Shown here one piece after another: positions 1 to 64,000 of a stretch of 64,000 nucleotides of DNA. Both the position numbers and the translations under genes were made by a program. Where the stretch lies: contig NZ_JQMV01000003.1 of the NCBI RefSeq assembly GCF_000744885.1, positions 930,001-994,000 on the forward strand, written 5' to 3'. This DNA comes from Thermus amyloliquefaciens. GTDB lineage: Bacteria; Deinococcota; Deinococci; Deinococcales; Thermaceae. The notes below the pieces were generated by a model that saw nothing but the letters and a program-made list of their open reading frames with translations, did no database searches and was not told where the DNA came from. Every line of letters starts with the position of its first letter. The stretch's first letter is position 1.

Positions 1-162
1 ACCCAGGTCATTGAGGCGGTCATAAAGCCCTTCCCTTTCGCCGAAACCCAGGGTGTCGTAAAGAACCACCTTGGATGCCAGGATGGCGTAGGCGCTAGAG
101 GCACCCAGGTAGCCGCGGTGGGTTCTCCCAGGAAAACCCGTCCACAAAGGGATGACCTGCAT
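1..162 (-). CDS. MBL-fold metallohydrolase, N-terminal part (runs off left edge)
   Basis: An ATG at 162 opens a frame that stays open to the window edge (54 codons), beginning MQVIPLWTGF and continuing through VVLYDTLGFG. This looks like the first beta strands of a metallo-beta-lactamase-fold hydrolase. The metal-binding HxHxDH motif would lie beyond the edge, so the family call is an inference. The start lies 1 bp past the stop codon of the TRAP permease remnant (TGA at 166-164), an operon-like arrangement. Substrate cannot be predicted. Confidence 0.5.
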   Translation of the reverse strand, partial: MQVIPLWTGFPGRTHRGYLGASSAYAILASKVVLYDTLGFGEREGLYDRLNDLG

Positions 163-163
163 T

Positions 164-613
164 TCATCCTCCGGTCATGGTCCGGGGAAGCCAGAGGGCC
201 ATATCGGGAAAGGCTACGAGGAGGGCCACCATGAGGAGGAGCACCCCCATAAAGGGAAGGGCGTAGCGGGCGATCTGGAAAAGGTCCTCCCCGGTGAGGG
301 ACTGGATGACGAAGAGGTTGAAGCCCACGGGTGGGGTGATCTGGGCCAGCTCCACCATGATCACCAGGTAGACCCCGAACCAAAGGGGGTCCACCCCGAT
401 GGCCTTCACCACCGGCAGGATGACGCTGATGGTGAGGACCACGATGGAGATGCCGTCCAGGAACCACCCCAGCACGACGTACACCAGGCTCAGAAAGAGG
501 ATGAGGAGCACGGGGGTAATCCCCGCCTCCACGGCCCAGGCGGCCAGGGCCCGGGGGATGCCGGTGAAGCCCATGGCCAGGGTCAGGACCCCGGCCCCCG
601 GCGAAGTGAGGAA
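164..613 (-). pseudogene. TRAP transporter large permease (DctM), C-terminal remnant
   Basis: The frame encodes the last third of a TRAP-type DctM large permease: hydrophobic helices, the FLDGISIVVLTISVILPVV segment, the family signature ITPPVGFNLFVI, and a C-terminal membrane helix ending LPRTMTGG. DctM proteins are usually above 420 residues with about 12 helices; here only about 140 residues remain. Upstream the frame runs into non-homologous residues and a stop at 644-646, so the 5' two thirds are missing. No DctP or DctQ gene is visible. The stop almost abuts the MBL-fold gene, suggesting they were once one operon. It is unlikely to make a functional transporter. Confidence 0.75.
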
Positions 614-650
614 GCCAAAGGGGAAGGGGTAGGAGGCCGGGGGCTAGGTC

Positions 651-944
651 CCCGTACCGGTAGCTTTCCGCCACCTCCTGCCCAACGCCCTCACCCCGGT
701 CCTGGTGCAGGCCAGCTACGAGGTGGGGGCGGCCATCCTCACCGCCGCGGGGCTTTCCTTCATCGGCTTTGGGGCCCAGCCCCCTACCCCGGAGTGGGGG
801 GCCATGGTAGCGGAAACCCGCAACTACATGGCCGAGGCCCCTTGGGCGGCCACGGCTCCAGCGGTGGGCATCCTCCTCACCGTGCTGGCCTTCAACCTCC
901 TAGGGGATGGGCTCCGTGACGTGCTGGACCCTCGAGGGCGCTAA
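651..944 (+). pseudogene. Dipeptide/oligopeptide-type ABC permease (DppC-like), C-terminal remnant
   Basis: From the stop at 645-647 the frame is open to TAA at 942-944. It reads RHLLPNALTPVLVQ, then AAILTAAGLSFIGFGAQPP and a final helix ending GDGLRDVLDPRGR. This is the characteristic C-terminus of DppC/OppC permeases (EAA-loop tail, FLGLG-like segment and the LGDGLRDxLDP ending). Intact permeases are about 280-300 residues; about 98 remain, and there is no start codon with a ribosome site before the conserved part. It faces the TRAP remnant head to head across a junction near 614-650, so two unrelated broken transporters are fused there. It overlaps the nagA stop region by 4 bp. Confidence 0.75.
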
Positions 945-2008
945 ACCCTCTGCTTTCCCCCCAGGTACACCTCCCGCACCCTGAGGTCGTGATCCAGCAC
1001 CACCAGGTCCGCCCGCTTCCCAGGGGCGATCTCCCCCCGGTCCCGTAGGTCCAGGTAGCGGGCCGGATAGGAGGAAAGCCTGCGCGCCGCCTCCTCCAAG
1101 GGCACCCCCCAGGCCACCAGGTTCCGGAGGGCCTGGTCCATGGTGAGGGTACTTCCCGCCAAGGAGCCCCCAAGCCAGACCCCGTGGCCCCGCTTCTCCA
1201 CCTGGTGGACACCCAAGGGGTACTTCCCATCCGGCATCCCCGCCGCCGCCACCGCGTCGGTGACGAAGTAAAGGCCGGGGATGCTCTTCAGGGCCAGCTT
1301 CAGGGCGGCGGGGTGCACGTGGAGGCCATCGGGGATGATCTCGGCCCACATGCCCCGCTCCAGGGCCAGGCCCACCACCCCGGGTTCGCGGTGGTGGAGG
1401 CCGGTCATGGCGTTGTAGAGGTGGGTGAAGCCAAAGGCGCCCGCTTCCAGGGCGGCTTCCCCTTCGGCATAGGTGGCGGCGGTATGGCCTAACTGGACGC
1501 GCACCCCGCCTTCTGCCAGGAAGCGGAGAAGGTCCAGGGCCCCGGGGAGCTCGGGGGCCAGGGTGAGGACCTTGACCGGGGCTAGGGAGAGGAGCCAGTC
1601 GGCGATTTCCAGATCCGGGAGGAGGGGGAAGGGGGGCTGGGCCCCGAGGCGGTCTTGGGAAATGAAGGGGCCTTCAAGATGGACGCCGAGGAGGGCTTCC
1701 CCAAGGGGGCCTGCCATGGCCTTTTGGATGCCCCTGAGGGCCTCTTCCAGCTCAGGAAGCGGCGCGGTGACGGTGGTGGCCAAAAGGCCGGTGGTGCCGT
1801 GCTGGAGGTGGAAGCGGAGGGTGGCTTCCACGCCCTCCTGGCCTTCCATCACCTCCCTTCCCCCTCCCCCGTGGACGTGGAGGTCCAGGAAGCCGGGGAG
1901 GATGTAGGGGCCCTCCACGGGGGCTTCCTCTATGGCCTCAATCCACTCGGAGAAGTGGAGCCTGCCCTGGACGAAACCGGTAGGGGTAAGGATGGTGCCT
2001 TCCAGCAT
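941..2008 (-). CDS. nagA: N-acetylglucosamine-6-phosphate deacetylase
   Basis: A 355-aa amidohydrolase-fold protein, shorter than the usual 380. Landmarks are the metal motif LDLHVHGGGG near residue 45, GVHLEGPF (metal-ligand Glu), QLGHTAATY, GFTHLYNAM, and the catalytic region FVTDAVAAAG. NagA removes the acetyl group from GlcNAc-6-phosphate in the cytoplasm, feeding amino-sugar catabolism or peptidoglycan recycling. It lies 9 bp downstream of the collapsed anmK and is co-transcribed with the GntR regulator. Genes for NagB or the sugar transporter are absent nearby except for permease debris. Confidence 0.94.
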   Translation of the reverse strand: MLEGTILTPTGFVQGRLHFSEWIEAIEEAPVEGPYILPGFLDLHVHGGGGREVMEGQEGVEATLRFHLQHGTTGLLATTVTAPLPELEEALRGIQKAMAGPLGEALLGVHLEGPFISQDRLGAQPPFPLLPDLEIADWLLSLAPVKVLTLAPELPGALDLLRFLAEGGVRVQLGHTAATYAEGEAALEAGAFGFTHLYNAMTGLHHREPGVVGLALERGMWAEIIPDGLHVHPAALKLALKSIPGLYFVTDAVAAAGMPDGKYPLGVHQVEKRGHGVWLGGSLAGSTLTMDQALRNLVAWGVPLEEAARRLSSYPARYLDLRDRGEIAPGKRADLVVLDHDLRVREVYLGGKQRV

Positions 2009-2017
2009 CTTCGCCTC

Positions 2018-2203
2018 CTAGGGTTCCACCGCCTGCCCGGCGCGGAGGTCCCGGCCCCCCGTGGCCCGGCCCAGGACGTTCACCTCGCCTAGGCGGTGCT
2101 CCAACACCCGGTGGGCCACCCGGGGTGGCCTGCCCTGAAACTCCGCCAGCACCAGGTCCACCCCGTCGGCGCTGGTGCCGGACATGAGGCCCAGGACCCT
2201 CAT
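2018..2203 (-). pseudogene. Anhydro-N-acetylmuramic acid kinase (anmK), collapsed by internal deletion
   Basis: A 61-codon frame begins MRVLGLMSGTSADGVDLVLA, the unmistakable AnmK phosphate-binding N-terminus. After about 35 residues it switches to LGEVNVLGRATGGRDLRAGQ, which resembles the extreme C-terminus. AnmK is normally about 360-380 residues, so roughly 300 interior residues seem to have been lost without shifting frame. The start overlaps the gntR stop (2203 versus 2200), the spacing expected of an operon. The N-terminal identity is firm; the C-terminal identity is less certain. Confidence 0.65.
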
Positions 2204-2880
2204 GAGAGCTCCACCAAAAGCTCGTACCGGTCGGCCCGGTACCAGCTCTTCACGAACTCCACCGGCCTGCCGTCTTCCAGGTAGCTCACCCGCTCCAGGT
2301 GGAGGAGGGGGCTTCCCGGCTCCACCCCCAAAGGCCTCGCCTCCTCCCGGGCGGCCACCGCCCTAAGGCGCTGGAGGGCCCGCACCGGGCGGAGGCCTTT
2401 GGCCTCGAGGGCCTGGTACAAGGAGCCCTCTGGGACCTCGGACAGGGCCCAAAGGGGCAGGGCCGCCCGCTCCAGGGCCATGGGTTCCCCGTCCGCCAGC
2501 CGCAGGCGCAGGAGGCGCAGCACCCCTTCCCCAGGGGAGAGGGCCAAGGCCATGGCCTCCTCGGGGGTGGGGGGGCCTTTTTCCACCTGCAACACGCGGG
2601 TTTCCGGCCGGAGCCCCAGGGCCCGCATCTCCTCGCTGAAGCCCAGGAGGCGGGTGCGGAAGGTGGCCCGCTTGGCCACAAAGGTGCCGCTTCCTTGCCT
2701 GCGGACCACCAGGCCCTCCTCCTCCAAGAGGTCCAAGGCCTTGCGCAGGCTGTCCCGGGAGACCCCAAGCGCCTCCGCCAGGGTGCGCTCCGGGGGTAAG
2801 GCCTCCTTGTAGATGCCTTGGAGGAGGGCCTCCCTTAGCCTCCTGGCCACCTCCAGGTACTTTGGACCCATGGCCGCCAC
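2200..2880 (-). CDS. GntR/HutC-family transcriptional regulator (NagR/DasR-like)
   Basis: A 226-aa repressor with an N-terminal winged helix-turn-helix (residues about 5-70: PPERTLAEALGVSRDSLRKA, then RRQGSGTFVAKR). The C-terminal UTRA-type effector domain (about 85-226) includes EVPEGSLYQALEAKGLRPVR and the closing FVKSWYRADRYELLVELS. The GTG at 2880 is preceded by GGAGG at good spacing; ATG at 2871 is the alternative. UTRA regulators next to nagA usually bind GlcNAc-6-P or GlcN-6-P, so control of the nag genes is the natural inference. It overlaps anmK by 4 bp. Confidence 0.92.
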   Translation of the reverse strand: MAAMGPKYLEVARRLREALLQGIYKEALPPERTLAEALGVSRDSLRKALDLLEEEGLVVRRQGSGTFVAKRATFRTRLLGFSEEMRALGLRPETRVLQVEKGPPTPEEAMALALSPGEGVLRLLRLRLADGEPMALERAALPLWALSEVPEGSLYQALEAKGLRPVRALQRLRAVAAREEARPLGVEPGSPLLHLERVSYLEDGRPVEFVKSWYRADRYELLVELS

Positions 2881-3015
2881 GGACTCACCTCCCTACCCTA
2901 AGGCCCGGGGTCGCCGAGAGGGGTGGGGCCTTCAGGGCCCTTGCCTCCTCTGGGGCCCCCATGGCCCTATCGTACCACTTGCCTACCAATCCCAGGCCGT
3001 TGTAGACTTTGGGCC

Positions 3016-3363
3016 ATGCGGGCCAAGGCCCTGGTGGCGGAGGCGGCCATCGTGGACGGGGCGAGCCCCTGGCAGGTCTACTGGAGGGTGGCCCTGCCCC
3101 TGGCGGCCCCCGCCTTGGCCACCTTGGGTACCTTCACCTTTTTGGCGGGGTGGAACAGCTTTCTCTGGCCCCTCATCGTCACCCATTCCTTGGAGATGCG
3201 CCCCCTCACCGTGGGCTTGGCGGTGTTCCAGGGGCAGTTTTCCACGGAGTGGACGGTGCTCATGGCTGGGCTTACCCTGGGCACCATCCCGCCCATTTTG
3301 GTCTTCCTCCTGGCCCAGCGCTACTTCATCCAGGGCCTTACCCTGGGAAGCCTAAAGGGGTAG
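3016..3363 (+). pseudogene. Carbohydrate ABC transporter permease (MalG-type), C-terminal remnant
   Basis: The frame encodes the last 115 residues of a MalG/UgpE-type sugar permease: the EAA loop EAAIVDGASPWQVYWRVALP, then FTFLAGWNSFLWPLIV and the usual terminus LAQRYFIQGLTLGSLKG. Intact permeases are about 270-280 residues with six helices; only the last two or three survive. Upstream in-frame sequence to 2923 is not permease-like. It faces away from gntR, so it is probably the end of a sugar ABC operon that gntR once controlled and whose 5' portion was deleted. lysA starts 1 bp after its stop. Confidence 0.8.
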
Positions 3364-3364
3364 G

Positions 3365-4528
3365 ATGCTGGAGCCCGCCTTTCAAAAAGCCCTGCGGGAA
3401 GCCCTGGACCGGTATCCCACGCCCTTTTACGCCTACGACTGGGGGCGGGTCCAGGCCCGGCTGGTGCGCCTGCGGGAGGCTTTTCCCTTTGCCCGCCTTT
3501 TCTACGCCTTGAAGGTCAATCCCCGCCTTGGGCTTCTTCGGCGCCTTAGGGCCTTGGGCCTTGGGGCGGAGGCGGTTTCCCTGGGGGAGGTGCTCAGGGC
3601 CTACCGGGCGGGCTTTGGCCCGGACCAGGTGGTGTGGAATGGCCCGGTGAAGGCCCCGGAGGCCCTTTCCGCCCTCAGGGGGCGGGTGCCCTTTGTGGTG
3701 CTGGACTCCGCGGGGGACGTGGAGCGGGTGGCCCAATACCTTCCCGGGGCCGGGGTGTTGCTGCGGGTGAACCCGGACCTTCCGGTAAAGACCCACGCGC
3801 ACATGGCCACAGGCAGGGGGGAAAGCCAGTTTGGGGTGTTGCCGGAGGCGGTGCCGGGCTTGGTGAGGGCCATCCGGGAAAAGGGGTTGGCCTTTTTGGG
3901 CCTTCACCTGCACCTGGGTTCGGCCTTGAGCCGGGTGGAGGATTTCCTGGAGGGCTATGGGGTCCTCGAGGCCCTCCGTCCCCGGGTGGGGCCGGTGAAG
4001 GTCTTGGACCTGGGAGGGGGGTTTGGCCTGGACCTCCCCCTTGCGGCCCTTCGGGAGCCCATGGAGCGCCTGGCCCGGCTTTACGGAGCCCAGATCTGGC
4101 TGGAGCCGGGCAGGTACCTGGTGGCCGAGGCGGGGGTTCTGGTATCCAGGGTGGTGGGCCTGAAGGAAACCCGCAGGCGGTATGTGCTTCTGGATGCCGG
4201 GATGTCCAGCCTTATCCGCCCTGCCCTTTACGGGGCCCGTCACCCCGTCCTGCCCCTTTACCCAGGAGAGGGCCGCGAGGAAGGGGTGTTTGACCTGGCG
4301 GGCCCGGCCTGCGAGGCTGGGGACATCCTGGCCCGGGAGGTGCGCCTGCCCGCACCCCGGGAGGGGGAGGCCTTGGCGATCCTCGAGGCGGGCGCCTACG
4401 GGAGCAGCATGAGCCTCCCTTACCTGGATACCCCAAGGCCTTTGGAGCTTCTCTGGACTGGGGAGGGGTGGGAGGTGCTTAGGGTACGGGATCCCTGGAA
4501 GAGGCTTTGGGAGGGGGAGGAGGCCTAA
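3365..4528 (+). CDS. lysA: Diaminopimelate decarboxylase-like PLP enzyme (LysA family)
   Basis: A 387-aa fold-III decarboxylase of normal LysA length. The pyridoxal phosphate lysine lies in FYALKVNPRLGLLRRL (about residue 49), followed by HLHLGS, LDLGGGFG (PLP phosphate site), LEPGRYLVAEAG, the active-site Cys in AGPACEAGD, and EAGAYGSSMS near the end. LysA decarboxylates meso-DAP to lysine. Thermus makes lysine through alpha-aminoadipate and has ornithine rather than DAP in its peptidoglycan, so the true substrate here may be another basic amino acid. It begins just after the sugar permease remnant, whose operon promoter may be lost. Confidence 0.9.
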   Translation: MLEPAFQKALREALDRYPTPFYAYDWGRVQARLVRLREAFPFARLFYALKVNPRLGLLRRLRALGLGAEAVSLGEVLRAYRAGFGPDQVVWNGPVKAPEALSALRGRVPFVVLDSAGDVERVAQYLPGAGVLLRVNPDLPVKTHAHMATGRGESQFGVLPEAVPGLVRAIREKGLAFLGLHLHLGSALSRVEDFLEGYGVLEALRPRVGPVKVLDLGGGFGLDLPLAALREPMERLARLYGAQIWLEPGRYLVAEAGVLVSRVVGLKETRRRYVLLDAGMSSLIRPALYGARHPVLPLYPGEGREEGVFDLAGPACEAGDILAREVRLPAPREGEALAILEAGAYGSSMSLPYLDTPRPLELLWTGEGWEVLRVRDPWKRLWEGEEA

Positions 4529-4859
4529 GGGCCTTCGCCCCATACTTGCCTATAGCAGGTTTCTTTGCGCCTCTAACTGGCCCTCGAGGAGAAGACCCGC
4601 GGTACAGCTTCCATTTGCGCCCGGGGCGGCGGGTAAGGGGCAGGGGGAGCCTCGAGGCTTTCGCAAGCCTTACGCCGGGCTTTTGGCGGTCCTGGCGGCA
4701 AGCTTGGGGGAAGCCCTTGTCGGGAAAAGGCCTTGCGAGTCCTTTCGCCCAAAGTGGTCTATCCCACAGTTATCCCTCCACTTGACGCGCTGCAAAGCCA
4801 AAGTATCCACCCCGTAAGTATTGGTACGTGCCTCCAAAACGCTGAAAACCCCATCTGTG
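4529..4859. other. Intergenic stretch upstream of CRISPR leader 1
   Basis: No convincing coding frame, RNA gene or terminator was seen between the lysA stop and the conserved leader. Composition shifts from GC-rich to more mixed after about 4740. Short frames here lack recognisable protein patterns. Confidence 0.5.
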
Positions 4860-5121
4860 TTGAACCCAGTAAAACGGCGCAGAGAGATGCTACAATGGGT
4901 ATGTCCGGACCACCGGACGGGGATCTTGAAAGGCGGTTTTCCTCTTGGGCAAGGGCAATATGCGCTTTCACCTTTTCATCGGCCCTTTCTCCTGTGGCTT
5001 TTCATCGGCCCAAACCCCGCAAAACCCCCGGTATACGCCATGTGCATATTCCAGCCTTCATGATTCTCACAAACCCCCCCTCCGGGAGCCATGTCCAGGA
5101 CGGTGTTCTTGAGGGGGTACA
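4860..5121 (+). promoter_or_regulatory. CRISPR leader of array 1
   Basis: This 262-bp AT-richer block precedes the first repeat and is clearly homologous to the 261-bp block before array 2 (34739-34999). Conserved parts, in order, are a TTGA-CCAGT start, a -10-like TACAAT at 4891-4896, a GTCCGG/CCGGAC hairpin (4903-4908 with 4913-4918), two direct copies of CTTTTCATCGG (4972-4982 and 4998-5008, 26-bp period), and CCCCCTC/GAGGGGG arms (5076-5082 and 5111-5117) ending 4 bp before the repeat. It should carry the array promoter and, by family knowledge, signals for spacer insertion. Confidence 0.85.
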
Positions 5122-5534
5122 GTTGCACGAGATGCTTCCCCGTAAGGGGATTGCGACGTCGGAAGGTCCGCAGGTCGTCCTCAGGGCCAGTCACCACGGT
5201 TGCACGAGATGCTTCCCCGTAAGGGGATTGCGACTGCTCCCGTAGCCGCCTCAAGCGCTCGCCGATGTTCATACGTTGCACGAGATGCTTCCCCGTAAGG
5301 GGATTGCGACACCGCCGCCCCAACCATCCAAAACGGCTAGGGCATGCTCAAGTTGCACGAGATGCTTCCCCGTAAGGGGATTGCGACGCGTAGCACACCG
5401 CCCAGAGGGGTGGGCCGTAGACCAAGTTGCACGAGATGCTTCCCCGTAAGGGGATTGCGACATCACTAAAAACCCTGCCTATTACCAGCCGCTGAAGGGT
5501 TGCACGAGATGCTTCCCCGTAAGGGGATTGCGAC
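5122..5534 (+). CRISPR. CRISPR array 1: 6 repeats, 5 spacers
   Basis: Six identical 36-bp repeats start at 5122, 5199, 5275, 5352, 5426 and 5499. They begin GTTGCACGAGATG, carry a CCCC-GTAA-GGGG stem-loop and end ATTGCGAC, the likely 8-nt crRNA 5' handle. Spacers are 41, 40, 41, 38 and 37 bp. The repeat is the same as in array 2, so Cas6 from the type III-A locus at 32.5 kb should process both. No intact cas gene adjoins this array. Spacer 2 (5235-5274) reads in antisense as the start of a helix-turn-helix protein. Confidence 0.98.
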
Positions 5535-5562
5535 CCAGGCCATGGGCCTGGGTTTTGTTTTG
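5534..5562 (+). terminator. Rho-independent terminator after array 1
   Basis: CCCAGGCC (5534-5541), loop ATG, GGCCTGGG (5545-5552), then TTTTGTTTTG. The stem starts on the last base of the last repeat. The same hairpin with a different loop follows array 2, so it is a conserved part of the array cassette. Confidence 0.85.
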
Positions 5563-5643
5563 TTGAGGTGCTTTAGGTCATGGTTTACGATGCCCTGGGA
5601 GATAACCGTTGGGTGAGGCTGGCCCATCTCTTGAGGGGAGCCT
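5563..5643 (+). pseudogene. cas2 remnant downstream of array 1
   Basis: This stretch aligns with the first 80 bp of the intact cas2 after array 2 (35745 onward). Shared DNA includes TACGAT, GATAACCGT, GGGTGA and the LANLL-like region; translated fragments read VYDALGDNRWVRLAHLLRG against AYDIPDDNRRVKVANLLKS. A one-base deletion early on breaks the frame, and homology stops near 5643. Array 1 is therefore a decayed duplicate of the leader-array-terminator-cas2 cassette. Confidence 0.7.
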
Positions 5644-5735
5644 CGCCTTCATGTGCTTAAGTCCTCTCCGGATCCACTGGGAAAAGCGGGCAAACGCCTG
5701 CTGGTATTGAAGATGTGGGTAAAGCCCAGGTTCTA

Positions 5736-7304
5736 CTAACCGGTTTGCGCATTGCGGTTTGCGTTGGCGATAATCCCCAGGCCAAGGCCAAGCCTCCACC
5801 AGTGCTGGGGCCACCCCTTGGGGGCTACGGTAAAAGATCGCGCTTCACTCCCTAGTTGCACGTGGACTTGTAAGGGAACCAGTGCGGCCCGTACCGCCAG
5901 AGTGCCTTGGACTTCAGGCTTCAATATTTTCTCCTGTACCAGACGCTCCCCAGCGAATACTTGTACCCGCACGGCACAGCCCGGGGGGTGGGTGCGGACG
6001 AAAGCCCCCTGGAGGTCAACCCAGGCATCCAGGCGTGGCCTTACCTCCACAGGCAACACAGCGATCCGCCGCCACTCGTCCGTCTTGCCGTTGGTCCTCA
6101 CCTCCACGACGAGTTGCTCCTCTTGGCCGGCCTCCTCATCCATCGCTTGAACCAACTCCTCAAGGTTTTCCTTGGCCTCTCCCCCGGAGGCCAGAAGGAA
6201 GCGTAGGGGATGGTGAGCAGGGTCAAAGCCGATGGGGCGTACCTCGAGGGGTTCCCCAGGCTTCCACACCGGCTCGGAGAAGCGAACAGCGAAGGCCTGG
6301 TGGTGTAGGCGAAAGCGCACCACCTCGCCATCCTCAAACGCAACCACAACCTCCTCGGGGATGGGGTCTCCCTCGGGGGTGAATCGGGGTACCCAGGCAA
6401 AGCGCTTAAAGCGCCCATCTTCCAGCGTGACCTTCCCATAAACCTTCCACCCCTCCACGAGGGGCTCCTGGTTTAGCGCCGGCTGTATTTTCTCCAGACT
6501 AGGAGGGAACTCTAAGGGTTCGACCTTCTTCACCTGTTTGTGCCGCAAATGGGTGCGTTTGTGTGCGCGCTCAATAGGCGGTTTATCATCCCTCAGTTTC
6601 CAGTAGAGGTCTTTCAAGGCTTGATCCGAGCGGTTAAAGAGGAGCCGCACGGGGTTGGGCTCCCCCAAATAGAGGCCGGCCTCTTGAAAAAGATCCAAAA
6701 CCGCCTGCTCGTTGCCCAAGTCGGGAAGCGCATTCTCCTCAAGCTCCAGCAGGAGTTGCAAGGCTTCCTCAAGCCTGCGGAACACCTGCTCGTATGCCTG
6801 GGCCCTCGCGGGGAGCTCCCCAGTGCGGTAATAATGTAGGAAGTACTCCTTAAGCACGGCGAGGCGCAGGGCCTTGAAGTGGAAGATTGCATCCAGAGTA
6901 CCTATGAAGTCCCGATCGCCGTTTTCATGGAACTTGAGGCAACGCGCCGTCTCTTCATGCCACCTCAGAACCTCCCATAAGCGGTTGTACTCGGCCTGGG
7001 TAGGATGCGTGTTTTCCACTCCCAGGTCCCTCAGAAAATTGCGCCAGAAGGTCTGGTCGTTTTCTGGTACCTCCCTATAGAGGAAATACCCTCTCAGATA
7101 ACCGAGGAGTACGCGGGCGGGAACCAGTTCTTTCCCTCGCGAGCGGACGGTTTCCAGAAGATTTTCCCACCGCTTACCCTGCCACACCAGGCGCATGAGG
7201 GGTTTTACCCCTTCGTAGTCCTCCTGGGCCACGCGGGCCTGGGCCACCCCGCCCTGTTCCACGGCCTTGTCCAGGTTGGCTGCGTGGGTCCAAGAGTCAA
7301 CCAT
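5736..7304 (-). CDS. Protein of unknown function, last gene of the helicase operon (ORF A)
   Basis: 522 aa; family not recognised. The first half (1-250) is alpha-helical and rich in W, F, Y and charged residues (VWQGKRWENLLETVRSRGKE; FRRLEEALQLLLELEENAL). It is followed by a basic linker (RAHKRTHLRHKQVKKV) and a beta-rich second half with repeated RFxLHxQAF and VRVQVFAGERLVQEKIL-type strands, ending in a hydrophobic Gly-rich stretch (WWRLGLGLGIIANAN). No nuclease or ATPase motif is apparent. Start ATG 7304 overlaps the stop of ORF B by 8 bp, supporting translational coupling; longer upstream frames are out of character. It ends about 90 bp from the cas2 remnant of array 1. Confidence 0.8.
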   Translation of the reverse strand: MVDSWTHAANLDKAVEQGGVAQARVAQEDYEGVKPLMRLVWQGKRWENLLETVRSRGKELVPARVLLGYLRGYFLYREVPENDQTFWRNFLRDLGVENTHPTQAEYNRLWEVLRWHEETARCLKFHENGDRDFIGTLDAIFHFKALRLAVLKEYFLHYYRTGELPARAQAYEQVFRRLEEALQLLLELEENALPDLGNEQAVLDLFQEAGLYLGEPNPVRLLFNRSDQALKDLYWKLRDDKPPIERAHKRTHLRHKQVKKVEPLEFPPSLEKIQPALNQEPLVEGWKVYGKVTLEDGRFKRFAWVPRFTPEGDPIPEEVVVAFEDGEVVRFRLHHQAFAVRFSEPVWKPGEPLEVRPIGFDPAHHPLRFLLASGGEAKENLEELVQAMDEEAGQEEQLVVEVRTNGKTDEWRRIAVLPVEVRPRLDAWVDLQGAFVRTHPPGCAVRVQVFAGERLVQEKILKPEVQGTLAVRAALVPLQVHVQLGSEARSFTVAPKGWPQHWWRLGLGLGIIANANRNAQTG

Positions 7305-7764
7305 CCCGTATCCCCTCCAGCCAGGTGAGGAGGGCCCATTCCAGCACGAGACTCGTGCGCACCCGCCGCCAGTCGGGTATCTCACCGGCGAGGGCCCGAG
7401 AAAGGGCCGCCTCCCGTTCTTCCCAGATGGCTTTGAGCCAGGGCTCCAGTCTGCGTCCGCCCAGTTCACGGGCCTCCTCAATCAGCGCCTGGTCCCAAAG
7501 CTCCAGTGCCTGCGCCAGGTGGCGGAAGAAGCCCTCGTTCAACGCAGGCCGAGACAGCACCTCCAACTGCTTCTGGGCCTGTTGCAAGGCCTGTTTGTGC
7601 TCCTCGCATTGCTGGCTGAGGATCTCGAGCTGCCTTTTGAGCTGCAGGATCTCCTTACTTTGCTCCCCCAATCGCTCTTCCAGGTTTTTCTTTTGCTCTT
7701 CCCAACGTTTTCTATCTTCCTCCCACCTTCGCTCGTACCACCTCAGCGCCTCTGTGCAGTCCAT
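7297..7764 (-). CDS. Small coiled-coil protein of the helicase operon (ORF B)
   Basis: 155 aa, family not recognised. Residues about 8-75 form a long charged coiled coil (RWEEDRKRWEEQKKNLEERL, then QLKRQLEILSQQCEEHKQAL). A helical domain follows: LNEGFFRHLAQALELWDQAL and RTSLVLEWALLTWLEGI. The layout of a long helix followed by a compact helical part is reminiscent of GrpE-like or adaptor proteins, but this is only a resemblance. The start ATG at 7764 overlaps the TGA of ORF C by one base; a GTG at 7767 is the alternative. The stop overlaps ORF A. Confidence 0.8.
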   Translation of the reverse strand: MDCTEALRWYERRWEEDRKRWEEQKKNLEERLGEQSKEILQLKRQLEILSQQCEEHKQALQQAQKQLEVLSRPALNEGFFRHLAQALELWDQALIEEARELGGRRLEPWLKAIWEEREAALSRALAGEIPDWRRVRTSLVLEWALLTWLEGIRDG

Positions 7765-8714
7765 CACTCCTCCGTCAAGCGGGGTGAGGAAAGCCGCTGG
7801 CCCTCCTGCAATAACGCCTCTAGGCGGAAGGCGTGCACTCTTAGCCAGCGGGCGAGGGGAAGGTTGACCAGGTCTTCCAGCAACTTCTCCAGCCCCACCA
7901 GCACAATTCCCTCCGCTTCGCCCCTAAGGAACTCACGGTTGCTGTGGCGGAGGGCAGGGTGGTCTTCTCCTTTGAGAAGGGCCTGGTATCCCTCAATAAG
8001 GGCCATTACCCGCTCTTCTGCTTTGCCCCCAAAGCTGGGGTACTCCAGCACCAGCACCCGAAGCAAGGCCTCCTGGGGGAAGGGCTCGGGCAGGGTCTCC
8101 TTAAAGCTGCTGAGCCTGGCAAGCTGGGCCTCGAGGTCCTCCTTTTGCTCCGCAATGCCCTCCAGCTCACCCAGCCTGGCCTCCAGCTCCGCCACGCGCC
8201 CTACAAGGGTCTCAAGCTGCTCTTTCAGCGCCTCTTTTTCTGTCTGGAGCCTTCGCTTTTCTTCCCCTACCGTTGCCAGTTCCTTACTGAGGCGATCCCT
8301 TTCCTCCTTAACCTGCGAAAGCTCCTTGCGCCAATGTGCTGCCTCCTGCAAAGCTTTTGCTTTAGCGCTCTCCGCTTCCTTTAAAGCTCTTTCCGCCTGC
8401 TGAAGCTTCACCTTGAGCTTTTCAGCCTCGTCCGCTTTTTTCTTGAACCTGTTTTGGTACTCTCGCAACCTGCGCGGGAGGTCTTCCTGGTTAGGGGCTG
8501 GCTCGCCCACAGCGACCTTACGAGGCATTTTTTCCTGGAGCGGGCCTCTAAGGGGTTGCTTGTCCAGGATGGAGGGGGTGGCGGGCCTTTCCTTGAGGTT
8601 TAGCGGCAGGGCCTCGAGGTCCTTCTTCAGGGAGGACAAGGAGCCCTTGGCCTCGGGTGGAAGGCCGAGGACAATCCGCGTCACTTCCCTCAAGACCTCC
8701 TCAGGCTCCGCCAT
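7764..8714 (-). CDS. Coiled-coil protein of the helicase operon (ORF C)
   Basis: 316 aa, family not recognised. Residues 1-75 are a low-complexity linker with a short N-terminal helix (PEEVLREVTRIVLGLPPEAK). Residues about 78-200 are an uninterrupted heptad-rich coiled coil (SQVKEERDRLSKELATVGEE and neighbours). Residues 210-316 form a helical C-terminal domain (LLRVLVLEYPSFGGKAEERV; VNLPLARWLRVHAFRLEALL). It overlaps the 3' end of the giant helicase gene by 14 bp. A structural or scaffolding role linking the helicase to ORFs A and B is an inference from order and shape. Confidence 0.8.
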   Translation of the reverse strand: MAEPEEVLREVTRIVLGLPPEAKGSLSSLKKDLEALPLNLKERPATPSILDKQPLRGPLQEKMPRKVAVGEPAPNQEDLPRRLREYQNRFKKKADEAEKLKVKLQQAERALKEAESAKAKALQEAAHWRKELSQVKEERDRLSKELATVGEEKRRLQTEKEALKEQLETLVGRVAELEARLGELEGIAEQKEDLEAQLARLSSFKETLPEPFPQEALLRVLVLEYPSFGGKAEERVMALIEGYQALLKGEDHPALRHSNREFLRGEAEGIVLVGLEKLLEDLVNLPLARWLRVHAFRLEALLQEGQRLSSPRLTEE

Positions 8715-11700
8715 GCACCTCCTCCTTCCTCAGTCGGCGCTCGTAGCGGGCACGGCCCCGCTCGGTAAGCCCGTAAAGCGGGCTGCCGTTGTACTCGCCC
8801 TTTTTCTCAAGATACTTCTGCTTTACCGCCTCCTCAAAGGCGCGTTCCAGTTCCTTGCGTCGGATGAAGGAGAGGTGGCCGAAGTAGCGGTTATCCGTGT
8901 ACTTGCGACCCAGGAGGCTGTTCCCGACGCGGTCCTTGCCCCGCAGAGCACTTATGGTGCTTTCTTTGCCTAGATACATGTGGCCTTCTTCCTGTGACCA
9001 AGCATTGTCCTCGGCCCAAGCGAAAAAGGCTAACAGCGTGTCCAGGGGGCGGTAAGCCCGCTCAAGCTCCTCCGCCTCCAAGGCCTCTAGGGCTTCCCAA
9101 GGGCCGTTCTCGCGCGTGCAAACGTCGCAGGTGCCGCAGGGGGCCAGGGTCTCGCCCAGATGCTTGAGCAGAGCCTGGGGACGGCAGCGGTTGTACTCGG
9201 CGTAGCGTTCCACCTGATTTAACCGCTTTTCGGCCTCGTTCTTAAGGTTTCGCCGCTCCTTGTCCCATTGGCGGTAGCCCCCCTCGAGGCGCTCGCCCGC
9301 TTCCACGCGGAGCAGGGGTTCCCGGTACTGGTAAAGCCCTATTTTCCGCTCCCGGAAGAGCTGGTAAAGCTTTTGGTCCAGGTTTTGGGCATCTTCTAGG
9401 ATGCGGGAGAAGTCAAGCTCATCGCCCCGTTCGCTACCCCGGTAGCCAGCCTGACGCAGAAGGGCCATTTCTTCGGCCGTGAGGTACTTGCGGAGAGTCT
9501 CCTCGGACTCCTGGAGCAGGACCTTTCCCGGCAAGTACTCGTAGCGTAACACCCCAGCCCGCTCAAGGCTGGAGAGGGTGCGCTCAAGGTTCTCGAGGCC
9601 TAACTCCCGCCGAACGGGGGCGGTGGTCTCTTCCTCGTCTTCTTCTTCCTCATCGTCCTCTTCCCGGAGGACATCCTCGGCTTCGCCTTCTTCGGGTTCG
9701 CTGGCGTAAATCTCTCGGTACAGGTTTTCTCGGTAATCCGTTAAGACAACTTCCTCTTGCAGCAGTTCGATGAGCTGGTTGACAAAGTCCGCCTCGGCAT
9801 CGCGGGCTTTTCCCGCCCCGACAGACCAGCGAAGAAGCGCCCAGTCCCTCTTGGTGCATAGGAGCAGGCAGTAGGCATCCTTTCCATCCCGCCCCGCACG
9901 CCCTGACTGCTGGATGTACTCCTCCAGGCTGCGGGGGGGCTGCCAGTGGATTACCAGGCGGATGTTCGCCTTGTCGATGCCCATGCCGAAGGCGGTGGTG
10001 GCCACCATGACCCGGGTTTCGCCGGAGGCGAAGCGCTCCTGGGCTTCGCGGCGGGGGACCGGGCCCAGGCCCGCGTGGTACGCCTCCACCTGCAGGTCAG
10101 GGAAGAGGCGGCCCAGGGCCCAAGCCAGCCGCTCTGCCTCGGCGCGGGTAGCGGTGTACACGATGGCGCTGCCACCTTCGCCTTGCTCCACGAGCCAATG
10201 AAGGGCTTTGGCCAGGATCTGGAACTTGCCCACCTCCCCCTGCGCCTTCCTCACCACAAAGTGAAGGTTGGGGCGGTGGAAGCTTGTGGGCTTGATCAGC
10301 TCGTAAGTGCTCAGTTTCGCCGCCTTCTTCAACAGCTCCAAGTCCTTCGGGCTTAGGGTGGCGGTGAAAAAGCTCTTTGGAACCCCCTCCAGGGGCTTCA
10401 GCTTCTCCAGGGCTTTGAGGTAGTCCGGTCGGAAGTCAAAGCCCCACTCCACCAAACAGTGGGCTTCGTCGAAAACCACCCGCCGAAGTTCCCCCGCCGC
10501 GTGCCTCTCCTGGAGCAGCTTCCAAAGTTCCTCGCTCCGGTTGAGACGCTCGGGGCTTACGTAGAGAAGTTGCACCCGACCAGTCCTGACCTCATCCAGC
10601 ACGCTCCTTTGCTCGCCTGAGCCCATCAGCGAGTGCACCGCACCCACCGGCAAACCCAGCTCCATGAGCCGGTCCGCTTGGTCCTTCATCAGGGCCACCA
10701 ACGGGGAGATCACCAGGGTGAGGCCCGGTTGCATAAACGCGGGAAGCTGAAAAGCAAGGCTCTTGCCAAAGCCGGTGGGTAGCAGGGCCACCAGGTCTTT
10801 TCCCTCGAGGGCCGCCTGGACGGCCTGGGCTTGCTTGGTCCAGCGCTCGCCATCCAGCAAAAGCCCGTACACCTCCTGTGCGATCCGCCGGGCTTTTTCT
10901 CGGGGCTCGAGGCTCGATTGCAGAATTTCCTTCAGGCGGCGCTGGGCTTCTTCTTCCAGTTCCTCTTGGGGGAACCGGGCCCGGTCTACCCCCAGGATCT
11001 CCGCCAGCAGGTCGTAAAGCTCCTTCCGATCCTCGGGGAAGTGTCGGTGAACGCCCGGCGGTAGGGCACGGTAAAAGACCCCCTGGTAGGCGGCGTTGAG
11101 GAGCTTTTTGTCCCAAAGGACGAAGGCTCCGTCCCCCACTTCTCGTTGATCCCGGATCAGCCGACCGAAGGCCTGCGCAAAGGAAAGGGCGGCCTTGGGC
11201 AGGTAATAGTCCCACCATCGGTCCAGCCCCTGCTCATAGGCCTGCTCCATGCGCTTGGTCAGGAGTAGGGAGGGCAGGGGGAAGGGGATTCGCTCCAGGT
11301 TCACCAGTTTCAACGCCGGGAAGTCCACCCCTTCCATGTAGCTCCGCGAGCCCAGGGCGGCCACCGGGGCCTTGGGGTCTTGCTTGATCCGGCTCGCTAT
11401 GTCCTCCCGCTCCTTGCGGGTAAGGGGGGCAAGAAGGTGGGGGAGGTCCTTCAGGGCCTCCTTGGCATCTTCTAGCCGCCGCAAGCTGGTGAAGAGGGAG
11501 AGGCTGCGGTGGGCTTCGGGTAGGAGGACCCTAAGTTCCTGGTGGAGCATGCGCTGGAAGCGGGGCAGGGTGCTCTCGCGGGCTTCGGGGAGGTGGCGGG
11601 GCACCACCAGGTGTGCTTTTTCGTAGGGGAGAGAGGGGGGTAACCGCTGGTGTATGGCTTCCTCAAGGCCCAAGAGCCGTTTGAAGAAAGCAAACCCCTC

Positions 11701-13704
11701 AGGGTCGCTCTGGGTGGGCACGCTTAAGGTGGCGCTGGTGAGGATGACGCTCTTGAAGCGGGGCCACAGCTTTGCCTTGAGGGCGAGTGAGATGTCCACC
11801 GGCTGAGCCAGGTGGCGCCAGCTCTCGGTTATGGGGTCCCATTCTGAAAGGTGGAGCCTGTTGGGGTCGGGATTCCCCTGGGCCAGCCCGAGCACCTTGC
11901 GCCGCTCAAAGAGTAGATCCAGCGCGTCCTGGATATACTCCTGAATGGGTGCCAGGTCCCGCCCCATGAGGCTTCTCGGGTCCTGGCCTATGAGCTTGAG
12001 CGCCTCCTTAAGCTGACGAAGCCCATCAATGAGAGACTGCTCCTCCCGATCGATGAGGGGCCACTCCTCGAACCTACGCCAGGTGCTGCCCAGCCCCAGG
12101 CTAAGGCCGTAGCGCTGGTCTCCAGAACCACGCTTCTTGATGAGGGCCACCAGATGGCGGGAATAGTTGTTCAAGGTCTCACGAAGTCTGGGAAGCAACT
12201 TTTGGACGACCTCTTTAGCCTTGGCCTGCTTTTCCTCGGACAGCTCGGCCAGCCGACGGTCATCCCTGAGAAGGCCCCGGTCCTTTTGGGGATGGGCCAG
12301 GCGGTTGATCACGTGGGTGAGTTCCTCGTGGTCCAGGACCAAGGTGAGGGCTTCGGTGGCGGTGTCCTCGAGGTGGTGGGCCTCGTCAAGCACCAGGTGA
12401 GCCTCTTTTACTGGCTCTCCTTGCTCCTCTTCGGCCCGCAGGAAGTTGGCCAGGAGGTAAGCCTGGTTGGCAACCAGGATCTGAGCCGCTTTGCGATGGT
12501 TTAGCTGGCGTTGGAACGCGCAGGAGTGGAAAAAGGGGCAGTCTGCCCGGCAGCGTTGGGGATTGGTGCCTACCCGGTTTCTCACCTCGCGGAAGCCTCG
12601 GGAGAAGTGCCAGTAACCGGGAAGGGCCTCGAGGTCGTGCTCCCCAAGGGCTGCGTAGTGCAGGAGGAGCCCCACCGCGGTCCTGAGCTCTTCGTCCTCT
12701 TCCGTCCTAAGGTCCAGGAAGAGCTCGAAGAGGGCCTCCGGGCACAGGGTGTCTCGTGGGCTCTTGACCAGGGCTGCCTTGACCTCATAGCCCATTTTGC
12801 CCAGGTTCGCGAGTTCGTCCAGAACCTGAGCTTGGAGCACCTTGGTATGGGTGGCTACCCAGGTCTTCTCACCCCGGTGCAAAGCGGGATAGAGGTATCC
12901 TTTGGTCTTGCCCGTTCCGGTGGGGGCCTCCAGGAGCACCTGGCGTCCATCCTGCAGGGCCTCGTTTACCTTCGCGAACATCAGCTCCTGGGCTGGCCTC
13001 CTCTGGGGGAGGAGGTCTTTTCCCAAGAGGGAGGGATGGGGCAGGCGCTGACCCTCGTACAAAACTGGCTCCACCGAAGCGGGTGTGGCCAGGAGCTCCT
13101 TGACCAGGACCGGGGTTTCCGCAAAAAGTTCCCCCTCGGGGAGCCTGAGCTCCCGCCAGGCCCGGGTCACCCCCTCGGGCAGCTTTTGCAGCACCAGCCC
13201 GGTCAGGACGCTCCAAGTAGCCTCCACGTCGGTCTGGGCCCGGTGGGCCCCTTCCAAGGGTGATCCGGTGAGGTGGGCGTAGAGATCCCCTAGGCGGTAA
13301 CTGGGAAGCCCGTCGGGTGGTTTGGGAAAAACCAAATGCGCTAAGCGCAGGGTATCCAAAGCGGGTTTTGCTGTGGGAGGGAGTTTCAGACCAATCTGCC
13401 CCAGGACCCGTTCCAGAATGGGCAGGTCGTAGCGTAGTAGGTTGTGGCCAAGCAGAGGGCGATCCCCAACAAAATCCAGGAACTCCTTGAGCGCCTTTTC
13501 TAACGGCACCTTTTCCCGCTCGTATTCCTCAAAGGGGATGCCGGTGATCCGGAAGGCTTCGTGACTGGCCTCGAGGGGTGTGGAGGTGGCTACGTACCAA
13601 TGACGGGTCCGGCCCTCCGCGTCCTGGGCGGCGATCTCCAGGATCTCCGCCTCCTCCGGGTTGGGGGAGGTGGTTTCAAGGTCCAAGGCTACATAAGGTT
13701 TCAT
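8701..13704 (-). CDS. Giant DEDDh exonuclease-DinG helicase-RecQ helicase fusion (ORF D)
   Basis: 1667 aa with three enzymatic modules in one chain. Residues 1-170: DnaQ-like 3'-5' exonuclease (D8, E10 in ALDLETT; D93; H154 and D159 in HRAQTDVEA). Residues 220-910: DinG/XPD-type helicase with Walker A EAPTGTGKT (259-267), four candidate Fe-S cysteines C321, C385, C389, C395, DEAH at 440-443, and motif VI SFAQAFGRLIRD (841-852). Residues 950-1530: RecQ helicase with PTGFGKS (976-982), DEAH at 1079-1082, QQSGRAGRDG, and a Cys zinc site ending CGTCDVC. An acidic linker sits near 1340. Either helicase alone is common; both plus the nuclease in one protein is unusual. It is first in a four-gene overlapping operon, and a DNA-processing or defence role is inferred. 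Confidence 0.93.
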   Translation of the reverse strand: MKPYVALDLETTSPNPEEAEILEIAAQDAEGRTRHWYVATSTPLEASHEAFRITGIPFEEYEREKVPLEKALKEFLDFVGDRPLLGHNLLRYDLPILERVLGQIGLKLPPTAKPALDTLRLAHLVFPKPPDGLPSYRLGDLYAHLTGSPLEGAHRAQTDVEATWSVLTGLVLQKLPEGVTRAWRELRLPEGELFAETPVLVKELLATPASVEPVLYEGQRLPHPSLLGKDLLPQRRPAQELMFAKVNEALQDGRQVLLEAPTGTGKTKGYLYPALHRGEKTWVATHTKVLQAQVLDELANLGKMGYEVKAALVKSPRDTLCPEALFELFLDLRTEEDEELRTAVGLLLHYAALGEHDLEALPGYWHFSRGFREVRNRVGTNPQRCRADCPFFHSCAFQRQLNHRKAAQILVANQAYLLANFLRAEEEQGEPVKEAHLVLDEAHHLEDTATEALTLVLDHEELTHVINRLAHPQKDRGLLRDDRRLAELSEEKQAKAKEVVQKLLPRLRETLNNYSRHLVALIKKRGSGDQRYGLSLGLGSTWRRFEEWPLIDREEQSLIDGLRQLKEALKLIGQDPRSLMGRDLAPIQEYIQDALDLLFERRKVLGLAQGNPDPNRLHLSEWDPITESWRHLAQPVDISLALKAKLWPRFKSVILTSATLSVPTQSDPEGFAFFKRLLGLEEAIHQRLPPSLPYEKAHLVVPRHLPEARESTLPRFQRMLHQELRVLLPEAHRSLSLFTSLRRLEDAKEALKDLPHLLAPLTRKEREDIASRIKQDPKAPVAALGSRSYMEGVDFPALKLVNLERIPFPLPSLLLTKRMEQAYEQGLDRWWDYYLPKAALSFAQAFGRLIRDQREVGDGAFVLWDKKLLNAAYQGVFYRALPPGVHRHFPEDRKELYDLLAEILGVDRARFPQEELEEEAQRRLKEILQSSLEPREKARRIAQEVYGLLLDGERWTKQAQAVQAALEGKDLVALLPTGFGKSLAFQLPAFMQPGLTLVISPLVALMKDQADRLMELGLPVGAVHSLMGSGEQRSVLDEVRTGRVQLLYVSPERLNRSEELWKLLQERHAAGELRRVVFDEAHCLVEWGFDFRPDYLKALEKLKPLEGVPKSFFTATLSPKDLELLKKAAKLSTYELIKPTSFHRPNLHFVVRKAQGEVGKFQILAKALHWLVEQGEGGSAIVYTATRAEAERLAWALGRLFPDLQVEAYHAGLGPVPRREAQERFASGETRVMVATTAFGMGIDKANIRLVIHWQPPRSLEEYIQQSGRAGRDGKDAYCLLLCTKRDWALLRWSVGAGKARDAEADFVNQLIELLQEEVVLTDYRENLYREIYASEPEEGEAEDVLREEDDEEEEDEEETTAPVRRELGLENLERTLSSLERAGVLRYEYLPGKVLLQESEETLRKYLTAEEMALLRQAGYRGSERGDELDFSRILEDAQNLDQKLYQLFRERKIGLYQYREPLLRVEAGERLEGGYRQWDKERRNLKNEAEKRLNQVERYAEYNRCRPQALLKHLGETLAPCGTCDVCTRENGPWEALEALEAEELERAYRPLDTLLAFFAWAEDNAWSQEEGHMYLGKESTISALRGKDRVGNSLLGRKYTDNRYFGHLSFIRRKELERAFEEAVKQKYLEKKGEYNGSPLYGLTERGRARYERRLRKEEVHGGA

Positions 13705-13762
13705 GGTCTGCGAGGGTTTCTTGATACCTGGGCCTCTGGGGGGCTACCGCACAGGTTCTACA

Positions 13763-13820
13763 TGCCAGAAGGTCGCAGGCGACAGGCCCATTATACCTTG
13801 GCGACCTTGCCTTCTGGGAA
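13763..13820 (-). promoter_or_regulatory. Promoter/operator of the helicase operon
   Basis: On the minus strand a perfect TATAAT lies at 13795-13790, 86 bp before the ATG at 13704. Two nested inverted repeats flank it: AAGGTCGC (13769-13776) with GCGACCTT (13801-13808), and CCAGAAGG (13765-13772) with CCTTCTGG (13810-13817). No good -35 is visible. The dyad around the -10 suggests repressor binding or an RNA hairpin. Confidence 0.6.
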
Positions 13821-14000
13821 TGTATCCCCTTTGCCTCAGGCTTGACCTGTGTACCCCCTTTTGGGGTAGTTTGCTCTCCACGATCTTGCGCGAGACCCTA
13901 TCCCAGGACCCCGACCCCCGCGCCACAAACCGCCGGGCGGGCTCCGTGCGGTTCCTGGGGCTCTATGCAGCATAGCGGTCCAGTCTGAACCTCCCTGGAG
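13821..14000. other. Intergenic; possible coding debris
   Basis: A plus-strand frame ending at the TAG at 13973-13975 reads STILRETLSQDPDPRATNRR, then FLGLYAA. Its codon use is gene-like but I do not recognise it; it may be the tail of a deleted gene. Nothing else was identified. Confidence 0.3.
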
Positions 14001-14035
14001 TTGCATTTTGTCGCCACAAATACGACAATAAGCTC
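14001..14035 (+). promoter_or_regulatory. Leaderless promoter and operator of the RES toxin-antitoxin pair
   Basis: TTGCAT (14001-14006), 17 bp, then GACAAT (14024-14029); the ATG follows after 6 bp, implying a leaderless mRNA. The inverted repeat TTGTCG (14008-14013) / CGACAA (14023-14028) lies between and over the hexamers, a likely autoregulatory operator for the antitoxin. Confidence 0.65.
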
Positions 14036-14413
14036 ATGACCCTACCCGCCAACCCCCTGGACCGGGCGGAGCTGGTGGCCCAAGGGCTCCCGCGGGAAGC
14101 CCTGGAGGAGATCCGCAAGAGCCTGGAGCTCACCCAAGGGGAACTGGCCCAGGCCTTGCGCACCACCCCGAGGACCCTGCAACGCCAAGGCCCCAGGCTC
14201 ACCCCCGAGCTTTCCGACCGCCTCTACCGCCTCTACCGCCTTTGGGAGCGGGCCCTCCTCTTCCACGGGGACGAGGCCCGGGCCCGCCGCTTCCTCAAGA
14301 CCCCCAATCCGGCCCTAGGGGGCAGAAGGCCCTTGGACCTGGTGGGCAACGAGGCGGGTCTGGAGGCAGTGTTGGACCTCGTGGACAACCTGGAGGAAGG
14401 GGTCTACCTCTAG
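14036..14413 (+). CDS. DUF2384 (Xre-MbcA-ParS) antitoxin
   Basis: 125 aa. The N-terminal half holds an Xre-like helix-turn-helix (ELTQGELAQALRTTPRTLQR, residues about 38-57). The C-terminal half is the MbcA/ParS toxin-binding domain, recognisable by RLYRLYRLWERALLFHGDEA and FLKTPNPALGGRRPLDLVGN. Such proteins neutralise RES-domain NAD-degrading toxins and repress their own promoter. The toxin gene starts 3 bp after the stop. The start is leaderless behind GACAAT. High confidence from domain pairing. Confidence 0.92.
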   Translation: MTLPANPLDRAELVAQGLPREALEEIRKSLELTQGELAQALRTTPRTLQRQGPRLTPELSDRLYRLYRLWERALLFHGDEARARRFLKTPNPALGGRRPLDLVGNEAGLEAVLDLVDNLEEGVYL

Positions 14414-14416
14414 CCC

Positions 14417-14899
14417 ATGCGGGCCTACCGTTTGGTGAAGGAGGCCCACGCTCCAGAGGCCCTCACCGGGAGGGGTGCGGCCTTGAGGGGCGGGCGCTGG
14501 AACCCCAAGGGCTTGCCCGCGGTCTACGCCAGCGAGCACCTGGCCCTGGCGGTCCTGGAGTGGCTGGCCTACGCCCTGGAGTTCCCCTCCCTGCGGGGCT
14601 ACGTCTACTTCCGGCTGGAGGTGCCCGAGGCCCTAATCCGGGAGCCAAAGGCCCTGCCTGAGGACTGGCGGAACCTGCCCTACCCGGCTTCCACCCAGGC
14701 GTTGGGGCGGGCTTTCCTGGAAGCGGGCGAGGGGCTGGCCCTGCGGGTGCCTTCTGTCGTGGTGCCCGAGGGGTGGAACCTGGTGCTCAATCCCCGGCAT
14801 CCCGCCTTTGGGGAGGTAAATGTGGAAGGGCCTTTCCCCTTTGTTCCCGATGCGCGCCTCGAGGGCCTTTGGGCCCGGGCGCGGGGGGTGGGGGGCTAA
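14417..14899 (+). CDS. RES-domain toxin (predicted NAD+-degrading)
   Basis: 160 aa, normal for the family. Conserved motifs include the Arg in MRAYRLVKEA, the Gly-rich GRGAALRGGRWNPKG, Tyr and Glu in VYASEHLALAVLEWLAYA, and the terminal RHPAFGEVNVEGPFPFVPDA carrying the family's N-P-x-H region. RES toxins (MbcT, ParT relatives) consume NAD+ or ADP-ribosylate targets. The key Arg, Tyr and Glu positions look intact, so it should be active when released from the DUF2384 antitoxin. Confidence 0.92.
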   Translation: MRAYRLVKEAHAPEALTGRGAALRGGRWNPKGLPAVYASEHLALAVLEWLAYALEFPSLRGYVYFRLEVPEALIREPKALPEDWRNLPYPASTQALGRAFLEAGEGLALRVPSVVVPEGWNLVLNPRHPAFGEVNVEGPFPFVPDARLEGLWARARGVGG

Positions 14900-14923
14900 G
14901 TGCTCCCGCCTTGTCCTCGCCTC

Positions 14924-15415
14924 ATGCCAGCACCTTTTGGCCTCCACCCGACTCCCGAGGAGGATGCCCAACTGGGGGAACCGAAGACCAACCCCCTAAT
15001 GCCCCACAAGGTGCGCCGCCGGGCCCAGGGCTGGACCGCCCCCCGCATCGCCCACCACCTGGGCTTGGACCGGACCACGGCCCGGCGGGACCTGAGGTGG
15101 GAGGGGTCCATGGGCTGGCGGACGGCAAGGCCCCCAGGTCCAAGACCTGCAGGAGCTTTTGTCCCAGGGCAGGCCTGGTCTCTTCCTGCTCCTGGAGGCC
15201 CTGGAGAGGCGCTTGCGGATGCGCTTCCACCCAGAGACGGTGAGGCGGAAGCTCCTGGTCCTGGGGTGCCGGTGGAAGCGGACGCGGTACGTGCCCGTGG
15301 GGAAGCCATGGGAGGAGGTGGTCCTTGCCGTGGCGGAGCTATGGGAGTGTGGCGGAGTTGCGGGAGTTGGGGGAGCGTTTGGAGAGGGGGGTGGGGCAAG
15401 GTTTATGCGTGGGCA
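14924..15415 (+). pseudogene. IS630-like transposase remnant, copy 1
   Basis: Fragments in changing frames read MPAPFGLHPTPEEDAQL, then KVRRRAQGWTAPRIAHHLGL and RTTARRDL (a helix-turn-helix typical of IS630 transposases), then RFHPETVRRKLLVLGCRWKR. No catalytic DDE domain survives. Its opening (14910-14975) matches the region at 25330-25400, and its tail (15325-15415, GCGGAGCTAT and GGGGGAGCGTTTGG) matches 25490-25555 and 40230-40310, so three eroded copies of one element exist in the window. Confidence 0.6.
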
Positions 15416-15425
15416 CTTAGCCCCT

Positions 15426-15995
15426 TTACTCAAGCCGCTGGATAAGCCTCGCGGTTTTGCCCACCAGGGCCAAAAGCCACCATCCGTCCTGAGGCGGGCG
15501 GGGGAGGTTGAGGCCCTTGGGCACCGCTTGCCACGTGCCTCGTTGGTACCTCGCCACCAAGGAGGCCTGTTCGCCGTACCCGGGTAGGACCCGCCAGGGG
15601 GCTCCGTCCTCCCCCCACCAGACCCGCACGGGTCCCTCCCCCAGGCCCACCAGGCTTCCGGGACCCTGGTAGTAGGCCCAGGCGGCCGGGTTCAGCACGA
15701 CAAGGCCTTCTGGGCCCACCTCCACCACCATGCCGGGGGCCAGGTAGGGGAGAAGGGGGGTGTGCACCCGCAGGGCCCGGCCACCAACCCAGAGGGTGTC
15801 CGCCTCAACCCCCTCTACCCGGCCGTAGTAGCGGGGGGCGGGCCGGTTTTCCGCCTTAACCTCGTCCCTGCCCTTTTTCTCCTCCTCACCCTTTTTTTTC
15901 TCCTTGCTTCCCTTCTTCTCCTCTTCTCCCCACGCCGGGGCCAAGAAGATCACGGCCAGGGGGAGGAGCTTAGCGAGAAAGGTCCGCCGCCTCAC
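15426..15995 (-). CDS. Secreted protein of unknown function, lysine/glutamate-rich N-terminus
   Basis: 189 aa. A signal peptide (MRRRTFLAKLLPLAVIFLAP, cut near AWG) is followed by a highly charged EEKKG/KEKKK linker (about 24-50). A compact beta-rich domain then contains YYGRVEGVEADTLWVGGRAL, LAPGMVVEVGPEGLVVL and the WxxLPGYGEQASLVARYQRG segment. The family was not recognised; the VEGVEADTLWVGG pattern resembles small DUF5666/OB-like beta domains. It overlaps the upstream histidine kinase by 26 bp and is the last gene of the YceI-cytochrome-sensor operon. A periplasmic location is likely. Confidence 0.75.
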   Translation of the reverse strand: MRRRTFLAKLLPLAVIFLAPAWGEEEKKGSKEKKKGEEEKKGRDEVKAENRPAPRYYGRVEGVEADTLWVGGRALRVHTPLLPYLAPGMVVEVGPEGLVVLNPAAWAYYQGPGSLVGLGEGPVRVWWGEDGAPWRVLPGYGEQASLVARYQRGTWQAVPKGLNLPRPPQDGWWLLALVGKTARLIQRLE

Positions 15996-17271
15996 CGCGC
16001 CACCTCGGAAGCCTAATGCGTATCCGTAAGCCCGGGCGGGCGTTTTCCGCTTCCAGTTTCCCGCCCAGGCGCTTCACCCCTTGCTCCACCAAGGCCAAGC
16101 CCAGGCCCAGCCCTTCTCCTCCTTTGTGCTCCCGGAAAAAGGGCCGTGTCAGGTGGGGTAGGGCCTCCTCCCTAACCCCGGGCCCATGGTCCCTGACCTC
16201 CAACACCACCTCCTCCCTCCCAGCGCCAAGCCCGATCTCCATCGGGGGTGCCCCGTGGCGGAGGGCGTTTTCCAAGAGGTTGTCCAGGATGCGCTCCAGC
16301 AAGAGGGGGTGAGCCAGGACCCAGAGTTCCTGCGCAAGTCCCGGCTCCTCTTGGCCGGGTCCCGCGCTGACTTCGGGGGAGGGAAGGCGCTGAAACCGCA
16401 CTCCCTCCTGACCCTTTAGATAGTCCCTCAGGAAGCTCGTAAGCTCCAGGGGGATCAGGTCCACTTCCAGGTCCCCCTCTGCCCGGCTGAGGGCCAGAAG
16501 CCCCTCGAGGGTCCTCTCCATGCGGGCCAGGGCGCTTTCCAGGTGGGGGAGGACCTCTTCCAGGGGGAGAAGGCCTCCCTTGAGCGCCTCCACCTGGCTC
16601 CGTAGCACCGCCAGGGGGCTTCGGAGTTCGTGGGATGCGTAGCGGGTGAGGAGCCTTTCCCGTTCCAGCGCTCCCCGGACCGCCTCCACCAGGCGGTTGA
16701 AGCTGTGGATAACCTGGGCGAGTTCCCGCTCCCCGACTGGGGCCAGGGGGTTGGGAAAGCGCAGGGCAGAGAGGTTTTCCACCGCCTGGGCCAGCTCCTG
16801 GAGCGGCTTGGAAAGAACGCTGGCGAAGTAGGACCCGAGGAGGGCCGCAAGGAGCAGAAGGGGCAAGAGGAGGCTCAGGCTTGCCCTGAGGTAGGTGCCA
16901 AGGGCTCGCTGGTACTCCTCAACCCGGAGGTAGACCTCCAGGGTGTACTCCTTCCAGGGGACCTTGGCCGTGCGCCAGGCCTCCCCTTCCTCGGGGGAAA
17001 AACCCCCCTCCAGGATGGGCACCCCATCCCGGGACAGACGGAAGCCGAAGGCATAGTGGGTACCCAGGAAGACATCCCCCTGCCGGAGCCTGGGGCCTGT
17101 TTCGGTGAGCTCCAAGGCTTTCAGGACCCGCCCCGTCACCTCCGAGAGGTCCAAGGCGATGTCCCGTTCCACCAGGTTGCGGAAGACCACGTACCCCAGG
17201 AGGAGGGAAAGGAGGCCCACGGCGGCGGCCAGGAGGAAGAAGGCATAGGCTAAGCGGGCCCTGAGGCTCAT
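15970..17271 (-). CDS. Sensor histidine kinase (OmpR-partner type)
   Basis: 433 aa. Two membrane helices (about 8-30 and 145-165) flank a periplasmic sensor region of about 110 residues. A HAMP segment (KPLQELAQAVENLSALRFPN), HisKA H-box RYASHELRSPLAVLRSQVEA with phosphoacceptor His, N box LLERILDNLLENALRHG, and G boxes VRDHGPGVREE and GGEGLGLGLALVEQG follow. ATG 17271 overlaps the response-regulator stop by 4 bp; a longer frame to 17316 is not used because it overlaps more and lacks a ribosome site. Ligand unknown; the operon suggests a redox or envelope signal. Confidence 0.92.
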   Translation of the reverse strand: MSLRARLAYAFFLLAAAVGLLSLLLGYVVFRNLVERDIALDLSEVTGRVLKALELTETGPRLRQGDVFLGTHYAFGFRLSRDGVPILEGGFSPEEGEAWRTAKVPWKEYTLEVYLRVEEYQRALGTYLRASLSLLLPLLLLAALLGSYFASVLSKPLQELAQAVENLSALRFPNPLAPVGERELAQVIHSFNRLVEAVRGALERERLLTRYASHELRSPLAVLRSQVEALKGGLLPLEEVLPHLESALARMERTLEGLLALSRAEGDLEVDLIPLELTSFLRDYLKGQEGVRFQRLPSPEVSAGPGQEEPGLAQELWVLAHPLLLERILDNLLENALRHGAPPMEIGLGAGREEVVLEVRDHGPGVREEALPHLTRPFFREHKGGEGLGLGLALVEQGVKRLGGKLEAENARPGLRIRIRLPRWRGEAADLSR

Positions 17272-17924
17272 GGTTTTCCCAGCCGGTACCCCCCGGGTAC
17301 CCGTTCCACCACCCAAGGAGCAAGGGTCTGGCGGAGCTTTTGCACGTACACCCGGAGCACCGCATCCGTTTCCGCTCCCGGAAAGAGCCGCTGGAGGAGT
17401 TCCTCACGGCTATAGGTCCTGTCAGGGTTTTGCGCCAAAAGCTCCAGCAGGGCAAAGGCCTTGGGGGAGAGGGCCACCTCCTTTCCGCCCAGGGTTACCC
17501 GTCTGGCCACCAGGTCCACCTCCAGAGGACCCCTCCGCAGGAGGCGCCCCTTGAAATCGGCATTCCTACGGGCCAGGGCCTTGACCCGTGCCAGGAGCTC
17601 CTCCAGGTGGAAGGGTTTCACCAGGTAGTCGTCCCCGCCGAGCTCCAGGCCATGGATGCGGTCCTGGAGGGCATCCCTGGCGGTGAGGAAGAGGATGCCC
17701 CCGCGGAAGCCCCCCTGGCGCAGGGCCTCGGCGAAGCGGAAACCCGCGTCCTCCCCCTCGGGCAGCATGATGTCCAGGATGAGCACGTCGGGCTCCCCCT
17801 CGGCCAGGAGATCCCAGGCTTCCTCCAGGTTCCTGGCCCCGAGGCCCTCGTACCGCTCCCGCCGCAGGAGGGCCAGGATGGGTTCCAGAATCCCGGGTTC
17901 GTCTTCCACCACCAATACCCTCAT
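17268..17924 (-). CDS. Response regulator, OmpR/PhoB family
   Basis: 218 aa. The receiver domain (1-118) has the acidic pair in VVEDEPG, phosphoacceptor Asp in VLILDIMLPE, the Thr in LFLTARDAL and the Lys in YLVKPFHLEE. The C-terminal winged helix (about 128-218) has LSPKAFALLELLAQNPDRTY, then VLRVYVQKLRQTLAP and VPGGYRLGKP. It overlaps both neighbours by 4 bp (membrane protein upstream, kinase downstream), so it pairs with that kinase. Confidence 0.94.
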   Translation of the reverse strand: MRVLVVEDEPGILEPILALLRRERYEGLGARNLEEAWDLLAEGEPDVLILDIMLPEGEDAGFRFAEALRQGGFRGGILFLTARDALQDRIHGLELGGDDYLVKPFHLEELLARVKALARRNADFKGRLLRRGPLEVDLVARRVTLGGKEVALSPKAFALLELLAQNPDRTYSREELLQRLFPGAETDAVLRVYVQKLRQTLAPWVVERVPGGYRLGKP

Positions 17925-18361
17925 GGCCGGCGCACGTAAAGGGCCATGGCCCCGAGAAGCCCGAGGCCGCTTAGGGCTAGGGGGGCCAGGGGTGGGGGAG
18001 GGGTCTCCTTTTCCCCTTGTTCCCCTAGCCCAGGGTAGGCGGGGTATTCCCTCCCTTCCTCGTCAACCAGTTGGACCGTGGCCGGCGCCAGGGCTTCCAG
18101 GGCCTCTTCCACATGCTGGACAAGGCCCACAAGCCCTGTGCCGCCCACGAGGAGGAGTAGGCCCACGGCCCAAAGCCACCCTCCCCGCACCCAAAGGCCT
18201 AGGAGGACTGCTCCTGCTCCCATGCCCGCCGCCAGGGGCGCCAGGGCCTGGATGCCTTCGGTGTGCCCGGTAAGAAGAAGCTCCGCTAGGAGGGTTAGGA
18301 AACCCATGGCGGTGAAGAGGGCCACAAGGTCGGGAAACCGCTTCACCAAAACCTCACGCAT
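17921..18361 (-). CDS. Small multi-helix membrane protein of unknown function
   Basis: 146 aa with about four hydrophobic helices: LVALFTAMGFLTLLAELLLT, a Gly/Ala-rich AAGMGAGAVLLGLWV, WLWAVGLLLLVGGTGLVGL, and a C-terminal LALSGLGLLGAMALYVRRP. A soluble loop of about 45 residues (VEEALEALAPATVQLVDEEG) precedes the last helix. Not recognised as a known family. It lies between the cytochrome c gene (11 bp gap) and the response regulator (4-bp overlap), so it may be part of the same envelope or redox complex. Confidence 0.75.
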   Translation of the reverse strand: MREVLVKRFPDLVALFTAMGFLTLLAELLLTGHTEGIQALAPLAAGMGAGAVLLGLWVRGGWLWAVGLLLLVGGTGLVGLVQHVEEALEALAPATVQLVDEEGREYPAYPGLGEQGEKETPPPPLAPLALSGLGLLGAMALYVRRP

Positions 18362-18372
18362 GGGTACCTCCT

Positions 18373-19164
18373 TCAGTCTTTCCTATTCCAAGCCTTTCCG
18401 TCCAGCCCGTGGCAGTAGGCGCAGAAGTTGGCGGGGAGGACCACATTAAAGGCCTTTTCGTCCTCGGGGTTGCGGATGAGGTCCAGCTGGGCCTTCTGGA
18501 AGGCCCGCACCTGCTGGGCCTCCTGAGAAGGGAAGGCGTACACCCCCCGGTGGCAGGCGGCGCACTCCCTGGCGCCGCCATGTTCCACCTTGTCCCCATG
18601 GCCCTGGGTAAAGTCTAGCCCATGGTCCTTGGGGGCGTGGCACTGCGAGCAGAAGGCGTCCCCCCTCCGCCCAAAGGCGGTAAAAATGGGGTCTTTTAGG
18701 GGGCTTCGGCCTCCCTCCAAGGAGGCGGGGCGGGTCCTGCCGTCGTGGCAGGTGGCGCAGAAACGTCCCAGCGAGGTAGGGCTGTGGGCCTCGAGGGCCG
18801 GGCTTGGGGCCAGGCTTTTCCAGGTCTTGTTCTTGTCTAAGGCCGTGTGGCAGGTCTCGCAGGTGCTCCCCTTGGCCCCTAGGGCCGCGAAGTGCCGCTC
18901 GTGGCTGAAGACCACCCGGCTTGCCTCCCGGGGGGTGTACACCCGCACCAGGTCCTGCGGGGGTTGCCACTGCCCTTTGGGCTTAAGCCGCCCCCCTTCC
19001 CACTCCACGTACTGCCCCGGGAGGAGGGAGACCCCCGGGGGCAGGGGCGTGCCGTTGGAAAGGAGGGCCTGGCCCTTCTCCGCGTCCCATCGGACGTAAA
19101 GGTAGCGCTCGCCTTCCCCAGCCAGGGCGAGCCCCGCCAGGAGAAGCCACCAAAAGCGCTTCAC
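18373..19164 (-). CDS. Five-haem cytochrome c, periplasmic
   Basis: 263 aa. A signal peptide (MKRFWWLLLAGLALAGEG) is followed by a beta-rich stretch and then five CxxCH haem motifs: CETCH, CATCH, CSQCH, CAACH and CAYCH, with additional His residues (FSHERHFAALG, GHGDKVEHGG) that may be distal ligands. The VVFSHERHF pattern is typical of c7/NrfH-like multihaem carriers. It probably moves electrons in the periplasm. It overlaps the YceI gene by 4 bp upstream and is followed closely by a membrane protein and two-component system. Confidence 0.9.
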   Translation of the reverse strand: MKRFWWLLLAGLALAGEGERYLYVRWDAEKGQALLSNGTPLPPGVSLLPGQYVEWEGGRLKPKGQWQPPQDLVRVYTPREASRVVFSHERHFAALGAKGSTCETCHTALDKNKTWKSLAPSPALEAHSPTSLGRFCATCHDGRTRPASLEGGRSPLKDPIFTAFGRRGDAFCSQCHAPKDHGLDFTQGHGDKVEHGGARECAACHRGVYAFPSQEAQQVRAFQKAQLDLIRNPEDEKAFNVVLPANFCAYCHGLDGKAWNRKD

Positions 19165-19676
19165 TGGGCCACCCCCTGGCCCTTGACCCGCACCACCACC
19201 CGGTCCTGGACCCGCATCCCCATGAAGCTTGGGGCCTTGAGCCCGAAGTCGCTCAGCAGGAGCTCAAACTCCCCAGCAAAGCGGGCCCGTTTCCCTCCCT
19301 CCTCCAGCTCGTAGCGGAGGGGCCAGGCCACCTTTCTTTCCACCCCGTGCAGGCTCAGGGTGCCCAGCACCAGCCCCTTCTGCGCATCGTAGCCGGTGAT
19401 CTCCAGACAGGCTTCCCGGTAGCGGTCCACCTGGAACATGTCGCGGGTGTGCCGGTCCCGCAGGGGCTCCTTGGAGTCCCAGGCGGTGAGGTCCAGGCAC
19501 ACCCTTCCCTGGAGCTGGCCCGTGGTGAGGTCAAAGACCACCTTCCCCCTCAGGGTGGGATTGACCCCTTGGAAGGCTCCGAGGGGGGCACGGGCTTCGT
19601 ACACGGCTTCCCCTTGCACCTGGTATCCCGCGGCCAAGGCCCATCCCAGGGTGAAAAGGAGCGTCAACCAGCGCAT
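19161..19676 (-). CDS. YceI-family periplasmic protein
   Basis: 171 aa from ATG 19676, chosen for the GGAGG 8 bp upstream; GTG 19685 is possible. A signal peptide (MRWLTLLFTLGWALAAGYQV) precedes the YceI lipocalin-like barrel: ARAPLGAFQGVNPTLRGKVV, LRDRHTRDMFQVDRYREACL (the conserved RDxHxR-F motif), VLGTLSLHGVERKVAWPL, and FELLLSDFGLKAPSFMGMRV. YceI proteins bind isoprenoid chains such as quinones, which fits the adjacent multihaem cytochrome. First gene of a six-gene run ending at 15426. Confidence 0.9.
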   Translation of the reverse strand: MRWLTLLFTLGWALAAGYQVQGEAVYEARAPLGAFQGVNPTLRGKVVFDLTTGQLQGRVCLDLTAWDSKEPLRDRHTRDMFQVDRYREACLEITGYDAQKGLVLGTLSLHGVERKVAWPLRYELEEGGKRARFAGEFELLLSDFGLKAPSFMGMRVQDRVVVRVKGQGVAQ

Positions 19677-19732
19677 TCCTTCCACCTCCTCGCCTTGAGG
19701 TTAGAGGCCCTTCGTAAATGCCCCGTAAGCGG

Positions 19733-19759
19733 GGGGGCGGGGCTAATGGCCCCGCCCCC
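19733..19759 (-). terminator. GC hairpin after the DUF5666 gene
   Basis: GGGGGCGGGGC (19733-19743) pairs with GCCCCGCCCCC (19749-19759) around a 5-nt loop, 12 bp past the stop at 19772. There is no T-run, which is common for hairpin terminators in high-GC Thermus. Confidence 0.6.
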
Positions 19760-19771
19760 ACAAGCCCCCTC

Positions 19772-21184
19772 CTAGCGCCGCTTGAGCTCCACTTTTTCTG
19801 CGGAGATCACCCCCCCAGACAGGGTACCCTTGACCTCCACGCGGTCCCCCTCCTGCAGGAGGGAGAAGAACTCCCCTTGGCTCAGGTAGCGGTCCTGGGC
19901 TTCAAAGCGGGTGGTGGGGCTTGTGGTCACCAGATAACCCAGGAGCTGGAAGGTATAAGCGGTGCGGTCCACCGCCGAAGCCGGGCCTTCCCACTCAGAA
20001 GTTCCATTTTCCCCGCCGGTGCCTTTGATCTCCACCTTCACCGCATAGAAGCGGCCATCGGCGTCAAGGGTGGAGGGGTCGTAGCGGACCTCGGCGTGGT
20101 CGCCCACCCTTATATCCGCAAAGGCGATGGGTCCGTCAGGGTCGTCCCGCTTGAGGACCGTGCGGCTGTCCACATAGAAGCGGAGGGAGCCCAGCTCAAA
20201 GGTGTAGGCCGCGGGGTCAATGGCGGTGACCTGCCCCTTTGCCTCGGCCTTGGGGGGACGGGAGCCGGGGTATTTCACCTTCACCAACTGGGCGTGGAGA
20301 AGGCTGGGATTGGCGGGATCCAGCTGCCCCTTCGCCTCCACGTAGACACCCTCGGAGAGGGTGCCCACCACGGTGGCCCCACGGTAGTCCACCAGGTACC
20401 CAAGAAGCTGGAAGGTCTTGGCCGTCTCGTCCAGGGCCTGGATGGGGCCTTCCAGCTCCAGGCGCCTCGAGGCCCCGTATCCGTTATGCCCCGAGGTCTT
20501 AAACTCCACCTTGCTGGCTTGGATGGTGGTTCCGGAGAGAATGCCCTTGACCTCTACCCATGCGCCTTCTTTAGGTGTGCCCGTCACGCGGGCTCCGGAG
20601 TAGTCCACCACGTACCCGTTCAGGAGGAAGGTCATGGCCGCAGGGTCCAGCCCGGTGGCCTGGCCTTCCAGCTCCACCCCCTGGGTAGCGGCGGGGTAGC
20701 GCTCAATGTAGGAGGCCAGGACGCCGGAGGCCGTGGCCGTTCCGTGCACCTCCACCACGTCCCCCACCCTTAGGTCGCTGAGCAACAGGGTGCGGTACAC
20801 ACCCCCTGCCTTCTCGTAGATCCGGGTGTTGGCGTCGGTCTGTACCCCTTGCCCTAGGACCTCGAGGGTCCCGGCCATCGGGTCCAGGGCGGTGATGGGA
20901 CCCTTTAGCTCCACACGAACGTCCAGGCTGGCTACGCGCACCGTGGAGCCCAGGTCCTGGCCGGACACCTGGACCACCATGCCAGGGAGCAGGGTTCCAG
21001 TGAAGGCCTCCCCTTCCTTGGTCAGGCTGGCCCCGGAGGTATCCAGGGCCTTACCCATCAGGGTGGGCCGCTCCGGCGTGCCCCCCAGCACCCCCACGGC
21101 CTGGTACTCCTGCCCCGCCTGGGGCCCGAGCTGGCATGCGGCGAGGAGAACCATGCTCCAGAAAAGGATGAGCCTCTTGCCCAT
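19772..21184 (-). CDS. Lipoprotein with tandem DUF5666 repeats
   Basis: 470 aa. An N-terminal lipoprotein signal (SMVLLAAC lipobox, Cys about 17) is followed by about five repeated beta domains, each with a LEGPIQALDxxAxTFxLLGY-like opening, a strand such as YLVDYRGATV, and a VxVKGxLxGxxIxAxKVEFK close. The repeats are visible near residues 92, 170, 250, 320 and 395. DUF5666 domains are OB-like and of unknown function, found in envelope proteins. Only 22 bp separate it from the upstream histidine kinase, so it is probably a target or partner of that system. Confidence 0.85.
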   Translation of the reverse strand: MGKRLILFWSMVLLAACQLGPQAGQEYQAVGVLGGTPERPTLMGKALDTSGASLTKEGEAFTGTLLPGMVVQVSGQDLGSTVRVASLDVRVELKGPITALDPMAGTLEVLGQGVQTDANTRIYEKAGGVYRTLLLSDLRVGDVVEVHGTATASGVLASYIERYPAATQGVELEGQATGLDPAAMTFLLNGYVVDYSGARVTGTPKEGAWVEVKGILSGTTIQASKVEFKTSGHNGYGASRRLELEGPIQALDETAKTFQLLGYLVDYRGATVVGTLSEGVYVEAKGQLDPANPSLLHAQLVKVKYPGSRPPKAEAKGQVTAIDPAAYTFELGSLRFYVDSRTVLKRDDPDGPIAFADIRVGDHAEVRYDPSTLDADGRFYAVKVEIKGTGGENGTSEWEGPASAVDRTAYTFQLLGYLVTTSPTTRFEAQDRYLSQGEFFSLLQEGDRVEVKGTLSGGVISAEKVELKRR

Positions 21185-21206
21185 GTTTCACCCCCCGAGG
21201 CCCAGG

Positions 21207-22310
21207 CTACCCTCCCGGCGTAAACGGGGCGTAAACATCGTCCCCCCGGGGAAGCCAGAGGACAAACAAGGCTCCGCCCTCGGGGTGGTTGCCCGCCTGG
21301 ATGCGGCCCCCCATGGCTTCCACCAGGCTCTTGGCGATGGAAAGGCCAAGCCCGCTGCCGCCGCGGCCGCGGGCGGGGTCGCCCCGGTAAAAACGCTGGA
21401 AGACCCTTTCTTCCTCCCCCGGTTTCAGGCCGGGTCCGGTGTCCCACACCGCTAGGCGCACCCCTGACCCCTCCTCCTCCAAGGACACCTCCACCCGTCC
21501 CCCTGCCGGGGTGTGCCGGATAGCGTTGTCCAGGAGGTTGTGGAGCACCCGCTGGAGGGCTTCCCGGTCCGCAAGCAGGGGAGGGGCTTTGCCGCGGAGC
21601 TGGAGGTCCACCCCCTTGGCCGCGGCTTTGGCGGCATGGGCCTCCAGAACCCCTCGCACCAGGCTCTGGGCGTCCAGGCGCTCGGGGGTAAGCCGCAGGC
21701 CACCGCTTTCCGCCAGGGTGAGGAGGCGCAGGTCCTCCACCAACCGCCCCAGGAGCCGTACCTCCTCCTGAAGGCGGCGGAGGTGCTCCGGGGTGCAGGG
21801 GAGGAGGCCGTCCTCCAGGGCCTCGAGGTCTCCCTGGAGCACGGTGAGGGGGGTACGCAGGTCGTGGGCGATGTCGGCGAGGAGCCGCTTTTCCTCTGCC
21901 TCCTTCCGGGCAAGCTCATCCAAAAGCTGGTTAAAGCTTTGGGCCAGCCCTGCCACCTCGTCTTGCCCCTGCACCTGGGCCCGGCGGGTGCGGTCCCCCC
22001 GGCGGTAGGCCTCAGCGGTTTGGGCAAGCTCTCGCACGGGACGCACCAGCCCCAAGGCCAGGAGGAGCCCGGCCCCTAGGCCCATAAGCAGGGCGGCGCC
22101 GGAGGATACCGCCACAGCTCCGCGTAGCTCCTGCAGGATGCGGCGTTCCCGGAGGCCCAGCCGGGGGGCAGGAGCGGCTGGACCCAGCCCCAGGGCCATG
22201 GCCCGTTCTAGGTGGCTGGAGGCGGCCCGGTAGGCCAGGAACCCGGAGAGCCCCGCCACCAAAAGGGCTACCAGGGCCATGGCCAAGGCAAGGCGGGCGG
22301 TGAGGCTCAT
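21207..22310 (-). CDS. Sensor histidine kinase (second two-component system)
   Basis: 367 aa. The N-terminal helix (LALAMALVALLVAGLSGFLA) and a second helix (SGAALLMGLGAGLLLALGLV) enclose only about 50 periplasmic residues, so external sensing is minimal. HAMP follows (RPVRELAQTAEAYRRGDRTR), then the H-box LLADIAHDLRTPLTVLQGDL, N-box LQRVLHNLLDNAIRHTPAGG, and G boxes VWDTGPGLKPGEE and RGGSGLGLSIAKSLVEAMGG. It overlaps the stop of the response regulator gene by 4 bp. Confidence 0.93.
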   Translation of the reverse strand: MSLTARLALAMALVALLVAGLSGFLAYRAASSHLERAMALGLGPAAPAPRLGLRERRILQELRGAVAVSSGAALLMGLGAGLLLALGLVRPVRELAQTAEAYRRGDRTRRAQVQGQDEVAGLAQSFNQLLDELARKEAEEKRLLADIAHDLRTPLTVLQGDLEALEDGLLPCTPEHLRRLQEEVRLLGRLVEDLRLLTLAESGGLRLTPERLDAQSLVRGVLEAHAAKAAAKGVDLQLRGKAPPLLADREALQRVLHNLLDNAIRHTPAGGRVEVSLEEEGSGVRLAVWDTGPGLKPGEEERVFQRFYRGDPARGRGGSGLGLSIAKSLVEAMGGRIQAGNHPEGGALFVLWLPRGDDVYAPFTPGG

Positions 22311-22978
22311 GCGTCCTCCTTCAGGCGGTAGCCGTAGCCGCGTACGGTTTCCAAAAGCCCGGCGCAGGGGCCCAAGCGGGCCCGGAGGTTTTTCACGTGG
22401 GCGTCCACGGTGCGCTCATCGGCTTCGCTCCCGAGCCCTGCCAGGAGCTCTTCCCGGGTCACGGCCCTTCCCGCCTGCGCCACCAGCAGGTAGAGAAGGC
22501 GCACCTGAAAGGGGGTGAGGGAAAGTTCCTTTCCCCCGCAGCGGGCGCGCAGGGCTTCCATGTCCACCTCCAAGGGACCGGCCCGCACGTGGCTTGGAGG
22601 GCGCACCAGGCCTTGGGCCCGCCTCAGCACCGCCTTCACCCGGGCCACCACCTCCCGGGGGCTGAAGGGCTTCACCACGTAGTCGTCCGCCCCCAGCTCC
22701 AGCCCCAGAAGCCGGTCCACCTCCTCCGCCTTGGCGGTGAGGACGATGATGGGGGTTTTGTCCGCCTGGCGAATGCGCTTCAGGACCTCGAGGCCCTCCA
22801 GCTTGGGGAGCATAAGGTCCAAAAGGATCAAGTCGGGGCGCGCCCTCCGCCAGAGCTCCAGGGCCCTTTCCCCGTCCCCTGCCCGCTCCGTGCGGAAACC
22901 GTTGGCCCGAAGGTAGCGCTCTAGGGTGTCCGCAATCTGGGGTTCGTCCTCCACCACCAACACCAGCTCCCCCGGCAT
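22307..22978 (-). CDS. Response regulator, OmpR/PhoB family (second system)
   Basis: 223 aa. Receiver landmarks are VVEDEPQIAD, phosphoacceptor Asp in LILLDLMLPKLEG, IIVLTAKAEE and DYVVKPFSPRE. The winged-helix effector (about 130-223) contains LTPFQVRLLYLLVAQAGRAV, DERTVDAHVKNLRARLG and VRGYGYRLKEDA. It heads the regulator-kinase-DUF5666 operon, just downstream of a strong hairpin, so it probably has its own promoter between 22979 and 22994. Confidence 0.94.
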   Translation of the reverse strand: MPGELVLVVEDEPQIADTLERYLRANGFRTERAGDGERALELWRRARPDLILLDLMLPKLEGLEVLKRIRQADKTPIIVLTAKAEEVDRLLGLELGADDYVVKPFSPREVVARVKAVLRRAQGLVRPPSHVRAGPLEVDMEALRARCGGKELSLTPFQVRLLYLLVAQAGRAVTREELLAGLGSEADERTVDAHVKNLRARLGPCAGLLETVRGYGYRLKEDA

Positions 22979-22994
22979 ACCCTTAGCCTAGAGC

Positions 22995-23025
22995 AAGGGG
23001 CCTCCCCTTCAGGGGGAGGCCCCTT
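22995..23025 (-). terminator. Hairpin terminator between the secreted protein and the second two-component operon
   Basis: A perfect 13-bp stem, AAGGGGCCTCCCC (22995-23007) with GGGGAGGCCCCTT (23013-23025), lies 9 bp past the stop at 23034. The loop is 5 nt. It separates the 23.0-kb gene from the regulator gene. Confidence 0.75.
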
Positions 23026-23033
23026 ACCGGGGC

Positions 23034-23588
23034 TCACCTACCCCACCAAGGGCCGAAGGGTCCAAAGCTACCGCCCTGTGGGAAGTAGGGGCACGTGGGG
23101 TAGCCGGGTCCCTGGGGCGCGCCCGGGGCCACGGGTTGCCCGGTGCGCTGGCCGTAAGCCTGGGCGCCGAAGGCGGGGCCGTAGGCGAAGCCCCCAACCG
23201 GCCCTACTTCCCGCTGGAGCATGGCCTTGACCACCGCCTGGGTGCGGGCCTTCATCAAGGTGGCCTGGGCCTCGTTTAGGGCGCCGGCCTGCACCGCCTG
23301 GTCAATGGCGGCATTGCGGGCCTCCACCAGCTGCGCCTCCAGCTTGGCCGGGTCTACCCCCAGCTCCTGGGCGATCTGGGCCAGGGTCTTGCCCTGCTGG
23401 TGCAAGGCGATGAGCTCCTCGGGGGTGAGGCCCAGGAGCGAAGCCGCCTCGTCGTGAAGGGTGCCCGCCAGGCCCACCGTAACGCCTGCCTGCGGCGTGC
23501 CCACACCGAAGCCAGCCCGAGGTCCGTACGCGAGCGCCAACCCAATCGCCACCAGTCCTGCCAGCACCAACCCTGCCTTGCCTTTCAT
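23034..23588 (-). CDS. Secreted DUF2680/YckD-like protein
   Basis: 184 aa. A signal peptide (GLVLAGLVAIGLALA) precedes the recognisable EAASLLGLTPEELIALHQQG, GKTLAQIAQELGVDPAKLEA helical unit found in YckD-like secreted proteins. A Gln/Ala-rich helix follows (NEAQATLMKARTQAVVKAML), then a Gly/Pro/Phe/Tyr-rich tail (GGFAYGPAFGAQAYG; PQGGSFGPFGPWWGR). Function unknown; family members are often induced under envelope stress. Adjacent two-component genes run the same way but are separated by a terminator. Confidence 0.8.
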   Translation of the reverse strand: MKGKAGLVLAGLVAIGLALAYGPRAGFGVGTPQAGVTVGLAGTLHDEAASLLGLTPEELIALHQQGKTLAQIAQELGVDPAKLEAQLVEARNAAIDQAVQAGALNEAQATLMKARTQAVVKAMLQREVGPVGGFAYGPAFGAQAYGQRTGQPVAPGAPQGPGYPTCPYFPQGGSFGPFGPWWGR

Positions 23589-23689
23589 GGCCTTCTCCTT
23601 TCTGACCCTTCCCAGGGTCGCCCCTAGGGTAGGCGGGGAAGGGTGAAGGGAGAAGGACTTCCGCGTGAACCGGAGGTGAACGGCCAGCG

Positions 23690-23713
23690 GCCCCGCCCTG
23701 GCTTGGGCGGGGC
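23690..23713 (-). terminator. Hairpin after the glutamine amidotransferase gene
   Basis: GCCCCGCCC (23690-23698) pairs with GGGCGGGGC (23705-23713), about 65 bp beyond the stop at 23778. No T-run is seen. Confidence 0.5.
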
Positions 23714-23777
23714 TACAGAAAGATCACGGGCGAGCCGCCTTGGTGTTGGCCGATAGAGCAAGCTTTGTGCAGGGCAG

Positions 23778-24464
23778 TTAACCCTTGAGGAGGGCGAAAA
23801 GATCCCAGTGTTCCCTAAGGAGCTCCGGGTGCCACTGCACGCCCAGGAAGAGGGGATGGCCCTCCAGGACCACCGCCTCCACCAGGCCATCGGGGGCCAC
23901 CGCCACGGGTTTCAGGCCTTTGCCCAAGTCCTTCAGCCCCTGGTGGTGGTAGGAGTTGACGCGGAAGGCCTGGGGAAAGAGCCGGGAGAGGGGACTTGCC
24001 GCCACCTGACGCGCGGTGTGGGCAAGGGCGGGTGGGGGGCTTTTCTGGTAGTGCTGGACTTCCTTGAAACCTTGGGCCTCGAGGTCCTGGTAAAGCGTCC
24101 CCCCCAGCGCCACGTTCATCACCTGAACACCTCGGCAAACCCCGAGGATAGGGAGGCCCCGCTCCGCGGCGTAGCGGGCCAGGAAAATCTCGTGGGCATC
24201 CCTTTCCGGGCTCACTTCTCCCAAGCGTGGGTGGGGCTCCTCCCCGTAGCGGGCGGGGTCCACATCCCCACCCCCAGGAAGGAGAAGGCCGTCCAGATGC
24301 GGGAGGATGCGCTCCAGGGCCTCTGGCTCCTGCGGGGGCAGGAGGACGTGGGCCAACCCCTGGGTGGCAAGGGCCTCCAGGTAGAACTCCAATAGGCCCC
24401 AAAACCTCCGGCTCATGAGGCCCTCGCTTTGGCGGTACTGGGTGGCGATGCCGATGAGGCGCAT
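23778..24464 (-). CDS. Class I glutamine amidotransferase (peptidase C26, PuuD-like)
   Basis: 228 aa. The catalytic triad is visible: nucleophile Cys in LPILGVCRGVQVMNVALGG, His and Glu in LGVQWHPELLRE. LLLPGGGDVDPARYGEEPHP is the typical oxyanion region, and RVNSYHHQGL is diagnostic of gamma-glutamyl-GABA hydrolases. Such enzymes cleave gamma-glutamyl amides such as gamma-glutamyl-GABA. It stands alone, with no PuuA/B/C genes nearby, so the physiological substrate is uncertain. Confidence 0.9.
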   Translation of the reverse strand: MRLIGIATQYRQSEGLMSRRFWGLLEFYLEALATQGLAHVLLPPQEPEALERILPHLDGLLLPGGGDVDPARYGEEPHPRLGEVSPERDAHEIFLARYAAERGLPILGVCRGVQVMNVALGGTLYQDLEAQGFKEVQHYQKSPPPALAHTARQVAASPLSRLFPQAFRVNSYHHQGLKDLGKGLKPVAVAPDGLVEAVVLEGHPLFLGVQWHPELLREHWDLFALLKG

Positions 24465-24578
24465 GGGGCCATCCTATACCAGGGGCCAAGCTTGGCCGCT
24501 ACACCGCATAGAGCCCCACGCTTCCACAAAAAGCCCCAATGCTCCCGCAGGGGGTGTCCAAGACCGAACTCCTCCATG

Positions 24579-24599
24579 ACTGGTCTGACCAGTTATGCT
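24579..24599 (+). promoter_or_regulatory. Operator and -10 of the Phd/VapC-type operon
   Basis: ACTGGT (24579-24584) and ACCAGT (24588-24593) form a tight palindrome directly abutting TATGCT (24594-24599), a likely -10. The GTG start follows 11 bp later, so the mRNA is probably leaderless. The palindrome is well placed for antitoxin autorepression. Confidence 0.65.
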
Positions 24600-24610
24600 A
24601 GACTGAGGCC

Positions 24611-24877
24611 GTGGGCAAGACCTGGCAGCTGCAAGAGGCCAAGGCCCGCTTCTCCGAGCTGGTGGAGGAGGCCCTCCGCTCCGGTCCCCAGGTGGTGACC
24701 CGCCGGGGCAAAAGGGCGGTGGTGGTCCTCTCCTGGGAGGTCTACGCCCGCCTGGCGGGAGAGGAGATCAGCCTTCTGGAGGCCCTCCGCCCCCAAGAGC
24801 CCCTCCCCAACGAGGAGGTGGAAGCCCTCTTTCCTGGGACAAGGGAGGGAATAGCCTTCAGGAAGGTGGAGCTTTGA
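24611..24877 (+). CDS. Phd/YefM-family antitoxin
   Basis: 88 aa from a GTG. The N-terminal domain WQLQEAKARFSELVEEALRS, GPQVVTRRGKRAVVVLSWEV is the standard Phd/YefM DNA-binding fold. The C-terminal 30 residues (PLPNEEVEALFPGTREGIAF) would bind the toxin. The stop overlaps the toxin TTG start by three bases, so translation is coupled. Confidence 0.9.
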   Translation: MGKTWQLQEAKARFSELVEEALRSGPQVVTRRGKRAVVVLSWEVYARLAGEEISLLEALRPQEPLPNEEVEALFPGTREGIAFRKVEL

Positions 24878-25299
24878 GCTACCTCTTGGATACCAACGTG
24901 GTCTCCGAGGCGGCCAAGCGGGATCCCCACCCCAAGGTGGCGGCTTGGCTGGAGGCTGTACCCCTGGGGGAAGCCTACCTCTCCGCCCTGACCCTGGGGG
25001 AGTTGGCACAGGGGGTGGTGCGGGCTCCTTTGGAGCGGCGCCCACGGTTGGAGGCCTGGCTGGAGGGGCTCAAGCGCCGCTTCGCGGGGCGGATCCTCCC
25101 CCTGGACGCGGGGGTGATGGAGGTCTGGGGGGAGCTCACCGGGCGGGCCATGGCAGAGGGAAGGAGCCTCTCCCCCCTGGACGCCATGTTGGCGGCTACG
25201 GCCTTGCGGCACGGGTTGGTGCTGGTCACCCGCAACCTGAGGCGTTTTGAGGGGGTACCGGTGCGGGTGTTTAGCCCGTGGGAGGAAGCCGATGGCTGA
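24874..25299 (+). CDS. vapC: PIN-domain ribonuclease toxin (VapC-like)
   Basis: 141 aa from a TTG start. Acidic PIN residues are in place: LLDTNVVSEAAK (first Asp), SALTLGELAQGVV (Glu), SPLDAMLAATALRHGLVLVT (Asp), and TRNLRRFEGVPVRVFSPW. PIN toxins cut RNA, often tRNA or rRNA loops. The pairing of VapC with a Phd-type antitoxin is common. It is intact by motif and length. Confidence 0.92.
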   Translation: MSYLLDTNVVSEAAKRDPHPKVAAWLEAVPLGEAYLSALTLGELAQGVVRAPLERRPRLEAWLEGLKRRFAGRILPLDAGVMEVWGELTGRAMAEGRSLSPLDAMLAATALRHGLVLVTRNLRRFEGVPVRVFSPWEEADG

Positions 25300-25329
25300 C
25301 TTTTTGCCCCCATCCACATGGATTTCTAA

Positions 25330-25560
25330 GTGCCCTCCTCTTATCCTCGCCCCAAGACAGCCCCTTTTGGCCTCCACCTGACCCCTGAGGAGGACACCCA
25401 GCTGCAAGAAGAGAAGGCCCGCGGAATAGTCTGCATTGGAACCCGTTGGGGACGGTGTGGCGGCGGGTGAAGGGGTGGCCCTTGCCGCGGCGGAGCTACG
25501 GGAGGTGGGGGAGCGTTTAGAAAGGGAAAAGTCTATGCGTGGGCGCCTAGGGTGGCGGCG
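25330..25560 (+). pseudogene. IS630-like transposase remnant, copy 2
   Basis: The left part (CCCCTTTTGGCCTCCACCTG, about 25365) matches the N-terminal region of copy 1 (PFGLH-TPEED). The right part (GCGGAGCTACGGGAG, GTGGGGGAGCGTTTAG, TATGCGTGGGCGCCTAGG) matches the tail of copies 1 and 3. The interior is shorter than in copy 1, so this is an internal deletion derivative. No functional frame remains. The rest of the 25300-25624 gap holds nothing recognised. Confidence 0.55.
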
Positions 25561-25624
25561 CTTGCCGGGAGACGCCGCACCAAGACTCCAGGGGAAGGAG
25601 GTGGCAGCGGTCGGCGGCCTGGGT

Positions 25625-26797
25625 TCAGGCACCCTCGTTGGGGGCGCTGGTTTCCTCTACCAGGGCCCGCACCTTAGGCCATACCTTTTGGATGCGGTTC
25701 TCCAGGGTTTCCGCTGGCGTGGGCCCTTTGCGCATGCTGGCGTGCAGGGTGTCGTTCCGGATCTCGCTGAGCTCACCCCAAAGCTCCCCCAGCGCGTTTC
25801 GGTGGTCCTCGGCGCCTGTCTGGACCCTTTTGCTCCAGGCCCCTAAAAGCCTCTCCGCGGCCTCCCGTTCCTCCACGGGGTCAAAACCCCGCTTTAGGCA
25901 CACCACGCTCACCACCAGCTCCCGCATGAGGGCCACCGCCTGGGCTAGGCTTCCCGTCCTGAGCAGGAGGTCCACCATGGCTGCCTGGGCCCGCAGGCCC
26001 TCCGGGGTGAAGGGGTTTTCCACGGCCAGGGGTCGGTACTGTCCTTCCAAGAGGTCCAGGAGAAGGCCTAGGGGTTGGGAGCGGGGCAGGCTGACGAGGT
26101 CTTCCTTCACCCGCTCTAGGGCCTCGAGCAGGCCGCGAGCGTGCTCCCCCGCCTCCTGCACCCGCAGGAGTTCCAGGGAAAGGCTCAGCCGGTCCAGGGT
26201 GTTGCCCAGGGTGCCCAGGGCCCGCACCTGGGCCTCACTTCTGAGCCAGCTTTGGCGATGAAGGCCTTTTAGGAGTTCTCCCAATGGTCGGCCAAACCCG
26301 TGGCGGAATAGGTCCCGGGCAGCCTCGGTCCAAGAGAGGAGTTCCAGAAAGGGGGTGAGGTCCAAAAACTCTCCGCGACCTTCCTCCTCCAAGAGGAGCC
26401 CGTACACGATGCGCTCCACCTCCACCCCCTTGGCTACCCGGAGAAAGTGGGCCACCGCCAGGCCCAGGATGGGCTGGGAGCGGAAGCCGTGGGAAATGTC
26501 CAGCACCAGGCGGGCCTCCCCGGGCACCGCCTCCGCCATGGCGTTGAAGATGCGCCAGAGCTCTTCCTCCGTACGGCCATCGGGGATGGGCACCTCCTGG
26601 TAAGGTACCCGGGCCCGCAGGGCCTCCCCATGCTTTTCCCGGGCCTTTTGCGTGAGCAGGACTTTTAGGGTGTGGTCCGGGTAGTGCTTGGCCAGGGCCT
26701 CTTGGGTGTAGGGGGTGGCGTAGTCCTTCCCGTCCAGCCTGTAGGGCACCTCCTGGTAGTTGCCGACACCGAGAAAGGAAAGGATCAGCTTCTCCAT
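25625..26797 (-). CDS. CARF-HEPN CRISPR accessory ribonuclease (TM1812/Csx2-like)
   Basis: 390 aa. The N-terminus LILSFLGVGNYQEVPYRLDG with TPYTQEALAKHYP is the hallmark of the TM1812 (Csx2/Csx1) family CARF domain; LVLDISHGFRSQPILGLAVA is the second conserved CARF loop. The C-terminal HEPN domain has the R-x4-H ribonuclease motif in SEIRNDTLHASMRK (residues about 348-361). Such proteins bind cyclic oligoadenylate made by Cas10 and degrade RNA. It starts 12 bp after csm5, the last gene of the csm operon. Confidence 0.85.
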   Translation of the reverse strand: MEKLILSFLGVGNYQEVPYRLDGKDYATPYTQEALAKHYPDHTLKVLLTQKAREKHGEALRARVPYQEVPIPDGRTEEELWRIFNAMAEAVPGEARLVLDISHGFRSQPILGLAVAHFLRVAKGVEVERIVYGLLLEEEGRGEFLDLTPFLELLSWTEAARDLFRHGFGRPLGELLKGLHRQSWLRSEAQVRALGTLGNTLDRLSLSLELLRVQEAGEHARGLLEALERVKEDLVSLPRSQPLGLLLDLLEGQYRPLAVENPFTPEGLRAQAAMVDLLLRTGSLAQAVALMRELVVSVVCLKRGFDPVEEREAAERLLGAWSKRVQTGAEDHRNALGELWGELSEIRNDTLHASMRKGPTPAETLENRIQKVWPKVRALVEETSAPNEGA

Positions 26798-26809
26798 GAC
26801 TCCCTTCCT

Positions 26810-27940
26810 TCAGAGGGGTACAAGCCGCCCCACCGCCCACCCCAAGGGGTAGCCGTCCTTGGGGTCTTTGGCCCCTATGGTCTTGCGGGTCTTGGGCTCC
26901 TGGCCTTCGGGGTGGTCCTCGGGGAGGAGGAGGGCCAGGCGGAGGCTCAGCCTTCCCGAGCCGAAGCCCACCCGGAGGGGAAAGACCTCGGGGTCCTCGA
27001 GCCTCTGCTTCAGCTCCCGGTAAACCTCGAGGGCCTTCTCCAGCCCGTAATCCTCCGCATAGCCTTGTTCCCACTCCGCCACCCTGGCGTAGTACTCCCT
27101 AAGGGCCTTCTTAAGCTCCGAGGGCGGCACCGCCCCCGCCACTCCCCCTTGCCGGGCCAAGCCCCCCTGGTACCGGAAGAGGAAGCGGAAGCGGCTCCCC
27201 TTGCGGAAGGTCTCCGCCAGGATGGGGATGCCCGCCATCTGGCCCTTGGGGTGGAACACCCCGATGCGGTTCAGGAAGCTTTCCCCGGGCCCCGAGTCCG
27301 TGAGCCGCACCGCGCGGAAGGGGTCGCGGTAGAGGTCCAGGCGGTACCTTCGCCTCTTCTCATCCCAAGAGGCATACCCAAGGGTCACCCCTTCAAACTC
27401 CTGGTTCTGGGAAATACTGGGGTCTCTGGGCGGCCTTATGCGGACCTCATCCCTGGCCTTTTCGAACTGCCATATGGGTTTTTGAAACACCAGGTTCTCC
27501 CCCCTCTGCATCAGGCGCCAGAAAAGCCAGGCGGTGCGAAGGGCACCTTTGACGCTGGAGCCCGGCAGGTAGGGGCCCAGGGGGGAGTAGGGGAGGGGGC
27601 GGTACTCCAGATGGGCCTCCTCCGTGGCCTCCTGGATGGAATGAAAAAAGGCGCTGCTGGCCGGGAGGGTGCGCACCACCGCCTCCTTGGGCACCTGGCC
27701 CTCCCGGAAGAGGCTTTGCAAGACCTCCTGGGCCCCCTTGGGGCCCTCGGCCACCTTGTGCAGGAAGGCTGCCCGCCGCTCTGGGGAGAAGGCCTGGAGG
27801 AGGGTGGAGGGGTCCAGGAGGTGGACGACCTTGTTCTCAAAGTCGGGCACGTAGGCGTAGGCGGGGTAGGCCTCCCCCGTGCCCACGTGGACGGGGGAGA
27901 GGAGCTCCAGCTCCAGGGCGTAGGCCTCCAGGAAGCTCAT
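26810..27940 (-). CDS. csm5: Type III-A CRISPR effector subunit Csm5
   Basis: 376 aa from ATG 27940, chosen because it overlaps the csm4 stop by 4 bp. RAMP-fold features include ELELLSPVHVGTGEAYPAY at the N-terminus, YLPGSSVKGALRTAWLFW (the RAMP glycine-loop helix), and a C-terminal VGFGSGRLSLRLALLLP. The length and position after csm4 are as expected. Csm5 caps the 3' end of the crRNA in the Csm complex. Confidence 0.92.
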   Translation of the reverse strand: MSFLEAYALELELLSPVHVGTGEAYPAYAYVPDFENKVVHLLDPSTLLQAFSPERRAAFLHKVAEGPKGAQEVLQSLFREGQVPKEAVVRTLPASSAFFHSIQEATEEAHLEYRPLPYSPLGPYLPGSSVKGALRTAWLFWRLMQRGENLVFQKPIWQFEKARDEVRIRPPRDPSISQNQEFEGVTLGYASWDEKRRRYRLDLYRDPFRAVRLTDSGPGESFLNRIGVFHPKGQMAGIPILAETFRKGSRFRFLFRYQGGLARQGGVAGAVPPSELKKALREYYARVAEWEQGYAEDYGLEKALEVYRELKQRLEDPEVFPLRVGFGSGRLSLRLALLLPEDHPEGQEPKTRKTIGAKDPKDGYPLGWAVGRLVPL

Positions 27941-28815
27941 ACCCGCACCCCCAAGGGAAAGACCTGCAAGGCTTCCCACACCCGCACCCCCATTTCTGGG
28001 GGCTCGGAAGGGGTCACGTCCAGGAGCAAAAACCCGTCCCGCTTTCGGTACACGCTACCCTCCTTGGCCCGCAGATGGGGGGCCTTGAAGGGCCTAGCCC
28101 CCACGTACCCCCCGCCCAGGCGGCCCCAGTAGGGCTCGGGTTCGTAGTAGAGGGCCCCCTCCAAGGGCCCAGGGGAGAGGGTGACGTAGGCGTTGGGCTC
28201 CCTGGCTTCGGGCAGGTCCACTGGGCGCACCTCCTCCACCAGGAACCACCCGGCCCCCACGCTGGCCAGACCCCCGTAGCCCATGGCCCCCACAAACTCC
28301 AGGCCCTCCTTTAGGTCAAAGGGGGGTTCTCCCAGGGCGTACACCGCATACCGCCCCGAGGGGAAGAGGAGGTCTTGGGCAAAGAGGATCCCCTGGCGGG
28401 CCCCGCCCGTACCCCGGTCAATGCCCACCCGCGTCCGGCGCAGGCGGCGGGGGATGGGCGGGGTGAGTCTTCCTTCCTCCTCTTTCGCCTCGGGGGCCTC
28501 GAGGAGCGCCTCCTCCCCCCGCTCGGCCACTTGCTGGAAGGTGGCGAAGGAGAGGAGGGAGAGGTTCTTCAGCCGCTTGCGCAAGTCGGTGTCCTCCACC
28601 TGAAGGGGCGGGAGCTTGGGCCTTGGGAGCCAGCCCTCCGGGAAGGCGCTGGAGAGGCGGAAGTCCGTCTCTTGAAGCCTTTCCAGTAGCCCTTCCAGGG
28701 CCTCCTTGCCGTGGGTGTAGCGGTACCACCAAAAGAGGTGCCCAAGCAGGGTGGTGGCCCGGGGCAGGGCCCGCACCGGGCCCCGGAAGCGGAGGTAGTA
28801 GGCGGTGGCCCGCAT
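27937..28815 (-). CDS. csm4: Type III-A CRISPR effector subunit Csm4
   Basis: 292 aa from ATG 28815, 4 bp after the csm3 stop. The frame is open further upstream but inside csm3. RAMP motifs include YYLRFRGPVRALPRATTLLG, IDRGTGGARQGILFAQDLLF, and the Gly-rich GAMGYGGLASVGAGWF. Csm4 grips the 5' handle of the crRNA and contacts Cas10. Confidence 0.92.
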   Translation of the reverse strand: MRATAYYLRFRGPVRALPRATTLLGHLFWWYRYTHGKEALEGLLERLQETDFRLSSAFPEGWLPRPKLPPLQVEDTDLRKRLKNLSLLSFATFQQVAERGEEALLEAPEAKEEEGRLTPPIPRRLRRTRVGIDRGTGGARQGILFAQDLLFPSGRYAVYALGEPPFDLKEGLEFVGAMGYGGLASVGAGWFLVEEVRPVDLPEAREPNAYVTLSPGPLEGALYYEPEPYWGRLGGGYVGARPFKAPHLRAKEGSVYRKRDGFLLLDVTPSEPPEMGVRVWEALQVFPLGVRV

Positions 28816-28819
28816 GGCG

Positions 28820-29560
28820 CTACCCTGCCAGGGATACCTCTTGGATGTCCAGGCGCTCCGCCAGGTCCAGGCCTTCCTGCTCCTCGGGGGGCCTAGAGGG
28901 ATGCAGGAAGTAGACCTGGCCGTATCCGCGGGAGATGTGCCCTCCCAGGCCGTCCAGCTCCAGGAGCCTGAGGGCCCGCATGAGGTATTCCTTGAAGTAC
29001 TTCTCGTCCAGGTCGTCCAGTACCCGGTAGACCATCTCCACCTGGAAGCGGGCCCCAGCGGGCACCCTTTCCGTGGTGCGGGGGTTGGCGTTCCCCCCCA
29101 GGCGGGGGATGAAGACCTCCTGCTTGATCTCCGTGAGGTACCCGCCCCGGGCCACGGTGCGCTCCAGCTCCTGCTTGGAATCCGGGGTGAGGTAGGCGTC
29201 CCGCACCAGAAGCCGGGTGGGCCCGCGTTCGCGGGCCACCTCCAGGGCCTTGGTGTCATTCTCTGGGGCTAGGCCAAAGATGCGGGCCACGGGGTCCTTG
29301 GGGTTATCGGAGGCGAAGACGTGCTTGTCCTTGGCCTTCAGGATGTAGTCCCCGCCCAGGCTCCACTCCAGGAGGTAGCGGAGCTTCCCCTTCAGGCTGG
29401 AGCCTGGGATGTAGGGCTCGTCCGTGAGGGGGTTGCGGATCACGGGGTTGTCCAGGTCGCCGATGGCCATCTGGTCCCGGCTCATGCCGATGCGGAGCCC
29501 GGTCTTGGCCAGGAGCAGGGCGCGGATGCGGATCACCTTCCTAAGCTGCATCTTCACCAC
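28820..29560 (-). CDS. csm3: Type III-A CRISPR backbone ribonuclease Csm3
   Basis: 246 aa, family-typical. The RAMP signature YIPGSSLKGKLRYLLEW and the Gly-rich GLGGHISRGYGQVYF are present. The acidic residue in MAIGDLDNPVIRNPL is at the position of the catalytic Asp that cuts target RNA at 6-nt intervals, so slicing activity should be intact. It lies between csm2 (1-bp gap) and csm4 (4-bp gap). Confidence 0.95.
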   Translation of the reverse strand: MVKMQLRKVIRIRALLLAKTGLRIGMSRDQMAIGDLDNPVIRNPLTDEPYIPGSSLKGKLRYLLEWSLGGDYILKAKDKHVFASDNPKDPVARIFGLAPENDTKALEVARERGPTRLLVRDAYLTPDSKQELERTVARGGYLTEIKQEVFIPRLGGNANPRTTERVPAGARFQVEMVYRVLDDLDEKYFKEYLMRALRLLELDGLGGHISRGYGQVYFLHPSRPPEEQEGLDLAERLDIQEVSLAG

Positions 29561-29561
29561 C

Positions 29562-29966
29562 TCACTTCCCCGAGGCGTAAAAGTAGGCCAGCACCGCCTC
29601 CACGTACTTCATCATGGCTTCAAAGTCCTTGGGGCTGCGCTTCCCCGAGTCCAGGGCCTCGTTCATGAAGTTCACGAAGGCCCTGGCGTCCTTCAGAGGC
29701 CCCTGGCTGCGGGTGTTGTAGGCCAGCTTGGCCTTCAGGAGTTCCAGCTCGGGCACAAGCCGGGCGAAGGCCGTGGCCTCGTCCGTCTTCCGCTCCTTCT
29801 GGAAGCGGTTTTCCAGGGCCCTGAGCTCCGCGAAGTAGTTGCGGAACTGGCTGGACCTGAGCTTGCCCTCTCGCACCAGCTCCTCGGCCACCCTCTTGGC
29901 CCTGGCAAAGATTTCCGGGTCCAGAAGCCCCTTTTCCTTGTCCTTGTAAAACTCCAACACCGGCAT
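29562..29966 (-). CDS. csm2: Type III-A CRISPR small subunit Csm2
   Basis: 134 aa, all alpha-helical (LDPEIFARAKRVAEELVREG, RSSQFRNYFAELRALENRFQ, ARAFVNFMNEALDSGKRSPK). The core SSQFRNYFAEL matches Csm2 proteins. ATG 29966 shares one base with the cas10 stop. Csm2 forms the inner filament that contacts the crRNA-target duplex. Confidence 0.93.
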   Translation of the reverse strand: MPVLEFYKDKEKGLLDPEIFARAKRVAEELVREGKLRSSQFRNYFAELRALENRFQKERKTDEATAFARLVPELELLKAKLAYNTRSQGPLKDARAFVNFMNEALDSGKRSPKDFEAMMKYVEAVLAYFYASGK

Positions 29967-32395
29967 CAACCCCTCCTTTCCCCATATAGGGCCCACTGGA
30001 CCCAGACCGGCAGGTGGGTCCAGGCGGGTTGCGTGTGGTCTAAAAGCTCCAGATACCGCTTCCAAGCCCCCTGGTCCTTCTCCCGCACCCGGCGGAGGGC
30101 ATAGGCCAGAAGGGGCTTGTAGCGCATGCGCTCTCCCTCGTCCAGGTCCTTGGCCCAGAACTGCTTCCACAGGGTTAGCCAGCGGTAAGCCTGGGCCTTG
30201 CTCACCGCTTCTTCCCTCAGGTGGCGGCGGAGGTCCTCCTGCCAGGGCTTCAGGGCCCTAAGTTCCTCCCAGGCCACCGCCCGCCCGAAGAGGTAAAGCC
30301 GTCCCCGCCCCGCATCCTTGGCCCGCTTTTCCCCCTCCCTGAGGGCCTCGGCCATCTGGGGCACCGGGGTCTTGGGCCCGAAGAGGAGGAAGGCCCCCGA
30401 GAGGGTGAGGGCGGGGTGGCGGGTGTAGAGCCGGTAGAGCCTTTCCAGGTCCAGGGCGAACTCCAGAAGGGCGTCCCAAGGGCCCAGGAGGAAGAGGTCG
30501 TCCCCTCCCGAGTAGACGCTGTAGAGGAGGGGGTAGCGCCGGGCCTTTACTTTGGCCTCCAGGTCGTTCCAGCCCAGGCGCTTGGCGTACGTGGTGGGGT
30601 TGCGGATGAGCTCCAGCACCTCCACGCTGAAGAACCACTCCAGGGCCCGGGAAAGGGCGGCGATGCGGCTTGGGGTGGCCAGGTCCCGGTCCTCCCGGCG
30701 GAACCCCGTGGCGAAGGCCTCCCCCATGCGGTCGGCATCCAGCATGAGCCCGCCCAGGTAGGGGACCCCTTCCGAAAGGGCGGCCAGCTCCCCAAAGGTG
30801 AGGGGCCGGTCCTCTTCTAAGCCCTCTTCCTCCTCCCAAAGCCCCTCCTCCAGAGCCCAGGTGCGATATTTCTCGAGGTCCATGTCCTTGGCCCTAAGGG
30901 CGTGGGCCACCGTGGGCAGGTGGCCCAGGAGGGGCTTCACCTCAAAGGAGGTGCCGTCGGGGGTGAAGTCGGGCTGGGCCCGGTAGGTGTGCCAGGCTTG
31001 GGGCAAGGGGCCTTTCCCCAAGGCGGCCTTGAGCCCGGGGAAGCCGAAGAAGGGAGGGAAAGCCTCTTCCACGAAGAAGCCCACCCGGTCCCTTTGCGGC
31101 AGGAGCCTGCCGATGGCTGCCTCCCGCTCGCACTCCGGGCAGAGGCTTCCGGGCTCGTCCTTGCGGGCGGGCCTTAGGCCGCAGGCGGCGCAGGGGCGGA
31201 GGGCTTGGCGGAGGGTGTCCTCCGTCCGTTGGAGGTGGGGGAAGGGCCGAAGCTTGGCCAGGGCCAGCTCCCGGTGGGCCCGCCGGAGGAGGGCGGCGAA
31301 GTCCCGGAAGTCCTGGCCCCGGAAGGGCAGAAGGGCCAGGTGGGGCAGCAGGCTTGCCCCGCCCCGCAGGGCCCACTCGCCCCAGGCCCTTTGGGCCTCC
31401 TCCAGGGCCCGGCGGGCCTCCTCGGTGTTGGGGAGGAGGAGGTAGAACTTCCCCCCTGCCCCCATGAGGCGGTTTAAGGGGGTGAGGCCGATCCGGCGCA
31501 GGAGGCCCAAGGCCATGGCCTCCGCGGCCAGGCTCACCTCGAGGCTCCTCGCCCGCAGGCGCTTGGCGATGCCCCCCACCCCGGTCTCCGCCCCGGCGAT
31601 GCGGTAGATGTGCCCCTGGATGCCCCCGAAATCCCCCACCACCAGGAGGAACTTCTCCCCGTCCTGGCGCAGGTCGGCCACGGAGGCCTTCCCCCCGTGG
31701 TAGGCCCAAAGGGCGTGGGCGATGGCCGCGGTGAGGCGCAGGTGGTCGTAAAGGCTTACGTCGGGCTCCGACTGGGTGTCGGCGGGCACCAGGGCCAGGG
31801 ACTCCTGGAAGAGGGCCGCCAAGGAGAGGAGGAGGACCTGGGGGTCTTTTGGGGGCCGGCGGGCCAGGTCCTCCATGCCCTCCTTCACCCTTTCAAAGAG
31901 GCGGTGGTAAACCTCCTTGCGGATGTTGGGGCAGCTTTCCGGGTAAGGGGCCCCGGGCTTCAGGCCCTCGCCCCTCCCGTGCACCGGGCTCAGGCCCAGG
32001 CGCTCGCCCTCTTGGCCCTGGAGCCGCAGGGGGTGGAAGATGGAGAGAAGGGGAGTTTCGGTAACCCCTCCAGGTTGGCCCTGGGTGGCCTCCTCCCGCT
32101 CCTTGGAGGCAAAGGTGTCCGCCAGGGCCACACACCACTCCTCGGGGGTTTGGGGTTGGAACTCTTCCAGTTTCCACCCTTCGTGGTGGCGTTTCACCGT
32201 GGTTTTCAGCCAGCCGGGGTCTACCCCCGCCTGTTGGAAGACGTGCCGGTAAAGCTCCACGAACTCGGCGCTGTAGGAGGGGTGGCGTGGGCTGCCCTTG
32301 CCCTTGAGGGCCTCCCCGCCCCACGAGGCCCGCTGGAGGAGCTTGCCGATGTCGTGAAGGAGGCAGGCTAGGGCGAGATGGGTTCCGTCCGCCAT
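29966..32395 (-). CDS. cas10: Type III-A large subunit Cas10 (Csm1), HD nuclease and cyclic oligoadenylate synthase
   Basis: 809 aa from ATG 32395. The HD domain motif [13 protein letters not shown] (residues about 9-21) is intact. Two Palm domains follow, with a Cys4 zinc element ([20 protein letters not shown], about 428-450) between, and the cyclase motif [14 protein letters not shown] intact near 610. Both single-strand DNase and cOA synthase activities are therefore predicted. A CRP-like site and a -10 TACCCT lie just upstream. It is the first gene of cas10-csm2-csm3-csm4-csm5-csx. Confidence 0.96.
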
Positions 32396-32397
32396 GG

Positions 32398-32449
32398 CGC
32401 AATCCCAGGGTAACAGGATCCCGTGGGCCTGGTGTGATGTATGAACACG
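32398..32449 (-). promoter_or_regulatory. Predicted CRP-dependent, leaderless promoter of the csm operon
   Basis: On the minus strand CGTGTTCATACATCACACCA (32449-32430) matches 19 of 20 positions of the T. thermophilus CRP consensus as I recall it. Its centre is about 40 bp upstream of the predicted start of transcription. A -10 TACCCT (32412-32407) ends 11 bp before the cas10 ATG. The arrangement is that of a class II cAMP-CRP activated promoter with no conserved -35. Confidence 0.65.
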
Positions 32450-32499
32450 GCCCGCTAACCCCGTTACCCAAGCCCCCAGGGGCATGGTAGAAAGGCGGC

Positions 32500-33237
32500 A
32501 TGGTCCTGGCCTCCTTGGTGTTGCTGCTGGAGGGGGAGGCTCCCCCGGAGCCCTTGGGCCTTAGGGGTTTCTTCTATGGCCTCCTGAAGGAGGTGGCCCC
32601 GGAGGTGCACGACCAGGGGGAGAACCCCTTCAGCCTGGGCTTTGGGGGTAAGGAGGGGGAGTATTGGGCCCGCATCGCCCTCCTCAGGGAGGAGCTTTAC
32701 GGGAGGCTTTCCCCCAGGCTTTTTGCCCTGGAGGGCCAAGGGGTCCGCCTGGGCAAGCCCTTCCGGGTGAAGGCGGTGTTGCAGGAGGGCCACCCCTGGG
32801 CGGGCCTCACCACCTACCCCCGGCTGTTCCAGGCCCCACCGGGCCCTGACCTGCCCCTTAGGTTCTTCAGCCCCACCTTCTTCCGGCGCAAAGGGGTGCA
32901 CTACCCCCTTCCCGAACCCCGGCTGGTGCTGGAGAGCCTCCTGCGGCGCCTGGAGGGTTCCGCCTCCTTGCCCCCTCCCCCGGGGGTGCGGGAGGCCCTT
33001 TTGGATAGGACCACGGTGCGCTGGTTTGAGGGGAAGACGGTGCGGGCGGAGGCGGAGGTGGAGACGGTGGGGTTTGTGGGGCGGGTGGTCTACCACCTGC
33101 CCAGGGCCACGGAGGAGGAATTGGCCTGGCTTTGGGCCCTGGGACGGTTCGCCTTTTATGCCGGGGTGGGGGCCAAAACCTCCTTGGGGTATGGCCGGGC
33201 GAGGGTCATTCTCCCCTCCGGGGCGGGCGGGGGATAA
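32500..33237 (+). CDS. cas6: CRISPR RNA endoribonuclease Cas6
   Basis: 245 aa with a duplicated ferredoxin-like fold. The C-terminal Gly-rich signature [17 protein letters not shown] is diagnostic, and [20 protein letters not shown] is a typical Cas6 central region. It cuts the repeat hairpin CCCC-GTAA-GGGG to leave the ATTGCGAC handle. It diverges from cas10 across a 104-bp promoter region and is followed 7 bp later by csm6. Confidence 0.93.
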
Positions 33238-33244
33238 TGGGGGC

Positions 33245-34450
33245 ATGAAGGTCCTTCTCCTCACGGTGGGTACCACCCGGGCGCCCTTGGAGGAGGCCTT
33301 GGCCCACCACGCCCCGGAAGGGGTGGTCTTCCTGGCCAGCCAGGCCACCTTGCCCGTGGCGGCGGAGCTCATCCGGGACTACGCCGGGTCCTTTCGCTAC
33401 CACACCCTTCTCCTGGAGGATGCGGAAAACCTCCTCGAGGCCTACCAGGTGGCCCTCAAGGCCCTGAAGAAGGCCCTGGAGTGGGAGGCCAGCGCCATCG
33501 TGGCCGACCTGACCGGGGGCACCAAGCCCATGACCGCGGGCCTGGTGCTGGCCCTGAGCGGGCGGGGGGTGGTCTTCAGCTATGTGGGCGGGGAAAGGCG
33601 GGACCCGGACACGGGCCGGGTCCTCCCGGGGGCCGAGAGGCTTCGCCTCCTGGAGGACCCCACCAGCCGCCTGGGGCTTAGGGAGTGGGGGGGCTTCGTG
33701 CGGGCGTGGAACGGCCTGAACCTGGGGGCGGCCTTGGCCGAGCTGGAGGCCCTGCTGCAAAGGCCCCTCTCCCCCTCCGAGGAGCGCTTTTACCGGGCCC
33801 TGAAGGGGGTGACCCAGGGGCTCATGGAATGGGACCGCTTCCGGCATGGGGAAGCCCGCCGCCTCCTCCGGGAGCACCTGCCCGTGGCCCTGGCGGTGGC
33901 GGAGTCCTGGGGGCATGGGTCCAAGGTGCGGGTGCTGAAGGGGTTGGAGGAGGGGCTAAAGGCCCTAGACCGCATCGTGGAGGCCCGGGGAAAGCCCACC
34001 TTTACCCTTCTCCAGGACCTTCTGGCCAATGCGGAAAGGCGGGCGGAGCTGGGGCGCTTTGATGATGCCCTGGCCCGGCTCTACCGGGCCCTGGAGCTGG
34101 CGGCGGAGGCGGACGTCCACGAGCGCCTGGGCTTCCTCCTCAAGGACCCCAAGACCTGGCCCGAGGGCTTCCCAGAGGCCTTGCGGGAGCGCATCCTGAA
34201 GCCCCGGGGCCTCATGGAGCTCTTGGAGGCGGCCTTTGAGCTGGACCTGGCCTTTGGCCAGCGGGGCTCCCTGGCCCAAAGGCTTTTTGGGGAGAAGAAC
34301 CGCCTTCAGGCCCTTCTCGCGGGGCGGCACGAGAGCATTCTGGCCCACGGTACCCGGCCCGTGGGGGAGGAGGACTACCGGAAGCTTTGGGACTTCATCC
34401 GCCACCTGGACGACCGCCTGGTGCCCCTTCCTCCTTGGCCCAAGTTCTGA
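33245..34450 (+). CDS. csm6: Csm6 CARF-HEPN ribonuclease activated by cyclic oligoadenylate
   Basis: 401 aa from ATG 33245. The CARF domain (1-150) contains VLLLTVGTTRAPLEEALAHH, IVADLTGGTKPMTAGLVLAL and VVFSYVGGERRDPDTGRVLP. The HEPN domain (about 230-401) has the R-x6-H motif in LLAGRHESILAHGTRP. This is the architecture of the studied Thermus Csm6. It is one of two HEPN effectors in the locus and lies between cas6 and the cas1 remnant. Confidence 0.93.
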   Translation: MKVLLLTVGTTRAPLEEALAHHAPEGVVFLASQATLPVAAELIRDYAGSFRYHTLLLEDAENLLEAYQVALKALKKALEWEASAIVADLTGGTKPMTAGLVLALSGRGVVFSYVGGERRDPDTGRVLPGAERLRLLEDPTSRLGLREWGGFVRAWNGLNLGAALAELEALLQRPLSPSEERFYRALKGVTQGLMEWDRFRHGEARRLLREHLPVALAVAESWGHGSKVRVLKGLEEGLKALDRIVEARGKPTFTLLQDLLANAERRAELGRFDDALARLYRALELAAEADVHERLGFLLKDPKTWPEGFPEALRERILKPRGLMELLEAAFELDLAFGQRGSLAQRLFGEKNRLQALLAGRHESILAHGTRPVGEEDYRKLWDFIRHLDDRLVPLPPWPKF

Positions 34451-34627
34451 ATGGTCCTCCACCTGCTCACCCAAGGGGCCACCCTGCGCCTGCGCCAGGG
34501 CAGGCAGGTTACCCATCCTCTGGGGTTCCGCAAATCCTATGGGGAGCTCCTACAGGTGCAGGCCGCAAGGCTGAAGGCGGCCATCGTCAAAGGGGAGCCC
34601 TACACGCCCTTCTTCCTGAGGGGCTAG
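34451..34627 (+). pseudogene. cas1 remnant: N- and C-termini joined by an in-frame internal deletion
   Basis: A 58-codon frame starts directly after the csm6 stop. It opens like a Cas1 N-terminus (LLTQGATLRLRQGRQVT) and, after about 25 residues, reads like the Cas1 C-terminus (KSYGELLQVQAARLKAAIVK, GEPYTPFFLRG). About 260 residues, including the metal-binding Glu-His-Asp site, are missing. The position between csm6 and the array is where cas1 belongs. It cannot be an integrase. Confidence 0.72.
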
Positions 34628-34738
34628 GTGGGCAGGGTCCAATGCTATACTTATCTGCGTTTTTGCGCTGCTAAGGATACTGCAAAATGTGAAAGTACGG
34701 GGGAGTGTTGTGTGGAGCGATTTCCGCGCCGTTTTTCT
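34628..34738. other. Intergenic spacer before leader 2
   Basis: AT-richer sequence with no recognised gene, lying between the cas1 remnant and the conserved leader. Confidence 0.5.
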
Positions 34739-34999
34739 TTGACCCAGTCTACCACCGCAGTAAGGTGCTAAAATGGGGGTGTCCGAAGGGCCGGACGGGG
34801 ATCTTGAAAGCTAGTTTTTCCCTTAGGCAAGGGCAATATGCGTTCTCACCTTTTCATCGGCCCTTTCTCCTGCGGCTTTTCATCGGGCTAAACGCCACAA
34901 AACCCCCTTTATTCGCCCCATGCATATTCCAAGTTTCATGTTTCTCACAAACCCCCCCTCTGGGAGCCGCGTCCAGGACGCTGCTCTAGAGGGGGTACA
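34739..34999 (+). promoter_or_regulatory. CRISPR leader of array 2
   Basis: 261 bp homologous along its length to leader 1. It keeps TAAAAT (34769-34774), the GTCCG/CGGAC hairpin (34781-34785 with 34792-34796), the paired CTTTTCATCGG direct repeats, and CCCCCTC/GAGGGGG arms (34954-34960 and 34989-34995), again ending 4 bp before the first repeat. Conservation of these in both leaders marks them as functional parts. Confidence 0.88.
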
Positions 35000-35714
35000 G
35001 TTGCACGAGATGCTTCCCCGTAAGGGGATTGCGACACATGTCGTGTAGTATTCGTCGTAGCACGACTCGCACAAGTTGCACGAGATGCTTCCCCGTAAGG
35101 GGATTGCGACAGTTTTTCCACTTCTGGGGCCGCGGCCTTATCAAGGGGTTGCACGAGATGCTTCCCCGTAAGGGGATTGCGACAGTACCTCACGCCGAAA
35201 GGCGTCAAGGGTCTATCACCTCCAGTTGCACGAGATGCTTCCCCGTAAGGGGATTGCGACAGGTCTTCCTTATCCATAACCCTACCCCCATGCACCCAGT
35301 TGCACGAGATGCTTCCCCGTAAGGGGATTGCGACTTGAGGGCGTGGTTTGTCGCTTGCGCCCACTTGCGCCCCCCGTGTTGCACGAGATGCTTCCCCGTA
35401 AGGGGATTGCGACGCGTACACAAACGCCCAGCCGGTATTTGTGGCGCCCCCGGTTGCACGAGATGCTTCCCCGTAAGGGGATTGCGACGCCATATAGTAG
35501 GCCCATTTTGGGATCACCGCCCCCGAGCGTTGCACGAGATGCTTCCCCGTAAGGGGATTGCGACTTTATGCGGTAAATATTAGCCCTCCCAGTCCGCCGC
35601 CAGTTGCACGAGATGCTTCCCCGTAAGGGGATTGCGACCTGTCCAGCCATGCCCAGATTTCCAGCTCCCTGGCTTTTTGTTGCACGAGATGCTTCCCCGT
35701 AAGGGGATTGCAGC
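35000..35714 (+). CRISPR. CRISPR array 2: 10 repeats, 9 spacers
   Basis: Repeats of 36 bp start at 35000, 35075, 35148, 35225, 35299, 35378, 35453, 35529, 35603 and 35679. The last is degenerate at its end (CAGC for CGAC), the usual sign of the leader-distal end. Spacers are 39, 37, 41, 38, 43, 39, 40, 38 and 40 bp and share nothing with array 1. The leader lies upstream and the intact cas2 downstream. Confidence 0.98.
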
Positions 35715-35744
35715 CCAGGCCGTTGGCCTGGGTATTTTGTTTTT
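35714..35744 (+). terminator. Terminator after array 2, abutting cas2
   Basis: CCCAGGCC (35714-35721), loop GTT, GGCCTGGG (35725-35732), then TATTTTGTTTTT running directly into the cas2 ATG at 35745. The TATTTT at 35733-35738 could double as a -10 for a leaderless cas2 transcript. Confidence 0.8.
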
Positions 35745-36014
35745 ATGAAGCGCCTTTATGCGATTGCCTACGATATACCGGACGATAACCGTCGGGTGAA
35801 GGTGGCCAATCTCCTCAAGAGTTATGGGGAGCGGGTGCAGCTTTCCGTGTTTGAGTGCTATTTGGACGAAGACCTCCTCAACGATCTCCGGGCCCGGGCC
35901 AGAAGGGTTCTGGACCTAACCCAAGATGCCCTGCGCATCTACCCCGTGGGGGGTGAGGTGCACGTCCTGGGCGTGGGGCGGGTTTCGGAGGTGGAGGGGT
36001 TTGCGGTGCTCTAG
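35745..36014 (+). CDS. cas2: CRISPR adaptation protein Cas2
   Basis: 89 aa, intact. The ferredoxin-like N-terminus KRLYAIAYDIPDDNRRVKVA carries the conserved Tyr-Asp, followed by LLKSYGERVQLSVFECYLDE. Cas2 bridges two Cas1 dimers during spacer integration. With cas1 reduced to a remnant upstream, it has no local partner. It starts immediately after the array terminator. Confidence 0.93.
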   Translation: MKRLYAIAYDIPDDNRRVKVANLLKSYGERVQLSVFECYLDEDLLNDLRARARRVLDLTQDALRIYPVGGEVHVLGVGRVSEVEGFAVL

Positions 36015-36061
36015 TGCGGGCCAAAGGGTTGCGGCATGGGGGGTTTAGGGCACCCGGGGCC

Positions 36062-36067
36062 TATAAT
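36062..36067 (+). promoter_or_regulatory. -10 box of the sixA-CHAD operon
   Basis: A perfect TATAAT ends 6 bp before the sixA ATG at 36074, implying a leaderless transcript. No clear -35 is seen. Confidence 0.7.
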
Positions 36068-36073
36068 GTGTCC

Positions 36074-36571
36074 ATGGAGCTATTCCTGGTGCGCCATGCC
36101 CTGGCCCTCCCCCCGGAGGGGGAAGGGGAGGAGGCGGACGACCGGCGCCCCTTGGCCCCCAAGGGGGTCCGGTGGTTCCGCAAGGTGGTGCGGGGCCTGG
36201 AGAGCCTTGGGGTGGCCCTGGACCTCATCCTCACCAGCCCCAAGAGGCGGGCCTTGGAGACCGCCGAGCTTTTGGCGGACCTCCTGGAGGGGGAGACCCG
36301 GGTGACCCCCCACCTGGCGGCCCCTCCCTCCGAGGCCCTGCTGGCGGAGATCCCCCGGGAGGGCCGGGTGGCCCTGGTGGGGCATGAGCCTTACCTCACG
36401 GAGCTCCTGGCCTGGCTCCTCCTTGGGGACTTCCTGGGGGCCTCGGCCCGGGGGGGCCTCGAGGGGCGCTTCCTCCTCAAGAAGGGCGGGGTGGCCTGGC
36501 TGGAAGGGGAGCCCCGGCCCGGGGGCATGGTCCTCCTGGCCCTCCTGCCCCCCCGGGTCTTCCGGATATGA
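36074..36571 (+). CDS. sixA: SixA-type histidine phosphatase
   Basis: 165 aa from ATG 36074, set by the adjacent TATAAT; a longer frame to 36014 would contain the promoter. Phosphohistidine phosphatase motifs are RHG-like LFLVRHALALPP (phospho-acceptor His), LILTSPKRRALETAELLADL (second Arg), and RVALVGHEPYLTELLAWLLL (catalytic His). It overlaps the CHAD gene by 4 bp, a pairing seen in other bacteria and linked to polyphosphate or phosphoryl metabolism. Confidence 0.88.
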   Translation: MELFLVRHALALPPEGEGEEADDRRPLAPKGVRWFRKVVRGLESLGVALDLILTSPKRRALETAELLADLLEGETRVTPHLAAPPSEALLAEIPREGRVALVGHEPYLTELLAWLLLGDFLGASARGGLEGRFLLKKGGVAWLEGEPRPGGMVLLALLPPRVFRI

Positions 36572-37284
36572 AAGGCCCCGCGGCCTGGGTGGAGCACCTC
36601 CGGGCCCACATCCCCCTGGCCCTCTCCGGGGAGGACCTCGAGGGGGTCCACCAGGTGCGGGTGGCGGGGAGGCGGCTTAGGGTCTACCTGGACCTCCTGG
36701 GCTGGCGGGTGCTGCGGGACGACCTCCGCCGCCTGGTGCGGGGGGCGGGGCGGGTGCGGGACCTGGAGGTGGCCTTGGCGGGTCCCTGGGCCCTTCCCCC
36801 GGGCTTCCGCCGCTTCCTGGAAGGGGAGCTCCGCCTGGCCCGGGAGGCCCTTCCCTCCCTTTTGGCCTCCCCTTGGACGGGGGCCCTCCTTCGCGCCCTG
36901 GCGGTCCTCCCGCCCCTGGAGGAGGGGCGGGCCCGCCAGGCCTTGGGAAGGCTTACGGCTAAGGCCGAGCGCCGCTTTGAGGCCCTGGCCCGCCATCCTT
37001 CCCTCGAGGCCCTCCACGCCTACCGCCGGGCCCTCAGGCGGGTGCGCTACGCCAAGGAGTTCCTGGGGCTTTCCAGCAAGCGGGAGAAGGCCTTGCAGGA
37101 GGTCTTGGGGGGGCTGCAAGACCTGGAGGTCCTCCTGGGGCTTCTTGCGGCCTACCTCCTCCAGGCCACGGACGGGGAGGCCCTGGCCTTCCGGGAGGTC
37201 CTCCTGGCCGAGCGGGGAAGGGGCCTGGCCGAGGCGCTTCCCCGCCTTGGCCTAAGGGCCGGTGCCTGGGGGTGGCCTCAATAG
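36568..37284 (+). CDS. CHAD-domain protein (predicted polyphosphate binding)
   Basis: 238 aa, almost entirely the helical CHAD domain. The defining GVHQVRVAGRRLRVYLDLLG and RRALRRVRYAKEFLGL segments line a basic channel that binds polyphosphate in characterised members. There are many Arg and few Lys, as usual. It is translationally coupled to sixA. Confidence 0.9.
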   Translation: MKGPAAWVEHLRAHIPLALSGEDLEGVHQVRVAGRRLRVYLDLLGWRVLRDDLRRLVRGAGRVRDLEVALAGPWALPPGFRRFLEGELRLAREALPSLLASPWTGALLRALAVLPPLEEGRARQALGRLTAKAERRFEALARHPSLEALHAYRRALRRVRYAKEFLGLSSKREKALQEVLGGLQDLEVLLGLLAAYLLQATDGEALAFREVLLAERGRGLAEALPRLGLRAGAWGWPQ

Positions 37285-37286
37285 CT

Positions 37287-37356
37287 GGGAAAAAAGCCAG
37301 ATCCCAAGCCCTTTTGGGCCCCCCTCGTGGCGCATGCCAGGACGGGGTCTTGGCCT
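37287..37356 (+). repeat. Dispersed 70-bp repeat, copy A
   Basis: Homologous to blocks at 48019-48088 (same strand) and 51545-51610 (opposite strand). The shared core is CCCCTCGTGGCGCA-GCC flanked by AAAAAGC on one side and GGGG-CTTGG on the other. In copies A and C the outer CCAAG and CTTGG arms are inverted. It sits between convergent genes, 3 bp after the CHAD stop. Confidence 0.7.
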
Positions 37357-37366
37357 TGGGCCAGGG

Positions 37367-38083
37367 TTAGGGGAGGGGGCCACCTTGTAGGGCCAGCTGG
37401 AGGTGGTCCTTGAGGGGTATGGGCCCTAAGCCGTGCTTGGCCCGCAGGCGCTCCAGGTATAGGGCCCGTTCCTCCCGCCTGTTCCCGTGGCTGGCGTTTT
37501 TCCCGTGCACCCGCACCCCCACCCCCCGGCCCTTCAGGTAGCGGAAGGGGAGCCCTGCCCGGTAGACCCGAAGCCAGAGGTCCCAGTCCCAGTAGTCCCC
37601 CATGGCGGGGTCCAGCCCGCCCAGCTCCCAAAGGGCCTTCTTCCGGAGGGCCGTCCCCGAGGCCAGGAGGCGGTTGTCCTTTAGAAGCCAAGGCCCCACC
37701 TCCCCTGGGGCAAAGGGGATCTCCCCGGCCTCCAGGAGGAGGACCCCCTCCCCGTAGGCTACCCCTGCCCCTTGGGCCAGGGCCCGCCAGGCCCGGTGCA
37801 GGTAGGCGGGGTCCAGGAGGAGGTCGTCGTCGTCCAGGAAGAGGACCGCCTCCCCCTGGGCCACCCCCAGGGCGGTGAGCCGGGCCTCCACCTGCCCCCG
37901 GCCCCCGTTCCATAGGCCCCGCACCCGGGGTTCCGCCAGGGCCCGCACCACCTCCAGCCCCTCGCCCTCGCCATCCTCCACCACCACCGCCTCCCAGTGG
38001 CGGAAGGTCTGGGCCTGGAGGGACAAAAGGGCCTCCCGCAGCATCCCCGGGCGGCCCTTGGTGGGGATGAGGACGCTAATCAT
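37367..38083 (-). CDS. Family 2 glycosyltransferase
   Basis: 238 aa GT-A fold. [20 protein letters not shown] begins the nucleotide-sugar domain, and the metal-binding DxD is in [40 protein letters not shown] is the acceptor-side ED-like motif. The sugar transferred cannot be predicted. It overlaps the surE stop by 8 bp. Confidence 0.9.
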
Positions 38084-38810
38084 GGGCCAGGGCGGGTTGG
38101 AGCCTGGCCTCGTCGGTCAGGTCCAGGCGCAAGGGGGTGGCGGCGATGAAGCCGTGCTCCACCGCCCAGCGGTCCGTACCCTCCTCCGCCTCCCGGACCG
38201 GCTTGGCGGCGAACCAGAAGAGGGGCCGGCCCATGGGGTCCTCTCCCGGCACCACCAGCCCCTCGTAGGCGCGCACGGACTGCCGGGTCCAGAGGAAGCC
38301 CTTGGGCCTGTGGGGCAGGTTTACGTTCACCAAAAAGGGCCTTTCCAGGCGCAGGAGGGTTTCCAGGGTGCGCACCAGCCAGGGCTTGAGGTGGCCAAAG
38401 TCGGGGGTGGCCCCGTTCAGGGGCACGCTGAAGGCGGCGGCGGGGAGGCCGAAAAGCCTTCCCTGCTTGGCCGCGGCCACGGTGCCCGAGTGCCAGATCT
38501 CGTGGCCCAGGTTGCTCCCCAGGTTCACCCCGGAGAGGACCAGGTCCACGGGCCCGAAGAGGTGGAGGCCCAGGGCCACGCAGTCCGCGGGGGTGCCCCG
38601 CACCCGGTAGGCGGGGAAGTGGGGGCCGGGCAGGGGGGAGGGGTGGGGGTAGGCCCGCACGGGGTGGGCGATGGTGATGGCGTGGCCGGTGGCGCTCTGC
38701 TCCGCCTCCGGGGCGGCCACGAACACCTCCCCAAAGTGGCTGGCCGCCTCCGCCAGGGCCCAAAGGCCAGGGCTATAGATGCCGTCGTCGTTGGTCACCA
38801 GGATCCTCAT
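38076..38810 (-). CDS. surE: 5'/3'-nucleotidase SurE
   Basis: 244 aa, normal length. The family N-terminus [20 protein letters not shown] supplies the metal-binding Asp-Asp; [20 protein letters not shown] and [20 protein letters not shown] supply the Ser and Asn ligands. SurE dephosphorylates nucleoside monophosphates and sometimes short polyphosphate. It is co-transcribed with the glycosyltransferase. Confidence 0.95.
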
Positions 38811-38893
38811 GGCTTGAGCGTAAGGCCTGGTTGTCAGGGGAGGGTCAGGGGCCCTTGACAGGATTCTGACCTAGGGGCGGGAAGCTGGACCTG

Positions 38894-40207
38894 ATGGATG
38901 CCCTTGGCCTCTTGGCGGAGGTTCGGGCCCTGCGGCGGCGGGAACTCAGGCCCCTGCAGCGGGCCCTGATGGCCCATGGCCTCTCCTCCTTGGGGCGGCT
39001 GGAGAGCCGGGTGGCGGAGACCCTCCAGGCCCTGGAGCACGCCCTGGCCTCCCTGGTGGGGGAGGCACCCTACCCCGGGGGGCAGGACCCGGAGGCCTTC
39101 TTCGCGGGGGAGAGGCTTCTGGAGGTGCGGACCGAGGCCCTCTTCGGCCCTTCCCGCCCCGGGCGCACGGTGCGGGTCCTGGTCACCCTGCCGGTGGAGA
39201 TGGCCTCTCCCGAGGGCATCCTGGCCCTCCACCGGGCGGGGATGGACGCGGTGCGGCTCAACCTGGGCAAGCTCCCCGGGGAGGCCTGGCCCTCCCTTCT
39301 GGGGGCCCTGCGGGAGGCCGGGGAGGCCCTGGGCCGCCCCCTGCCCCTCCTCCTGGACCTCGAGGGGCCCAGGCTCCGGGCCGTGGTCCGGGAGCCGGCC
39401 CGGGTGCGGACGGGGGACCTCCTGGCCCTGGAGCTCGGGGGCGAGGCCCCTCCCGGGCTACCTGCCCTCGCCCCCGACCGCCCCGGGCTGCTTGCCCTCC
39501 GGGAGGGGGACCGCCTTTCCCTGGACGAGGGGCGGCTGGTGGCGGAGGTCCTGGAGGCAGCCCCTTTCGGCTTCCTCCTGCGGGCGGCCTACGCCCCGCC
39601 CAAGGGCTTCAAGCTGAAGACGGGCCGGGCCCTGAACGCCCCCCTGGCTCCCGGGACCCCCTACCTGGGGGTGCGGGACCTGCGGGTGCTGGCCCTGGCC
39701 CAGGAGGTGGGGGCCCTGGTGGGCCTCTCCTTCGTGCGTACCCAGGAGGACCTGGCCTCCCTCCCCCAAGGGCTTGCGGGGGTGGTGCTGAAGCTGGAGG
39801 CCCGGGAGGCTGTGGCCAACCTCCCCGCCCTCCTGGCCGCCGCCTTCCGCTTCCCCACCGCGGCCATGATCGCCCGGGGGGACCTGGGGGTGGAGCTCGG
39901 CCCCGAGCGGGCGGCGGAGGTGGGGGAGGAGCTCCTTTGGCTCCTGGAGGCGGCCCACACCCCCGCGGTCTGGGCCACCCACGTGCTGGACCGCCTGGTG
40001 CGGAAGGGCACCCCCAGCCGGGCGGAGCTGGCGGATGCGGTGATGGGGGCCCGGGCGGAGGTGGTGATGCTCAACCAAGGCCCCTTCCTCCAGCAAGCGG
40101 TGGGCCTCCTGGACGGCATCCTGCGCCGCATGGAGGCCCACCAGCACAAGAAGACTCCCCGGCTGCGGGCCCTGCACTCCTGGCCCTTGCCGGGGGAGGG
40201 GGATTAA
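38894..40207 (+). CDS. Pyruvate kinase-like protein lacking the C-terminal regulatory domain
   Basis: 437 aa. The first 95 residues are helical and not pyruvate kinase-like. From about residue 97 the TIM barrel is recognisable: GMDAVRLNLGKL (for RLNFSHG), LLLDLEGPRLRAV (for DLKGPEIR), GLSFVRTQEDL, VVLKLEAREAVANL (catalytic Lys), MIARGDLGVELGPE (metal site) and WATHVLDRLVRKGTPSRAEL (for ATQMLESM). It stops after the barrel, without the allosteric domain. It may be a degenerate or specialised paralogue. Confidence 0.75.
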   Translation: MDALGLLAEVRALRRRELRPLQRALMAHGLSSLGRLESRVAETLQALEHALASLVGEAPYPGGQDPEAFFAGERLLEVRTEALFGPSRPGRTVRVLVTLPVEMASPEGILALHRAGMDAVRLNLGKLPGEAWPSLLGALREAGEALGRPLPLLLDLEGPRLRAVVREPARVRTGDLLALELGGEAPPGLPALAPDRPGLLALREGDRLSLDEGRLVAEVLEAAPFGFLLRAAYAPPKGFKLKTGRALNAPLAPGTPYLGVRDLRVLALAQEVGALVGLSFVRTQEDLASLPQGLAGVVLKLEAREAVANLPALLAAAFRFPTAAMIARGDLGVELGPERAAEVGEELLWLLEAAHTPAVWATHVLDRLVRKGTPSRAELADAVMGARAEVVMLNQGPFLQQAVGLLDGILRRMEAHQHKKTPRLRALHSWPLPGEGD

Positions 40208-40214
40208 GCGCCCC

Positions 40215-40320
40215 TTGCGCCTGGTGGAGGGGGCGGGGCTACGGGAGCGCTGCGAGAGGTGGGAAGCGTTTGGGGAGGGGGGTGGGGCAAGGTCTACGCG
40301 GGGGTACTTGGCCCCCCAGC
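40215..40320 (+). pseudogene. IS630-like remnant, copy 3 (tail only)
   Basis: The block GGGGCTACGGGAGCG, TGGGAAGCGTTTGGGG, TGGGGCAAGGTCTACGCG and GGTACTTGG aligns with the tail of copy 1 (15335-15420) and copy 2. No coding frame survives. Confidence 0.5.
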
Positions 40321-40343
40321 GGGGTGCCCCCAGGCGCCGGCCC

Positions 40344-41393
40344 TCAGGCGCCCTCGAGGAGCAGGGGAATCAGCTCGGGGCGCACCAGCTCGGGGGGCGG
40401 CGCCTTGCCCTCCCGCAGGAGGGAGCGCACCTTGGTCATGCTGATGGAGGTCCGCCCCCCTTGGTGGTGGGGAGGGCAGGTCCTTTCCGAGGCGATGCCG
40501 CCGCAGAGGGCGCAGTGGAAGACCGCCCCCACCTTCACAATCTCTATGCCCAGGGGTGGAAGGGCGTCAAAGATGCGGTGGGCGGCGTAAGGGTCGTAGA
40601 ACTCCCCCACGCCCGCGTGGTCCCGGCCCACCAGGAAGTGGGTGGCCCCGAAGTTCTTGCGCACCAGGGCGTGGAAGACCGCCTCCCGGGGCCCGGCGTA
40701 GCGCATGGGGGTGGCCAAGCCCAGGAGGGCCACCCGGTCTTGGGGCAAAAACCCTTCAATGAGGGCCCGGTAGGCCTTCACGATGACCTCCGTGGGGAAA
40801 TCGTCCTCCTTTTTGGCCCCCAGGATGGGGTGGACCAGGACCCCGTCCGCCAGCTCCAACCCTAGCCGGATCAGGTACTCGTGGGCCCGGTGGGGGGCGT
40901 TGCGGGTCTGGAAGGCCACCACCCTCCGCCACCCCCTTTGCCGGAAGAGGGCCCGCACCTCCTCGGGGGTCTTTTCCAAGGCCCCTCGAGGCCTCCACCT
41001 CAGGACCTCCACCCTCCCCCCTAGGGCGTAGGTCCCCTTGGCGTAGAACCGCCTAACCCCCGGGTGCGCCTCGCTTTCCGTGCCAAAGACCTGGCGGGCC
41101 AAGTCCCTAAGGTCTAGCTCGTAGGCGTCCTCCACCTGGAGGACGGCCACCGCCTCGCCCCCATAGGTCAAGGCCACCTGGTCCCCCTTGCCCACCCGGG
41201 GCCTTTCCCGGAGCTGAAGCAGGATGGGCAGGGTCCAGACCTCTCCCGTGGGGAGCCGCATCTCGTAGGCCACGGATAGGGCTTCCTCCCGGGTCATAAA
41301 CCCCCTTAGGGGATGGAAGGCCCCCGTGGCCAGGTTCTCCAGGTCTAGCCTCTCGTCCTCACCAATGGGGATCTGGCGTAGGGTTTCCCTCAT
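40344..41393 (-). CDS. sat: Sulfate adenylyltransferase
   Basis: 349 aa from ATG 41393. The HxxH nucleotide motif is in [20 protein letters not shown], and a second signature is [20 protein letters not shown]. Four Cys/His residues in [15 protein letters not shown] suggest a zinc site, as in Thermus enzymes. It makes APS from sulfate and ATP. It is the last gene of the operon and overlaps cobA by 4 bp. Confidence 0.95.
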
Positions 41394-42118
41394 CGCAGGA
41401 CCTCCTCGAGGGTCCAAGCCCTTGCGCTTCTTGCCTCCGAAAGGACCTCCACCACCTTCCCGATCACCCAGACCGCGGGGGCGGCCACCTCCACCCTTCC
41501 TTCCGCCACCTCCCCCAGGCGGGCCTTCACCCGGCGCTCCTCGGGGGAGGTGGCCCTTTCCACGAACAGGCTGGGTTCCTCGGGGTGCCTCCCAAGGCGC
41601 AGGAGCTCCTGAGCGATCCAGGCCCTGCGCTTCACCCCCATGAGGACCACCAGGGTGGGCGCCTTGGCGTAAGGGCTGAGGTCTGGGTAGCCCCCGTTTT
41701 CCAGGACCCCAGCCACCACGGCGAAGCCGGAGCTTAGGCCGCGGTGGGTGAGGGGGAGCCCCGTGGCCAGGAAGCTGCTCACCCCGGGTACCACCTCCAC
41801 CTCCACCCCGTGGGCGGCCAGAAAGAGGGCCTCCTCGCCCCCTCTGCCGAAGACGCAGGGATCCCCACCCTTGAGCCGGACCACGAAGGGGTAGGCCCGG
41901 GCGTAGCGGAGCAACAGGCGGTGGATCGCCTCCTGCTTCCCGCTTTCCCCTTCTTCCTTGCCCACGTCCACCCTTTTCCCCCTTATGAGGGAGAGGACCC
42001 GTTCGTCCACCAGCCGGTCGTGGAGGACCACGGGGGCCTCCCTCAGGAGCCGGTGGGCCCTAAGGGTGAGGAGGTCGGGGTCCCCGGGCCCTGCCCCCAC
42101 CAGGAAGACCCTACCCAT
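41390..42118 (-). CDS. cobA: Uroporphyrinogen-III C-methyltransferase (SUMT)
   Basis: 242 aa. [20 protein letters not shown] and [20 protein letters not shown] are the two SUMT signatures, and [20 protein letters not shown] is the third. It methylates uroporphyrinogen III to precorrin-2 using S-adenosylmethionine, feeding siroheme for the sulfite reductase. It overlaps the TauE gene by 8 bp and sat by 4 bp. Confidence 0.94.
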
Positions 42119-42851
42119 GGGCCACCCCCCGGTAGACCAGCTGTGCCCCGAGGAAGAGGAGCCAAAGGAGCAGGGCCAGCCGCAGGGGCTTCTTGGGCAT
42201 CCGGGTGGCCAAAAGGGCCCCCAGGGCGGCGCCCAGCACCCCCCCGGTGCTCAGAGGGATGAGCAGGTCGGGCTCCACCTGGCCAAAATAGAGGTGCACC
42301 CCACCCCCCAGGAGGGCCAGGGCTAGGCCGAAGAGGATGTCCGTCCCCACCACCCGTTGCGGGGAGAGGCGGGTGGCGTGGAGGAGGAGCAGGGTGCCCA
42401 AGGCCCCGGCCCCGGCGGAGGAGAACCCCACCTCGAGGCCAATCCCGAAGGCGGCGGGCGGCAGCACCTGGGGCCGGTCCTGGCCCTGGGGAGCCCCCTT
42501 TAGGCTCCGGCAGAGGCCGAGCCCCGCCGACAGGACCACGGTGCACCCCACCAGGAGGAGGACCAGGTCCTTTGCCCCCTTGAGGTGGGCCAGGATGAGG
42601 CTTCCCAACAAGACCCCGGGTATCCCCCCAAGGAGCAGGCGGCCCAAGGGGGTCCAGGCCACCTGTCCCCGGAGAAGGTAGACCGTGGCGGCGGGGAGCT
42701 TCACCAAAAAGCCAAAGAGGAGGGCGGTGCCCACGGCCGCCTCCGGGGGCAGGCCCAGGGCCAGGATGAGGAGGGGGGCGGTCACGGTGCCGGCCCCCAC
42801 CCCGGTGACGCCGATGGCAAAGGCGATGAGAAAGCCCAAAAGAAAGGCCAT
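42111..42851 (-). CDS. TauE/SafE-family sulfite/sulfate permease
   Basis: 246 aa, about seven or eight helices. LIAFAIGVTGVGAGTVTAPL and FGIGLEVGFSSAGAGALGTL are the two inverted-repeat signatures of TauE/SafE proteins. The operon context suggests sulfate uptake, although members are also sulfite or organosulfonate exporters. The stop overlaps cobA by 8 bp, and the cysH stop is 1 bp upstream. Confidence 0.88.
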   Translation of the reverse strand: MAFLLGFLIAFAIGVTGVGAGTVTAPLLILALGLPPEAAVGTALLFGFLVKLPAATVYLLRGQVAWTPLGRLLLGGIPGVLLGSLILAHLKGAKDLVLLLVGCTVVLSAGLGLCRSLKGAPQGQDRPQVLPPAAFGIGLEVGFSSAGAGALGTLLLLHATRLSPQRVVGTDILFGLALALLGGGVHLYFGQVEPDLLIPLSTGGVLGAALGALLATRMPKKPLRLALLLWLLFLGAQLVYRGVAHG

Positions 42852-43520
42852 CTACTCCCCCTTTTCGTGCAGGTGGATGCCGCACTCCAGCTTGCCCTTG
42901 CCCGCCCAGCGGCCAGAACGGGGGTCCTTGGGGTCCAGGGGCTTGGCGGTGCAGGGCGCGCAGCCGATGGAGAGGTAACCCTGATCATATAGGGGCAGGT
43001 AGGGAAGGTCGGCCACGGCCAAGTAGGCGAAGACCTCCTTGAGGCTCCAGTCGTAAAGGGGGTTCACCTTTCGCAGCCGGTGGCCGCTTTGCAGGATGGC
43101 CTCCTCCACGGGCTTCAGGTTGGCCCGGGTGGGGGACTGTTCCCGCCTGAGCCCGGTGAACCAGGTGTCGTAGCCCTCCAGCGCCCGGAAGAGGGGCTCC
43201 ACCTTTCGCATCTGGCAACAGCGGGTGGGGTCGGTCTCGTAGAGCTTCCCGTAAAGGCGTTCCTGGTCCTCCTTGGAAAGGCTTGGGGTGAGGTTGAGGA
43301 GCTGGAAGCCCAGTCTTTCCCTCAGGGCGTCCCGGTAGGCGTAGACCTCGGGGAAGTGGTAGCCGGTGTCCAGGAAGAGGACGGGGATATCGGGCCTCTC
43401 CTCCAGGAGGAGGTGGAGCACCGCCACGTCCTCCGCCTGGAAACTGCACGTGAAGCATGGCTTTTGGCTCCCCGCCAACGCTTCCCGGATGAGGGCCTTG
43501 GCGCTTTTCACCTTATCCAT
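42852..43520 (-). CDS. cysH: Adenylyl-sulfate reductase, 4Fe-4S type (CysH family)
   Basis: 222 aa from ATG 43520. P-loop-like CFTCSFQAEDVAVLHLLLEE, LFLDTGYHFPEVYAYRDALR, the Cys pair in TDPTRCCQMRKVEPL and the CxxC in SIGCAPCTAKPLD would bind a 4Fe-4S cluster, the mark of APS rather than PAPS reductases. The catalytic Cys is in LECGIHLHE. Absence of an APS kinase gene in the operon agrees. It overlaps the siroheme gene by 13 bp. Confidence 0.94.
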   Translation of the reverse strand: MDKVKSAKALIREALAGSQKPCFTCSFQAEDVAVLHLLLEERPDIPVLFLDTGYHFPEVYAYRDALRERLGFQLLNLTPSLSKEDQERLYGKLYETDPTRCCQMRKVEPLFRALEGYDTWFTGLRREQSPTRANLKPVEEAILQSGHRLRKVNPLYDWSLKEVFAYLAVADLPYLPLYDQGYLSIGCAPCTAKPLDPKDPRSGRWAGKGKLECGIHLHEKGE

Positions 43521-44167
43521 GGCGCAACCTCCCTCAGCGCTTCCTCTACCCGTTCTTGGGCTTTGGCCAGACCTCCTTCTGGATCCCGGTCCAGTTCCTC
43601 CAAGGCCAGATCCACCAGCCGGTACCAAAGCCGCCTGCGCTCCTCAAAGCTAGGGATCGCCGCCACCTTGGGCCTTAAGGCGCGCAGATAGGCCACCAGC
43701 TCCCCGTACTCTGGGCCCAGGAGGTGTTGCAAACGCTCCTTCAGCCGCACCGCCAAGGCGGGGGCGGCGCCAGAGGTGGAAAGGGCCAGCACCAGCTCTC
43801 CCCTGCGCACCACCGCGGGGAGGATGGCGGTGGCGTTTTCCGGGTCGTCCACGGCCACCAGAAACACCCTTCGCCTCTCCGCCTCCGCCCTCACCTGGGG
43901 ATGGATGGCCTTGTCCCGGGGGTGGCTCACCACCAGGTAAAAGCCCTCCAGGTCCCCTTCCCGGTAGCCCCGGGGAATGAGGCGGATCCGGCCCTCCGCG
44001 GCAAGGTCCGCCAGGCGCCAGCGGTCCGCGTCCCTTGCTTCCGCCAGGACCGTCACCTTGGCCTGGGCCTCGAGGAGGGCCCCGAGTTTGGCCCCCGTTT
44101 CCGGCCCGCCGGCGATGAGCAGGACGGGCCTATCCCGTAGGTCCAGCATGAGGGGAAAGTAGGTCAT
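43508..44167 (-). CDS. Precorrin-2 dehydrogenase / sirohydrochlorin ferrochelatase (CysG-B/Met8-like)
   Basis: 219 aa from ATG 44167, which overlaps the hemD stop by 4 bp. The Rossmann domain RPVLLIAGGPETGAKLGALL and FLVAVDDPENATAILPAVVR with LVLALSTSGAAPALAVRLKE are the usual motifs. The C-terminal part is helical. It oxidises precorrin-2 and inserts iron to give siroheme. Together with cobA it supplies the full uroporphyrinogen-to-siroheme branch. Confidence 0.92.
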   Translation of the reverse strand: MTYFPLMLDLRDRPVLLIAGGPETGAKLGALLEAQAKVTVLAEARDADRWRLADLAAEGRIRLIPRGYREGDLEGFYLVVSHPRDKAIHPQVRAEAERRRVFLVAVDDPENATAILPAVVRRGELVLALSTSGAAPALAVRLKERLQHLLGPEYGELVAYLRALRPKVAAIPSFEERRRLWYRLVDLALEELDRDPEGGLAKAQERVEEALREVAPWIR

Positions 44168-44922
44168 ACCTCCTCCCGGCACAGGCGTAAGAACCCCTGG
44201 AGCATGCTTCCCAACCGCTCCCCTTCGTCCACGTAAAAGGGCCTCACCCCCCACTCCCTGAGGGCATCGGCGGTAACCCGGCCCACGGCCAGGGCTTTGA
44301 CCCCGTTCTGGAAGGCCCGCCTCAGCTCCGCGGGGTCCTGGGCCCCTTCAAACAGGAACTCCACCTGGATGGCGGCCACAAAGGCCACCGCCTCCACCTG
44401 GCCGCAAAGGATGGCCTCCTCCAGGAGGCGGATGCCGCCGGGATCCGGCAGGTGCCGGTAGGGCATCAGGGGAAGGACCTCGTACCCCCTTGCCTCCAAG
44501 GCCTGCTGGAGAAGGGGCAGGGGTTTGCCGTAAAGCTGGAGGGCCGCCACCCCTGGCCCTTGGGGCAGGAGGGGCAGGAGGCTTGGCGTGGTGCCGTCCC
44601 CCACCCCATGGGGAGGCAGGCCGAACTCCCTCAGGGCCCGGGCGGCCTTGGCCCCTCGGGCCAGGCGCAGGGCCTTCCCGAGTCCCTCCCTCAGGTCCAT
44701 TTCCAGGGCCCGCCCCCCCTCCATCAGCTCCTTGACCCCTACCCCTGTGGTGGCCACGAAGAGGTCTACCCCTTCCCCTAGCCGCCGCAGGTGGTCCTGG
44801 TATTCGGGGACGGGCACCTTTTCCGTGGCCTGGACCGGGTAGAGAAGGGGAGTAAAGCCCAGTTTTTCCGCCAGGGCTTTGAACGCCTCCTTCCTCCTGA
44901 GCCCGGCATAGGCGATGCGCAT
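44164..44922 (-). CDS. hemD: Uroporphyrinogen-III synthase
   Basis: 252 aa. Low overall conservation, but the bilobed pattern is recognisable: RIAYAGLRRKEAFKALAEKL at the start, DLFVATTGVGVKELMEGGRA, GVAALQLYGKPLPLLQQALE, and a final KALAVGRVTADALREWGVRP. It closes hydroxymethylbilane to uroporphyrinogen III, feeding cobA. It is 12 bp after nirA and overlaps the next gene by 4 bp. Confidence 0.88.
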   Translation of the reverse strand: MRIAYAGLRRKEAFKALAEKLGFTPLLYPVQATEKVPVPEYQDHLRRLGEGVDLFVATTGVGVKELMEGGRALEMDLREGLGKALRLARGAKAARALREFGLPPHGVGDGTTPSLLPLLPQGPGVAALQLYGKPLPLLQQALEARGYEVLPLMPYRHLPDPGGIRLLEEAILCGQVEAVAFVAAIQVEFLFEGAQDPAELRRAFQNGVKALAVGRVTADALREWGVRPFYVDEGERLGSMLQGFLRLCREEV

Positions 44923-44934
44923 TCCTAACCCCCC

Positions 44935-46665
44935 TTACCCCGCGCACTCTCCCCGGCCCAGCCGCACTTGGAAGGCCTCCCCTTCCGCCCCCAGGTCCTG
45001 GTAGTACTCCGGGGCCTCCTCGTAGGGAGGAACGGTTTGGAGATCCTCAAGAAGGGGCTTGAAGGAGGTAACCCCCACCCGTTCCAAAAAGGTTTGGAAG
45101 CCTTCCCCGTTTTGCCGTTCTTCCTGGTAGCGCCTTAGGATCCTCTCCACCGCCTCGGGGACGCGCCGGGCGGGGATCCGGGCCACCACTTGGCCGAAGC
45201 GGGCCTCCCCCTCCCGTGTCCCCCCACCCAGGAGCAGGGTGTAGTGGGGCACCTCCCGTTCCCCCACCTTGCGGCTCGCCCCGTAGAAGCCAATGTCCGC
45301 GATGTGATGTTGGCCGCAGGAGTTGGGGCAACCGGAGATCTTGAGGCTGATGGGCCGCACCCTGGGGTCTTGGACCAGGGGAAGAGCTTGGAGGTGCGCC
45401 TCCAGGGCCCGGGCCAACCCTCGGGAGTGGGTGATGGCCAGGTTGCAGGTGTCGGCCCCCGGGCAACGGGTGATGTCCAGGAGGGTGTGGGCCTGGGGAT
45501 GGGCCAGGCCCGCCTGGAGCAGGGCCTCGTAAAGCCCGCCCAAGGCCTCCTCGGGCACGAAGCGAAGGAGGAGGTTTTGGCTGATGGCGCTCCTCACCTC
45601 CCCAGCGTAGGCCTCGGCGATCTCTGCCAGGGCCCTAAGCCCTTCCGGGGTGATGTCCCCCAGGGGCAGGCGCACCGTCACGGTGAAGTACCCCGCCTGC
45701 TTCTGGCGGAAGAGATTGGTCCGGCGCCACTCGTCAAACCCCGGGGCGAAGGAGAAGGGTTTCCTCGGAGGGGAGGGGAGGCGTGGGGGAGGGGGGTCCT
45801 GGGGAGGTTGCCAGGCCCTTAGGTCCTCCCCGCTGGCGGTGAGCTTCACGATGCGCCTTTCCTCCCGCACCGCCTCGCGGAAGGCGGCGATCCCCCACTT
45901 CCTTACCAGGAACTTGAGCCGGGCCTGGGTGAGCACCTTGCGGTTGCCGTAGCGGTCAAAGAGGCGGAGGACCGCCAGGATGGTGGGGAGGAGGTCTTCC
46001 TCGGGGGTGAAGGGTTCCAGGAGTTCGGCGCTCATGGGAGCGGCCCCTAGGCCGCCGCCCACATAGATGCGGAAGCCCCTTTGGCCCCCTTCCAGGGCCG
46101 CCACCGCTCCGATGTCGTGGATGGGGGTGCGGGCGTGGTCGGTGGCGCACCCCTCAAAGGCGATCTTGAACTTGCGGGGCAGGTTTTGCCCCACCGGGTG
46201 GCGGAGGAAGTAGCGGTAGGTGGCCTCGGCGTAAGGGGTCACGTCAAAGGGCTCCTCAGGGGAGACGCCGGCGTAGGGGCAGCAGGTGATGGCCCGGATG
46301 GAGTGGCCGCAGGCCTCGCGGGTGGTGAGGCCCACTTGGTTCACCGCCCGCAGGACCTCGGGCAGGTGCCGACGGTGGACGTGGTGGAGCTGGACCGCCT
46401 GGCGGGTGGTCACGTGGGCCAGCCGGTTTTCCGCGTACCGTTCGGCCACGTCCGCCAGGACCCTTAGCGCCTCGGGGCTGACCCGCCCCACGGGAAGCTT
46501 GATGCGGACCATGTGGTGCTCTGGCCTGCCCCGGATGCCGTAGATGCCGTTTTTTAGGCGGTAGATCCGGAAGTCCTCGAGGTCCGCCTCCCCCGCCTCG
46601 AGGCGGGCGATCATGGCCTCCAGATGCTGGATTTCCGCCGTGGCCTCCGCGCTAAGCCCTGCCAT
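44935..46665 (-). CDS. Siroheme sulfite/nitrite reductase (ferredoxin-type)
   Basis: 576 aa from ATG 46665, set by GGAGG 6 bp upstream and a good promoter behind it. Two NirA-type half-repeats are present. Cluster and siroheme ligands are in DITRCPGADTCNLAITHSRG and ISGCPNSCGQHHIADIG. The operon (cysH, sat, siroheme genes) argues for sulfite to sulfide reduction. The frame is open upstream through an insertion sequence to 47889, but that longer reading is an artefact of a transposase frameshift. Confidence 0.93.
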   Translation of the reverse strand: MAGLSAEATAEIQHLEAMIARLEAGEADLEDFRIYRLKNGIYGIRGRPEHHMVRIKLPVGRVSPEALRVLADVAERYAENRLAHVTTRQAVQLHHVHRRHLPEVLRAVNQVGLTTREACGHSIRAITCCPYAGVSPEEPFDVTPYAEATYRYFLRHPVGQNLPRKFKIAFEGCATDHARTPIHDIGAVAALEGGQRGFRIYVGGGLGAAPMSAELLEPFTPEEDLLPTILAVLRLFDRYGNRKVLTQARLKFLVRKWGIAAFREAVREERRIVKLTASGEDLRAWQPPQDPPPPRLPSPPRKPFSFAPGFDEWRRTNLFRQKQAGYFTVTVRLPLGDITPEGLRALAEIAEAYAGEVRSAISQNLLLRFVPEEALGGLYEALLQAGLAHPQAHTLLDITRCPGADTCNLAITHSRGLARALEAHLQALPLVQDPRVRPISLKISGCPNSCGQHHIADIGFYGASRKVGEREVPHYTLLLGGGTREGEARFGQVVARIPARRVPEAVERILRRYQEERQNGEGFQTFLERVGVTSFKPLLEDLQTVPPYEEAPEYYQDLGAEGEAFQVRLGRGECAG

Positions 46666-46702
46666 TTGGCCTCCTTTCCCCCCTCCCGGGGTTACCCGGT
46701 AC

Positions 46703-46730
46703 GATATACCATTTAGCCTATGAAAGTCAA
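46703..46730 (-). promoter_or_regulatory. Promoter of the sulfate-assimilation operon
   Basis: On the minus strand TTGACT (46730-46725), 16 bp, TATATC (46708-46703), then the GGAGG at about 46676 and ATG at 46665. It lies 5 bp from the IS target duplication, so the insertion spared the hexamers but replaced everything upstream. Confidence 0.7.
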
Positions 46731-46740
46731 GGGTATACGG

Positions 46741-47929
46741 ACTGAGCTCTCCCTCTAAGTTCGGACATCCCCTGCCTCCTGGGGAAGAGGGGGAAGGGGG
46801 AACAGCCTGTGCCACCATAGCTCCAAGGCCCGGCGCAGGATCTCCTCCCATTCCCCACGGGAGAAACGCACAGGACCCCTCAAGAGGATAAAGAGCCCCG
46901 AGTATACCCCCCACTTCCGCCTTCCCCTCGGCCCCCCCTTTCAGGCGCCTCCGCGCCTCCTCCCCCACCAAAAGCCCCACCGCGTAGGCCAAAGCCACCA
47001 GGGCCAGGGTCTTCTCCATCGCCTCCCACCCCTTGCTCATCACCCCAGAAAACCCCATGTGCCCCTTCAGGTCCCTGAACCCCTCCTCAATCTTCATCCG
47101 CTCCTCGTATACCCGGAGAAGCTCCTCAGGAGGCAGGTTCCCCATCACCCAAAGCGCCTCCCGCATCCCCTCCCGCCACACCCCCACCAGGTTCACCTCC
47201 ACCTCCCCCCGGTACCTCACCCCCTCGTACCTCACCTCCCGCCCGCGGTCCACCCAGGGCACCAACCGCTCCCCTCTCCACTCCAGCCTCGGCCTCGTCC
47301 CCAGGTTCAGCCGCACCGCATACCTCACCCCCGCCCGCCCCAGCACCTCCAGCCACCCCGCAAAGGAAAACTCCCGGTCAAACACCCACACCGTCCCCTC
47401 CTCCACGTACCCCCGCACCGCCTCCACCAAATCCTCCCAGGTCCGGTTCCTCCCCTCCGGCTTCCCCTCCCAGTAGCTCCCCACGTACACCGGCACCGCC
47501 CGGCCCTCGTGGGGTTGGGCTACCACCACCGCCCAAAAGCCCAAGGTCTTGCCGTCGGAAAGCCGGCCCACGTAGGGGGTCCTTCTCGCCTGGGGACGGG
47601 GCACCTCCGTGGGGTCCACCAGGAGGAAGGGGGTCTTGGGGTCCAGCAGGCGCAGGAGGTAGCGCTGGGGTTCCAGGAGGGGAAGGAGTCGGTCAATGGC
47701 CTTGTAGTTGGCCTCCTCCGTGGCCTCCTGGCGGTAGGCCCTGGCCCAATCGCTCTTGCGGGCAGAGCCTGAGGCCAGGATGGCCCAGAGCAGGCGGGCT
47801 ATCTTCTCCTCGTGGCGCTCCAGCCAGGCGTCCAGCAAAGGGCTCACAAAGGGCCGTAGAGCCTCCGGTCCAAAGGGTAAGCTCCTCATACCAACCCCAT
47901 TCTGTCTGAACTCAAAGGGGGAGCTCAGT
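46741..47929 (-). mobile_element. IS4-family insertion sequence, 1189 bp
   Basis: Terminal inverted repeats of 27 bp: left 46741-46767 (ACTGAGCTC-CCCT...), right 47903-47929, matching at about 23 positions. The flanking direct repeat ATACGG at 46735-46740 and 47930-47935 is the target-site duplication. It carries one transposase gene. The clean duplication suggests a recent insertion, just upstream of the sulfite reductase promoter. Confidence 0.92.
46755..47889 (-). CDS. IS4-family transposase with a frameshift at A3G7
   Basis: About 378 aa if the frame changes at the AAAGGGGGGG run (46941-46932). DDE residues are visible: first Asp in FLLVDPTEVPRP, second Asp in VWVFDREFSFAGW, and the Y-x2-R-x3-E-x6-K signature in YEERMKIEEGFRDLK. 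After the run, the shifted frame gives KWGVYSGLFILLRGPVRF and WEEILRRALELWWHRLFPLP, a normal IS4 C-terminus, and stops at 46755 inside the inverted repeat. Unshifted, it reads through into nirA. It is either a mutation or slippage-dependent expression. Confidence 0.85.
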
Positions 47930-48018
47930 ATACGGACCCGCCCAAAGGGCCGCCCCGTGCCCCTTACGCCCCAGGGGCAGGTTTGGGCGGCGATGCCCAG
48001 GGATTAACCCCTATGGGT

Positions 48019-48088
48019 AGGAGAAAAAGCGATGCTTAGGGCCTTTTTCTGGTCCCCCTCGTGGCCCAAGCCACGGCGGGGTGCTTAG
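48019..48088 (+). repeat. Dispersed 70-bp repeat, copy B
   Basis: GAGAAAAAGCGATG, then CCCCTCGTGGCCCAAGCC and GGCGGGGTGCTTAG, closely similar to copies A and C. It lies just downstream of nrdA (minus), overlapping its stop codon, so it may form part of the nrdA 3' end. Confidence 0.7.
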
Positions 48089-49755
48089 CTCTCGCAGGCC
48101 CGGCAGGAGAGGAGGAGGTCCCGGCTGTAGGCCTGGGCGGCGCTGGTGCTGAACTGGTAGTAAAGGGCCTTCAGGCCGCTCCGCCAGGCGTGCAGGTAGA
48201 GCTCGTTCACATCCTTGGGCGGGGCCTCGGGGTGGATCACCAGGTTAAGGGACTGGCCTTGATCGATGTGCTTCTGCCTCCCCGCCGCAAGGTTCACCAG
48301 GGTTTTCTGGGACACTTCGGCGAAGGTCTTAAATACGTCCTTCTCTTCGTCTGTGAGGAAGTCCAGGTGTTGCACGGAGCCGTTGTGCTCCAAGATGCTT
48401 CGCCAAACCTTTTCCTCATCCTTACCCTTTTCCCTCAGGAGCTCCTCCAGGAAGGGGTTCTTGAAGGGCACCCTGGCCTTTTGTAGGTCCTTCAGGTAGT
48501 AGTTGCTGGTGTAGGGCTCGATGGAAGGGGAGACCTGGCCCAGGATGAAGGAGCTACTCTTGGTGGGGGCGATGGCCAAAAGGGTGGCGTTCCGGCGCTC
48601 CATAACCTCCGCCAGCTCGTCCTCGGGGTGGCGGGCCCGGAGCCAGCGGCTGGCCTCCTCCGCCTTTTCCCGGATGGTCTTGAAGATAAGGTTGTTGAGG
48701 TGGATGGCCTCCGGGCTCTCCAGGGGGATCCCCTTGGACTGGAGGTAGCTGTGCCAGCCCAGGACGCCGATGCCGATGGCCCGGTAGCGCCGGGTGAAGC
48801 GCACCGCCCGCTCCATGTAGGGGATGCCCTCCGCCTTCAGGAGGAAGTCGTCCAGCACCGAGTCCAAAAAGACAGTTAGGGTCTCCACTGCATCCGTGTC
48901 CTTCCACTCGTCGAAGTGGAGGAGGTTCAGGGAGGAGAGGCAGCAGACGAAGCTTTCCTCCGGATCCGAAGGGAGCATGATCTCGGTGCACAGGTTGGAG
49001 GCGTGGATGGTCTTGCCGAGCTTTTTGAAGATCTCGGGGGCCTGGCGGTTGGCGTTGTCCCGGAAGAAGAGGTAGGGGATCCCCACCTCGGCCCGGCTCT
49101 TGAGCACTTTGGCCCACCGCTCCCGCTTTTCCCGGTCCCCAGCGATCATGGCCTCCAGCCAGGCGTCCCCCACCGTTACCCCCCAGAACAGGGACTGGAT
49201 CTCGCTTCCTTCCCGCTGGATCCTGAGCCACTCCTCCAGGTCGGGGTGCTCGATGGGGAGGTAGGCGGCGCACTGGCCCCGCCGGGTGGAGCCCTGGTTA
49301 AAGACCTCGATCACCCGGTCAAAGAGGGAGGCGAAGGCATAGGAGCCGTTGCTCTCCCCGTTGTCCCGTATGGGGGCTCCCCTGGGGCGGAGGGTACCCA
49401 GGTAGACGGAGGTGCCCCCGCCCTGCTTGCTCATCATGCCGATCTCCGCCACCGCCCTCAGGATGGAGGCGGTGTCGTCCTCCACGTAGGTGCCGTAGCA
49501 GGAGATGGGAAGCCCCCGCCTGAGGCCGTAGTTGGCCCAGATGGGGGTGGCCAGGGAGTACCAACCCCGGGCCATGTACTCCTGGAACTTCTGGGAGAAG
49601 CCCGGGATACCCGTGAGCCTTTCCGCGTGGTCGGCGATCTCTTTCACCCGCTCCTCCACCGTTACCCCAGGGAGGAGGTAGCCCCGGCTCATGTAGCGCC
49701 GGGTCCACTCGTTGGCCCAGTACCAGGGCCGGTATTCTCGCTTCGTGCGCGTCAT
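48085..49755 (-). CDS. nrdA: Class I ribonucleotide reductase alpha subunit
   Basis: 556 aa, shorter than the usual 700+ because the N-terminal ATP-cone is absent, so overall activity regulation by dATP is not expected. Active-site Cys pair: ISCYGTYVEDD and CCLSSLNLLHFDEW; the thiyl Cys is in ASNLCTEIMLPSD. The dinucleotide loop is KQGGGTSVYLGTLRPRGAPI. The C-terminal redox pair is in LLSCRACES. It follows nrdB (12 bp gap) under the cobalamin riboswitch. Confidence 0.95.
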   Translation of the reverse strand: MTRTKREYRPWYWANEWTRRYMSRGYLLPGVTVEERVKEIADHAERLTGIPGFSQKFQEYMARGWYSLATPIWANYGLRRGLPISCYGTYVEDDTASILRAVAEIGMMSKQGGGTSVYLGTLRPRGAPIRDNGESNGSYAFASLFDRVIEVFNQGSTRRGQCAAYLPIEHPDLEEWLRIQREGSEIQSLFWGVTVGDAWLEAMIAGDREKRERWAKVLKSRAEVGIPYLFFRDNANRQAPEIFKKLGKTIHASNLCTEIMLPSDPEESFVCCLSSLNLLHFDEWKDTDAVETLTVFLDSVLDDFLLKAEGIPYMERAVRFTRRYRAIGIGVLGWHSYLQSKGIPLESPEAIHLNNLIFKTIREKAEEASRWLRARHPEDELAEVMERRNATLLAIAPTKSSSFILGQVSPSIEPYTSNYYLKDLQKARVPFKNPFLEELLREKGKDEEKVWRSILEHNGSVQHLDFLTDEEKDVFKTFAEVSQKTLVNLAAGRQKHIDQGQSLNLVIHPEAPPKDVNELYLHAWRSGLKALYYQFSTSAAQAYSRDLLLSCRACES

Positions 49756-49767
49756 CTCCTTCCTCTC

Positions 49768-50739
49768 TCAAAAAAGGCTTTCCGGGTCGTAACCCTGCAC
49801 CCTGCGGGCGTAGGCCACGCTCCGCTTGTTGAAGAAGTCCACCTCCTTGTCGGCCAAAAGCTCCAGGTCAAACCACTCCGTGTCCCCTAAGAACTCCTCC
49901 CGAACGGAAAAGGGGGTGGGGAGGTCGTGGAGGGAGAGCACCTGGTTGTAGCGCCTTTTTAGGAACTCCAGGACCTCTTCCCCCCGCACCGCCTCCGCAT
50001 CCCCCTGGGCAAAGATCCAGTCCAGGAGGGCTTCTTCCGAGCGGAAGAAGGCGTGCACCCTTTGCAAAACCTCCTCGGAAAAGGAGGCGTCAAAGAGGTC
50101 GGGCCTTTCCTCCTTAAGGATCCGGAGGAGCTCCACCCCGAAAAGCCCGTGCACGTTTTCCTCCTTGCTGGTGGCCTCGATGGCGTTGGAGATGCCCTTG
50201 AAGCGCCCAAGGCGCTTGTTCAGGGCCATAAGGGTGTAGAACTGGGAGAACAAGGAGGCGTGCTCGGTAAAGGTGGAGAAAAGGAGGAGGGCTAGGGCGT
50301 AGTCCCTAAGGGTTCCCCCCCGGGAAACCTCCAACACCGAGGCCAGCTGGCGGTGCCGCTCCCTTAAGGGAGGTTCCTCCAGGGCCTGGGCGAAGAGGGG
50401 GTTCAGGCCTAGGAGGTCCAGAAGGTGGGCGTAGGCGTTGGCGTGGCGCACCTCGCTCTCGGCGAAGGTCATGCCCACCTCCGCCACCTCGGGCTTGGGG
50501 AAAACCTCGTAGGCCCGGGCCCAGAAGAGCTTCACGGAAAGCTCCACCTGGGCGATGGCCACCAGGGCCCGGCGCACTAGGGAGCGTTCCTCCTCCCCCA
50601 CCAGGGCGTAGTCCTGCAGGTCGGAGGCAAAGCTGAACTCCGTGTGGAGCCAGTAGCTGTGGCGGATGGCGTCGCGAAACCGCAAGAGGTTTGGGTACTC
50701 GTAGGGGCGGTAGTGGGGCCTGGGGTGCGTGAGCATCAT
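49768..50739 (-). CDS. nrdB: Class I ribonucleotide reductase beta subunit
   Basis: 323 aa ferritin-like. Metal ligands are recognisable: Asp in ASDLQDYALVG, Glu in VAIAQVELSVKLFWARA, Glu/His in FAESEVRHANAYAHLLDLLG, and Glu/His in ATSKEENVHGLFGVELL. The Tyr in HANAYAHLL is a candidate radical site; the metal type (Fe or Mn) cannot be read from sequence. It overlaps the thioesterase stop by 4 bp and precedes nrdA. Confidence 0.94.
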   Translation of the reverse strand: MMLTHPRPHYRPYEYPNLLRFRDAIRHSYWLHTEFSFASDLQDYALVGEEERSLVRRALVAIAQVELSVKLFWARAYEVFPKPEVAEVGMTFAESEVRHANAYAHLLDLLGLNPLFAQALEEPPLRERHRQLASVLEVSRGGTLRDYALALLLFSTFTEHASLFSQFYTLMALNKRLGRFKGISNAIEATSKEENVHGLFGVELLRILKEERPDLFDASFSEEVLQRVHAFFRSEEALLDWIFAQGDAEAVRGEEVLEFLKRRYNQVLSLHDLPTPFSVREEFLGDTEWFDLELLADKEVDFFNKRSVAYARRVQGYDPESLF

Positions 50740-51110
50740 CCCTCCAAAGGGGGCACGGGCACGGGCCGCCCGTCCTCGTCCACCGCCACCAGGACGAAGC
50801 CCCCCTTGGCCGCCAGGTAGGGCTCCTTACCCGGCTCCAGGGGCTCCACCCACATCTCCACCGCCACCCGCATGGAGGTGCGGCCCACCTCCACCACCCA
50901 GGCCTTGAGCTCCACGATGGCCCCCAGGGGCACTGGGCGTTTGAAGTCCACCGCGTCGGAGTGCACCGTGACCACCTTGCGCTTGGCGTGGCGGGTAGCC
51001 GCTACGAAGGCTGCCTGGTCCATCCAGGCCAAAGCAGTTCCACCGAATAGGGTTCCGTAGTGGTTGGTCTCCCCGGGGAAGACCGTATACACCATGCGCG
51101 TTTCCCGCAT
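50736..51110 (-). CDS. Acyl-CoA thioesterase, hotdog fold (YciA/BFIT type)
   Basis: 124 aa. MVYTVFPGETNHYGTLFGGT and ALAWMDQAAFVAATRHAKRK are the typical thioesterase substrate region with the catalytic Asp in AWMDQAA, and TVHSDAVDFKRPVPLGAIVE follows. ATG 51110 has GGGAGG upstream. It is the first gene after the cobalamin riboswitch, so its expression should follow nrdB-nrdA. A thioesterase in an RNR operon is unexpected. Confidence 0.9.
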   Translation of the reverse strand: MRETRMVYTVFPGETNHYGTLFGGTALAWMDQAAFVAATRHAKRKVVTVHSDAVDFKRPVPLGAIVELKAWVVEVGRTSMRVAVEMWVEPLEPGKEPYLAAKGGFVLVAVDEDGRPVPVPPLEG

Positions 51111-51249
51111 GAAAACCTCCCAGATCCCTCTTTGGAGGGAAGAAACCTACCTTCCACCCAGTAGGGGCGGATTCCTCCAGCCGCCTCACCTCAAGGCCTT
51201 CGCAGGCCTTTGCGTTTTAGGGGGATTAAGGCTCTAGGGTCCCACAGGC

Positions 51250-51462
51250 ATCACCACCTTCACCCTTGCCTCGAGGGCTACGGGGCAGGACCGCGAAGCG
51301 GGTACTCGGGCTTCCGGACAGGGCCGGTTACCGTTGCGGGACAGCGCCGGACTTTCACCGGACTTCCCCCACCGCCCCAGGGGCGTCCAGGCCTGTCGGC
51401 CTGGCATCGCGGCCAGGACACCCTAAGTATTGGGCATCCTGGCCGCAAGGCTACCATATCTT
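51250..51462 (-). promoter_or_regulatory. Cobalamin riboswitch upstream of thioesterase-nrdB-nrdA
   Basis: On the minus strand the conserved core is nearly perfect: GGTGAAAGTCCGG (about 51361-51349), then CGCTGTCCCGCAACGGTAA (51346-51328), which contains the CCCGCAAC loop, and AAGCCCGAGTACCCGC (about 51313-51298). Upstream GC hairpins and a downstream GGTGGTGATGCC fit the closing stems. The ends are approximate. The gene downstream on this strand is the thioesterase at 51110 with class I RNR behind it. Confidence 0.9.
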
Positions 51463-51544
51463 GCTTCCCCAAGTCAATGCCGGTTGCCCCCCGGGGCCCC
51501 AAGGGGACGCACGGGGAACCCCTCCCCCGGGGTTTGGGTATAGG

Positions 51545-51610
51545 CCCAAGCGCCCCACGGCGGCTTGCGCCACGAGGGGGCCCCAGAAAGGCCTTGGACA
51601 TCGCTTTTCC
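51545..51610 (-). repeat. Dispersed 70-bp repeat, copy C (inverted)
   Basis: The reverse complement reads GGAAAAGCGATGTCC, then CCCCTCGTGGCGCAAGCC and GGGGCGCTTGGGCC, aligning end to end with copies A and B. It lies between the cobalamin riboswitch and the protoglobin gene. Confidence 0.7.
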
Positions 51611-51686
51611 TTCCCGGTGGGTGGGGTCTTCTCGGGGCAACGCCCAAGCCCCGGCCCTTGGGGCATGGGGTAGTATGGTCCCCGGG

Positions 51687-52283
51687 ATGGAGAAGAACCT
51701 CGGCCGCTTCTATGCCCTGGCCCAGGAGTTCTGGTCCCAGCTTCCCCCCCAGGCCCGCTTCCGTCCCCTCGAGGACGCCAAGGTCTTTGCCCGCCACAAG
51801 GAGCTCATGAAGGGATGGGTGACGGAGCTGGTGCCGGGCTTCTACGACACCCTCTTCGCCCACCCCGCCACCCGGGCCGTCTTCCGGGAAGGGGAAAGGC
51901 CCCAAAGGGAGAAGACCCTGAGGGACTGGTACCTGCGCACGGTGGAGGGCCCCTTCAACGGCCAGTACTTCGCCTGGCAGACCCTGGTGGGCCTGGTGCA
52001 CGTGCGCCGGGGGGTGACCAACGCCATGATGGCCGCCATGTGGAACTGGCTGGTGGAGAGCGTCTCCCGCCTAGCCCGGGAGCGCCTTCCCGGGGAGGAG
52101 GCCCAGGCCCTGGCCGACGCCTGGCGCCGGCTTGGCTTCACCGTGATGGCCTTGATCTCCGAGGGCTACCTCCACGCCTACCTCGAGGCCCTGGCCCAGG
52201 CGGAAGGGGTGGAGGTGGGGGCCTTCCTGCAAAGGGCCCAAGAGGAGGCGGCCCGCCTCCTCAGAAGCCTCTCCCCAGGCTAG
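51687..52283 (+). CDS. Protoglobin-like haem protein
   Basis: 198 aa. The helical globin fold with RFYALAQEFWSQLPPQARFR at the start, VTELVPGFYDTLFAHPATRA, FAWQTLVGLVHVRRGVTNAM (candidate proximal His) and MWNWLVESVSRLARERLP fits the protoglobin/globin-coupled-sensor family without a signalling domain. ATG 51687 follows TAGTAT (51671-51676) at leaderless spacing; ATG 51675 in the same frame is the alternative. A role in O2, CO or NO binding is likely. cobB follows after 4 bp. Confidence 0.85.
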   Translation: MEKNLGRFYALAQEFWSQLPPQARFRPLEDAKVFARHKELMKGWVTELVPGFYDTLFAHPATRAVFREGERPQREKTLRDWYLRTVEGPFNGQYFAWQTLVGLVHVRRGVTNAMMAAMWNWLVESVSRLARERLPGEEAQALADAWRRLGFTVMALISEGYLHAYLEALAQAEGVEVGAFLQRAQEEAARLLRSLSPG

Positions 52284-52287
52284 GGGC

Positions 52288-53604
52288 ATGGTGCGGCTCT
52301 CCCGGCTGGTCCTGGCCGCCCCCCACTCGGGAGCGGGGAAGACCACCTTGGCCCTGGCCCTGCTCCTGGCCTTGCGGGAGCGGGGCCTCAGGGTCCAGGC
52401 CTTCAAGGTGGGTCCGGACTATGTGGACCCCACCCATTTGGAGGCGGCCTCGGGGCGTAGGGTCTACAATCTGGACGGCTTTTTCTTGGAGGAAACCCGC
52501 CTTCTCTCCCTCTTCCAGCACGGGGCCCGCGGGGTGGACCTGGCCCTGGTGGAAGGGGTGATGGGCCTTTTTGACGGCAAGGACCCCCTGGGCCAGGTGG
52601 GTTCCACCGCCCAGGTGGCGAGGCTCCTGAAGGCCCCGGTGCTCCTGGTGGTGGATGCCTCCGCCATGGCGGGTTCCATCGCTCCCCTGGTGCAGGGCTT
52701 CCGCGCCTTTGACCCCAGGGTCCAGGTGGTGGGGGTCTTGGCCAACCGGGTGGCTTCGGAAAGGCATGCGGAGCTCCTGCGGGAGGCCCTCTCCCACGTG
52801 GGCCTGCCCCTCTTGGGCTGGCTGCCCCAGGACCCCGCCCTGGGGATTCCCGAGCGCCACCTGGGCCTGGTGCTGGCGGGGGAGGTGCGCCCGCCCCTTC
52901 AGGCCCTCCTCCGGGCCTTCCGGGTGGACCTGGAGGGGGTGTTGCGCCTGGCGGCGGTGGCCCCCTCCCTGCCTCAGGCTCCCCCCTTCCTCCCCCCAAG
53001 GGAGCCTCCCCGGGTGCGGGTGGCCTACGCCTGGGATAGGGCCTTCCGCTTCTACTACCCCGAGGGGCTGGAGCTCCTCGAGGCCCTGGGGGCCGAGCTC
53101 GTCCCCTTCAGCCCCCTTGAGGACGCGGTCCTGCCCCCCTCCCAGGCCCTCCTCCTGGGAGGGGGGTATCCGGAGCTCTTCGCCCGGGAGCTTGCGGAAA
53201 ACCGGGCCATGAGGGAGGCCATCCGCCGCTTCCCCGGCCCCATCGTGGCCGAGTGCGGGGGGTACATGTACCTGGCAAGGGGGCTTTGGGTGGGGGAGGA
53301 CTTCTTCCCCATGGTGGGCCTGGTTCCCGCGGAGGCCCGCATGGGGGAGAGGCCCATCCTGGGCTACCGGGAGGTGGAGGCCTTGAGGGATAACCCGGTG
53401 GCCCAAAGGGGCGAGGTCTTCAAGGGGCACGAGTTCCACTACGCCCAAATGGAGCCTTCCCAAAGCCCCGCCTGGCGGCGGGTGGGGGGAGGGGAGGTGG
53501 AGGGCTACACGGATGGCCGCGTCCTGGGCAGCTTCGTCCACCTCTACCTGCCCGCCCGGCCGGAGGGGGCCAGGCGGCTCCTCGCCTGGGAGGGCCTCCC
53601 TTAG
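52288..53604 (+). CDS. Cobyrinic/hydrogenobyrinic acid a,c-diamide synthase (CobB/CbiA)
   Basis: 438 aa. The N-terminal dethiobiotin-synthetase-like domain has the P-loop APHSGAGKTTLALALLLALR and KVGPDYVDPTHLEAASGRRV. The C-terminal class III glutamine amidotransferase domain has the nucleophile in IVAECGGYMYLARGLW and HEFHYAQMEPSQS. It uses glutamine and ATP to amidate the corrin ring. No other cobalamin genes are near, and it is paired with the globin rather than under the riboswitch, which is on the other strand. Confidence 0.93.
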   Translation: MVRLSRLVLAAPHSGAGKTTLALALLLALRERGLRVQAFKVGPDYVDPTHLEAASGRRVYNLDGFFLEETRLLSLFQHGARGVDLALVEGVMGLFDGKDPLGQVGSTAQVARLLKAPVLLVVDASAMAGSIAPLVQGFRAFDPRVQVVGVLANRVASERHAELLREALSHVGLPLLGWLPQDPALGIPERHLGLVLAGEVRPPLQALLRAFRVDLEGVLRLAAVAPSLPQAPPFLPPREPPRVRVAYAWDRAFRFYYPEGLELLEALGAELVPFSPLEDAVLPPSQALLLGGGYPELFARELAENRAMREAIRRFPGPIVAECGGYMYLARGLWVGEDFFPMVGLVPAEARMGERPILGYREVEALRDNPVAQRGEVFKGHEFHYAQMEPSQSPAWRRVGGGEVEGYTDGRVLGSFVHLYLPARPEGARRLLAWEGLP

Positions 53605-53686
53605 CTGGGGTTCTTTGCGGCGGATTTTCCCAAAGGGGGGTTTCGGTGCGGGCCGGGACCCCGGGCTTTCCCCCGCTCCCCCTGGA

Positions 53687-53715
53687 CCCCAGCGCCCCCC
53701 GGTGGGGCCCTGGGG
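53687..53715 (+). terminator. Interrupted hairpin downstream of cobB
   Basis: CCCCAG-C-GCCCC (53687-53698) pairs with GGGGC-C-CTGGGG (53704-53715). It lies between cobB and the thiamine riboswitch promoter and lacks a T-run. Confidence 0.5.
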
Positions 53716-53768
53716 GAAGGTGTTCTGCGCCCTATTCTTCCCCCCTGATCTGCTATGCTGAGGGGGCA

Positions 53769-53866
53769 GGCTAGGGGTGCCCCAAGCGAGGGGCTGAGAG
53801 CTGGGTACCTCCCAGCAACCCTTGGAACCTGATCCGGGTAATGCCGGCGGAGGGAAGCCTATGCGG
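53769..53866 (+). promoter_or_regulatory. TPP riboswitch (THI element) of the thiamine operon
   Basis: GGGGTGCC, GGGGCTGAGAG, then ACCCTTGGAACCTGATCCGG and GTAATGCCGGCGGAGGGAAG are the invariant parts of the thi-box aptamer. An extended -10 TGCTATGCT (53751-53759) lies just upstream. Downstream (53880-53940) a GGCC-rich stem overlaps the GAGGAGG before thiE, so control may be on translation or termination. Confidence 0.95.
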
Positions 53867-53941
53867 AAGCGCCCAAACCCCCAAAACCCAACCTTCCTCG
53901 GGCCGCAGGGCTTTGCCTTGCCGGCCTGAGGAGGTGAGACC

Positions 53942-54562
53942 TTGCGGGGAAGGCTCTATCTGGTGGTGACCCCCAGGCCCGGTTGGTCCACCCATGAGGT
54001 CCTGGACCGCACGGAGAGGGCCCTGGCGGGCGGGGTGGAGGTGTTGCAGCTTCGGGCCAAGGACTGGGAGGCGAGGCCCACCCTGGCCCTGGGGGAGAGG
54101 ATGCTTTCCCTGGCCCGGCGCCACGGGGTGCCCTTTTTCCTCAACGACCGGCCCGACCTGGCGGCCCTTCTGGGGGCGGACGGGGTACACCTGGGCCAGA
54201 ACGACCTCACCCCGGAGGAGGCCCGGCGCTTCTTCGGGGGGATGGTGGGCCGTTCCACCCATGCCCCGGAGCAGGCCCTGAGGGCCCTGGGGGAGGGGGC
54301 GGACTACCTTTCCATAGGCCCGGTGTGGGAGACCCCCACCAAGCCGGGCAGGCCGGCGGCGGGGCTGGGCTACGTGCGCTGGGCCGGGGAAAACCTGGGG
54401 GAGAAGCCCTGGTACGCCATCGGCGGGATCACCCTGGAGAACCTGGACGTGGTCTTGGAAGCCGGGGCCCGGCGGATCGTGGTGGTGCGGGCCATCCTGG
54501 ACGCCCCCGACCCCGAGAAGGCGGCCCGGGCCTTTCGGGAGAGGCTTTATGGTGTGGCTTAA
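53942..54562 (+). CDS. thiE: Thiamine-phosphate synthase
   Basis: 206 aa from a TTG preceded by GAGGAGG. The barrel motifs VLQLRAKDWEARPTLALGER, FFLNDRPDLAALLGADGVHL, GQNDLTPEEARRFFGG and YLSIGPVWETPTKPGRPAAG are typical, with IGGITLENLDVVLEAGARRI near the end. It joins HMP-PP and thiazole phosphate to thiamine phosphate. It overlaps thiS by 14 bp. Confidence 0.94.
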   Translation: MRGRLYLVVTPRPGWSTHEVLDRTERALAGGVEVLQLRAKDWEARPTLALGERMLSLARRHGVPFFLNDRPDLAALLGADGVHLGQNDLTPEEARRFFGGMVGRSTHAPEQALRALGEGADYLSIGPVWETPTKPGRPAAGLGYVRWAGENLGEKPWYAIGGITLENLDVVLEAGARRIVVVRAILDAPDPEKAARAFRERLYGVA

Positions 54563-54743
54563 CGGCGAGGCCAAGCCCCTGGAGGGGAGGACGCTTAGGG
54601 AGGTTCTGGAGGAGCTGGGGGTGGACCTTTCCCGGGTGGCCGTCCTCCTCAACGAGGAGGCCTACCCGGGGCGGGAGCTCCCCCACCGCGTCCTGAGGGA
54701 GGGGGACGTGGTGGAGGTGGTCACCCTCATGCAAGGAGGCTAG
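54549..54743 (+). CDS. thiS: Sulfur carrier protein ThiS
   Basis: 64 aa beta-grasp protein ending in the required Gly-Gly (VVEVVTLMQGG), the site of thiocarboxylation. MVWLNGEAKPLEGRTLREVL starts it. It overlaps thiE and directly abuts thiG. Confidence 0.94.
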   Translation: MVWLNGEAKPLEGRTLREVLEELGVDLSRVAVLLNEEAYPGRELPHRVLREGDVVEVVTLMQGG

Positions 54744-55529
54744 ATGGACACCTGGAAGGTAGGGGACATAGAGCTTAGAAGCCGCCTCATCCTGGGCTCG
54801 GGCAAGTTCCGGGACTTCGGGGTGATGCGGGAGGCCATCCAGGCCGCGGGGGCGGAGGTGGTCACCGTGGCCATCCGCCGGGTGGAGGCCAGGATGCCCG
54901 GGCACGTGGGGCTTCTGGAGGCTTTGGAGGGGGTGAGGCTTCTCCCCAACACCGCCGGGGCCAGGACCGCGGAGGAGGCCCTAAGGATTGCCCGGCTGGG
55001 CCGGGCCCTCACCGGGGAGCGCTGGGTGAAGCTGGAGGTGATCCCCGACCCCACCTACCTGCTCCCCGACCCGGTGGAGACCCTGAGGGCGGCGGAGAGG
55101 CTTTTGCAGGAAGGCTTCGTGGTCCTCCCCTACATCGGCCCCGACCTGGTCCTGGCCCGGCGGCTTGCCGCCTTGGGCACGGCCACGGTGATGCCCCTGG
55201 CCGCCCCCATCGGTTCCGGCTGGGGGGTGAAGACCCGGGCCCTCCTGGAGCTCTTCGCCCGGGAGAGGGCCTCCTTGCCCCCGGTGGTGGTGGACGCGGG
55301 GCTCGGCCTTCCCTCCCATGCGGCGGAGGTGATGGAGATGGGCCTGGATGCCGTTTTGGTGAACACCGCCATCGCCGAGGCGGAGGATCCCGTGGCCATG
55401 GCGGAGGCCTTCCGCCTGGCGGTGGAGGCGGGGCGGAAGGCTCATCTGGCCGGCCCCATGCGGCCCCGGGAGGGGGCGAGCCCCAGCAGCCCCACCGAGG
55501 GGGTGCCCTTGGGAGGGGGGAGGGGATGA
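54744..55529 (+). CDS. thiG: Thiazole synthase
   Basis: 261 aa TIM barrel. [60 protein letters not shown] (Schiff-base Lys) and [20 protein letters not shown] are family signatures; [20 protein letters not shown] follows. It condenses deoxyxylulose phosphate, ThiS thiocarboxylate and dehydroglycine. The C-terminus overlaps thiO by 4 bp. Confidence 0.95.
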
Positions 55530-56478
55530 GGGCGGAGGCCATCGTGGTGGGGGCGGGGATCGTGGGGGCCCTGGCGGCCTACGAGCTCAGGAAGCGGGGC
55601 CTTTCCCTCCTCCTCCTGGACGCGGGCAAGGAGGGGGCGGCCACCCCCGCCAGCGCCGGGATGCTGGCCCCCTACCCGGAGGGGCTCACCGGGGAGGTCC
55701 TGGAGGCGGCCCTCTTCGGCCTGAGGTACTACCCGGGCCTTCTGCAGGAGCTCCGGGGCCTGGGCCTCGAGGTGGAGGCGGGCTTTGCCGGCACCCAGGT
55801 GGTGGCCCTTTCCCAAGGGGAGGCGGAGGCCTGGCACGCCCAGGAGGCCCTGCCCTACCCCGTGCGGGGGGGAAGGGGGGCGCGCACCTTCCCCGGGGGG
55901 TACGTCCACCCTGGGGCCCTACGGCAGGCCCTGCTGCGGGCTTTGGAGGCCATGGAAACCCCCCTCCTCCACGCGGAGGTGGAGGAGGTGAGGGAAGGGG
56001 AGGTGCGGGGAAGGTGGCGGGGTGCTCCCCCCGGGGAGCCCTTCGCCGCCCGGGCCCGTCACCTTCTCCTGGCTGTGGGCGCCTGGGGCGGCCGGTTCGG
56101 CCTTGGGGTGCGCCCCTTGAAGGGGGAGGCCTTGCTCCTGGAGGGGACGCCGCCCCCCATGCCCCTCTTCGCCGGGGACGGGTATCTGCTTCCCCGGGAG
56201 GGCGGGGTGTACGTGGGGCCACGGGGCGGGAGGGCTGGGCCCCGGGGGTGGACCTCCATGGGCTCAGGTGGCTTGCGGACTACGCCCACGAGCGCTTTCC
56301 CGGGCTGGAGGGAGCCCGGTTCCGGGGGGTCCTTTGGGGCTATCGGCCGGTGGGGGAGCTTTTCGTGGGGGAGGTGCAGAAGGGCGTCTATGCGGCGGTG
56401 GGGCACGGGAGGAACGGGGTCCTCCTGGCCCCTTGGACGGCGGCAAGGATTCTGGAACTCATGGGGGTAACGGCATGA
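55526..56478 (+). CDS. thiO: Glycine oxidase ThiO, frameshifted near 56215
   Basis: FAD-dependent oxidase of about 317 aa if a frameshift is repaired. The N-terminus [20 protein letters not shown] (dinucleotide fold) and [20 protein letters not shown] are intact. Near the run GTGGGGCC (56213-56220) homology jumps to another frame, which gives [59 protein letters not shown] and ends at 56478, overlapping thiC by 4 bp as expected. One missing G explains it. It is a real mutation or a sequencing error; the unshifted frame ends at 56470. Confidence 0.85.
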
Positions 56479-57806
56479 CCCAGCTGGAGGCAGCAAGAAA
56501 GGGTATCCTCACCGAGGAAATGGCCTATGTGGCGGAAAGGGAGGGGGTTTCCCCCGAGTTCGTGCGGGAGGGGGTGGCCGCGGGGCGGATCGTGATCCCC
56601 CGGAACCCCAACCACCGCACCCTTAAGGACTTCAAGGGGATCGGGGAGGGGCTTTCCGTGAAGGTGAACGCCAACCTGGGCACCTCCTACGACTACGTGG
56701 ACCCCGAGGAGGAGGTGGAGAAGGCCCGGGTGGCCATCCGGTACGGGGCGGACACCATCATGGACCTCTCCACCGGGGGGGATCTTAGGGCGATACGGGA
56801 GCGGATCCTCGAGGTGGCCACGGTTCCCCTGGGCACCGTGCCCATCTACGAGGCGGAGTTCCGGGCCGCCAAGAGGAAGAGCTTCTTTGACCTGAGCGCG
56901 GACGAGCTCTTTGAGGTCATCGAGGAGCACGGAAGGCAGGGGGTGGACTACATCACCGTGCACGTGGGGGTCACCCTGAAGAACCTGGAGGTCTACCGGA
57001 ACACCTCCCGCACCACGGGGATCGTGAGCCGGGGCGGGGGGCTTCTCGCCGCCTGGATGCTCCACCGGGGGGAGGAAAACCCCCTCTACGCCCGCTTTGA
57101 CGACCTCCTGGAGATCGCCCGCACCTACGACATGACCCTCTCCCTGGGGGATGGCCTGAGGCCGGGGTCCTTGGCGGACAGCACCGACCGGGCCCAGATC
57201 GCCGAGCTCCTCACCATCGGGGAGCTGGTGGAAAGGGCGAGGCGGGCCGGGGTGCAGGCCATGGTGGAGGGGCCGGGCCACATCCCCCTGAACGAGGTGG
57301 CCACCAACGTCCAGATCCAGAAGAAGCTCACGGGGCATGCCCCCTTCTACATCCTGGGCATGCTCCCCGTGGACACCGCCGCGGGCTTTGACCACATCGC
57401 CGGGGCCATCGGCGGGGCCTTGGCGGGCTGGATGGGGGCGGACATGCTCTGCTACCTGACCCCAGCGGAGCACCTGGGCCTGCCCACCCCCGAGCACGTG
57501 CGGCAAGGGGTCATCGCCTTCAAGATCGCCGCCCACGCCGCGGACGTGGCCCGGGGGAACCCCAGGGCCCTGGAGAGGAACCGGCGCATGTCCGAGGCCC
57601 GCTACCGCCTGGACTGGGAGGGGCAGTTCGCCCTTTGCCTCTACCCCGAGGAGGCCCGCCGGCTCAAGGAGGAGCGGGGCTCCAAGACCAAGGCCTGCAG
57701 CATGTGCGGCCCCTTCTGCCCCATGAACCTGGTGGAGGCGGTCTTACGGGGCAAGGCCGGGATGAAACCTCAGGGTGCGCCTTTCGTCCACAACCCTGTG
57801 GGCTAG
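56475..57806 (+). CDS. thiC: Phosphomethylpyrimidine synthase
   Basis: 443 aa from ATG 56475, set by the 4-bp overlap with thiO. Radical-SAM chemistry with the C-terminal cluster motif CSMCGPFCPMN, plus NANLGTSYDYVDPEEEVEKA, ADTIMDLSTGGDLRAIRERI and AMVEGPGHIPLNEVATNVQI. It converts aminoimidazole ribotide to HMP-P. Last gene under the TPP riboswitch; it overlaps the convergent doc stop by 4 bp. Confidence 0.97.
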   Translation: MTQLEAARKGILTEEMAYVAEREGVSPEFVREGVAAGRIVIPRNPNHRTLKDFKGIGEGLSVKVNANLGTSYDYVDPEEEVEKARVAIRYGADTIMDLSTGGDLRAIRERILEVATVPLGTVPIYEAEFRAAKRKSFFDLSADELFEVIEEHGRQGVDYITVHVGVTLKNLEVYRNTSRTTGIVSRGGGLLAAWMLHRGEENPLYARFDDLLEIARTYDMTLSLGDGLRPGSLADSTDRAQIAELLTIGELVERARRAGVQAMVEGPGHIPLNEVATNVQIQKKLTGHAPFYILGMLPVDTAAGFDHIAGAIGGALAGWMGADMLCYLTPAEHLGLPTPEHVRQGVIAFKIAAHAADVARGNPRALERNRRMSEARYRLDWEGQFALCLYPEEARRLKEERGSKTKACSMCGPFCPMNLVEAVLRGKAGMKPQGAPFVHNPVG

Positions 57807-58189
57807 GGCGGGGGGTCAAGATGCCGACGGAAAGCTTCGGCCACGTCCCCCACCTCCAGATGGCACTGGGCGACCCCCAGCACCAGGGTGAAGGCTTCCT
57901 CGTCGCTAAGGGTAAGCCGGAAACCGTAAAGGCGCAGGTGGATATCGGCCACGGCGAAGGCCGTCCGCTTGTTGCCATCCACGAAAGGGTGGCCTTTGGC
58001 TATGCCGGTGAGGTAAGCTGCGGCCTTTTCCCAAGGGGTTGGGAAGCGTTCCCGCCCGGCGAAACCCGTCCAAGGGCGTTCCAAGGCAGCCTCAAGCCTG
58101 CCCAGATCCAATATCCCGGGGCTTCCCCCATAGCGGCGGAGAAGGTCCTCGTGGATGGCCAGGACCAAGGAGAGGGGAAGCTTAGGCAT
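57803..58189 (-). CDS. doc: Doc/Fic-family death-on-curing toxin
   Basis: 128 aa, normal Doc length. The Fic active-site motif is HPFVDGNKRTAFAVADI (canonical HxFx[D/N]GNKR), with GSPGILDLGRLEAALERPW upstream. Doc toxins phosphorylate elongation factor Tu. It overlaps the upstream partner gene by 8 bp. Confidence 0.92.
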   Translation of the reverse strand: MPKLPLSLVLAIHEDLLRRYGGSPGILDLGRLEAALERPWTGFAGRERFPTPWEKAAAYLTGIAKGHPFVDGNKRTAFAVADIHLRLYGFRLTLSDEEAFTLVLGVAQCHLEVGDVAEAFRRHLDPPP

Positions 58190-58403
58190 CCGCCAGGCGC
58201 CGGTAAAGCGCTTCGCGCTCCTCTAGGGACTGGAGGTAGGCCATCAAGGCCTTCAAGGTTTTTACGCCCGCCCCCGGCTCTGCCACCAGCAAGGTTCCTT
58301 CCCACCCCAGCACCTCCACCTCCTGGCCCGGCTTTAGGCCGGGGGCATGCCCCTCGAGGACCAAAGCCAAGCGCCCCTCCAGCTCCATCACCTTGGCGCG
58401 CAT
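58182..58403 (-). CDS. Predicted antitoxin of the Doc-type pair
   Basis: 73 aa. The first 45 residues (MELEGRLALVLEGHAPGLKP, GQEVEVLGWEGTLLVAEPG) look like a small AbrB/SpoVT-like beta domain; the last 30 (LKALMAYLQSLEEREALYRR) form a helix that could block the Fic site. ATG 58403 follows a CATAAT -10 with leaderless spacing. The antitoxin role is inferred from overlap with doc. Confidence 0.75.
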   Translation of the reverse strand: MRAKVMELEGRLALVLEGHAPGLKPGQEVEVLGWEGTLLVAEPGAGVKTLKALMAYLQSLEEREALYRRLADA

Positions 58404-58428
58404 ATCCCCATTATGCCCGAGGTGAGGC

Positions 58429-59205
58429 ATGCGGGTAGCCCTCACCATCGCCGGCTCCGACTCCGGGGGCGGGGCCGGGGTGCAGGCGGACCTCAAAACC
58501 TTCTTCCGCTTCGGGGTCTACGGGGCGAGCGCCCTCACCCTGGTCACCGCCCAGAACACCCTGGGGGTGCAAGGGGTGGAGCTCCTTCCTGCTGCCTTCG
58601 TGGGGCGCCAGATCCAGAGCGTGGCCGAGGACCTTCCCATCCACGCCGCCAAGACGGGGGCCTTGGGGAGCGGGGAGATCGTGGAGGCCGTGGCCGAGGC
58701 GGTGGCCCGCCACGGGATCCGCCCCTTAGTAGTGGACCCGGTGATGGTGGCGAAGGGCGGGGAGCCCCTCCTGGCCCCTGAGGCGGTCCAGGCCCTGAGG
58801 GAAAGGCTCTTTCCCCTGGCCACCCTGATCACCCCGAACCGCCTCGAGGCGGAAGCCCTCCTGGGCAGGCCCATCCGCACCCTCCAGGAGGCGGAGGAGG
58901 CGGCCCGGGAACTCCTGGCCCTGGGCCCCGGGGCGGTCCTGCTCAAGGGGGGGCACCTGGAGGGGGAGGAGGCGGTGGACCTCCTCGCCACCCCCAAGGG
59001 GGTCCTGGCCTTCCGCGCCCCCCGCATCCCCACCCGGCACACCCACGGCACGGGCTGCACCCTCTCCGCGGCCATCGCCGCCCTCCTGGCCCTGGGGAGG
59101 CCCCTGGAGGAGGCCGTGGCCGAGGCCAAGGCCTACCTCACCCGGGCCCTGGAGACCGCCCCCGGCCTGGGGCACGGGCACGGGCCGGTGAACCACTTCG
59201 CCTAG
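58429..59205 (+). CDS. thiD: Hydroxymethylpyrimidine/phosphomethylpyrimidine kinase
   Basis: 258 aa ribokinase-like. [20 protein letters not shown] begins it, with [40 protein letters not shown] and the anion hole [20 protein letters not shown]. It phosphorylates HMP-P to HMP-PP. It is separated from the rest of the thi operon by the toxin-antitoxin pair on the opposite strand, so it is transcribed separately. Confidence 0.95.
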
Positions 59206-59206
59206 G

Positions 59207-59722
59207 CGGAGCTACCTGGAAAGCTCGGCGGGCATTGACCTCCTCGAGCCCCAGAAGGCCAGCTTTGAATAGATGCGCCGGGTTCTGGGGAACAACCCCG
59301 ACGCCGCCCAGGTGAAGGAGGCCTACCGGGCCATGAAGGGGGTGGCCCTCTCGGACGAGGAGGCCCAGATGGTGGTGGAGGCCATCACGAAAAGGGTCTA
59401 TCGCCCGGACGGAAGCTTCGGCATCCAGCCCGACAACACCCTATCCTGGGCCATGGTCCAGAGGAACGCCCAGCGGCCCGACCGCCCCAACATCGGTTGG
59501 AGCTCCGGCCAGCACACGGCCAGCCCGGTGCTGTTGGCCCTTTACGGCCAGGGCCTGCGCCTCCTGAACCTGGGCCTTCTGGACAACACCCACGTGTTCC
59601 GGCTGATGGGCGAGGCCTTGGGGATCCGCTACCAGAACCCGGTGATGAGCGAGGAGGAGGCCCTGGAGATCCTCAAGGCCCGCCCCACGGGCGTGCGCCA
59701 CCCCGAGGACATCTGGGCCTGA
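59207..59722 (+). pseudogene. Alkaline phosphatase, C-terminal remnant with in-frame stop
   Basis: From 59273 the frame gives 149 residues with GWSSGQHTASPVLLALYGQG and LDNTHVFRLMGEALGI, the C-terminal metal-binding and dimer region of alkaline phosphatases. Upstream, the same frame reads YLESSAGIDLLEPQKASFE, then a TAG (59270-59272) where homologues have Tyr. About two thirds of the protein, including the catalytic Ser region, are absent. Not functional. Confidence 0.75.
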
Positions 59723-59745
59723 GGTAGGGGGGCCTCCTTTGGCCC

Positions 59746-60504
59746 TTAGAGGGCCGTGGCCCCTCCGTCCACGGGGAGGACCGCCCCGGTGATGTAGTCC
59801 GAGGCGGGGCTGGCCAGGAAGAGGACCGCCCCGCCCAACTCCCCCGGCCTCCCCGGGCGGCCCAGGGGCAGGGTGGCCCGCAGGTGGGCCTCCACCCGGG
59901 GGAGGACCTTTTCCGTCATGCGGGTGGGGAAGAAGCCCGGGGCCAGGGCGTTGACCCGGATGCCGAAGCGGCCCCACTTCACCGCCAGGTCCCGGGTGAG
60001 GGCGATGACCCCGCCCTTGGAGGCGGCGTAGCCCACCGCGTCCAGGACCTCCGGGGGCTCCCCCTTAAGCCCGGCCACGGAGGCGATGTGGAGGATCTTG
60101 CCGTAGCCCCGTTCCCGCATGCGCCGGGCGGCGGCCCGGCTGGCCAGGAAGGCCCCCACCAGGTTCACCTCCAGGACCTCCCGCACCTTCTCCACGGGCA
60201 TCTCCAGGGAAGGGGCGCCCCAGCTGATGCCGGCGGCGTTCACCAGGATGGTGAGGGGGCCGAGCTCCTTTTCCACCTCCCCCACCACCTCCTCCAGCCG
60301 GGCCTCGTCCCGCACGTCCCCTTCCAGGTAAAGGGCCTCCCCCAGGTGCTTCCTGGCCTCCGCAAAAAAGGCCGCCCTGCGGGCCAGGACCGCCACCTTG
60401 GCCCCGGCCTCCTTCAGGGCCAAGGCCGCCTCGAGGCCCAGCCCTCGGGACCCCCCCGTGACCAAGGCCACCTTGCCGTCCAGACGAAACTGTTCCAGGA
60501 ACAT
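59746..60504 (-). CDS. Short-chain dehydrogenase/reductase (FabG-like)
   Basis: 252 aa from ATG 60504, which overlaps the ligase stop by one base. The NAD(P) motif VALVTGGSRGLGLEAALALK, NAAG, the catalytic Ser and YAASKGGVIALTRDLAVK (Tyr-x3-Lys), and PGFFPTRMTEK are present. DYITGAVLPVDGG is the usual C-terminus. The context suggests acyl-chain metabolism; precise substrate unknown. Confidence 0.92.
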   Translation of the reverse strand: MFLEQFRLDGKVALVTGGSRGLGLEAALALKEAGAKVAVLARRAAFFAEARKHLGEALYLEGDVRDEARLEEVVGEVEKELGPLTILVNAAGISWGAPSLEMPVEKVREVLEVNLVGAFLASRAAARRMRERGYGKILHIASVAGLKGEPPEVLDAVGYAASKGGVIALTRDLAVKWGRFGIRVNALAPGFFPTRMTEKVLPRVEAHLRATLPLGRPGRPGELGGAVLFLASPASDYITGAVLPVDGGATAL

Positions 60505-62111
60505 CAGCCACCCCCTTGGAAGAGGTCCTTGTACTTTTCCCTCAGGGCCCGCTTCAGGAACTTCCCGGCGCTGGTGCGGGGGATCTCCTCCACGAAGACG
60601 AAGGCGTCGGGAAGCTGCCACTTGGCGAACCCGGCCCGCAGGAGGTGGTCCTTAAGCTCCTCCTCGCTGGGCCGCTCGCCCCTCGGCACCACCACCGCCA
60701 AGGGCCTTTCCTGCCACCTGGGGTGGGGGATGGCCACCACCGCCGCCTCCTTCACCTTGGGGTGGCCCATGAGGGCGTTTTCCAGGTCCACGCTGGAGAT
60801 CCACTCCCCGCCCGACTTGATGAGGTCCTTGAGCCGGTCCTTGATCTCCAGGTAACCCTCCTCGTCCCAAACGGCGATATCTCCCGTGCGGAACCATCCG
60901 TCCGGGGTCAGGGCGTTTTGGCTAGCCTCCTCGTTCCGGTGGTACCCCCCGGTGATCCAAGGCCCCTTCAGCTGGATCTCCCCCAGGGTTCTGCCGTCTT
61001 TGGCCACCGGGCGGCCCTCCTCGTCCGCCACCCGCAGGCGCACCAGGGGGATGGGCAGGCCGGTCTTGGCCTTGAGGGTGATCTTCTCATCCCAAGGGAG
61101 GCCCTCCAGGTGGCTCTTGATGAAGTTCTGCACCACCACGGGGGAGGTTTCCGTGAGGCCATAGCCCTGCCGCACCTCGATGCCCATGCGCTCCAACCGT
61201 TCCACCAGGCTTCTTGGGGCGGCGCTACCCCCCACCACCAGGCGCTTGAGGCTTTTCAGGCGATGGCCGGTGCTTTCCAGGTGGTCGGCCAGGGCCAGCC
61301 AGACCGTGGGCACCCCGGCGGTGAAGGTAACCCCCTCCCCGTCAAAAAGCTCCACCAGGGAGGCGGGCTCCAGCCTGGGGCCCGGTAGGACCTGCTTGGC
61401 CCCCACCAGGGTGGCGGCGTAGGGCAGGCACCAGGCGTTCACGTGGAACATGGGCACCACAGGAAGGACCACGTCCTTTTCCGAAAGGGCGGTGCCGTCC
61501 TCGAGGCTGGCGGCCAGGGCGTGGAGCACCAAGGCCCGGTGGCTGTAGACCACCCCCTTGGGGAGGCCGGTGGTGCCGGTGGTGTAGGCCATGCCGCAGG
61601 CGGCCCGCTCGGGGACCCTGACCGGGTCCGCCTCCTCGCCCAGGAGATCCTCGTAGGCCAGGTAGCCCTCGGGGGCCCCTTCGTCCATGGCCACGAAGTG
61701 GCGCACCGTGGTGAGCTCGGGCCTTAGGGCCTCCACCAAGGGGAGGAGCTGGGGGTCAAAGAGGAGGACCTTGTCCTCCGCATGGTTCAGGATGTAGGCG
61801 ATCTCCTTGGGGGAAAGCCGGGGGTTGGCGGTGTGGAGCACCGCACCCATCCCGGGAACGGCGAAGTAGGCCTCCAGGTGGCGGAAGTGGTTGAACCCCA
61901 AGGTGGCCACCCGGTCGCCCACCTGCACCCCGAGCCGCCTCAGGCCCCCCATGAGCTGCCGGGCGCGGCGGTGGACCTGGGCGTAGTCCGTGCGGTGGAC
62001 CTCCCCGGTGTGGAGGCGGGAGACGATCTCCTTCCTGGGGAAAAGCTCTGCTGCCCGCTCCAGGAAGTCCCAAAGGTTCAGGTCCTCCTCCATCATGGTG
62101 CTTGGGAACAT
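60504..62111 (-). CDS. Long-chain/medium-chain fatty acid-CoA ligase (AMP-forming)
   Basis: 535 aa. The ATP motif YTTGTTGLPKGVVYSHRALV, VRQGYGLTETSPVVVQNF, the hinge GWFRTGDIAVWDEEGYLEIK and the catalytic Lys in IPRTSAGKFLKRALREKYK are intact. It activates carboxylic acids to acyl-CoA. GGAGG precedes ATG 62111. First of the ligase-SDR pair. Confidence 0.94.
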   Translation of the reverse strand: MFPSTMMEEDLNLWDFLERAAELFPRKEIVSRLHTGEVHRTDYAQVHRRARQLMGGLRRLGVQVGDRVATLGFNHFRHLEAYFAVPGMGAVLHTANPRLSPKEIAYILNHAEDKVLLFDPQLLPLVEALRPELTTVRHFVAMDEGAPEGYLAYEDLLGEEADPVRVPERAACGMAYTTGTTGLPKGVVYSHRALVLHALAASLEDGTALSEKDVVLPVVPMFHVNAWCLPYAATLVGAKQVLPGPRLEPASLVELFDGEGVTFTAGVPTVWLALADHLESTGHRLKSLKRLVVGGSAAPRSLVERLERMGIEVRQGYGLTETSPVVVQNFIKSHLEGLPWDEKITLKAKTGLPIPLVRLRVADEEGRPVAKDGRTLGEIQLKGPWITGGYHRNEEASQNALTPDGWFRTGDIAVWDEEGYLEIKDRLKDLIKSGGEWISSVDLENALMGHPKVKEAAVVAIPHPRWQERPLAVVVPRGERPSEEELKDHLLRAGFAKWQLPDAFVFVEEIPRTSAGKFLKRALREKYKDLFQGGG

Positions 62112-62211
62112 GGCTTACCTCCTTTGCCGCCAGGATAACCCGGTTTGCCCGCGGATGGTTAGGGTGGGGATGGCCGGCCACCCCATGGCGGCCTGGGGCC
62201 AGCGCCGTCCT

Positions 62212-62568
62212 CTAGTCCCTGCGGTAAAAGGTGCCCTTGGCGAAGGCCACCCGCTCCTCCCCCAAAAACGCTTCCCCCACCGCATGGAAAAGCCTCCCTC
62301 CCCGGTGGATCACCCAGCCGCGGGCGGAAAGCACCCCTTCCCGCACGGGGCGGAGGTAGCTCACGGAAAGCTCCGCCGTGACCACCCGCACCCCCAGGCT
62401 CTCCACCGCCTGGCCAAGGGCGCTGTCCAGGAGGGTGGCCAGGATCCCCCCGTGCACCAGGCTCTGCCCCTGGAGGAACTCCTCCCGCACGGCAAGCCTC
62501 AGCTCGGCCTCCCCGCCTTCCCGCCTCACCACCTCGGCTCCGAACCAACGGGCAAAGGGGCTGGCCAT
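62212..62568 (-). CDS. PaaI-family hotdog thioesterase
   Basis: 118 aa. SLVHGGILATLLDSALGQAV with the catalytic region HGGxxATLxD is the PaaI signature, followed by VVTAELSVSYLRPVREGVLS. It likely hydrolyses aryl- or acyl-CoA dead-end products. It lies 5 bp after the MaoC-type gene. Confidence 0.9.
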   Translation of the reverse strand: MASPFARWFGAEVVRREGGEAELRLAVREEFLQGQSLVHGGILATLLDSALGQAVESLGVRVVTAELSVSYLRPVREGVLSARGWVIHRGGRLFHAVGEAFLGEERVAFAKGTFYRRD

Positions 62569-62573
62569 ACCCG

Positions 62574-63023
62574 CTACTCCCGGGGCCGCCTGCGGATCAG
62601 GGTGACGAACTCCCCCTCCTGCACCACCTCGTCCCGCTGGTTGAGGACCCGGACCCGCTGGACCACCACCCCCCGGTCGGGCTTGCTGGTTTCGTGCTTC
62701 TCCAGGATCTCGCTCTCCCCCCTCACCGTGTCCCCGATGAACACGGGCTTCAGGAACTTGTAGTTCCGGATCTCCATCCAGGCGAGGATGGTCCCCTCAA
62801 AATGCCCGCTTCGCTGCCGCAGGCCCGTGAGCATGGAAAGGACCAGGAGCCCATGGGCGATGCGCTGGCCGAAGGGGGTGGACTTGGCGAACTCCGCGTC
62901 CGTGTGGATGGGGTTGTAGTCCCCCGAGACCCCGGCGAAGTTCACCACGTCCGCCTCGGTGACCGTGCGGGCCGGGGTGGTAAAGCGCTGGCCTACCTCA
63001 AAGTCCTCAAAGTACATGGGCAT
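62574..63023 (-). CDS. MaoC-like (R)-specific enoyl-CoA hydratase
   Basis: 149 aa. The hydratase-2 motif FAGVSGDYNPIHTDAEFAKS (catalytic Asp and His) and FGQRIAHGLLVLSMLTGL are clear. ATG 63023 is preferred because GGAGGTG lies 6-7 bp upstream; ATG 63029 is in frame. It hydrates enoyl-CoA in beta-oxidation or related pathways. It follows the acyl-CoA dehydrogenase gene. Confidence 0.92.
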   Translation of the reverse strand: MPMYFEDFEVGQRFTTPARTVTEADVVNFAGVSGDYNPIHTDAEFAKSTPFGQRIAHGLLVLSMLTGLRQRSGHFEGTILAWMEIRNYKFLKPVFIGDTVRGESEILEKHETSKPDRGVVVQRVRVLNQRDEVVQEGEFVTLIRRRPRE

Positions 63024-63036
63024 CCCCATCACCTCC

Positions 63037-64000
63037 CTAGCCTTCCGCAAAGGCCTTGATCCCCGTGAGGTGGGCCCCGATCACCAGGGTCTGGATCTCG
63101 CTCGTCCCCTCGTAAAGGGTGAGGATGCGGGCGTCCCGGTAGAGCCTGGCCACCTCGTACTCCTCAAAGAAGCCGTAGCCCCCGTGGATCTGGATGGCCC
63201 GGTAGGCCACGCGGTTGGCGGCCTCCGAGGCGAAGAGCTTGGCCATGCTGGCCTCGAGGGTATACCTTTCCCCCTTGAGCTTTTTGGCCACCGCCTGGTA
63301 GGTGAGGAGGCGGCTGGCCTCGAGGTCCAGCTTCATCTGGGCCAGGTGGGCCTGGACCAGCTGGAAGCCGGCGATGGGCCGGCCGAACTGCCGCCTCTCC
63401 TGGGCATAGCGCAGGGATAGGTCCAAAGCCCTCTGCATGAGCCCCACGGCTCCCGCCGCCAGGGAGACCCGGCCGGTGTCCAAGGTGGCGAGGGCGATCT
63501 TGAAGCCTTCCCCCTCCCTCCCCAAGACCCTATCCTTGGGGACGCGCACCCCCTCGAGGAAGACCATCCCCGTGTCCGCGGCCCGAAGCCCCAGCTTGCC
63601 CTTTAGGGGCGTGGTGCGCACCCCGTCCTCCCGCTCCACCAAGAAGGCGGTGATGCCCCGGCTTCCCTTTTCCGGATCGGACTTGGCGAAGATCAGGAAG
63701 ACCTGGGCCACGTCCGCGTGGGAGATGAAGGTCTTCTGCCCCTCCAGGACGTAATGGTCCCCATCCCGGTAGGCCCGGGTGCGGAGGCTTGCCGCATCCG
63801 AACCCGCCTCGGGTTCGGTGAGGCCATAGGCCCCCAGGATCTCCCCCCGGGCCAGGCGGGGGACGTAGCGGCGCTTTTGCGCCTCGGTCCCGAAGGCAAG
63901 GAGGGGCGTGAGGACCAGGCTTTGTTGCACGGAGAGGATGGAGCGCAAGGAGGCATACCCCCCAAGCTCTTCCAAAAGGGCCACGTAGGCCCAGAAGTCC
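63037..64000 (-). CDS. Acyl-CoA dehydrogenase (N-terminus beyond right edge)
   Basis: The frame stays open to the edge (about 320 codons of an expected 380). LGAYGLTEPEAGSDAASLRT is the FAD signature, followed by GQKTFISHADVAQVFLIFAK, YAQERRQFGRPIAGFQL, and IHGGYGFFEEYEVARLYRDA; the catalytic Glu lies in LTLYEGTSEIQTLVI. It would oxidise acyl-CoA to enoyl-CoA, feeding the MaoC hydratase next to it. Confidence 0.94.
   Translation of the reverse strand, partial: DFWAYVALLEELGGYASLRSILSVQQSLVLTPLLAFGTEAQKRRYVPRLARGEILGAYGLTEPEAGSDAASLRTRAYRDGDHYVLEGQKTFISHADVAQVFLIFAKSDPEKGSRGITAFLVEREDGVRTTPLKGKLGLRAADTGMVFLEGVRVPKDRVLGREGEGFKIALATLDTGRVSLAAGAVGLMQRALDLSLRYAQERRQFGRPIAGFQLVQAHLAQMKLDLEASRLLTYQAVAKKLKGERYTLEASMAKLFASEAANRVAYRAIQIHGGYGFFEEYEVARLYRDARILTLYEGTSEIQTLVIGAHLTGIKAFAEG

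Follow-up and report, generated by a model that had tools for sequence, protein, structure and literature searches.

Four overlapping genes of Thermus amyloliquefaciens form a real, mobile and conserved module, which we describe here from a 64,000-nucleotide stretch of DNA (the window). We named the fusion gene at its head F and the three genes after it X, Y and Z, in operon order; the operon F-X-Y-Z spans positions 5736-13704 on the minus strand (Table 1). Judging from its sequence, it is probably a horizontally mobile candidate defence module directed against foreign DNA, a broad statement that is surer than its details. We favour this reading because the catalytic motifs are kept under purifying selection, the four genes are inherited together, the module is mobile and patchy and has defence genes as neighbours, and recQ of T. 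thermophilus HB27 is a permissive shell gene.

Table 1. Features of the window and domains of F. Positions are nucleotides of the window unless residues are stated.
Feature	Position	Strand	Description
F	8701-13704	-	1667 aa; DEDDh exonuclease + DinG-type Fe-S helicase + RecQ helicase (RecQ Zn + winged-helix region)
RNase_T / DEDDh exonuclease	F residues 5-166		PF00929 (Pfam)
DinG-type helicase	F residues about 234-884		ends in Helicase_C_2 (PF13307), 730-883 (Pfam)
RecQ helicase	F residues about 933-1310		DEAD 957-1123 + Helicase_C 1160-1274 (Pfam)
RecQ_Zn_bind	F residues 1484-1530		Pfam
RQC	F residues 1579-1652		weak, sub-threshold Pfam match
X	7764-8714	-	316 aa; coiled-coil protein
Y	7297-7764	-	155 aa; ATG start; GTG one codon upstream is a possible alternative start
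Z	5736-7304	-	522 aa; ATG start; helical + Ig-like protein
Inserted island, 10.9 kb	4543..15415		just downstream of lysA; CRISPR array + operon + RES-Xre + IS remnant
CRISPR array	5122..5534		6 copies of 36-nt repeat, 5 spacers
Xre/MbcA/ParS-type antitoxin	14036..14413	+	TIGR02293 (E 1.6e-27), PF09722; island cargo, outside module
RES-domain toxin	14417..14899	+	NF049844 (E 8.7e-42); island cargo
IS remnant	14892..15424		33-bp imperfect terminal inverted repeats; right edge of island
Type III-A CRISPR-Cas locus, intact-looking	25625-34450		Cas10, Csm3, Csm4, Csm5, Cas6, two Csx1/Csm6-type CARF-HEPN proteins
Second CRISPR array	35000-35638		9 repeats; 36-nt repeat identical to that of orphan array 5122-5534

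Neighbouring genes of the operon overlap by 14 bp (F/X), 1 bp (X/Y) and 8 bp (Y/Z), and the starts of X, Y and Z are each preceded by a GGAGG-type ribosome-binding sequence. The reading frames, lengths, overlaps and coordinates given in the initial annotation were all correct. When this operon was compared with its relatives, dN/dS was 0.18-0.28 for all four genes. This indicates purifying selection and therefore the operon is not a product of chance; on the conserved motifs, the dN/dS values and the recovery of 17 loci, we rejected chance or artefact as its origin. The GC content of the operon is 61.4%, as opposed to 67-68% in its flanks. None of the four proteins shows a hydrophobic stretch of the kind that forms membrane helices.

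By its sequence, the protein F has three intact enzymatic parts, a 3'-5' DEDDh exonuclease and two SF2 helicases, one of the DinG type and one of the RecQ type. The exonuclease motifs DLExx, HNxxxxD and HxAxxD are kept across 19 F homologues (one database copy is N-terminally truncated), and so are both Walker A/B motifs (one copy has DEGH in place of the DinG DEAH) and the RecQ motifs LPTGxGKS, DEAHC and QxxGRAGRD (motif VI). The Fe-S cysteines, C321, C385, C389 and C395 in the window copy, are kept in all but 2 of the 19, each of the two divergent copies L063 and L064 missing one cysteine. The Pfam domains and these motifs agree with the initial annotation, which had called F a fusion of a DEDDh exonuclease, a DinG/XPD-type Fe-S helicase and a RecQ helicase with intact catalytic motifs. 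The RecQ had also been called complete. We found the helicase, the Zn-binding domain and a weak RQC region, but no HRDC match in Pfam. The RecQ part passes the TIGR00614 recQ_fam model (312.9 bits, cutoff 219.8), which makes it a RecQ family member, and stays below the housekeeping RecQ equivalog TIGR01389 (338.5 bits, cutoff 640.2). The DinG part scores below every DinG equivalog listed in NCBIfam. In T. thermophilus SG0.5JP17-16 (L107, 9977-14916) F is annotated in pieces, and X, Y and Z are still open.

By Pfam order and motifs, F has the defining architecture of ExoDinG proteins such as S. aureus DinG, an N-terminal DEDDh 3'-5' exonuclease followed by a DinG-like helicase. It departs from them in that the DinG helicase is followed by a complete RecQ; ExoDinG proteins lack both this half and X, Y and Z, and a full Fe-S site is missing from their forms in Bacillales and Lactobacillales. 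A 2025 review that sorts DinG-like proteins into ten groups contains no mention of RecQ (PMC11981726). In the PDB, F matched the S. aureus DinG structures (8zef/9ii8) over residues 2-476, and WRN helicase was also among the matches. Like F, WRN joins a 3'-5' exonuclease and a RecQ helicase in one polypeptide, but it is eukaryotic and has no DinG half. The WRN exonuclease belongs to a subfamily other than that of F.

F also matches the PADLOC type IV DinG profile (E 9e-83). A CRISPR accessory helicase similar to type IV-A CasDinG (Csf4), recruited to a crRNA effector, would share with F a DinG-type helicase in plasmid-borne defence. Surveys of Thermus list DinG with the type IV Cas genes (PMC5529391), and several copies of the operon have CRISPR arrays or cas genes in their vicinity. 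However, the DinG part reaches 48.3 bits on the Csf4 equivalog TIGR03117, far under its cutoff of 400, none of the copies had csf genes next to it, F is constantly accompanied by X, Y and Z and not by cas genes, and F has a RecQ and an exonuclease fused to its DinG part. We rejected a type IV CRISPR helicase on the Csf4 score and the absence of csf genes, and consider any recruitment of this kind very improbable.

Another possible role for such a protein is DNA repair. In many bacteria, helicases of the RecQ and DinG families serve in repair, and F, aided by X, Y and Z as cofactors, might process crosslinks, forks or R-loops at high temperature. S. aureus exo-DinG, the closest characterised protein, has 3'-5' exonuclease and 5'-3' helicase activity and acts in crosslink repair, for which both activities are needed (PMC12345164), and RecQ is listed among the repair proteins of HB27 (PMC13140390). 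Yet the module is missing from the majority of Thermus genomes, HB8 and the nearest relatives among them, and it has been moved horizontally and is sometimes broken. Within Thermus, this fusion accounts for all strong DinG-domain matches, so the genus otherwise lives without a DinG of this type. RecQ Zn domains occur in 9/27 Thermus genomes, and about half of the matches are this fusion. In a Tn-seq study, HB27 recQ was scored as a highly permissive gene of the shell pangenome, in data which by the paper's own warning do not separate essential genes (PMC13140390). Because the distribution is patchy and the module was horizontally moved, we demoted a housekeeping repair gene, and an accessory repair function appears unlikely to us.

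The three partners gave little to work with at the level of families. X and Y produced only coiled-coil profile matches and Z none at all in Pfam, PADLOC and NCBIfam. The predicted structure of X consists of a long helix (residues 79-207, the coiled coil) and a small conserved C-terminal domain (220-302), with no fold match in structure comparison. Y likewise has a coiled coil and a conserved C-terminal domain. Z was modelled by AlphaFold2 (pLDDT 83.1, pTM 0.51) as a helical region (1-240) followed by tandem Ig-like beta-sandwich domains (about 258-495), and fold comparison returned only generic Ig-like/FN3 matches (Z-score at most 7.7). It ends in a conserved C-terminal motif, WWRxGLGLG. The coiled-coil profiles and this model are in line with the two coiled-coil proteins and the half-helical, half-beta-rich protein of 522 residues proposed initially. 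No catalytic fold or motif was recognised in X, Y or Z. In the three most distant loci, the identity to the window copy is 23-30% for X, Y and Z and 41-44% for F. RefSeq labels Z as 'transcription antiterminator BglG' in L072 (16299-17843) and other T. thermophilus records; this name looks wrong, since the window orthologue is matched by no Pfam or NCBIfam model.

We then compared the occurrence of the four genes. Full-length F is present in 14 of the 111 Deinococci genomes and Z adjoins it in all 14, with X and Y sitting between them, although in G040 an inserted stretch interrupts X and in G030 the reading frame of Y is disrupted. G055 keeps X, Y and Z, with the end of F lying at a contig edge, and only fragments of the operon were found in G026, G027, G032 and G069. 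Within Thermus, 5 full copies occur among 27 genomes, and decayed or IS-disrupted copies are found elsewhere. The pairwise distance matrices of F, X, Y and Z correlate at r 0.92-0.97 (17 loci), which indicates that X, Y and Z are co-inherited with F. T. thermophilus HB27 carries the whole set in identical order on pTT27 (TT_RS10770-TT_RS10755), with all four genes open; its F (TT_RS10770) is about 56% identical to the window copy.

Among plasmid records (PLSDB), 22 have F matched at 80% coverage or more (21 from Thermaceae, 1 from Deinococcus), and 21, all Thermaceae, have Z. The Deinococcus protein, 33-35% identical to F, is the sole fusion without Z among plasmid records. It is encoded on a Deinococcus actinosclerus plasmid (L073, 5081-15739), downstream of an FtsK-like gene, with a UvrD helicase upstream and an 886-aa open reading frame downstream. 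This orphan was compared with X and Z and matches neither. The Deinococcus fusion with its other partners is possibly a second version of the system. The initial annotation had proposed that the four genes travel together, and had named in advance what would speak against it, a fusion common without the three small genes. We found only this distant plasmid copy without them, so the proposal was not refuted. When 84,980 species were scanned with two short peptide patterns, which distant forms could escape, triple fusions turned up in Thermales only. In viral_contigs neither F nor Z had a relative, and in phage records F was matched by RecQ-domain hits only, so we rejected a viral origin of the module.

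The operon lies on an inserted island beside lysA. In two operon-free close relatives, G051 (L121) and G058 (L122), lysA (ending at 4528 in the window) adjoins the gene with its far end near 15426, and window position 4542/4520 is joined directly to 15416 at 83-89% identity, which represents the empty site. In G067 the site is nearly empty and bears a short scar. F of the window is 79% identical to that of G024 and 76% to that of G023, both of another genus, but within Thermus 62% to G046 and 58% to both G063 and G060. RecA shows the reverse order (80% G024 and 79% G023, as against 98% G046, 97% G063 and 93% G060), as does LysA (65% G024, 89% G046). Therefore, F was moved between genera. Pieces related to the IS remnant (14892-15424) recur many times in Thermus genomes. 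G052 and G066 carry the RES-Xre pair (14001-14899) elsewhere, at 91% DNA identity, which suggests that the pair moves independently.

The operon had been placed between a decayed CRISPR cassette and a RES toxin-antitoxin pair. The pair is there and, with the CRISPR array, flanks the operon; the array is, however, an orphan with 6 repeats and no cas gene recognised within the 10.9-kb island, and an intact-looking type III-A locus and the second array, which has an identical repeat, lie further along the window at 25.6-35.6 kb. Other copies of the operon have defence genes close by. In G004 it is situated between DISARM DrmA (E 5e-280) on one side and HsdM, HsdS, a PIN protein and an HsdR N-terminal domain (type I R-M) on the other. 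HmaC/DUF499 is near the operon in G063 (HmaC E 1e-190), BrxL in T. oshimai, Cas3 and Cmr genes in HB27, Cas1, Cas2 and Cas4 in A. silvanus, Cas6 and a Csm5-like protein in G009, and a VapC pair in T. aquaticus. In total, clear defence genes or arrays lie beside the operon in about 7/18 loci, with flanks annotated to uneven depth among the loci. As a crude control in raw counts, 132 features listed for three 45-kb stretches elsewhere on these plasmids included one Argonaute and a few toxin-antitoxin or HEPN genes. That Thermus megaplasmids are rich in defence-type genes anyway counts against the argument from neighbours. The module is mobile and patchy and, going by the raw neighbour listing, near defence genes, as candidate defence systems are. 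The empty site, the horizontal transfer and the defence neighbours strengthen the early suggestion of a defence island.

The neighbours also bear on a third role, in which the module would aid replication, resolution or stable inheritance of its carrier megaplasmids. Many copies are plasmid-borne (the 21 records of PLSDB), the operon of G063 has a RepA gene (PF10134) 0.55 kb upstream, and that of M. taiwanensis is next to rep/parA/parB. In most loci, however, there is no rep gene beside the operon, one megaplasmid persists with a broken fusion, and there are copies outside plasmids: the lysA island described here, G009 on a single 2.27-Mb contig, and the G004 island between DISARM and R-M. We give plasmid maintenance a low probability. 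The initial annotation had kept repair or plasmid maintenance beside defence, and with rep/par genes adjoining some loci the two still have to be reckoned with at these low probabilities.

Two further gene groups recur around the operon. One is a vWA gene with a Tubulin_2 gene adjacent or close to it, seen by the operon or its remnants in L058 (12230-16667), L067 (282-4367), L104 (A. silvanus, 20719-25019, where a WYL regulator is also present) and L076 (T. oshimai); the two genes may constitute a separate conflict system. In several species, the region upstream of the operon contains TROVE and/or YbjN-family genes (L104 5184-9646, L106 368-2323, L058 2942-3484).

The set had been annotated as undescribed, which holds for the four genes together but not for the fusion. 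A DnaQ-DinG-RecQ fusion of T. thermophilus HB27, missing from HB8, was described by Omelchenko et al. in 2005 (PMC1274311), and it is the orthologue of F with the same three domains. The accessible part of that paper mentions the fusion and its absence from HB8, and not the three partner genes, mobility or defence. The fusion protein is thus already known, and the four-gene system is absent from the catalogues searched: F-X-Y-Z matches no named system in PADLOC 2.0.0 (2023), NCBIfam (2026) or Pfam (2025). In PADLOC 2.0.0, F was matched solely via its helicase and exonuclease domains, X and Y via the coiled coil, and Z by nothing. A literature search, which reached mostly openly accessible papers, found the four-gene set described nowhere. 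The RecQ part of F is matched by the RecQ-type profiles of DpdF and PsyrT, and DISARM, BREX, Hma, type I R-M, Dpd and PsyrTA all are helicase-based defence systems, some of whose genes (DISARM, BrxL, Hma, R-M) neighbour copies of the operon. None of them has the architecture of F or X, Y and Z, and the matches reflect shared helicase domains.

If the module is indeed a defence system, the composition of F suggests how it could work. DinG family helicases move 5'-3' and RecQ enzymes move 3'-5'. Given these polarities, one chain with both could travel one way along a duplex, with each motor on a different strand; we infer this bipolar motor from the behaviour of the families. F would unwind DNA from an end, gap or fork, and the 3' strand would be passed to its exonuclease and degraded, in a RecBCD-like manner but with other enzymes. 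RecBCD and AddAB use SF1 motors and RecB-type nucleases. The expected shared principle, translocating motors with a nuclease at DNA ends, is an analogy only, as no sequence relation to F was found. X, Y and Z could be an assembly, DNA-loading, recruiting or sensing part, for which the support is weaker, and they would limit the engine to invading phage, plasmid or transforming DNA. They are candidates for discriminating self from foreign because they are constant partners with no recognisable catalytic motifs and evolve faster than F. Tentatively, F might be a single-chain, SF2-based analogue of RecBCD that is loaded or licensed by three new protein families, a full picture which we consider possible rather than likely.

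The system is directly testable, since the laboratory strain HB27 carries four open genes and HB8 is reported to be without the fusion. Thermostable parts of it could serve structure work. Confirmation would correct databases that class the DinG part with type IV CRISPR or enter the fusion as a RecQ for repair, and would add three protein families, X, Y and Z, without annotated relatives. Thermophilic bacteria would then have an undescribed, self-contained and mobile immune system with an unusual engine, in which two opposite SF2 helicases and an exonuclease are combined in each chain.

Follow-up and report, generated by a model that had tools for sequence, protein, structure and literature searches.

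In Streptomyces coelicolor a B12 riboswitch precedes the reductase operon nrdABS (Borovok et al. 2006, as cited in PMC4991794 and PMC4342826), and in Bacillus methanolicus B12 riboswitches are predicted before both nrdAB and metE (PMC4342826); among riboswitch targets, isozymes of B12 enzymes form a recognised class (PMC3766115). The B12 riboswitch of Mycobacterium tuberculosis ppe2 drives an upstream open reading frame (uORF) (PMC11260477), and it was only recently, in this organism, that the question of how a riboswitch regulates genes through a uORF was opened.

Here we analysed a window of 64,000 nt from Thermus amyloliquefaciens (contig NZ_JQMV01000003.1, positions 930,001 to 994,000), in which a cobalamin aptamer stands before genes for a thioesterase and the reductase subunits NrdB and NrdA. 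A preliminary description of this DNA had pointed to Streptomyces as a precedent for B12-riboswitch control of a class I reductase, and the literature bears this out (PMC4991794, PMC4342826): such control is already known, and the present pairing of aptamer and operon is a new instance of it. As in S. coelicolor, the operon behind the riboswitch encodes a class I reductase, and the organism possesses a class II NrdJ as well; unlike S. coelicolor nrdABS, which is class Ia, the Thermus enzyme appears class Id-like, its operon starts with a thioesterase gene and includes metE in relatives, and a three-codon open reading frame (mini-ORF) follows the aptamer. The same two B12-independent isozymes are targets in B. 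methanolicus, where they lie behind two separate riboswitches rather than, as in many Thermus, in one shared operon (PMC4342826). As in M. tuberculosis ppe2 (PMC11260477), the riboswitch would target the initiation site of a short ORF ahead of the gene, an ORF whose translation in Thermus we infer, and the cob leaders of Thermus share with ppe2 an overlap of stop and start codons (13/13). The Thermus nrd mini-ORF, unlike the ppe2 ORF with its AUGA overlap, has three codons and ends 80–157 nt before the gene, so that direct stop-start coupling cannot work there. The open-licence literature yielded no paper on this operon of Thermus or on its leader ORFs, and the leader design with its mini-ORF is probably new.

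A minus-strand cobalamin aptamer ahead of a reductase operon

Both strands of the whole window were searched with cmscan, which matched the cobalamin aptamer RF00174 over the full model (1–189), above its gathering score of 31.5 bits:

51280..51432, minus strand: cobalamin riboswitch aptamer RF00174 (40.6 bits, E 8e-07)

The covariance model scores the minus strand only, with no RF00174 match on the plus strand anywhere in the window, and the minus-strand aptamer core proposed in the preliminary description therefore stands. Genome-wide there is just one further match, upstream of a BtuF-like gene. The P6 extension of the aptamer, which bears on its assignment to subclass I, IIa or IIb, is merely a short loop here. 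Profile matches likewise confirm the order of genes that had been proposed downstream on this strand:

50736..51110, minus strand: hotdog acyl-CoA thioesterase (4HBT/YciA-like), orthologue of TTHB207 (PDB 2EIS)
49768..50739, minus strand: nrdB, class Id-like radical-generating subunit (Ribonuc_red_sm); best PDB matches 8dq3, 6sf4 and 5olk; manganese ligands and lysine kept
48085..49755, minus strand: nrdA (NrdE-prime, TIGR02510), catalytic subunit without ATP cone (977.8 bits; cut-off 602 bits)

Since the thioesterase gene and nrdB overlap by four bases (ATGA) and nrdB and nrdA are separated by a 12-nt gap, we read the three genes as one operon, which comprises a set of B12-independent isozymes together with a dedicated thioesterase. 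Orthologues of this thioesterase were found nowhere but in these operons; three Thermus genomes that lack the reductase (G026, G031 and G038) lack it too, and retain just a paralogue, 45–46% identical to it. Because methylmalonyl-CoA-mutase-family genes occur in every genome searched, a role for the enzyme in relieving acyl-CoA build-up under B12 shortage is plausible, if purely inferential.

The arrangement is conserved across relatives. A TIGR02510 protein above the cut-off occurs in 24 of 50 Thermaceae genomes, and a riboswitch lies upstream on the same strand in 28/28 assessable operon copies from 25 related genomes, counting those copies with upstream DNA present and including a fragmented copy (in G042) and second copies in four genomes. 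A few of these 28 matches are partial, and one, in G048, scores 30.6 bits, slightly under the gathering score. The order riboswitch, thioesterase, nrdB, nrdA is identical in all 25 loci that were read.

A class Id-like reductase beside two class II enzymes

The operon had been described as that of a B12-independent class I reductase; this holds, and the structure matches and metal ligands of NrdB refine the class, on sequence grounds, from generic class I to class Id-like. Compared with the PDB, NrdB matches 8dq3, 6sf4 and 5olk at E ~1e-90 and 6cwo and 8dq4 at 1e-70, with all others at 1e-17 or weaker. We take 6sf4 and 5olk to be the L. blandensis protein and 6cwo that of F. johnsoniae. This assignment fits PMC6754362, in which the manganese ligands are Glu170, Glu200, His203, Glu263, Glu298 and His301, together with Lys174 (L. 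blandensis numbering). In our alignment NrdB keeps all seven of these residues, the six ligands and the characteristic lysine, and it is probably a manganese enzyme. NrdA lacks an ATP cone, in agreement with the description of NrdAi (PMC5794259). The Thermus enzyme is thus like the class Id reductases of Leeuwenhoekiella, Facklamia and Flavobacterium (PMC6754362, PMC5794259) in sequence, in its metal ligands, in the lysine near the metal site and in its cone-less NrdA, and unlike them in that its NrdB (323 aa) is without an N-terminal ATP cone. Among 12 other NrdE-prime loci scanned, only one from a Trueperaceae genome and one on a Thermus-like contig have a B12 riboswitch.

The genome also holds the B12-dependent class II enzyme that the preliminary description had supposed, in two versions above the TIGR02504 NrdJ cut-off: the first, of 587 aa, adjoins a glpX-like gene, and the second is interrupted by an intein. 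MetH and two methylmalonyl-CoA-mutase-family genes are present as well. The B12 sensor presumably silences the B12-free backup reductase while the B12-dependent version can work. No CbiD was found in this genome, so the organism probably scavenges B12 or a precursor; nor was there any metE match, so that B12 (or methionine) would still be needed even with NrdBA switched on.

The riboswitch promoter and paired NrdR-like boxes

Upstream of the aptamer, a promoter and two 16-mers resembling NrdR boxes were identified:

51472..51477, minus strand: -35 element TTGACT
51448..51453, minus strand: -10 element TAGCCT
51451..51466, minus strand: NrdR-like box 1 (AAGCAAGATATGGTAG), within the -35/-10 spacer
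51420..51435, minus strand: NrdR-like box 2 (GCCCAATACTTAGGGT), overlapping the 5' end of the riboswitch, the two boxes being paired at 31 bp

The promoter (TTGACT-N18-TAGCCT) ends 15 nt upstream of the aptamer, and the pattern TTGAC-N17/18-TANNNT recurs in 25/25 leaders, one of them with TTTACT; the transcript would start ~10 nt upstream of the riboswitch. Of the leaders, 24/25 from Thermus and 13/14 of the Meiothermus type have paired NrdR-like 16-mers 31 bp apart, as has the region before nrdJ of this genome. The fixed 31-bp spacing, in line with the roughly three helical turns between tandem NrdR boxes, is a stronger argument for NrdR boxes than the matches of the individual boxes, which agree with the consensus at just 7–13 of 16 positions. 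NrdR itself is encoded in the genome (C3:566663), and in Streptomyces it also controls nrdABS-type reductase operons. NrdR probably acts at the riboswitch promoter here, where it would add control at the level of dNTPs.

A three-codon ORF behind the aptamer

Downstream of the aptamer a near-invariant block, CCCTCGAGGCAAGGGYGAAGGTGGTGA, holds a hairpin and a strong Shine-Dalgarno sequence (SD), which are listed here with the elements that follow:

51263..51277, minus strand: hairpin CCCTCGAGGCAAGGG, directly upstream of the SD, invariant in 25/25 leaders; candidate P13/L13 kissing partner of L5
51250..51260, minus strand: SD AAGGTGGTGAT of the leader mini-ORF (AAGGTGGTGA in 25/25)
51234..51245, minus strand: three-codon leader ORF GTG GGA CCC TAG (RTG NNN CCY TRR in 25/25 leaders)
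51214..51226, minus strand: ATCCCCCTAAAAC, C-rich element complementary to aptamer GGGGGA, of putative function (C-rich then A-rich bases follow the mini-ORF in Thermus leaders)

The duplex of the SD with the 3' end of 16S rRNA has an energy of ~ -14.7 kcal/mol, and the mini-ORF stands at the proper spacing behind the SD in all 25 aligned leaders. Its start is GTG in 21 leaders and ATG in 4, and its stop TAG in 15, TAA in 6 and TGA in 4; the NrdBA tree implies three replacements of the start codon and six of the stop codon, every one of them yielding another start or stop. That the start is real is argued by the homologous site elsewhere, which opens ORFs of 7–11 codons in Meiothermus-type nrd leaders (14/14) and of 20–22 codons in Thermus cob leaders, where in 13/13 the stop codon TGA shares bases with the start that follows, and which in a Trueperaceae genome is the start of nrdA itself.

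On this basis we propose, with a probability of about 0.75 for the model as a whole, that the riboswitch acts as an OFF switch through which B12 represses an operon of replacement enzymes that need no B12, where the class Id-like NrdBA would substitute for the class II NrdJ and, in many relatives, MetE for MetH. With B12 bound, L5 of the aptamer would pair with downstream sequence and so mask the translation start directly behind the aptamer. In Thermus the masked site would open the mini-ORF only, and a relay to the operon 80–157 nt further on is therefore required. A three-codon ORF that ends so far upstream has no obvious route for passing the signal onward, and this counts against the model, as does the persisting need of this metE-less genome for B12 or methionine.

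There are two candidate partners for L5, the hairpin loop CGAGGCA, with which pairing would be partial, and GGGAC in the mini-ORF, which is complementary to L5 GUCCC and paired with it in single-sequence folds; the leaders are too conserved for covariation to prove either. Hairpins resembling CCCTCGAGGCAAGGG also occur in cob, Meiothermus-type and Trueperaceae leaders. Folding of the leader alignment with RNAalifold gave a plain nested fold, a form that cannot show a kissing loop and that is dominated by near-identical rows. The C-rich element pairs with aptamer GGGGG(A) in some single-sequence folds, and is possibly an anti-aptamer.

Together with the complementarity of GGGAC to L5, the lack of variation at the wobble position of GGA, a codon that 24 leaders have, indicates that RNA pairing probably also constrains the mini-ORF sequence. 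Such a constraint at the RNA level would suit direct control, in which B12 blocks the ribosome-binding site of the thioesterase gene or triggers an intrinsic terminator, and RTG GGA CCY TRR is an untranslated RNA that pairs with L5. We consider this unlikely. The leaders always have RTG and never the better L5 complement GCGGGAC, the three stop codons interchange, the homologous start in Trueperaceae is that of a real gene, and the thioesterase start lies 80–157 nt away. The btuF riboswitch of Thermus does rely on intrinsic termination, with a terminator detected in 5/6 btuF leaders (just one under a stricter search), but the same search of the 25 nrd leaders found none that was consistent, with weak matches at differing places in 6/25 versus 1–2 in shuffles.

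Under the OFF-switch model, the relay would most likely be ribosome-dependent transcription attenuation or mRNA decay. Because the nrd leaders have no consistent terminator, the 24 nt after the mini-ORF stop are C-rich and G-poor (mean 11.0 C and 2.6 G) and Rho is encoded in the genome, we prefer Rho-dependent attenuation or decay, a choice that is unproven. More broadly, we would give even odds to the idea that leader ORFs are central to the design of B12 riboswitches in the Thermaceae: the ligand would control a conserved start of an ORF of three (Thermus nrd), 7–11 (Meiothermus-type nrdI-nrdE) or 20–22 codons (Thermus cob), and ribosomes on that ORF would pass the outcome on to the operon. 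The three-codon Met-Gly-Pro-stop would then be the extreme case, with ribosomes possibly stalling at Gly-Pro-stop. The leader offers a tractable case, in a thermophile, for asking how a riboswitch can regulate genes via translation of a tiny upstream ORF.

metE in the operon and its probable repeated loss

Nine genomes carry metE between the thioesterase gene and nrdB, and two (G034 and G024) have remnants of it at that place; within the genus Thermus, intact metE is found only inside this operon. Mapping the state of metE (present, remnant or none) onto the NrdBA tree gives six changes, which, with the remnants left in place, suggests that metE was lost repeatedly. Given that metE is a classic target of B12 riboswitches and is held by many of these operons, the riboswitch might have been kept for metE and be a leftover in metE-less genomes such as this one; we regard this as very improbable, since aptamer, SD, mini-ORF and promoter are equally conserved in metE-less operons and the riboswitch stands directly before nrdA in a Trueperaceae genome. 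That the element instead serves the divergent plus-strand protoglobin gene and cobB, the latter an adjoining cobalamin synthesis gene, is ruled out for practical purposes by the orientation of the aptamer, on the minus strand only, and by the thioesterase and nrd genes that follow it in every copy read.

These results suggest a single RNA-controlled operon for life without B12, made up of NrdBA, MetE and the thioesterase, with one RNA sensor, throughout the genus, deciding whether DNA precursors are made with a cobalt cofactor or by a route that probably uses manganese. In a hand count across Thermus, CbiD was present in 2/9 genomes with metE versus 10/18 of the others, an anticorrelation that is suggestive only. 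Meiothermus-type genomes arrive at the same combination with other parts: they have a riboswitch, nrdI and an NrdE of ~692 aa, with metE just downstream of the latter in four of them (G002, G008, G009 and G015).

Distribution of the nrdBA operon and class II reductases

Near-identical copies of the riboswitch-thioesterase-nrdBA arrangement were found in different Thermus genomes (G024, contig C47; G027, C32; G043, C10; G046, C21; G047, C22), and in four of these five genomes the copy is a second one. Taken together, these sequence matches suggest that the arrangement is a mobile cassette, possibly plasmid-borne, within Thermus. A Thermus-like operon with its leader was also seen on an 8.7 kb contig of a Candidatus Bipolaricaulota MAG (L130), where it is probably a binning contaminant.

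The T. amyloliquefaciens genome itself encodes two class II reductases (C3:1472579 and the C3:1745273 region), of which one is interrupted by an intein and the other lacks the C-terminal extension. In some genomes with the Meiothermus-type arrangement, a class II nrdJ lies immediately upstream of the riboswitch-nrdI-nrdE operon (loci L097, L098 and L099).

Other riboswitches and neighbouring features

All cob-operon riboswitch leaders read in Thermus (L108-L120) encode a peptide of 20-22 codons, mostly basic, and in every one the TGA of this ORF overlaps the following gene's start, an arrangement shared with uPPE2, the uORF of the M. tuberculosis ppe2 B12 riboswitch (PMC11260477). In a relative with a stand-alone metE (G011), a cobalamin riboswitch lies immediately upstream of that gene (C8:30167-30298). 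Within the window, a TPP riboswitch (53763-53872, plus strand, 79.9 bits) precedes a thiE-like gene at 53942. A 984-aa frame (44935-47889, minus strand) joins an IS4-type transposase, forming the N-terminal part, in frame with a NirA-like nitrite/sulfite reductase, perhaps reflecting an insertion at the 5′ end of the reductase gene.
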